Origin: a virus
Virus record (IMG/VR): IMGVR_UViG_3300032093_001041
Span: 1 to 20,462 of that record
Length of the DNA: 20,462 bases
Reading direction: 5' to 3' (one strand)
The notes below the pieces were generated by a model that made no database searches, was not told the origin of the DNA, and was given only the letters and a program-made list of their open reading frames with translations. Shown here piece by piece: positions 1 through 20,462 of this stretch; position 1 is the first letter of the stretch; each line of letters starts with the position of its first letter. Made by a program: the position numbers and the translations under genes.

Positions 1-1799
1 CAGAAATTCCACAATTTACTGTTGATGCACAGGGTCGTATTACAGCAGCAAGTAATATTGCAGTAGCAACAAACTTTGTTATTAGTGGTGATACTGGTGG
101 TACAGATACCGTTAATGGCGGTGAAACATTATCAGTTTCAGGTGGTGTTGGTTTAACAACAACCATTGCTAATAACAGTATCACAGTTGATCTAGACAAT
201 ACTGCTGTAACAGCAGGTGTATTTGGTAGCGCAACACAAATTCCACAAATTACTGTTGATGCACAAGGTCGACTAACAGCCGCAAGTAATGTAACAATTT
301 CAACCAGCTTTGATATCAGTGGTGACGTTGGTGCTAACGATACAGTTAATGTAGGCGAGGTACTAGACTTTGCTGGTACTACAAACCAAATTCAAACAAC
401 CATTGCAAACAACAGCGTTACATTTGCGCTAACACCTAATGTTTCAATCAACGGTTCAATGACAGCTGATTCATTCACTGACGGTGTACTAACAATTACT
501 GATGGCAATATCACAAGTGCAGTTCATGGCACATTCAGTGGTAATGTACAAGCAGGTGCGCTAAAAGATGGCACAGCTACATTATCAGGTGGGTCGCTAA
601 CTGGCGCAGTTAATGGTAACTTCAGCGGTAACGTTGCATTTGGTGGCTTAAACGACGGTGCTGTGACAATCACAGATTGGTCAACAGACGGTGCATTTGC
701 TACACCAAACAACACCTCAGTCGCAACAACAGCCGCAGTTAAGAGTTATGTTGATGCACAACTAGGCGCAACTAACTTAGACATTGCTGGTGACACCGGT
801 ACAGCTAGTGTTGACCTAGACAGTCAAACATTAACCGTTGCTGGTACAGCTAATGAAGTTGAAACCAGCGTAAGTGGTCAAACAATAACCGTTGGCTTAC
901 CAGCTAACGTTACAATTGGTAACAACCTAACTGTTACAAACAACTTAGCTATCACAGGCTCATTGCTGTCAAATGATATTACAGCCGCTACAGTTAATGT
1001 TAATGGTGATGCAATTATTACTGGTAACTTAACCGTTCAAGGTACACAAACAATTGTTGATTCAACAACTGTTCAGACTGCTGATGCAATCTTCCGTGTA
1101 AACAGCAACGGTACAACTGGTGCTAACGTAGGCTTTGAAGCCAACGTTGGTGGCAGCATGAAGCAGATTGTTTATACACCTTCTAATACATGGAGCCTGG
1201 GTACAGAAGACTTAACACTAGGTGATCTAACAGCAGCCAGTGGTTCAATCAGCGGTAACCTTGCTGTAACAGGTGATGTTGCATTTGGTACACTAACAGA
1301 TACTGGCAACAGCATTTCAATTACCAAGTTTGTTAACGAAGCTGATGGCATTGCTAACAACGACAATGATACAACAATTCCAACTTCAGCAGCGGTAGTT
1401 GATTATGTTACTAACAACGGCGGTGATGGTTTACTACTTCGTGGTACATTCACTGCTAACAGCAGCGCAAGCAGCTTCACAGTTGGTACAGTACCAAATG
1501 TAAGCAACCGTACATACTATGTTGACAAGGTTGTAATCAAGGTAGGTACAGCATTCAGTGGTGGTAGCTTCAACCATATCCTAGTTAAGGAAAATGGTGG
1601 TAGCGGTACAACACTAGTTGCAGCTGACGATGCTGATGCAGGTACAGCAGGTACATATATTATTGAACTAGATGGTGATACAACACTTACAAAGAATGCA
1701 GGTGTTGTAGTACAGTTCAAGCAAAGCGATGGTACAACAGCTTCTGTTGTAACAGGCGGTAGCTTAGTAGCAACTGTACACTACAAGTACGTAGTATAA
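1..1799 (+). CDS. Tail-fibre-like repetitive structural protein (5' end outside window)
   Basis: The frame is open from the left edge (codons in register with position 3) to TAA at 1797-1799, giving 598 visible residues. The ATG at 459 is therefore probably internal. Composition is that of a phage fibre: rich in Gly, Thr, Asn, Ser and Val, with no Cys. It contains two copies of a 78-aa unit that opens with IPQ(F/I)TVDAQGR(I/L)TAASN, starting at about 3 and 237. Two copies of a 29-aa unit with FSGNV follow at 471-644, then a partial third copy. Two segments resemble the fibre motif TxPTxxAVxxYVD (near VATTAAVKSYVD and PTSAAVVDYV). The last ~125 residues are non-repetitive and could be a C-terminal tip domain. 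The likely role is a trimeric adhesin or baseplate/tail fibre in the virion. The fibre class is inferred from composition and repeats; the exact T4 counterpart is not identifiable. Confidence 0.8.
   Translation, partial: EIPQFTVDAQGRITAASNIAVATNFVISGDTGGTDTVNGGETLSVSGGVGLTTTIANNSITVDLDNTAVTAGVFGSATQIPQITVDAQGRLTAASNVTISTSFDISGDVGANDTVNVGEVLDFAGTTNQIQTTIANNSVTFALTPNVSINGSMTADSFTDGVLTITDGNITSAVHGTFSGNVQAGALKDGTATLSGGSLTGAVNGNFSGNVAFGGLNDGAVTITDWSTDGAFATPNNTSVATTAAVKSYVDAQLGATNLDIAGDTGTASVDLDSQTLTVAGTANEVETSVSGQTITVGLPANVTIGNNLTVTNNLAITGSLLSNDITAATVNVNGDAIITGNLTVQGTQTIVDSTTVQTADAIFRVNSNGTTGANVGFEANVGGSMKQIVYTPSNTWSLGTEDLTLGDLTAASGSISGNLAVTGDVAFGTLTDTGNSISITKFVNEADGIANNDNDTTIPTSAAVVDYVTNNGGDGLLLRGTFTANSSASSFTVGTVPNVSNRTYYVDKVVIKVGTAFSGGSFNHILVKENGGSGTTLVAADDADAGTAGTYIIELDGDTTLTKNAGVVVQFKQSDGTTASVVTGGSLVATVHYKYVV
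3..470 (+). repeat. Two tandem 234-bp (78-aa) coding repeats in the fibre gene
   Basis: The IPQ-TVDAQGR-TAASN segment starts at 3 and again at 237, exactly 234 bp apart and in frame. Between the starts both units carry ISGD, a GE(T/V)L segment and TTIANNS(I/V)T. The array may continue left of the window. Such units are usual in beta-rich fibre shafts and vary in number by recombination. Confidence 0.75.
471..677 (+). repeat. 29-aa (87-bp) coding repeat in the fibre gene, two full copies plus a partial one
   Basis: Units at 471-557 and 558-644 align residue for residue over 29 aa, with shared positions including DG, a hydrophobic TxxG-like stretch, AV-G and FSGNV. A partial third copy (GLNDGAVTITD) covers 645-677. 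This is a second repeat family, distinct from the 78-aa one upstream. Confidence 0.7.
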
Positions 1800-1821
1800 C
1801 ACTTCTCGGGATGGGGAGTTT

Positions 1822-1851
1822 AGAAAGGGGTCAAAAGGCCCCTTTCTTTTT
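1822..1851 (+). terminator. Rho-independent terminator after the tail-fibre gene
   Basis: AGAAAGGGG (1822-1830) pairs perfectly with CCCCTTTCT (1839-1847). The inner TC/GG can add a G-U and a C-G pair, leaving an AAAA loop. The T tract (TTTTATT) continues from the 3' arm on the plus strand. It lies 22 bp after the fibre stop codon and overlaps the stop codon of the convergent minus-strand gene. On the minus strand there is no U tract, so it should act mainly on plus-strand transcription. Confidence 0.9.
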
Positions 1852-2437
1852 ATTGTTTTATCACAAAACTATTGCAACAAATAATGCAGTCTTGGTCGGA
1901 TGAGTTTGATGTTATACCCCAAGGTATGTGGGCAGGAAAATAAACAATCTTATTTGTCTTTGCTGCAACAAAATGTTCACTGCTTTGAATTCGGGGCGGG
2001 CAAGCATATAGTTTAGGCCCGTATTGATCGAGATACAAACTAGTACTGTTTTCTTCTGCTTTTAGAAAAAGCACAGAATGGTACCAGCGATGTCTATGTA
2101 CTGATTGCGGGAAATTATGTCCTGGTTTAATACCCATGGTCCAAGTCTCGCAAATTTCAATATCTGTCCAATCTTCTTTTTTAATTCTAAAATGAGAAGC
2201 AGCATTTTCCACAAACATATTACCAATTAGAGAATTTAACTTGGCGATGTTTTTTCCTAAGGTAATATTTTTATTAGTGATCCAACCAAAGTTTGCGTTG
2301 TGAAAATACTGTGATGTTCTGCTGGCTTGAACTTCTTTTAATATTGCATCAGCTACATTATCATCTATTTGTAATTCCCCCTCAAATACCCAATCAGGAA
2401 AAACGGGATAACTAAGAAGACTAGAGGTCATTTTCAT
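1850..2437 (-). CDS. Putative 2OG-Fe(II) oxygenase-like protein, 195 aa
   Basis: The only gene on the minus strand, convergent with the fibre gene. I chose the ATG at 2437 (purine-rich AAAAAGGG about 12 nt upstream), because the N-terminus from there (LLSYPVFPDWVFEGELQIDD) looks like that of the phage 2OG-Fe(II) oxygenase family with an 'LFPTPIY' opening. The frame extends to a GTG at 2479. Later motifs also fit: SVHRHRWYHSVLFL around residues 112-124 resembles the 'HxH...SGVYYL' strand carrying the metal ligands, and FPAHIPWGI (167-175) sits where the family has 'FPSWLPHGV'. The distal His expected near residue 173 is Trp, with a His at 170 instead, so activity is uncertain. No substrate can be inferred. 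Confidence 0.55.
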   Translation of the reverse strand: MKMTSSLLSYPVFPDWVFEGELQIDDNVADAILKEVQASRTSQYFHNANFGWITNKNITLGKNIAKLNSLIGNMFVENAASHFRIKKEDWTDIEICETWTMGIKPGHNFPQSVHRHRWYHSVLFLKAEENSTSLYLDQYGPKLYACPPRIQSSEHFVAAKTNKIVYFPAHIPWGITSNSSDQDCIICCNSFVIKQ

Positions 2438-2486
2438 ACAGTTATTTAACCCTTTTTCTAGTACTTTTCTAAAGTTCACGGAATGG

Positions 2487-2519
2487 TTGACAAACGTCCT
2501 AAAGATGTTATTATATACT
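2487..2519 (+). promoter_or_regulatory. Sigma70-like promoter for the deaminase-like gene
   Basis: Consensus -35 TTGACA at 2487-2492. An AT-rich -10 region (TTATATACT) lies at 2511-2519: TTATAT gives an 18-nt spacer, while TATACT would give 21. The start codon at 2547 follows after a short leader containing AGGGAAGA as ribosome binding site. Confidence 0.65.
2510..2515 (-). promoter_or_regulatory. Possible -10 box for the minus-strand gene
   Basis: Read on the minus strand, 2515-2510 is TATAAT, a perfect -10. No good -35 lies 16-18 nt upstream, so the promoter would be weak or activator-dependent. It overlaps the plus-strand -10 region, so the two divergent genes may compete for the same site. 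Confidence 0.3.
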
Positions 2520-2546
2520 AGTAGGTGTTAGGGAAGAACATATCTG

Positions 2547-2858
2547 ATGTCCACTACTAAACAGGCTCTTACTGCCGTCATATATGACAAGCGTGGTAAA
2601 GTTATATCTGTTGGACAAAACAGTTATATTAAGACGCACCCGTTACAGGCACTACATGCTGCAAAAGCAGGTATGCCTGACAAACAGTTTCTTCATGCTG
2701 AGATTCATGCTATTGTAAAATGCAAGGATCTTAGCAGAGCGCATAAAATCTTTGTATCTAGGTGGGACAAAAAAGGTCGGCCTGCATTGGCCAAACCCTG
2801 TCCAGTATGTATGAGTGCCATCGAATCTGCTGGCATTGAAATTATAGAACATACCTGA
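2547..2858 (+). CDS. CMP/dCMP deaminase-like zinc protein, 103 aa
   Basis: Carries both hallmarks of the cytidine/deoxycytidylate deaminase fold: HAE (His50, catalytic Glu52) and PCPVC (Cys85, Cys88), which together bind the catalytic zinc. At 103 aa it is shorter than typical dCMP deaminases (about 150-190 aa), lacking extra N- and C-terminal elements, so it may be a minimal deaminase. In phages such enzymes supply dUMP for dTMP synthesis. The neighbouring HAD nucleotidase-like gene supports a nucleotide-metabolism role, but substrate (dCMP, cytidine or another amine) is inference. It starts at ATG after AGGGAAGA and has its own sigma70-like promoter. Confidence 0.75.
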   Translation: MSTTKQALTAVIYDKRGKVISVGQNSYIKTHPLQALHAAKAGMPDKQFLHAEIHAIVKCKDLSRAHKIFVSRWDKKGRPALAKPCPVCMSAIESAGIEIIEHT

Positions 2859-2864
2859 ATATAC

Positions 2865-2892
2865 TTGACATTGTAGCTAATGATGCTAAAAT
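2865..2892 (+). promoter_or_regulatory. Sigma70-like promoter for the HAD phosphatase gene
   Basis: TTGACA at 2865-2870, a 16-nt spacer, then TAAAAT at 2887-2892. The leader to the TTG start at 2918 is about 20 nt and contains AGGGAG. Confidence 0.7.
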
Positions 2893-2917
2893 ACTAATAT
2901 AAGTTAGGGAGTTTGGT

Positions 2918-3511
2918 TTGTTATTCTTTAAGAAAAAGGTTATCCTTACAGACATTGACGGAGTTATGCTGGACTGGGAAGAGGGCTTCTCGGTGTGGAT
3001 GGAGCATCACGGATATAAGCCTGTTGATGGTTATAAGCTGCTGTACAGCATCGGTGACCGTTATGGTATTACTAAGGATGAAGGACATAAGTTAGTACGA
3101 CTATTCAACGAAAGTGCTGCTATTGGTTTCCTTCCTCCGGTACGAGATGCACAACAGTATGTAAGGCTACTAGCAGAAAAACACAAATACAAATTCCTAG
3201 CAGTTACTTCTTTGAGCAAGGATGTGTACGCACGAGAATTGCGTATACGAAATCTCAAGAAGCTGTTTGGTGACATCTTTATTGATGTGATTTGTTTAGA
3301 TACAGGTGCAGACAAGGACGAAGAACTAGATCGGCTGGGTCGTGTATACAAGGGTAACTATTGGATCGAAGACAAGCCCGAAAATGCTGATGCCGGTATC
3401 CGGTGTGGCTTCAAGACTTTACTGGTTGAGCATGGACATAATTTAGATTATAAGGGTCCTGCTACTGTAGTAAAGACTTGGGAAGAAATTTATAACATCA
3501 TCACTAAGTAA
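2918..3511 (+). CDS. HAD-superfamily 5'-nucleotidase-like phosphatase, 197 aa (TTG start)
   Basis: HAD motif I is DIDGV (Asp12 nucleophile, Asp14). Motif II is the Thr97-Ser98 pair in AVTSLS, and motif IV is WIEDKPENA (149-157, acidic Glu151/Asp152). The WIEDKPxNA signature and the alpha-helical cap between motifs I and II resemble the 5'(3')-deoxyribonucleotidase branch, so dNMP dephosphorylation is plausible. The start is TTG at 2918: AGGGAG at 2905-2910 lies 7 nt upstream, and the next in-frame Met (residue 17) would cut into motif I. It has its own promoter immediately downstream of the deaminase-like gene, suggesting shared work in nucleotide turnover. Product family is well supported; substrate is inferred. 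Confidence 0.75.
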   Translation: MLFFKKKVILTDIDGVMLDWEEGFSVWMEHHGYKPVDGYKLLYSIGDRYGITKDEGHKLVRLFNESAAIGFLPPVRDAQQYVRLLAEKHKYKFLAVTSLSKDVYARELRIRNLKKLFGDIFIDVICLDTGADKDEELDRLGRVYKGNYWIEDKPENADAGIRCGFKTLLVEHGHNLDYKGPATVVKTWEEIYNIITK

Positions 3512-3523
3512 GAGAGAACTAAT

Positions 3524-4192
3524 ATGAGTGCAGAAATTGATTTTCCTACTAAGGAAGTAGTTGCCGTTGCTTGTGCAATTTTTGATGCACAGGGCTTTAT
3601 CAAACGAGATTCTTATCAAAACTTAGCTGAAGGTGAAAAGCCTAAGTCGCCTAACAGCTCTATTTTGTACAATCACTTTCTCAACGATGAAAAGGTTGAG
3701 CTAAATGAAAAGGACTATGTTCTTGCAGAAACTATCATTGATTATCTGCGGGGGCTGAGCTTTAAAGCGTTTGAACGAGCGTTGACAGACTTTGAAGCCA
3801 ATGTTCTAAAGTTTGTGGGTGCTGAGCGTGTGGGCAAAGATAAGTTAGGTATTGCTGCTAGTTTGCCAAATGTCTATAGTCGTAAACTAGAAGCAGATAA
3901 ATGGACTGAACGAGAAGCAGCCCTGTCTGAAAACAGCGATTATGTAGGTACACTAAACAAGCGCAGCGAGTTTAATCTGAAGATTGAGCATGTGCGAGAA
4001 ATTCCATCCACAATGAGTTTCATGTATACCTGTTCTGAATCAAACAAGAATATTGTTAAATTCTTTAACACTACAAGGATTGCAGAGATAGGTGACGAGC
4101 TTAATATTACTGCCTATGTAAAAAGCCAAGGAATTAGTAAGTACAGTGGTGGTAAGGAAACAATGGTTAACCGCGTAAAAATTGCCACTTAA
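3524..4192 (+). CDS. Unrecognised phage protein, 222 aa
   Basis: I do not recognise this family. The coding frame is convincing: a good ribosome binding site (AGAGAGA), only 12 bp after the HAD gene, and codon use like its neighbours. The N-terminal part begins with a hydrophobic AVACAIFDAQGF segment. The middle is charged and probably helical. The C-terminus (roughly 190-220) reads as strands of a small beta-barrel, with AYVKSQGISKYSGGKETMVN followed by RVKI. That pattern of 'VKxHG.Y.GGKET.LNRVK' recalls OB-fold-like tails on phage and bacterial nucleic-acid proteins. That resemblance is tentative. Co-transcription with the nucleotide-metabolism genes is likely from spacing. Confidence 0.6.
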   Translation: MSAEIDFPTKEVVAVACAIFDAQGFIKRDSYQNLAEGEKPKSPNSSILYNHFLNDEKVELNEKDYVLAETIIDYLRGLSFKAFERALTDFEANVLKFVGAERVGKDKLGIAASLPNVYSRKLEADKWTEREAALSENSDYVGTLNKRSEFNLKIEHVREIPSTMSFMYTCSESNKNIVKFFNTTRIAEIGDELNITAYVKSQGISKYSGGKETMVNRVKIAT

Positions 4193-4208
4193 ATTAGTTC
4201 TAAATTTA

Positions 4209-4216
4209 GATAAATA
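4209..4216 (+). promoter_or_regulatory. T4-type late promoter box (GATAAATA)
   Basis: GATAAATA matches the NATAAATA late-promoter element known from T4-like phages (T4: TATAAATA), read by the phage late sigma factor gp55 with the sliding clamp. It precedes a virion gene, as expected. With the usual 5-7 nt distance, transcription would start at about 4221-4223. Confidence 0.65.
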
Positions 4217-4244
4217 GTAGTACCCAGGGAGAGGTACTACTATT
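4213..4244 (+). promoter_or_regulatory. 12-bp hairpin overlapping late promoter and ribosome binding site
   Basis: AATAGTAGTACC (4213-4224) is the exact reverse complement of GGTACTACTATT (4233-4244). The loop CAGGGAGA holds the purine-rich Shine-Dalgarno-like sequence, and the 3' arm ends directly before the ATG at 4245. No T tract follows, so it is not a terminator. It is likely a translational control element (see findings). Confidence 0.75.
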
Positions 4245-5852
4245 ATGTCTTATAACCATCCATTAGATAAAGAGTTGCGTGATTTACACAACTCAATGAA
4301 ATACAATGCTAGCGGTGAGCCCGTTATACGCACTCACGTTGACGGCATCAGCTTAGAAGGCGATGTTATTGTTAGTAATGTTACCGTTGATAACCCAACT
4401 ACCAATCCCGTAAATGTAACAGTTAACAGCGGTAGTATTAATGCAAATGTTACCGGTACTGTTATTATAACAGATGGCGGCAATAGTATTACAGTAGACG
4501 GTAATGTTGGCGTTACTGGTAATGTAAACGCAACTGTTACTGGTGGTAACATTAATGTTAGCCAAACAACAAGTCCGTGGGTGGTATCAGGAAATGTTGT
4601 AACACAACCTCTACTTGGTGGCAATGATGCATTTGGTAGATTGCGTGTTAGCGAACCTTATACACTGGGTGACTATAAACACTTATACGGCCTAGATCCT
4701 AACTTCATTGACTATATGGTCAATGGTGGCAATATTGCATTCCAAAACAATCAGGCTTGTGCAAGACTATCCACTACTTCTAATAGTTCAAGTAGAGCAG
4801 TACACCAAACCAAATTCTATCATCACTATATGCCCGGTAAGAGTCAGATGATACTAGCATCATTTAATTTTTATAATGCTGTATCCAATGTTACTAAACG
4901 CACAGGTTATTTTGATGACCGTAATGGTATTTTCCTCGAACAAGCAGGCGATGGTACACTGGCTTTGGTGGTGCGTAGTTATGTAACTGGCAGTCCTGTT
5001 GATGTACGCATCAGCCAAGAAGGTGGTGTGTATGGTCCAGGCGATACTGGTTGGAATGGTGATCCAGTTGATGGTAGTGGTCCAAGCGGATGGGATTTAG
5101 ACATTACCAAAACACAACTTTGGTGGTGTGACTTCCAATGGTTGGGAGTAGGTCAAGTTCGTTGTGGTTTCGTCCACGATAGTGAATATATCTTATGTCA
5201 TACTTTCCGCCACAGCGATAACTTAGCAACTGTTTACATGAGCAATCCAAATCTTCCAGTACGATGTGAAATACAGAACGTTGGCACAACCACAGGTAGC
5301 TACTTTGACCAAATCTGTACAACTGTGATGTCAGAAGGTGGTTATAATGAATCCGGTATCGATTGGGCCATGGGTAACAATGGTACACTAAGAACTATAG
5401 CCTCTAATGCTACTGTCCCTGTGTTCGCTATAAGACTCAAGAATACTTTTAGAGGTTATGACCATAACCGAATCATTGCAAGATTACAAAATCTAAGTGT
5501 GTTTACCACATCTGAAAACATTTATTTCAAAGTTGTTAAGCTACCAAATCAGGCAGCATTAACAGGTAATACTTGGGTAGACCTTGACACCGATAGTGGT
5601 GTGCAGTACAATGCCACAGCAACAGCATTTTCTGGGGGCGACATTTTAATATCTGGTTATGCACCTGCCGGCACATCCAATGGTAGTGGTAGCACTACTC
5701 CGATTGATACGCCCAGCAATGCCAAGAAGAATTATATTGTACAAAACTACGACAGCACCGACAGTGAAATCTATGCCGTTGTAATTACAAATTTAAGTAA
5801 TAGCCAAAGTACGCAAGTGGGCGCAACAGTCCAGTGGCGTGAAATTTACTAA
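4245..5852 (+). CDS. Virion structural protein (tail/adhesin-like), 535 aa
   Basis: Residues about 35-115 are short Val/Asn/Thr-rich beta repeats (for example VNVTVNSGSINANVTGTV), followed by QTTSPWVVSGNVV and then DAFGRLRVSEPYTLGDYKHL at 127-146. The SPW-VSG and DAFGRLRVSEP signature is familiar to me from structural proteins of marine T4-like phages. The C-terminal ~380 residues look globular and beta-rich. Late promoter control and a position between fibre-type genes support a virion role. No enzymatic motif is seen. It could be a fibre, a baseplate-attached adhesin or a head decoration protein. The stop codon is followed immediately by the ATG of the next gene. Confidence 0.75.
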   Translation: MSYNHPLDKELRDLHNSMKYNASGEPVIRTHVDGISLEGDVIVSNVTVDNPTTNPVNVTVNSGSINANVTGTVIITDGGNSITVDGNVGVTGNVNATVTGGNINVSQTTSPWVVSGNVVTQPLLGGNDAFGRLRVSEPYTLGDYKHLYGLDPNFIDYMVNGGNIAFQNNQACARLSTTSNSSSRAVHQTKFYHHYMPGKSQMILASFNFYNAVSNVTKRTGYFDDRNGIFLEQAGDGTLALVVRSYVTGSPVDVRISQEGGVYGPGDTGWNGDPVDGSGPSGWDLDITKTQLWWCDFQWLGVGQVRCGFVHDSEYILCHTFRHSDNLATVYMSNPNLPVRCEIQNVGTTTGSYFDQICTTVMSEGGYNESGIDWAMGNNGTLRTIASNATVPVFAIRLKNTFRGYDHNRIIARLQNLSVFTTSENIYFKVVKLPNQAALTGNTWVDLDTDSGVQYNATATAFSGGDILISGYAPAGTSNGSGSTTPIDTPSNAKKNYIVQNYDSTDSEIYAVVITNLSNSQSTQVGATVQWREIY

Positions 5853-6062
5853 ATGAGAGTTGAAGTTCATTTTACCGGCGACAGTTTTATTGCGTTTGGT
5901 CCCGATGGACAACGAATTACTAATAGATCAATTTTAGAACAAATTTCTTTTCACCCATTTCCAGGTTTCAAAACTTCTTATTATTTAGATGTGAACGCCA
6001 ATATTCCCGAAGAACCTGAGCAGCTCAACATATATACTAACATTACTACACAGAAGAAGTAA
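5853..6062 (+). CDS. Small protein of unknown function, 69 aa
   Basis: It starts at the base after the stop of the structural gene (TAAATG), so translation is probably coupled. The N-terminus (VHFTGDSFIAFGPDGQRITN) looks beta-stranded and has no motif I recognise. Its last ~23 codons (NANIPEEPEQLNIYTNITTQ plus KK) are homologous to the C-terminus of the sulfotransferase-like protein at 6652, as part of a 75-bp DNA repeat. The pairing suggests a mobile or recombining gene tail. The virion operon context allows a minor structural role, but that is inference. Confidence 0.6.
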   Translation: MRVEVHFTGDSFIAFGPDGQRITNRSILEQISFHPFPGFKTSYYLDVNANIPEEPEQLNIYTNITTQKK

Positions 6063-6068
6063 GAAATG
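5994..6068 (+). repeat. 75-bp imperfect direct repeat, copy 1 (gene tail plus next start codon)
   Basis: It runs from AACGCCA at the 3' end of the 69-aa gene through its stop to the ATG of the next gene. It aligns without gaps to 7285-7359, at roughly three quarters identity by eye. The longest shared block is ATATATACTAACA, followed by TAC, ACACAGAAGA, GTAA and AAATG. Confidence 0.8.
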
Positions 6069-6626
6069 ATTGTCAATGAAGAAAAAGCATGTCTACCGCA
6101 AGGCATGCATGTCTTTGTTAAAGAGAATGCTCTCGATTCTTCTATGATCGAACTTCTCCTTAATAGCGACATACATTTTAAAAAAGCTGAAGTTGTAGTT
6201 GACGACAAGGGTACTGTTACGATATCAAACACCCGTAGATGTCGAGAAGCGCGGCTGTCTGTGAATGAGCATTCAGATGTGTTTGAACAAGTTCATACAT
6301 TATTCGATGAGGCTAAACAGTTATTCAATAAAGAATACTCTAGGGATAGAACCACTGTTAGTATCATGCGTTATACAGAACAGGATTTAGGACACTTCGA
6401 TTGGCACATCGATGCTGTCAGCTATAGCAGCATCGACTATGTTCGTCAATTATCCATGTCTATACTGTTAGATAACAACTACGAAGGCGGCCAACTATGT
6501 TTTGAAAACAAAGTGTTTGATAGACCTAGTCCCGGTACTTGTATTATTTTTCCAAGTACCTATCGCCATAAAGTTGGGGTGGTTACTCGAGGTGTGCGTC
6601 ATAGTTTAGTAAGCTGGGCATATTGA
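6066..6626 (+). CDS. PKHD-type 2OG-Fe(II) oxygenase, 186 aa
   Basis: It has the full catalytic set of the prolyl-4-hydroxylase-like double-stranded beta-helix fold. His114 and Asp116 in FDWHIDA and distal His168 in FPSTYRHKVG bind iron, and Arg178, ten residues after the distal His, binds 2-oxoglutarate. The strand SMSILLDNNYEGGQL (130-144) is typical of phage and bacterial PKHD hydroxylases, and length is normal for a single domain. It should hydroxylate a protein side chain or small molecule using O2 and 2-oxoglutarate; the substrate is unknown. It begins at the end of direct-repeat copy 1 and is followed 25 bp later by a sulfotransferase-like gene. A paralogue lies at 7629. Confidence 0.85.
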   Translation: MIVNEEKACLPQGMHVFVKENALDSSMIELLLNSDIHFKKAEVVVDDKGTVTISNTRRCREARLSVNEHSDVFEQVHTLFDEAKQLFNKEYSRDRTTVSIMRYTEQDLGHFDWHIDAVSYSSIDYVRQLSMSILLDNNYEGGQLCFENKVFDRPSPGTCIIFPSTYRHKVGVVTRGVRHSLVSWAY

Positions 6627-6651
6627 GATATTACTGTCTCATTGGATAAGA

Positions 6652-7353
6652 ATGCATTTTAACGGACCCCTTTTTCTACATCCACCTAAAACTGGCGGAT
6701 CGTCTATTTTTAATGCGCTGGTACTAAGTAAAATCATTACATTAAAAGATTTAAAACTTGAAGATCTTTTATTAGATATTACAAAATTACATCAAACATT
6801 TGAATCTCATAATCTTCCGATGGATACTGAGTGTGCGGTAAGTGTGAGATGTCCGTACACACGATATGTGTCACTGTTTTATCAATTTTGTTCTGCCCAA
6901 GAAAATAAAAGTCCTGAAGCATTTACAATTCCACAATTTAAAAAATTCATGTTAAACATTCAACTTCGACCAACATGGATAACCTCTCCATGCACAAATT
7001 GGATTGATGGCATCACTGGGGGACTTCACATAATTAAATTTGAAAATTTAGTCGAAGACGTTAAAGCAGTTTACAGAGTTGACTTGAAAAGTTTTTCTAG
7101 AATAGATAGAACTGGTCTAGGTACTAGATACACATCTGTAGTATCAGAACAAGAGACAATTAAGTCAGTTTTGAAATACTACGATGACACAATAATAAAT
7201 TTTGTAAACGAGATTGCAGGTGAAGATTTTAATTGCTTTGGATATACCAAATTCAAAGATTATCAAGAAATGGTTAATTTTAGCAACGCCACTATTCCTA
7301 GCGGGAATGATCAGCTAGAAATATATACTAACACTACAACACAGAAGAGGTAA
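6652..7353 (+). CDS. Sulfotransferase-family protein, 233 aa
   Basis: The N-terminus FLHPPKTGGSSI (8-19) is the PAPS 5'-phosphosulfate loop, and VRCPYTRYVSLFYQF (65-79) is the 3'-phosphate motif of Golgi-type/bacterial carbohydrate sulfotransferases. The YYDD...NFVNEIAGEDF...FGY segment (176-198) matches the usual C-terminal end of the domain. It should move sulfate from PAPS to a hydroxyl, probably on a glycan; the target is unknown. The last ~24 residues (NATIPSGNDQLEIYTNTTTQ plus KR) are outside the normal fold and are shared with the 69-aa protein upstream. Leucine codons lean toward TTA more than in the replication genes, consistent with an acquired gene. Confidence 0.75.
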   Translation: MHFNGPLFLHPPKTGGSSIFNALVLSKIITLKDLKLEDLLLDITKLHQTFESHNLPMDTECAVSVRCPYTRYVSLFYQFCSAQENKSPEAFTIPQFKKFMLNIQLRPTWITSPCTNWIDGITGGLHIIKFENLVEDVKAVYRVDLKSFSRIDRTGLGTRYTSVVSEQETIKSVLKYYDDTIINFVNEIAGEDFNCFGYTKFKDYQEMVNFSNATIPSGNDQLEIYTNTTTQKR

Positions 7354-7359
7354 CAAATG
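7285..7359 (+). repeat. 75-bp imperfect direct repeat, copy 2
   Basis: Second copy of the repeat at 5994-6068, exactly 1291 bp downstream. It covers the 3' tail of the sulfotransferase-like gene, its stop codon and the ATG of the dsbA-like gene. It includes AGAAGAGG, the Shine-Dalgarno sequence for that gene. Confidence 0.8.
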
Positions 7360-7620
7360 GCTTTTAACAGAACTTTCAATGAAGAAGAAAAGGCACGCCT
7401 TAAGAGACTAATTGAAGAAGGTATGCAGGTTACTTACGAAATTGAAACACTAAAAGATGGTCTTCGCGACACAGTCAAAGCAATCGCAGAAGAAATGGAT
7501 CTTAAGCCTGCTACACTAACTAAGGCAATTAAGGTAGCACACAAAGCATCACTAGGTGATGAGCGTGACAAGTTTGATGAACTTGAAACTATCCTAGAAG
7601 CTGTTGGTAAGACACTCTAA
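7357..7620 (+). CDS. dsbA: DsbA-like double-stranded DNA-binding late-transcription protein, 87 aa
   Basis: Small, charged and mostly helical. The arrangement ETLKDGLRDTVKAIAEEM, then a central helix with KVAHKA, then GDERDKFDELETILEAV matches the layout of T4 DsbA (89 aa; compare its ELIKDIRIRAKDELG, LYHKDNRD and ETEEVVELYD segments). In T4, DsbA is a non-essential dsDNA-binding protein that enhances late transcription. Here it has a GAGG ribosome binding site supplied by direct-repeat copy 2 and lies between accessory oxygenase genes, an unusual place for a core-type gene. The match is from memory of the T4 protein, not an alignment. Confidence 0.6.
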   Translation: MAFNRTFNEEEKARLKRLIEEGMQVTYEIETLKDGLRDTVKAIAEEMDLKPATLTKAIKVAHKASLGDERDKFDELETILEAVGKTL

Positions 7621-7628
7621 GATTAAAA

Positions 7629-8183
7629 ATGTCCCTGGTAGCGAAATTTGATTCGGTATTTTCAGCTGATGAGATACTGCTAGTTAAAAAGAGTGTTGGT
7701 TCTGCTGTTGATCAGCATGACGATACTTTTGTTCGTAAACATGCTAATGTTAGCACTATACCAGGGTTCATTATTAAAAAATTATCTAAAATTATAAAAG
7801 AATCAAAAAATCATTTTAATTTAGAAATCTTTGACCCGATAGTGTTTGAGTCGTTTACCTATGGGATTTATCATAGCGGCCATGGTGCAGTTTTACATAA
7901 CGACGTTTGCACAACTAATTTGTTTAAAAGTCCTGCTAGAAAATTAACAGTTGTGGTAGGCCTTAATGACTCAAACTCTTATCAGGGTGGAGATATTGTT
8001 TTTCATTATACCAATGATGTTAACCAGTTGAACTTAGATTCAATAACACCAAGAGAAGCATTTAAATTAAATTTAGGTGACGTTATAATTTTTCCAAGTA
8101 TTGTACACCACGAAGTAACAAACATCACAGCTGGTCAGCGCGAAAGTTTAGTTACTCTGATTCTTGGTCCGGCATACCAATGA
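7629..8183 (+). CDS. 2OG-Fe(II) oxygenase, 184 aa (paralogue of the one at 6066)
   Basis: Catalytic residues are visible: His90 and Asp92 in VLHNDV, distal His161 in FPSIVHHEV, and Arg171 ten residues later. The core strand LTVVVGLNDSNSYQGGDIVF (106-125) is the family's GG-containing beta strand. It shares the IIFPS block and overall plan with the oxygenase at 6066, but the rest has diverged well. It starts 8 bp after the dsbA-like gene and its stop overlaps the next ATG (ATGA), so it is co-translated with the SGNH-like protein. The substrate is unknown; the adjoining sulfotransferase and SGNH genes make a glycan or glycopeptide plausible. Confidence 0.8.
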   Translation: MSLVAKFDSVFSADEILLVKKSVGSAVDQHDDTFVRKHANVSTIPGFIIKKLSKIIKESKNHFNLEIFDPIVFESFTYGIYHSGHGAVLHNDVCTTNLFKSPARKLTVVVGLNDSNSYQGGDIVFHYTNDVNQLNLDSITPREAFKLNLGDVIIFPSIVHHEVTNITAGQRESLVTLILGPAYQ

Positions 8184-8857
8184 TTGTTTTTTGTGGAGAT
8201 AGTTTCTGCCAACCTGACGATTATCCTTGGAACTGGATGCATCAAGTTTCAAAAAAATACAAGGATTCTTATGTTAGTTTAGGCAAAGACGCAGTAAGTA
8301 ATTTTGATATTATGTGTCAAGTTGAACATGCTGTTAGTCAGTTGGATTACAAATTACTAGTTGTATGTTTAACTACTATAGACCGCTTAGAAATAGATCA
8401 TAGAGATAATAGTGAGTTAGTGCCTGCTACATATAATCTAATGCGTGAAAGCATAGAAAGTAATACTCTTACAGCGTTATATAGAAAAAAGTACATCACC
8501 AATGATATGTTACCTTTTTTAAGTAGCATACCTATTAATTTAAAAAAGAATGAAGTATATATAGAACACATTATTAATCTATGCAAGTCAGTAAACAAGC
8601 CTTTTATTATATTCAATAATATATTTCCAATTTGGCGTAATACCAATTATGTTCATAGGTTAAAGTATATTGTTGATGGGCCAGCATCAGCAATGGAGGA
8701 AAAAGATTTCCTTCCTAAATCAAAATTTGATGCGCTCCACGATGGTATAATAGAACGACAGATTCCTGTTGCAGATAGAAGTTGTCATCTAACTATTAGT
8801 CAAAGCGTTAGTTGGGCCGAGCGGGCCATCAGCTACATAGATAAAGAAATAACATAA
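8180..8857 (+). CDS. SGNH/GDSL-hydrolase-like protein, 225 aa
   Basis: The N-terminus MIVFCGDSFC has the GDS nucleophile block (Ser8) on the first strand. The C-terminal ADRSCHLT (Asp199, His203) fits the catalytic Asp/His pair of SGNH hydrolases. Between them are alternating hydrophobic strands (LLVVCLTT, PFIIFNNIF) typical of a flavodoxin-like sandwich. The usual Gly and Asn blocks are weak, so it is a divergent member and could be an esterase, a deacetylase or a non-catalytic relative. It overlaps the oxygenase stop by 4 bp. Leucine codons are mostly TTA, unlike the polymerase and clamp genes, consistent with an acquired accessory gene. Confidence 0.6.
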   Translation: MIVFCGDSFCQPDDYPWNWMHQVSKKYKDSYVSLGKDAVSNFDIMCQVEHAVSQLDYKLLVVCLTTIDRLEIDHRDNSELVPATYNLMRESIESNTLTALYRKKYITNDMLPFLSSIPINLKKNEVYIEHIINLCKSVNKPFIIFNNIFPIWRNTNYVHRLKYIVDGPASAMEEKDFLPKSKFDALHDGIIERQIPVADRSCHLTISQSVSWAERAISYIDKEIT

Positions 8858-8865
8858 AGATTCAG

Positions 8866-8894
8866 TTGACAATACTGGCATTCTTATGTATAAT
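8866..8894 (+). promoter_or_regulatory. Full-consensus sigma70 promoter for DNA polymerase
   Basis: TTGACA (8866-8871), a 17-nt spacer and TATAAT (8889-8894): both boxes are perfect and spacing is optimal. The ATG at 8921 follows about 20 nt after the predicted start. This is the strongest promoter in the window and should be read by unmodified host polymerase, marking the start of the replication unit. Confidence 0.85.
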
Positions 8895-8920
8895 GTAAAA
8901 TCATTAGATAGGATTCATAC

Positions 8921-11608
8921 ATGAGTTACGTAGACGCCTTCTACGATAAGAATAAAGATTCAGTGCATGTTGCAGAACGTGTTAACGGTAAACGAATTCT
9001 AGTAGAACACCGTCCCGAATATAATTTTTATGTTGCAGATCCAAAAGGCAGTCGCCGTAGTATTTACGGCGAGCCCGTTACCGAACTAAGGTGCAAGTCA
9101 TTTAAGGACTTTCGTAAGAATGTTGCAATCAATAGTTCAAACAGAACATTTGAAAGCGACATCAAACCTCTTAATAAGACAATCGCAAAACACTACAATG
9201 GTGTTGAACCGCCTAAACTTCAAACAGCATTTTTCGACATTGAGGTAGACTTTGATCCTCTGAGGGGTTATGCAAGCCCTGATGACGCATTCATGCCAAT
9301 TACTGCTATTGGTGTGTACCTACAATGGCTCAACGCAATGATCTGTTTAGCAGTTCCTCCTAAAACACTTAGTTGGGATCAGGCACAGAATATTGCTAAA
9401 GATATACCTGAGGTAATGCTTTTTCAAACAGAAAAAGAAATGCTCGAAGTATTTTTATCGTTGATTGAAGATGCAGACATCCTAAGCGGTTGGAACAGTG
9501 AAGGCTACGATATTCCTTACACAACTAATAGAATTGTTAAGGTATTGAGTCGAAACGATACAAGGCGCTTATGTCTTTGGGACCAATTGCCAAAAGAAAG
9601 AATGTATGAAGCGTTTGGTAGTGAACGCCAAACCTATGATCTAATTGGTCGTGTGCATTTAGACTATATGCAACTATATCGCAAATACAATTACGAAGAG
9701 CGGCACAGTTATCGACTAGACTACATCGGTGAGATGGAGATTGGTGAACGCAAGGTTGCATATGAAGGCAGCTTAGATCGCTTATATAATCACGACTTTA
9801 AAAAGTTTTTAGATTATAACATTCAAGATACTATGCTACTTAATAAGTTAGATAAGAAGCTACAGTTCATTGACTTAGCAAACACAATTGCACACGATAA
9901 TACTGTGTTGCTGCCCACAACAATGGGTGCCGTAGCAACCACAGAACAAGCCATCATTAACGAAGCACATCGACGAGGCTTCGTCGTACCTGATAGAATT
10001 CGTAGCAGTGATAATGCTGACACACAAGCAGCAGGTGCATATGTAGCCTTTCCAAAGAAAGGATATCACGAGTGGGTAGGCAGTATGGATATCAATTCAC
10101 TGTATCCATCAGTATTCCGTGCGCTGAACATGGCGCCTGAAACTATTGTAGGACAAATTAAACCCGTATACACTGATGAAGAAATCCAAAGTAAAATGCG
10201 TTTGCAAAAGATGAGTTTTGCTGATGCATGGTCAGGTAAATTTGGTACAAATGAATTTGAATATGTAATTGACAAAGACATCAATCATCCGCTAGTACTA
10301 GAACTTGAGGGTGGTGAGCGACTGGAATGTACCGGTGCAGATATCTACAATCTAGTATTTAAAAGTGGCCAGCCATGGAACATCAGTGCCAACGGCACTA
10401 TCTTTAAAACAGATGTACAGGGTATTGTTCCCGGATTACTAGAGCGTTGGTACAGTGAGCGTAAAGATCTACAAAAGAAAAAGAAAGAAGCAACTACATC
10501 AGAGGAAAAGGCTTACTGGGATAAGCGTCAGCTAGTTAAAAAGATTAACTTGAACAGCTTGTATGGCGCTATTTTGAATCCAGGATGCCGCTTCTTTGAC
10601 AAGCGTATTGGTCAAAGTACGACACTAACTGGTCGACGTATTACGCGACACATGGCTGCTAAAACCAACGAGCTGCTCACAGGCGAGTACGATCACTTAG
10701 GGCCATGCATTATTTATGGTGACACTGACTCGGTATACTTTACCGCTACTCCTGCACTACCAAAAGATACAGAATTAGATCTAGAAAGTGCAGTAAAACT
10801 ATATGACCATGTTAGCGACACAGTAAGCGACACATTTCCAGAATTTCTAAAACAAGATTTTAATGTTCCGTTGATAGCCGGCGAAGTATTAAAAGCTGGC
10901 CGAGAAGTAGTTGGGCGAGCCGGATTGTTCATTACTAAAAAGCGTTATGCAATCAACTGTTGGGACATCGAAGGTTATCAACCTGATGGTGGCAAGCTCA
11001 AGGTTATGGGCATGGAAATCAAGCGCAGTGATACACCTGAATTTGTACAGGACTTTCTAGAAAAGATATTGTTTGATGCCCTTAGTGGCAAGGGCGAAAA
11101 AGAAGTTATTGAATATATCAAACAGTTCAAAAAGGATTTCCAAAGTATTGAGCCTTGGAAGAAGGGTATGCCCAAGCGTGTGAATAACCTCACGCAGTAT
11201 ACTAAGAAGATTGAAAAGAAACAAGCAAACGAAAAGAACATTCGTCTACAGCGGCTAAGAGAAATTGCAGAAGAAATTGAAGATGGTACTATACCAGGTC
11301 ATGTTAGAGCAAGTATCAATTGGAATCAGCTAAAACAAGCACACAGTGACGCATACAGTACAACTATTATGGATGGTGCTAAAGTAATTGTTTGCAGACT
11401 AAAAAGCAATCCAATGGGATATAAGAGTATTGCATATCCCACTGATGAGACCAATCTTCCTCAATGGTTTAAAGAACTACCGTTTGATGAAGTAGAAATG
11501 GAGACCGCTGTACTAGACAAAAAGATACAAAATGTGCTAGGACAAATGGGATGGGATTTGGATAGAACCAAAGAGAGTGAGGCATTTGGTGAATTTTTTG
11601 AATTTTAG
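8921..11608 (+). CDS. 43: DNA polymerase, family B (T4 gp43-like), 895 aa
   Basis: Replicative polymerase with 3'-5' proofreading. Exonuclease motifs: FFDIEVDF (Asp106, Glu108), ILSGWNSEGYDIPY (187-200) and YNIQDTML (Asp303). Polymerase motifs: SMDINSLYPSV (388-398, Asp390), KKINLNSLYGAI (540-551) and IYGDTDSVY (598-606, Asp601 and Asp603). The ITKKRYAI segment follows. Length equals that of T4 gp43 (898 aa) and all catalytic residues are intact, with no intein or split. It has its own consensus promoter; a 66-aa gene and the sliding clamp gene follow, giving a compact replication module. Confidence 0.97.
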   Translation: MSYVDAFYDKNKDSVHVAERVNGKRILVEHRPEYNFYVADPKGSRRSIYGEPVTELRCKSFKDFRKNVAINSSNRTFESDIKPLNKTIAKHYNGVEPPKLQTAFFDIEVDFDPLRGYASPDDAFMPITAIGVYLQWLNAMICLAVPPKTLSWDQAQNIAKDIPEVMLFQTEKEMLEVFLSLIEDADILSGWNSEGYDIPYTTNRIVKVLSRNDTRRLCLWDQLPKERMYEAFGSERQTYDLIGRVHLDYMQLYRKYNYEERHSYRLDYIGEMEIGERKVAYEGSLDRLYNHDFKKFLDYNIQDTMLLNKLDKKLQFIDLANTIAHDNTVLLPTTMGAVATTEQAIINEAHRRGFVVPDRIRSSDNADTQAAGAYVAFPKKGYHEWVGSMDINSLYPSVFRALNMAPETIVGQIKPVYTDEEIQSKMRLQKMSFADAWSGKFGTNEFEYVIDKDINHPLVLELEGGERLECTGADIYNLVFKSGQPWNISANGTIFKTDVQGIVPGLLERWYSERKDLQKKKKEATTSEEKAYWDKRQLVKKINLNSLYGAILNPGCRFFDKRIGQSTTLTGRRITRHMAAKTNELLTGEYDHLGPCIIYGDTDSVYFTATPALPKDTELDLESAVKLYDHVSDTVSDTFPEFLKQDFNVPLIAGEVLKAGREVVGRAGLFITKKRYAINCWDIEGYQPDGGKLKVMGMEIKRSDTPEFVQDFLEKILFDALSGKGEKEVIEYIKQFKKDFQSIEPWKKGMPKRVNNLTQYTKKIEKKQANEKNIRLQRLREIAEEIEDGTIPGHVRASINWNQLKQAHSDAYSTTIMDGAKVIVCRLKSNPMGYKSIAYPTDETNLPQWFKELPFDEVEMETAVLDKKIQNVLGQMGWDLDRTKESEAFGEFFEF

Positions 11609-11632
11609 TCAAAGAAAAGTGTATGATTTCAC

Positions 11633-11660
11633 TTGACAGATCTAAATATTAATGTATACT
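11633..11660 (+). promoter_or_regulatory. Sigma70-like promoter for the 66-aa/clamp/dpdA operon
   Basis: TTGACA (11633-11638), a 16-nt spacer, TATACT (11655-11660). It is followed by a strong AGGAG ribosome binding site and ATG at 11684. The next three genes are nearly contiguous (gaps of 1-2 bp), so this promoter likely drives them all. Confidence 0.75.
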
Positions 11661-11683
11661 AAACAAAATCTAGGAGAATCATA

Positions 11684-11884
11684 ATGGCAAAAGTAACTAA
11701 GATTGCAGACAAACTTGCAAAAGTAAATGACAACTTTAGTGTTAACATGTACGACAATGGCTTCATGCTTGAAATTGGCGGACAGAATAAAAAGGATGAT
11801 TGGGCTACAGCAAAAATTACCTGTAATTCAATTGAAGAACTTGTAGAACTAATCAAAGAAGCAGCAGCAATGGAGCGCGAATAA
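11684..11884 (+). CDS. Small protein of unknown function, 66 aa
   Basis: A genuine small gene: consensus promoter, AGGAG ribosome binding site, and direct linkage to the clamp gene 2 bp downstream. The predicted fold is a helix (KVTKIADKLAKVND), two or three strands (FSVNMYDNGFMLEIGG, TAKITC), then an acidic helix (SIEELVELIKEAAAMERE). No Cys pair or catalytic motif is seen. I do not recognise the family. Location between polymerase and clamp suggests, without proving, a replication-related role. Confidence 0.7.
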   Translation: MAKVTKIADKLAKVNDNFSVNMYDNGFMLEIGGQNKKDDWATAKITCNSIEELVELIKEAAAMERE

Positions 11885-11886
11885 AC

Positions 11887-12645
11887 ATGGCTAAGAATAA
11901 TTATATTAAAGACACCCTTAAGGATGTGCTAAAGCATACCCATAGTTTGGGTATTTTTGAAATGGTAAAAATCTCAGGTACAATGGAAGAAACGTCTGTT
12001 GAAACTGTTGACGGAGATAAGACTGTTATCTTTAAGGGTAAGACTGTAAACCCTGTACCAGACTTTGTTGACGCTACTATCGGCCTAAGCCGTATGGGCG
12101 TGTTGCAGGGCTACTTGCAATATCCTGGGTTTGACGATGAAGGTGCAACTGTTCAGGTAACAACGCAGAATCGTAACGGTGAAGATGTTCCAGTTGAAGT
12201 TGAGTTTGTTGCTGCTGACGGCACTGACGCACACTATCGCTTTATGCTCGCTGATGTTGTTAATCAGCAGTTAAAGGAAATCAAGTTTAAGGGTGCAGAG
12301 TTTGATGTTAACATCATTCCAACAGCAAAGAACCTAAAGGATCTCGGTTACTTCAACAGCGTACTTGGTGCATATGAGGCTAACTTTGCTCCAAAGACCA
12401 AGGATGGCAAACTGTACTTTCACATTGGTGATGGTGTAAGTGACCGTACAAAGATTCTTATTGCAGAGGGTGTTGATGGCGATATCACACACGAGTTTCG
12501 CTGGCCTTTAGACATCGTGCTAAAGATCCTGCGCCTGGGTGATAGTGCAAACATCGTACTAAGCATCAACAACAAGGGTTTGCTACAGATTAAGGTATTG
12601 AGCGGACTAGGCGAGTATACATACCTACTACCAGCAAAGGGTTAA
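11887..12645 (+). CDS. 45: Sliding clamp (T4 gp45-like), 252 aa
   Basis: The C-terminal pattern, a strand-rich stretch ending DIVLKILRLGDSANIVLSIN and then GLLQIKVLSGLGEYTYLLPA, is characteristic of phage processivity clamps. Length (252 aa; T4 gp45 is 228) and position right after the polymerase gene agree. The trimeric ring tethers the polymerase to DNA and, in T4-like phages, also activates late promoters such as those seen here at 4209 and 20132. The ribosome binding site is weak and lies within the end of the 66-aa gene, suggesting coupled translation. No clamp-loader genes (44/62) are in the window. Confidence 0.8.
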   Translation: MAKNNYIKDTLKDVLKHTHSLGIFEMVKISGTMEETSVETVDGDKTVIFKGKTVNPVPDFVDATIGLSRMGVLQGYLQYPGFDDEGATVQVTTQNRNGEDVPVEVEFVAADGTDAHYRFMLADVVNQQLKEIKFKGAEFDVNIIPTAKNLKDLGYFNSVLGAYEANFAPKTKDGKLYFHIGDGVSDRTKILIAEGVDGDITHEFRWPLDIVLKILRLGDSANIVLSINNKGLLQIKVLSGLGEYTYLLPAKG

Positions 12646-12646
12646 T

Positions 12647-14203
12647 ATGAAAGATTTAGGTAAGCGTCAGAGTGATTATGCGGTATATTTGCCTGCTATC
12701 AGCAGTTTCTATACCAAGCAACTACAAAAGACACTAGCTAATCCTAGTGACTGGCGTACACCAGCTGGGTTTGAATTAGGTAATGCAGGACTTGATTTCC
12801 TTAAAAAGGATCAGTCCTATTACCATTATCCATACGGACTATACTCGGCAGGTCACGCACACTTAGATCCTGCTCGCAGCGATACCGAAGAGCCAATGGT
12901 TCAATTGCGCGATCGAAATGTAACAACTATCTTAGGCGACTCCGGTGGATTTCAGGTTGCTAGTGGTGTGCTAAAACTTGATTGGTCTAACGCTAAAGAT
13001 CCTAATGATCCAAGTCGCTTAGAACTTTGCGAAAAGATTCTACGCTGGCTTGAACACACAGCAGACTGGGCAATGACATTGGATATTCCAGGCTTTGCTG
13101 CCGTTCCACCATACAATAAGAAAACCGGTCTTACAAAGATTCAAGATACCATTGATATTAGTATGTTGAATTTAGATTATTTTGTACGCAATCGTGTACC
13201 AGGAAAAACTAAGTTTCTTAATGTTCTTTCAGGTACCGATCAAAAAAGTGCAGATGATTGGTATGAAAGTGTAAAACATTTTAGTGATCCAAAGTTTGTT
13301 GCTGCCAATTATGGTGATGCTGATCGCACACTAGAAGGCTATGCTTTCGCAGGTATTAACATGCGTAATATGCCCATTGCCCTTAAGCGTATTCTTAAGT
13401 TACGAGAAGATGGTCTCTTAGAAGGTAAGGGTTGGATTCACTTCCTTGGTACAGGTAAATTGAATTGGGCTTGCTACCTTACCAGCATTCAGCGTATGCT
13501 TCGTAAGCATGATAGTCCTAATATTACAATTAGTTTTGACGCAGCTAGTCCGTTTGTGAATACTGCATACGGTCAGTGCTACAGCTACAACTACTTCTCG
13601 CCCAAGCGTTTTGGTTACTTTATGAACCGAGCATTTGATAATCAGAAGCTCAAGGGCAGTACATTGCCTATGCCGTTCAATGGTCCAATTATGGAACGCC
13701 TTGTTGCAGGTGATATCTGCTGCATGGAAGAGGGTGATTTAGATCGTAACGATAAAGCAAAAACTAAAGAAAGCACAAGCTGGGATACACAGAGCTACCT
13801 TTACTATATGGCGCATAGCGTGTACAATCATATCACTGCGGTTCAGGAAGCTAATCGTTTAGCTGATATGGAAAAGTATCGCGCTAATGTACATTACAGT
13901 GATTGGATCAATGACAAGACCAATAAAGGAACAAACGAGTTTAGCCCATATATTCCATATAGTGTGGTATACTTTGATAGTTTCGTACAAGAAGTATTAG
14001 ATCCAGCATGTCCTAATCCATACGAACTTATTGACAAGTACAGCAAGTTCCTAGAAGAAATTAGCTTTGGTAGCTATGCTACTGAAACACATCTCGATAC
14101 AAGTTTCTTTGAAGAAGCGTCAACCGCAGTACACGACGAGACTGTTAGCAGAGAAGAAGAAATGCTTGATCCTGCAATGATGGGAGGCTTTGGTGAAGAA
14201 TAG
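12647..14203 (+). CDS. dpdA: DpdA/tRNA-guanine-transglycosylase-like DNA base-exchange enzyme, 518 aa
   Basis: The TGT signature LGDSGGFQVASG (97-107) carries the active-site Asp98. A second Asp follows in MTLDIPG (Asp146). HFLGTGKLNW (265-274) matches the 'LGIG' substrate loop, and SFDAASPF (297-304) fits the strand bearing the nucleophilic Asp (Asp298). In phages this superfamily includes DpdA, which swaps guanine in DNA for a 7-deazaguanine. A QueD-like gene and folE in the same window support DNA modification rather than tRNA work. I see no TGT-type CxCxxC zinc motif after the nucleophile, and the protein is much longer than bacterial TGT (about 375 aa). The Arg/Asp/Glu-rich C-terminal ~150 residues are unexplained. 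It starts 1 bp after the clamp stop. Confidence 0.75.
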   Translation: MKDLGKRQSDYAVYLPAISSFYTKQLQKTLANPSDWRTPAGFELGNAGLDFLKKDQSYYHYPYGLYSAGHAHLDPARSDTEEPMVQLRDRNVTTILGDSGGFQVASGVLKLDWSNAKDPNDPSRLELCEKILRWLEHTADWAMTLDIPGFAAVPPYNKKTGLTKIQDTIDISMLNLDYFVRNRVPGKTKFLNVLSGTDQKSADDWYESVKHFSDPKFVAANYGDADRTLEGYAFAGINMRNMPIALKRILKLREDGLLEGKGWIHFLGTGKLNWACYLTSIQRMLRKHDSPNITISFDAASPFVNTAYGQCYSYNYFSPKRFGYFMNRAFDNQKLKGSTLPMPFNGPIMERLVAGDICCMEEGDLDRNDKAKTKESTSWDTQSYLYYMAHSVYNHITAVQEANRLADMEKYRANVHYSDWINDKTNKGTNEFSPYIPYSVVYFDSFVQEVLDPACPNPYELIDKYSKFLEEISFGSYATETHLDTSFFEEASTAVHDETVSREEEMLDPAMMGGFGEE

Positions 14204-14708
14204 AGACGGTCATGACGATAGCACAAAGTTCTTTATTGGAACTGAAGTAGAGCATACACCTGCATATGGACAGAGAACTCTGTTTGTTGTAGGACTACAG
14301 CCCAAGGAAGAAATTTTAGCTCGTGCATTAAACAATAAATGTCCACATATCTATCTAGGTGCTAATCAAAGTTTTGCGCCCAATGAGAAAGAATGGGAGA
14401 ATTGGGATAAGTTAGTTACCGGATTACTAAAAGATGGTATTTGGGTTACATTAGATTTTGACAGCAAATATGCTAATCATCCGTGGTTCCACGATAATGG
14501 TTGGAATGAATATGATAACTTTATCCCCATGATTAGTGTTAAGCTACCCTATATTAGATTATACAATTATAATGCTACAGTTAAGATTGACGACAAAGGA
14601 TTTAAAGAATCTAATCCGGGTGTTTGGTGTCACAGCTTACACAGCCTACAAAACAGAGAACAATTTACGGATTGGTCTAAATACACTAAGGATGAAGTAA
14701 TTACTTGA
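14193..14708 (+). CDS. Unrecognised protein overlapping dpdA, 171 aa (GTG start)
   Basis: The start is set by GGGAGG at 14182-14187, 5 nt before GTG 14193. A TTG at 14190 is in frame but only 2 nt from that sequence. It overlaps the dpdA stop by 11 bp, so the two are probably translated together. Conserved-looking blocks: FIGTEVEHTPAYGQRTLFVV (N-terminus), CPHIYLGANQSF, and GIWVTLDFDSKYANHPWF, then a short CHSLHSL near the end. Alternating strands and helices suggest an alpha/beta fold. There is no CxxxCxxC, so it is not a complete radical-SAM QueE. I do not recognise it; tight coupling to dpdA makes a role in base modification the leading guess. Confidence 0.7.
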   Translation: MKNRDGHDDSTKFFIGTEVEHTPAYGQRTLFVVGLQPKEEILARALNNKCPHIYLGANQSFAPNEKEWENWDKLVTGLLKDGIWVTLDFDSKYANHPWFHDNGWNEYDNFIPMISVKLPYIRLYNYNATVKIDDKGFKESNPGVWCHSLHSLQNREQFTDWSKYTKDEVIT

Positions 14709-14732
14709 CCTTTATCCAAAGTGCAATACTAT
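14705..14732 (+). promoter_or_regulatory. Sigma70-like promoter giving a probable leaderless transcript
   Basis: TTGACC (14705-14710), a 16-nt spacer, TACTAT (14727-14732). The -35 overlaps the stop codon of the upstream gene. Seven bases after the -10 is the A of the ATG at 14740, and no Shine-Dalgarno sequence lies in between. Confidence 0.6.
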
Positions 14733-14739
14733 AAAATAT

Positions 14740-14922
14740 ATGAATATAAAATTAGAATGTGATGATGATGGAGTTATTGTTAGTACAACTATAGAAGTTG
14801 AAAGTCTAGAAACTGAGCAGGATCTGCAAGAAGTATTTCTCAAATTTATCAAATTTGTTAGAAAGTGCGGCGCTAAGTTTCCAGAAGAATTAGAACAGAT
14901 AGAAAAGGAGTATAAGAAATGA
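14740..14922 (+). CDS. Small acidic protein of unknown function, 60 aa
   Basis: Two N-terminal strands (MNIKLECDDD and VIVSTTIEVES) are followed by an amphipathic helix (EQDLQEVFLKFIKFVRKCG) and a short charged tail. It has two cysteines, not arranged as a zinc site. There is no ribosome binding site; the start probably coincides with the transcript's 5' end. The stop overlaps the next ATG (ATGA). Family not recognised. Confidence 0.6.
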   Translation: MNIKLECDDDGVIVSTTIEVESLETEQDLQEVFLKFIKFVRKCGAKFPEELEQIEKEYKK

Positions 14923-15122
14923 TTGAACTTATTATTAATATAATGGTAGGCACAGCCGCATTTATTTTCTTTTCTATTCTAACTTGGTTTATCATTGAAT
15001 CAAACAAATACATTTCTGAACGCAATCGTCTAAGAAAAGAAACAGGCAAATACTACGATTACGAAATCCACGAAGAACTGTTAAGGCGTGCAAGAGAAAA
15101 AGAGACTAAGGACAAAGAATGA
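14919..15122 (+). CDS. Small single-pass membrane protein, 67 aa
   Basis: Residues 2-26 (IELIINIMVGTAAFIFFSIL and TWFII) form one clear transmembrane helix at the N-terminus. The remaining 40 residues are highly charged (ERNRLRKETGK, RRAREKETKDKE) and likely cytoplasmic, with a Tyr-rich KYYDYEIHEEL patch. The layout resembles small phage membrane proteins such as spanin-like or superinfection-exclusion factors, but there is no specific motif. It overlaps both neighbours by ATGA junctions, placing it in one translational unit with the QueD-like gene. Confidence 0.65.
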   Translation: MIELIINIMVGTAAFIFFSILTWFIIESNKYISERNRLRKETGKYYDYEIHEELLRRAREKETKDKE

Positions 15123-15529
15123 AAACTATTTGGGTCACATTTCAAAAAGAAGGCATCCATATGTATCCGGGTGCCGATACTGATCCTAAGTTAGCCACAG
15201 GCGGCTGGGACGATGTAAGTTTTCTAGGTGTGCCGCACAGGCACATTTTCCATTTCAAAGTCTGGATCGAAGTATTTCACGATGATCGAGACATTGAATT
15301 TATTCAGTTCAAGCGTTGGATGGAACGTCAGTACAGTCAGGGTGTACTAGAACTGAATCACAAGAGCTGCGAAATGATCGCAGAAGATTTAGCTAAAACA
15401 ATTAGGGGTAGATTCCCTGATCGTTGGCTAAAAATCAGCGTAGCCGAAGATAATGAAAACGGTTGCGAAATTGACTTTCCAAAGCCATCAGATGATTGGC
15501 AAGTAGACGGTCCAACATATTTTAGATAA
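15119..15529 (+). CDS. QueD/6-pyruvoyl-tetrahydropterin-synthase-like protein, 136 aa
   Basis: Length and motif order fit the T-fold QueD/PTPS family. PHRHIFHFKVWIEVF (39-53) supplies the His-x-His zinc pair (His40, His42) on the first long strand. DRDIEFIQFKRWME (56-69) stands where QueD has 'GmvxDFxxLK'. LNHKSCEMIAEDLAKTI (79-95) matches the 'LN...PTxEnxAxxI' helix, and VAEDNENG (108-115) holds the substrate-binding Glu. The third zinc His expected near the N-terminus could be His14, but this is uncertain. QueD makes 6-carboxytetrahydropterin on the way to preQ0. FolE supplies its substrate and is encoded downstream, and a DpdA-like gene lies upstream. Divergence is considerable, so the call relies partly on context. 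Confidence 0.5.
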   Translation: MKTIWVTFQKEGIHMYPGADTDPKLATGGWDDVSFLGVPHRHIFHFKVWIEVFHDDRDIEFIQFKRWMERQYSQGVLELNHKSCEMIAEDLAKTIRGRFPDRWLKISVAEDNENGCEIDFPKPSDDWQVDGPTYFR

Positions 15530-15541
15530 CAGGAGAAACAT

Positions 15542-15721
15542 ATGACCGAGACACATCTAAAGATTAAGGCAGTATTCGATGAATACCTAAAGGAATCAGA
15601 AGCGTTTGAAGTTAAGGGCGTAAAGGCCGCGGCTGCTCGTGCTCGTAAGGCGCTAGGCGAACTAGGTAAGTTAACTAAGGTTCGTCGTGCTGAGATTCAG
15701 GACAAGAAGAACTCGCTATAA
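15542..15721 (+). CDS. Histone H1-like (Hc1-type) DNA-binding protein, 59 aa
   Basis: A short gene with an excellent ribosome binding site (AGGAGA, 7 nt before ATG 15542), ending TAA 15719-15721, two bases before the next ATG. The protein begins MTETHLKIKAVFDEYLKESE and continues with KGVKAAAARARKALGELGKL, then a basic helix and KKNSL. The KGxKAAxxRARKAL..L.KL pattern is that of bacterial histone H1-like Hc1 domains (chlamydial Hc1 and phage/bacterial relatives). It would bind DNA non-specifically, either on phage DNA or to alter the host nucleoid. Many gene finders with a 60-codon cut-off would miss it. It is cotranscribed with the QueD-like gene 12 bp upstream. Confidence 0.8.
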   Translation: MTETHLKIKAVFDEYLKESEAFEVKGVKAAAARARKALGELGKLTKVRRAEIQDKKNSL

Positions 15722-15723
15722 TC

Positions 15724-16845
15724 ATGTTTGATTTAGATACAACCTCTGCATGGGAAAATAAAACCCTAGATTACAATCTAGAGAAGTATCCATGGAACAA
15801 ATGGGTGCTAGATATCATTAATGAGATCCGCCCAGATGTAAAAAGTTTGGAAACAATTCATGAGGTCGTTGATGTTCCTGAGCTTGTGAAAATACAAGCA
15901 TATGTTCAGGCAGCATTTGGCCGAAAAGAATTCATGCAGAGGTTTGATTCTTTCGCTGAAGAATATGCAAAAAATCTAATCAGTAACAAGAAGTATCTAA
16001 TAAAAAGAAATGCTACACTAAATGTAGTACTTCCTAATCAAGCAAAAAAAGCTAGAAGATTACCCTTTCATCAGGGAATCTTCTATTCAAATGGAAGAGG
16101 CCAGCGGACCATCTGGATGGCTCTCACCAAGTGCGAAGGTACTAACAGTATGTGGATTATGGATACTGATAATAGTCAACGCATTACGAAAACTGTTATA
16201 GCTGAACAATGGCCTCTTTCTAAATTTGAAGAAGAATGCGTAAAATATTCTAAGCCGGTAGAAATAATACCCGGGCAAGCACATCTGTTTCATCAAGAAC
16301 ACATTCATGGCAATGTTAATAATGAAACAGGCTATACGAGAATGAGTATTGACTGGCATATACTAATCGAAGGTGAAGAATATTGGCGAAGACAGCCGGG
16401 CGGTTTCTTTAGACTACCCGGGGATTACGCACAGGATACACCGCTAGATTATACAGGTAAGGTTGTAGTTGCATATACCAGCAACAATACAGAATTTGAT
16501 TCTAACATACCTATGTATATACAGCGAGGTACTATTGATTCGTACTGTGCTAAACACAAAATTAATCACACTGGTGTACAATTTGAAAATGAATTCTTAC
16601 CATGGTTACCCATTTTACAAGATTATATTTTTCAAAAGCCTGACGCTATTGTACTTTTTAGCTTGCATTCCTTACCGGACGATGCTATAATTGCTAATAA
16701 GATACTAAATTTAGCACTACAGAACGAAGTCGAACTGCACTTTGCAAATGAATTTTTATCACTAAAGGATAGAAATGATTTAGAAAAGATTTTAACTTAT
16801 AAGAACTTTGGTGTAAAAAAGAAAGGCCCATTTAGTTGGGAATAG
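15724..16845 (+). CDS. Two-domain protein: oxygenase-like domain fused to a 'sporadic carbohydrate cluster' domain, 373 aa
   Basis: Residues ~40-225 look like a phytanoyl-CoA-dioxygenase-type 2OG-Fe(II) enzyme: PFHQGIFYSNG (His116), a core strand IWMALTKCEGTNSMWIM, then IIPGQAHLFHQEHIHGN (distal His193 or His195) and TRMSIDWHI (Arg206). Residues ~245-350 match, as I recall it, the small LIC12192-type 'sporadic carbohydrate cluster' protein: VVVAYTSNNTE, IPMYIQRGTIDSYCAKHKI, the LFSLHSLPDD block and ELHFANEFLSL. In bacterial polysaccharide clusters these are usually two adjacent genes; here they are one chain. The usual HxD is His-Gln-Gly at 116-118, so metal binding may differ. The neighbouring glycosyltransferase and epimerase support a carbohydrate role. 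Confidence 0.65.
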   Translation: MFDLDTTSAWENKTLDYNLEKYPWNKWVLDIINEIRPDVKSLETIHEVVDVPELVKIQAYVQAAFGRKEFMQRFDSFAEEYAKNLISNKKYLIKRNATLNVVLPNQAKKARRLPFHQGIFYSNGRGQRTIWMALTKCEGTNSMWIMDTDNSQRITKTVIAEQWPLSKFEEECVKYSKPVEIIPGQAHLFHQEHIHGNVNNETGYTRMSIDWHILIEGEEYWRRQPGGFFRLPGDYAQDTPLDYTGKVVVAYTSNNTEFDSNIPMYIQRGTIDSYCAKHKINHTGVQFENEFLPWLPILQDYIFQKPDAIVLFSLHSLPDDAIIANKILNLALQNEVELHFANEFLSLKDRNDLEKILTYKNFGVKKKGPFSWE

Positions 16846-16854
16846 GAGATTAAA

Positions 16855-17529
16855 ATGTTTTATAGAGAATCAGTAAGAGCTGATGCAGTTAAAGTAAACG
16901 CAGCAATGACTCGTGTTTATCAAAATATGTTTCTAGCTGTAGTTAATTCAATGCTAGTAAGCTATTTTGTTGGTAATAGTCCTGAATTACTCAATTTCTT
17001 CTTTACAGGTATTACCAAGTGGATTGTGATCTTTGCGCCGCTGGCCGCAGTATTCTTTATTTCATTTAAGATGCCCACAGCATCGAAACAGACTGCACAA
17101 CTAATGCTGCACGGTTTTGCTGCACTAATGGGTCTGAGCTTTGCTACTATCTTTGCTGTATATACTGCACTAAGTATTGTACAGGCATTTTTAGGAGCAG
17201 CATGTTTGTTCCTAGCAATGACACTATACGGCTATACAACTAAAAAGGATCTAACCAGTGTTGGGTCATTTATGTTTGTAGGTCTAATCGGTATTATTAT
17301 TGCAAGTATTATCAATATCTTTATTGGTAGTACACTGATGCAAATGGTAATCAGTGCTCTTGCTGTAATTATTTTCTTAGGTTTGACAGCCTATGATACA
17401 CAAAAGATCAGAGAAATGATTATGTTTGATAACAGAGGTAATGCAGAAGTTACAGGTGCATTAACTCTTTATCTAGACTTTATTAACCTGTTCTTAAACT
17501 TGCTACAACTTTTTGGTAATAGAAAATAA
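16855..17529 (+). CDS. Bax inhibitor-1 (BI-1/YccA/YbhL) family membrane protein, 224 aa
   Basis: About seven hydrophobic segments (near 24-40, 54-71, 83-105, 106-126, 134-157, 160-178 and a C-terminal 200-221), the number and order of the BI-1 family. The C-terminal signature is present: TAYDTQKIREM (Asp181) and GALTLYLDFINLFLNLLQLF (Asp208), the two conserved acidic positions linked to pH-gated calcium leak in bacterial members. It should sit in the host inner membrane. Bacterial YccA modulates FtsH and YetJ is a calcium channel; a phage copy could influence membrane proteolysis, ion balance or lysis timing. It has a strong AGGAGA ribosome binding site and lies 9 bp after the fusion gene. 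Confidence 0.85.
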   Translation: MFYRESVRADAVKVNAAMTRVYQNMFLAVVNSMLVSYFVGNSPELLNFFFTGITKWIVIFAPLAAVFFISFKMPTASKQTAQLMLHGFAALMGLSFATIFAVYTALSIVQAFLGAACLFLAMTLYGYTTKKDLTSVGSFMFVGLIGIIIASIINIFIGSTLMQMVISALAVIIFLGLTAYDTQKIREMIMFDNRGNAEVTGALTLYLDFINLFLNLLQLFGNRK

Positions 17530-17532
17530 CAC

Positions 17533-18618
17533 ATGACAGTTTATATCGTTGAACTAGAACCGGTAGAGACTAGATATACTAAACAATGGAAGCAGTTCCT
17601 GCCGTCACAGATGCTGATGGCAGGACTTCCTGTTGAAGTAATTGAAGGTCCAAGTGATGCTCCGCAGGATACAACCCCGGGAGCATTTCTAAACTTTAGT
17701 GGTACTAACTATTGGAAAAGCGAACAACTAAAAACTATTTCGCAAATGTTTGCTGCTGGTAAAATCAAAGACGGTGACTATTTCCTTTATACTGATGCAT
17801 GGAACCCAACAATCCTACAACTAAAGTACATGGCAGAATTGCTAGGTATTAAGATTATAATTGGTGGTATGTGGCATGCTGGCAGTTACGACCCTGCAGA
17901 CTTCTTGGGTCGGCTTATAGGCAATGCTCCGTGGGTAAGGCATACTGAAAAGGCGCTTTTTTATGCAATCGATCATAACTACTTTGCCACTGATTTTCAT
18001 ATTGATTTGTTTAGCTTAAACCTACTAGGGATAGATCCAGAAACTGTTCGCCAAAGATATGGTCAAGAGGGTAAGATTGTTCGATGTGGATGGCCCATGG
18101 AATACCTAGAGCATATGATGTATGGTCACAAAAATAAAAGCAAGCGTAATTTGATATTGTTCCCGCATCGCATCGCTCCTGAAAAACAACTAGATATTTT
18201 TAAAGACTTAGCCAAGCATCTACCGCAATACGATTTTGTTGTTTGCCAAGAGCGAAATCTAACCAAGCAAGAATATCATGATCTTTTGGGAGAGGCTAAG
18301 ATGGTATTCAGTGCTAATCTACAAGAAACATTAGGTATCAGTTGGTATGAAGGTGCAGCAGTTGGTGCGATACCACTTGTACCAGATCGTCTTAGCTACA
18401 GTGAAATGGCGCTTGACACATTTAAATATCCCAGTGAATGGACTGAATCATATGCTGCATATGAGGCGAATCGCCAGCAATTGTGTCAGCTGATCGCGCA
18501 ACACATAGATTCTTATGATGCTAGACTGGAACAAATAGAAGCACAAGTAAACATATTACAACAAGATTTCTTCAGCGGCAAGATTTTATACGAAACAATT
18601 AGGAAACACATATCATGA
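17533..18618 (+). CDS. GT-B glycosyltransferase (family 4-like), 361 aa
   Basis: The C-terminal half has the hallmark of GT4-type retaining glycosyltransferases. LILFPHRIAPEKQLDIFKDL (207-226) contains the HRxxPEK phosphate-binding stretch. ETLGISWYE (265-273) is the EX7E motif, followed by GAAVGAIPLVPDRLSY. The N-terminal half is the acceptor-binding Rossmann domain, with DYFLYTDAW and IIIGGMWHAGSY. The acceptor could be phage DNA bases, host surface glycan or a virion protein; nothing in the sequence decides. It is followed with a 4-bp overlap by a GalE-type epimerase that may supply the sugar nucleotide. No signal peptide or membrane segment. Confidence 0.8.
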   Translation: MTVYIVELEPVETRYTKQWKQFLPSQMLMAGLPVEVIEGPSDAPQDTTPGAFLNFSGTNYWKSEQLKTISQMFAAGKIKDGDYFLYTDAWNPTILQLKYMAELLGIKIIIGGMWHAGSYDPADFLGRLIGNAPWVRHTEKALFYAIDHNYFATDFHIDLFSLNLLGIDPETVRQRYGQEGKIVRCGWPMEYLEHMMYGHKNKSKRNLILFPHRIAPEKQLDIFKDLAKHLPQYDFVVCQERNLTKQEYHDLLGEAKMVFSANLQETLGISWYEGAAVGAIPLVPDRLSYSEMALDTFKYPSEWTESYAAYEANRQQLCQLIAQHIDSYDARLEQIEAQVNILQQDFFSGKILYETIRKHIS

Positions 18619-19595
18619 AAAACATTGAACGAGAACCAAAGACAGTATTAGTAACCGGAGGCAGTGGCTTTATCGGTAACCTTACTTGTAGGCTGCTAGT
18701 TCAAGCAGGGCATAATGTTATTAATGTTGATAGAAAGAAATGCGAAATACCCGGGGTACATCAGTATCCATTTGATATTGACAATCATCAACTCAAGGGC
18801 ATTCTACAACTAACTAAACCCGACACTATTATTCATCTTGCTGCAACTCATCAGGTAACTGAAAGTTTTATTGACCCTGCAGGATACTACACTAATAATG
18901 TTGCTAATACTATTAATCTGCTTAATCATGCTGTAGCAGCAGGTGTAAAGAACTTTATCTTCAGCAGTTCAAGCTCAATCTATGGTGGCACTAGCGGCAA
19001 TCCAAATAAAGAAACAGATCCGATGCTGCCTATTAGCCCATATGCTCGCAGTAAGACAATGATTGAAATGATCCTCAAGGACTACGAGCAAGCATACAGT
19101 AATATGAAGTTTGTATCATTGAGATATTTTAATGCAGCAGGTGCAGATCCAGACAGTCAGTGCGGATACACACAGGATCCTCCGGGGCACCTAGTTCCTA
19201 TTGTAGTGCAGCGAGCGTTAGCAGATGAAACTGTGCCTGTATTTGGCACCGACTATCCAACTAAGGATGGTACAGCAGAACGCGATTATACGCATGTTTA
19301 CGATATTGCTAGAGCACATATTAATGCAATGAACTATCTAGATGATGGTAACGAAAGTGCTGCATTTAACTTGGGCGCTGGTAAGCCCTATTCAGTTAAG
19401 GAAGTTATCAACGCAGTAGAAAAAGAAACCGGTAAAACTATTAGCATGTTTTTAGAAAATGCAAGACAGGGTGATCCCGCAAAGACGTGGGCTGACATTT
19501 CAAAAGCCAAGGAAGTGCTTGGTTGGGAACCAGTTTACGGTTTAGAAGATATTGTTGCTCATGCAGTAGCATGGGAAAAGAAACGCAAAAAGTAA
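18615..19595 (+). CDS. galE: UDP-glucose 4-epimerase-like extended SDR enzyme, 326 aa
   Basis: VLVTGGSGFIGN (11-22) is the NAD-binding GGxGxxG. Catalytic residues are Ser118-120 (FSSSSSIYG) and Tyr143-xxx-Lys147 (SPYARSK). The RYFNAAGADPDSQCGY and HLVPIVVQRAL segments, then TKDGTAERDYTHVYDIARAH, are typical of GalE rather than of dehydratases. Length is normal (E. coli GalE 338 aa). It interconverts UDP-glucose and UDP-galactose, or the GlcNAc forms, using bound NAD+. It overlaps the glycosyltransferase stop (ATGA), so the pair is probably made in step. Exact substrate is inferred from resemblance. Confidence 0.85.
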   Translation: MKNIEREPKTVLVTGGSGFIGNLTCRLLVQAGHNVINVDRKKCEIPGVHQYPFDIDNHQLKGILQLTKPDTIIHLAATHQVTESFIDPAGYYTNNVANTINLLNHAVAAGVKNFIFSSSSSIYGGTSGNPNKETDPMLPISPYARSKTMIEMILKDYEQAYSNMKFVSLRYFNAAGADPDSQCGYTQDPPGHLVPIVVQRALADETVPVFGTDYPTKDGTAERDYTHVYDIARAHINAMNYLDDGNESAAFNLGAGKPYSVKEVINAVEKETGKTISMFLENARQGDPAKTWADISKAKEVLGWEPVYGLEDIVAHAVAWEKKRKK

Positions 19596-19624
19596 TTGAC
19601 TTTAGACCAAAGATAAGCTATTAT
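19596..19624 (+). promoter_or_regulatory. Sigma70-like promoter giving a probable leaderless transcript
   Basis: TTGACT (19596-19601) directly follows the epimerase stop codon; a 17-nt spacer leads to TATTAT (19619-19624). The ATG at 19631 begins seven bases after the -10, where transcription should start. No Shine-Dalgarno sequence is present. Confidence 0.65.
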
Positions 19625-19630
19625 TAAATT

Positions 19631-20098
19631 ATGCCCAAATACGAATATATAACACACCAAGAAATGAATGACTACTATAGTGAAGTTATTCGTCAAGTTG
19701 CCAAAGACGGAGTAGTACCCGAAGTAATCATCGCGCCTATGCGAGGAGGTGCTGACTTTGGCATTAAACTAAGTAACTATTTTGATGTTCCGTTTGTGCC
19801 TGTAGTATGGCAAACCAGAGATGGTGAGGACAAGGACATTCAATCTTTAACAGCTATCTTAGACAAATACTGGGGGCATGTTGTGTTCCTAGTTGATGAT
19901 ATTTGCGACTCGGGCAAAACTCTTTCAGAGATGATTGAAGTCATACGAGCACAAGAGTTTGTTGACTTTTATGTTGCTGTGGCGATTGAGAATATTGAAT
20001 CAAAGGTTAAGATAGACTATGCTGGCAGAGAAATATCTAGAAGCATAGAAGACCAATGGTTTGTGTTCCCCTGGGAAGACTGGTGGAAACGAAGATAA
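19631..20098 (+). CDS. Phosphoribosyltransferase (type I PRT), 155 aa
   Basis: VVFLVDDICDSGKTL (84-98) is the PRPP-binding loop of type I phosphoribosyltransferases, with the acidic pair Asp89-Asp90. IIAPMRGGADFGIKL (33-47) is the pyrophosphate-binding loop, and the small Trp-rich tail (FVFPWEDWWKRR) resembles hypoxanthine/xanthine PRTs. It transfers a base to PRPP or the reverse; purine salvage is the default, and the base is not determinable here. It lies next to folE, whose GTP substrate it could help supply. The mRNA is probably leaderless. Confidence 0.8.
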   Translation: MPKYEYITHQEMNDYYSEVIRQVAKDGVVPEVIIAPMRGGADFGIKLSNYFDVPFVPVVWQTRDGEDKDIQSLTAILDKYWGHVVFLVDDICDSGKTLSEMIEVIRAQEFVDFYVAVAIENIESKVKIDYAGREISRSIEDQWFVFPWEDWWKRR

Positions 20099-20131
20099 AA
20101 ACAAGAAATCTAGAGCTTGTAAAAGCAGTTC

Positions 20132-20139
20132 GATAAATA
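20132..20139 (+). promoter_or_regulatory. T4-type late promoter box (GATAAATA) before folE
   Basis: Identical octamer to the box at 4209. It is the only promoter-like element I find in the 99 bp between the phosphoribosyltransferase stop and the folE start; a TTGTAA at 20117 has no good -10 at correct spacing. The predicted transcript start would be about 20145, leaving a ~50-nt leader. Confidence 0.5.
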
Positions 20140-20183
20140 ATTATGCTACACAAAGGTAGCAAACTTAAATTATATCCGTGTAA

Positions 20184-20192
20184 GGAAGGAGA
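20184..20192 (+). promoter_or_regulatory. Strong ribosome binding site for folE
   Basis: AAGGAAGGAG-like purine run ends about 6 nt before ATG 20198. It fixes this ATG as the folE start over the earlier out-of-frame ATG at 20143. Confidence 0.7.
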
Positions 20193-20197
20193 AGTAT

Positions 20198-20462
20198 ATG
20201 TCATTCAATAAAACTAAGTGCGACCCTGATTTAGGCAGTCGCGTTCACGAACACCTAGTACAGATGGGTGTTGAAACCCCTACAGTAGATAACGGTGTTG
20301 ACCGCAAAGATAAGATTGAAATTATCGAGCGTCACTTTACCGAAATTATGAAGACCATGGGTCTCGATCTATCAGACGACAGTCTCATGGACACACCAAA
20401 GCGTGTTGCTAAGATGTATGTCAACGAAATCTTTTGGGGGCTAGACTACGATGCTTTCCCCA
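20198..20462 (+). CDS. folE: GTP cyclohydrolase I, 5' part (runs off the window)
   Basis: The 88 visible codons match the N-terminal portion of E. coli-type Fol[16 protein letters not shown] aligns with its [33 protein letters not shown] then [18 protein letters not shown] aligns with the HMTEIM...[31 protein letters not shown] region. The zinc and catalytic residues are beyond the window edge. FolE converts GTP to dihydroneopterin triphosphate, the entry step to both folate and 7-deazaguanine (preQ0). With a QueD-like protein and a DpdA-like transglycosylase nearby, the second role is favoured. Confidence 0.93.

Follow-up and report, generated by a model that had tools for sequence, protein, structure and literature searches.

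Does a virus that appears to exchange guanines in its DNA for 7-deazaguanines also attach a sugar to the exchanged base? This question is raised by a run of genes in a 20,462-nucleotide stretch of viral DNA (IMG/VR record IMGVR_UViG_3300032093_001041; hereafter, the window). A preliminary description, made from the letters alone, placed a DpdA/TGT-like gene at 12647, an overlapping gene at 14193, a QueD-like gene at 15119 and folE at 20198 on one strand, and the ORF listing of the window agrees, with all four on the plus strand at these positions. To this gene list should be added a glycosyltransferase, a UDP-glucose 4-epimerase (GalE) and a phosphoribosyltransferase (PRT), which belong to the same run, are conserved and had been overlooked (Table 1). 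The window ORFs are not chance ones: they are conserved in many contigs from other samples. Directly observed here are the gene content, the predicted folds, the invariance of presumed catalytic residues, and the conservation and coupling of the genes. Among 36 loci anchored on the DpdA gene, the family B polymerase is present in 32 and the clamp candidate, which shows 31% identity to a Phosso protein annotated as sliding clamp beta, in all 36. The gene at 14193, the start of which overlaps the stop of the 12647 gene, encodes a protein without a family match in PHROG, Pfam and NCBIfam searches; 27 of the 36 loci and the phages of the PA5oct group have relatives, and phage ACP17 has one next to folE and dpdA2. 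The small ORF at 15542 has no PHROG match; of 32 first-scan loci, 27 contain a tblastn match to it, at 61-100% identity.

Table 1. Features of the replication and modification gene run, with the queE-like gene located through the near-identical contig L015
Feature	Coordinates	Strand	Remarks
Family B DNA polymerase	8921..11608	+	PF00136 123.1 bits, PF03104 65.6 bits; first gene of the run
Probable DNA sliding clamp	11887..12645	+	phrog_12062 (unknown function); directly upstream of dpdA
DpdA-type guanine transglycosylase, divergent subfamily ("DpdAX")	12647..14203	+	518 aa; TGT fold, motif residues
Conserved protein of unknown function	14190/14193..14708	+	TTG/GTG start, 171-172 aa
QueD-fold paralogue without QueD catalytic residues ("Lfam")	15119..15529	+	136 aa, phrog_17812
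Small conserved ORF, function unknown	15542..15721	+	Adjoins the 15119 gene
GT4-like glycosyltransferase	17533..18618	+	PF00534 20.4 bits (below cut-off 26.4), EX7E-type motif
UDP-glucose 4-epimerase GalE	18615..19595	+	TIGR01179; 4-base overlap with glycosyltransferase gene
Phosphoribosyltransferase (PRT)	19631..20098	+	PF00156 58.3 bits; nearest hypoxanthine/guanine PRTs
folE, GTP cyclohydrolase I	20198..20462	+	88 aa, truncated by window end; PF01227
queE-like gene	L015:18986-19909 (approximately window 21632-22555, outside)		Downstream of folE in L015

The protein encoded at 12647 has neither a Pfam nor a PHROG match at E<=1e-3 and no NCBIfam match at E<=0.01, and a sequence search of the PDB with a 51-sequence profile of its family yields no chain at E<=10. 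When the AlphaFold2 model of this protein (pLDDT 89.5, pTM 0.89) is compared by VIA-align, the best 50 rows are all tRNA-guanine transglycosylases (Z 17.8-19.3); Foldseek ranks QTRT2 first, with a designed enzyme and xylanases also at E<=1e-3. Four residues, D98, D146, H265 and D298, are invariant in all 174 rows of the family alignment. Of these, D98 (the aspartate of the DSGGFQ motif) and D298 (the later nucleophile) form the presumed catalytic pair, which we take to correspond to D102 and D280 of TGT. The family profile matches three DpdA2-type proteins at E 1.4e-6 over 188 columns, with the motifs of D98 and D298 aligned; the direct match to DpdA2 of Vibrio phage nt-1 (E 0.026, probability 1.9) spans only 104 columns, and the comparison with DpdA of phage 9g, which was represented by one sequence, is not significant (E 0.44, probability 0.1). 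FolE and QueE accompany the DpdA gene in 32 and 26 of the 36 loci, respectively. By predicted fold, motif and neighborhood, the protein is classified in the DpdA/TGT superfamily, as initially proposed, and would exchange guanine in DNA.

Where would the base come from? The 88-aa FolE fragment in the window scores 30.4 bits with PF01227 (cut-off 27), and contig L015 (92 kb), which shows 12 differences from the window in an overlap of 17,816 positions, contains the complete gene (positions 17552-18232, 226 aa; FolE equivalog NF006824, 329.2 bits against a cut-off of 202), so that the original identification of folE is secured. The same contig contains a queE-like gene that begins 1.2 kb beyond the window end, in line with the earlier conjecture that queE might lie outside; the five best models for its product are all QueE, with scores of 28.6-42.3 bits where the cut-offs range from 200 to 300, and 17 of 21 close-relative records have a QueE-like match. 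With this gene just outside the window, the view of the DpdA-type enzyme and FolE as a phage system for 7-deazaguanine modification of DNA is supported. No QueD is found in any of the 21 close-relative records, nearly all of which are fragments, and this counts against the explanation that we favor below. Among the records' own genes, full-length QueC (PF06508) is present in only one case out of 47, fragments making up a large part of these records; therefore, the synthesis route, as judged from gene content, probably ends at 7-carboxy-7-deazaguanine (CDG), and the suggestion that QueC is merely out of view or borrowed from the host for preQ0 synthesis does not find support. The single QueC-containing record is that of Vibrio phage 2.275, also annotated with QueF; this whole record, labelled as a partial genome, includes neither a relative of the 15119 protein nor a window-type glycosyltransferase, a comparison that rests on one phage. 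Short QueC-like PP-loop ORFs in four records (G026, G027, G029 and D479) could provide for preQ0 synthesis there.

The 15119 protein had been taken for QueD-like, and this holds for its fold: all 15 Foldseek matches of the structure model (pLDDT 90.7) at E<=1e-3 are QueD/PTPS, although VIA-align also places dihydroneopterin aldolases and urate oxidase at similar Z values. It does not hold for the catalytic residues or the role in the preQ0 pathway. No PF01242 match is listed at E<=10; H14, L36, H40 and H42 are invariant in all 179 rows of the family alignment, forming an LxxxHRH-type motif with Leu in every row where QueD has the Cys of CxxxHG[HY], an equivalence in the N-terminal half that is derived from motif spacing, MAFFT having left this half unaligned. 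The FDH motif, with the Asp-His pair of QueD, is absent from the alignment. Ten aligned phage QueD-family proteins keep C28, D71 and H72, which we take to be the catalytic residues of QueD. A separate PF01242 QueD-family gene is present in nine of ten named phages with a 15119 relative (that of Ahp1 is barely over the cut-off) and occurs in addition to the relative in 10 of 16 large records; because a distinct QueD accompanies it, and with the catalytic Cys and Asp-His pair absent, we have to reject a QueD role of the 15119 protein in the preQ0 pathway. In one Streptomyces, its relatives are found with QueD and FolE but without DpdA or the glycosyltransferase, so this family is not tied to glycosylation.

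The glycosyltransferase retains the motif of GT4-type enzymes, namely the EX7E acidic pair and an Arg/Lys pair: R213 and K218 are present in 155 of 155 rows, the first acidic position is Glu in 119 rows and Asp in 36, and the second is Glu in 154 and Asp in one. Against the PF00534 cut-off of 26.4, the relatives from X1 (45.5) and BUCT-ZZ01 (26.5) score above and those from ACP17 (21.1), PA5oct (19.0) and Phosso (12.8) below, whereas the relative from PhiXhv-12 gives no score; the position of the window protein below the cut-off and the Asp substitutions in 36 rows both count against glycosylation. GalE is an equivalog match (TIGR01179, 344.9 bits, cut-off 262.3), found in 14 of the 36 DpdA-anchored loci and in all 15 first-scan loci with 7 kb on both sides, and its probable role is the supply of the sugar donor. 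The PRT, present in 24 of the 36 loci, has TIGR01203 as its best NCBIfam model (35.7 bits, below the cut-off of 150), and we propose guanine salvage as its role.

The linkage among these genes is tight. Both the glycosyltransferase and a 15119 relative lie beside DpdA in 35 of the 36 environmental loci, which share much descent (four clusters at 50% identity), and in the remaining locus, L158, the two matches lie 5 bases apart elsewhere in the same 310-kb record. The glycosyltransferase is present in all 29 loci anchored on the 15119 gene, and each of the 16 phage records in which its match covers 80% or more of the query has a 15119 relative as well; conversely, among the 25 phage records that contain a 15119 relative, 9 (RHph_I1_18, Ahp1, Bakedbeans, D479 and five from Cellulophaga phages) have no match to the window glycosyltransferase at E 1e-5. 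The pair also accompanies DpdA2-type enzymes in ACP17, X1 and BUCT-ZZ01, and in Magnetospirillum aberrantis the genes for the glycosyltransferase, the 15119 relative and DpdA follow each other in this order with overlapping ends, followed by a QueD-family gene. In PhiXhv-12, a more distant glycosyltransferase relative is next but one to Gat-QueC, in a record that also includes FolE and QueD; hence, the glycosyltransferase is not tied to a QueC-less route. Judging by this conservation, the glycosyltransferase, GalE and PRT belong to a conserved module.

What, then, could this module do? The explanation that we consider rather probable is that a large tailed phage uses this cassette to hypermodify its DNA with 7-deazaguanine, coupling base exchange with glycosylation; we infer the glycosylation, like every other reaction, and likewise which base and which sugar are involved, where the sugar is attached and that DNA is the target. 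CDG would be made by FolE, QueE and a QueD that is either supplied by the host or encoded elsewhere in the partly seen genome, and with no QueC, the route would not proceed to preQ0. The 15119 protein, having lost the QueD chemistry, would convert CDG, most simply by decarboxylation to 7-deazaguanine, which the DpdA-type enzyme, encoded next to the polymerase and the clamp, would insert in place of guanines in newly replicated DNA. The glycosyltransferase would add a sugar to 7-deazaguanine before or after insertion, with GalE supplying UDP-galactose or a related donor, and the PRT would recycle the guanine released by the exchange. A difficulty is that CDG and 7-deazaguanine lack a hydroxyl for ordinary O-glycosylation, so that a C-glycoside, a carboxylate ester or an unforeseen linkage would be needed. 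A more specific version, to which we give somewhat less than an even chance, is that glycosylated 7-deazaguanine, for example with the sugar directly on C7, is a DNA base made through a three-gene core of glycosyltransferase, QueD-fold protein and DpdA; this core would work with no fewer than two DpdA subfamilies, be common among large phages of aquatic habitats and have entered bacterial chromosomes in the form of an operon with overlapping genes.

Could the same genes be accommodated without a sugar on the base? DpdA might insert 7-deazaguanine, CDG or host-made preQ0, with the 15119 protein acting as DpdL, while the glycosyltransferase and GalE alter a glycan of the cell surface or the virion and have nothing but the operon in common with the modification genes. 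Cui et al. reportedly proposed in 2023 that DpdL is a CDG decarboxylase, for phages without QueC, and Cellulophaga phage phiST, reportedly among those in which 7-deazaguanines have been studied, has a 15119 relative and no QueC match, together with FolE, QueD and QueE but no match to the window glycosyltransferase. Phages commonly carry sugar-metabolism genes, and the restriction of GalE to 14 of 36 loci fits as well. Nevertheless, we regard this alternative as unlikely: the glycosyltransferase has stayed with DpdA and the 15119 family in two DpdA subfamilies, in five named phage lineages and on bacterial chromosomes, and in M. aberrantis the gene ends overlap, although loss or replacement should be the usual fate of a bystander. 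Far less probable is a nucleotide route, in which the PRT would use PRPP to turn the deazapurine into a nucleotide and the modified dGTP would enter DNA through the polymerase, leaving another task to the DpdA-like protein. Tubercidin biosynthesis provides a precedent in TubE, a CDG-specific phosphoribosyltransferase, after which the UbiD-type decarboxylase TubF is proposed to act (PMC6112128), and the PRT is present in two dozen loci; however, it is missing within the other 12 and not found by profile in the Magnetospirillum loci, it resembles hypoxanthine/guanine PRTs most, with every match under the cut-off, and DpdA is kept with intact motif residues. About equally improbable is a phage TGT acting on phage or host tRNA, with a sugar added as in the mannosyl- and galactosyl-queuosine of animal tRNAs (PMC12518689), because, notwithstanding the fold common to tRNA TGTs, the 12647 profile is related to phage DpdA2-type proteins, dPreQ0 occurs in the DNA of nt-1, a phage with DpdA2 (PMC6884629), and the gene directly follows the polymerase and clamp in the order annotated in 9g, whose DpdA acts on DNA.

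If the glycosylated cassette is what these genes encode, its product would be the guanine counterpart of the glucosylated hydroxymethylcytosine of T4, made by base exchange and not, as in T4, from a modified nucleotide. To our knowledge, the known 7-deazaguanine derivatives in phage DNA carry small C7 groups; a sugared base would account for the close retention of a glycosyltransferase with DpdA. 7-Deazaguanine bases shield phage DNA from restriction (PMC6884629). The families are common, with at least about 600 stretches in each of two IMG/VR profile scans, and isolates with the cassette include the PA5oct group, Phosso, ACP17, X1 and BUCT-ZZ01. In Magnetospirillum, the genes form a compact operon.

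Among the known systems, the animal mannosyl- and galactosyl-queuosine transferases likewise add sugars to a 7-deazaguanine base (PMC12518689), but do so in tRNA on a hydroxyl of the cyclopentene ring of queuosine, which no gene seen in the cassette would make. DpdA2 of Vibrio phage nt-1 (dPreQ0) shows distant profile and fold similarity to the window transglycosylase and, unlike it, has QueC beside it; the DpdA2-type enzymes of ACP17, X1 and BUCT-ZZ01, which match nt-1 DpdA2 at E 1.5e-46, occur together with the window-type glycosyltransferase and 15119 relatives. Enterobacteria phage 9g (DpdA1; FolE, QueD, QueE, Gat-QueC and DpdA; dG+) shares with the window a DpdA/TGT gene and deazaguanine genes beside the polymerase and clamp, annotated in the same polymerase-clamp-DpdA order; the window cassette, in which neither QueC nor Gat-QueC is found, has in addition the QueD-fold paralogue and the glycosyltransferase. 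The deazaguanine system of Pseudomonas phage PA5oct was noted by Iyer et al. (2021; PMC7824862), who in the passages on this system do not name a glycosyltransferase among its parts. Apart from its own two QueD-family genes and FolE, 51-54 kb from the DpdA gene, PA5oct resembles the window in encoding DpdA (50% identity), the glycosyltransferase, a 15119 relative, PRT and QueE within 6 kb.

The gene cassette in the window is a real finding: the four genes that the preliminary description had placed on one strand, 12647, 14193, 15119 and 20198, are all present on the + strand. Gene 20198, claimed to be folE, is the 5' part of that gene; the full protein of 226 aa is encoded in L015, a near-identical 92-kb contig with 12 differences from the window over 17,816 overlapping bases, and it matches the FolE equivalog model with 329.2 bits. 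Further genes that were observed in the window are included in the table along with the loci from other genomes. The gene at 15724-16845 has relatives only in L006, L008, L015 and L035 among the 32 loci of the first scan, and gave no match in L009 and L033, the DpdA proteins of which are 97% identical. An in-frame TAA in the compared record G024 turned out to be an ordinary stop.

Coordinates of genes and gene runs in the window and in the loci compared with it
Feature	Record	Position	Remarks
2OG-Fe(II) oxygenase-like protein	window	6066-6626	PF13640, 45.1 bits; upstream of polymerase
Sulfotransferase-like protein	window	6652-7353	below cut-off; upstream of polymerase
2OG-Fe(II) oxygenase-like protein	window	7629-8183	PF13640, 35.8 bits; upstream of polymerase
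Matches to two 'sporadic carbohydrate cluster' NCBIfam models	window	15724-16845	both below cut-off (2OG-Fe(II) oxygenase part, SpoChoClust_1 part)
Bax1-I family membrane protein	window	16855-17529	PF01027, 187.1 bits; within cassette; closest relatives only
QueE-like radical SAM gene	L015	18986-19909	307 aa
GNAT protein, Gat-QueC, PIG-L deacetylase, distant GT relative, Gfo/Idh oxidoreductase	L066 (Xanthomonas phage PhiXhv-12)	5328-13755	single run
GT-15119-DpdA-QueD-family run	L256 (M. aberrantis SpK)	6823-10905	chromosomal
In-frame ATG of 15119-type gene	L256	7989	overlaps GT stop
GT stop	L256	7990-7992	
DpdA start	L256	8324	inside 3' end of 15119-type gene
Stop of 15119-type gene	L256	8331-8333	
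15119 relative, QueD-family, FolE, then FAD-linked oxidase	L259 (Streptomyces sp. NEAU-Y11)	7965-9633	L260 is from the same genome

The assignment of 12647 to the DpdA type stands as well. No Pfam, PHROG or NCBIfam model matched this protein at the thresholds used, and its relatives, found in 13 of 50,697 named-phage records including PA5oct (50% identity), Sinorhizobium phage Phosso and Vibrio phage 2.275, are all annotated as hypothetical. The DpdA profile found nothing in the PDB by sequence, so that the claim of a tRNA-guanine transglycosylase (TGT) relationship is carried by fold comparison. An AlphaFold2 model built from 51 aligned sequences of the window and viral contigs (pLDDT 89.5, pTM 0.89) retrieved tRNA-guanine transglycosylases in all 50 VIA-align rows shown (Z 17.8-19.3); the Foldseek search of the PDB was not clean, with QTRT2 on top (1e-4), followed by a designed enzyme (1.4e-4) and xylanases (4e-4), and a viral structure library yielded the Motura TGT (5.7e-12) and a protein of Vibrio phage nt-1 (3.3e-9). 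The 12647 profile matches the three DpdA2-type proteins of phages ACP17, X1 and BUCT-ZZ01 (E 1.4e-6, probability 90), the profile of which in turn matches the DpdA2 of nt-1 (1.5e-46), a phage reported to carry dPreQ0 in its genome (PMC6884629). Furthermore, D98 and D298, which lie in motifs shared with the DpdA2-type proteins, are invariant in 174 of 174 alignment rows, overlapping and near-identical contigs included. Taken together, the predicted fold, the DpdA2-type profile match and the invariant aspartates indicate that 12647 belongs to the DpdA type and represents a divergent branch of it, for which we use the working name DpdAX.

Could 15119 be the QueD of the preQ0 pathway, as originally proposed? 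This possibility has to be discarded: the protein has no PF01242 match, the catalytic residues are absent, and nearly all of the named phages examined that carry a relative of it have a QueD-family gene of their own. The family shows LxxxHxH where QueD has CxxxHG[HY], with the leucine in 179 of 179 rows, and no Asp-His pair of QueD was seen in it. We examined ten named phages in which 15119 has a relative (PA5oct, Phosso, ACP17, RHph_I1_18, X1, Ahp1, Bakedbeans, D479, BUCT-ZZ01 and phiST). All ten encode FolE, and nine possess another gene that scores above the PF01242 cut-off, that of Ahp1 barely so (24.9 bits, cut-off 22.4); D479, with no PF01242 match, is the only exception. The DpdA2-type alignment, searched against six records without a positive control, gave no match, and no transglycosylase was recognised in RHph_I1_18, Ahp1, Bakedbeans, D479 and phiST. 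The fold superfamily of 15119, a member of phrog_17812 (a PHROG with no assigned function), is nevertheless firm as judged by the structural model (pLDDT 90.7), for which all 15 Foldseek matches at E<=1e-3 are QueD/PTPS proteins. The kinship with QueD is drawn from Foldseek and from 22-23% identity, given that VIA-align Z scores for PTPS (12.0) and QueD (11.0) are similar to those for dihydroneopterin aldolase (11.2) and urate oxidase (10.7). The 15119 profile aligned with phage QueD proteins over the C-terminal half alone (E 1.2e-4, probability 55.6) and with the nt-1 QueD-like protein at E 0.2.

QueE and QueC had been expected either outside the window or from the host. For QueE the former is probably right: in L015, a QueE-like gene starts about 750 bases past the folE stop, about 1.2 kb past the window end. 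A search with the QueE of ACP17 found a QueE-like match in 17 of 21 close-relative records, and its non-matches carry little weight because it overlooked the annotated QueE of PA5oct. A QueC gene just past the window end finds no support in L015 or in 46 of the 47 records searched, many of them fragments, which hold no full-length QueC; the one that does is Vibrio phage 2.275. Matches in G009 (22.9 bits, barely above the cut-off), G017 and X1 appeared NAD-synthetase-like on reading by eye and were not counted. Short QueC-like PP-loop ORFs are present in G026, G027, G029 (two) and D479, with partial matches above the cut-off in G027 (25.5 bits) and D479 (32.8 bits) and a further weak QueC-type match in G027 (15.9 bits); these ORFs qualify the apparent absence of QueC. 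Such ORFs in L224, L225, L226, L227 and L064 are about 205-270 aa long, most with a C-terminal Cys cluster, and the few phages that have them each have a 15119 relative.

The record of Vibrio phage 2.275.O, labelled a partial genome, contains a DpdAX-branch gene, QueC and an annotated QueF, and no 15119 relative or glycosyltransferase (GT) was found in it. Among DpdAX phages, 15119 thus appears to go with the absence of QueC, a contrast that depends on one phage. 2.275.O is a natural comparison for the glycosylation idea. The probable substrate of 15119 is 7-carboxy-7-deazaguanine (CDG), the final intermediate of the route without QueC. Such a substrate would fit DpdL, reportedly described as a CDG decarboxylase by Cui et al. 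in 2023, whose paper reportedly also covers DpdA3 and DpdA4. The Streptomyces loci L259 and L260, in which no DpdA was recognised, suggest a small-molecule substrate for the 15119 family and are possibly a deazapurine natural-product cluster.

The GT4-like protein 17533 is the third component. Its relatives in X1 and BUCT-ZZ01 pass the PF00534 cut-off, with the window copy below it; Arg213 and Lys218 are present in 155 of 155 rows, and the profile reaches glycosyltransferases in the PDB only at E values of 0.02-0.4, where one of the matches is an unrelated tail protein. A GT match was found in 20 phage records, 16 with coverage >=80%, all 16 with a 15119 relative, near-copies included (11 in the PA5oct group; ACP17 counted twice); in the other direction, the 25 records that have a 15119 relative include 9 without a GT match. 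Counted as lineages, PA5oct, Phosso, ACP17, X1 and BUCT-ZZ01 have both genes, adjoining in four and separated in X1 by one gene, DpdA2. The transglycosylase that accompanies the pair is of the DpdA2 type in three lineages and DpdAX in two, so the pairing is no accident of a single genome's gene order. Neither the GT nor the 15119 family had a match on plasmids, and no link of phage GalE relatives to the deazaguanine system was seen. The other four GT records (PhiXhv-12, -15, -16 and Ep032) have coverage of 65%. PhiXhv-12, the one examined, encodes FolE and QueD outside this gene run; in 25 kb of its record, ORFs gave one motif match, in a 90-aa frame, with no DpdA recognised, and its gene run may represent a different sugar-bearing deazaguanine modification.

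In environmental records, we counted the 36 loci with >=7 kb on both sides among the best 80 of at least 592 DpdAX relatives, leaving out the other 44: all 36 have the clamp, 35 each a 15119 relative and GT, 32 each FolE and PolB, 27 the conserved protein 14193, 26 QueE, 24 the phosphoribosyltransferase (PRT), 14 GalE and one QueD. The 36th, L158, is no true exception, with both genes further off in the same 310-kb record and their matches 5 bases apart. Anchored on 15119 (29 qualifying loci from the best 80 of at least 597 relatives), the counts are GT 29, DpdAX 28, FolE 27, PRT 25, QueE 24 and QueD 5. GT lies <2 kb from the 15119 relative in 58 of 64 loci, with contigs partly shared between loci. 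These loci amount to a single broad lineage whose members have much of their ancestry in common, as single-linkage clustering of the 36 DpdAX proteins gives 21 clusters at 70% identity and only 4 at 50%.

Independent support for the coupling comes from the named DpdA2 phages and from a bacterial operon. Scanning genomes with the 15119 profile turned up 13 loci, among them five MAG contigs with a complete or partial phage-type cassette (L248-L252), a locus with QueE, QueD and a 15119 relative (L253), and the two Streptomyces loci. Four Magnetospirillum loci from three genomes and one Rhodospirillaceae MAG (L254-L258) share the order GT, 15119 relative, DpdAX relative, QueD-family gene, L257 being cut at GT. 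In M. aberrantis, the GT is 45% identical to that of the window and DpdA 29% over the aligned part; the QueD-family protein passes PF01242 (80.8 bits) and falls below the QueD equivalog (71.1 vs 89.25). A phage integrase, a HEPN protein and a CoiA-like nuclease lie close by, so the operon is probably within an integrated element. Nothing else points as strongly as this coupling to a joint action of GT, 15119 and DpdA.

Gene content, predicted folds, residue conservation and coupling are established, and from them we infer each reaction of a proposed route. FolE, QueD and QueE would convert GTP to CDG, 15119 would turn CDG into a further base, DpdAX would exchange that base into DNA beside the polymerase and clamp, and GT would add a sugar from a GalE-supplied donor; as chemical guesses, the sugar might be joined by a C-glycosidic bond to C7, which is nucleophilic, or be esterified with the carboxylate. 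The PRT would salvage guanine; by analogy, it could instead make a nucleotide, like TubE, the nucleotide-forming PRT of tubercidin biosynthesis (PMC6112128).

How does this system compare with those already known? PA5oct was recognised in 2021 as having a system for making and incorporating deazaguanine (PMC7824862), and a 2026 review mentions that some jumbo phages are predicted to incorporate deazaguanine (PMC13282480). The available portions of the literature on phage deazaguanine and glycosyltransferases or glycosylation yielded no glycosylated 7-deazaguanine in DNA, which is no proof of absence from print. The polymerase-clamp-DpdA order of the window is also the annotated order in phage 9g. 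A DpdA phage as such is an already known type, and what is new here is the probable QueC-less route with its glycosyltransferase core, which leads to a prediction that is both testable and surprising.
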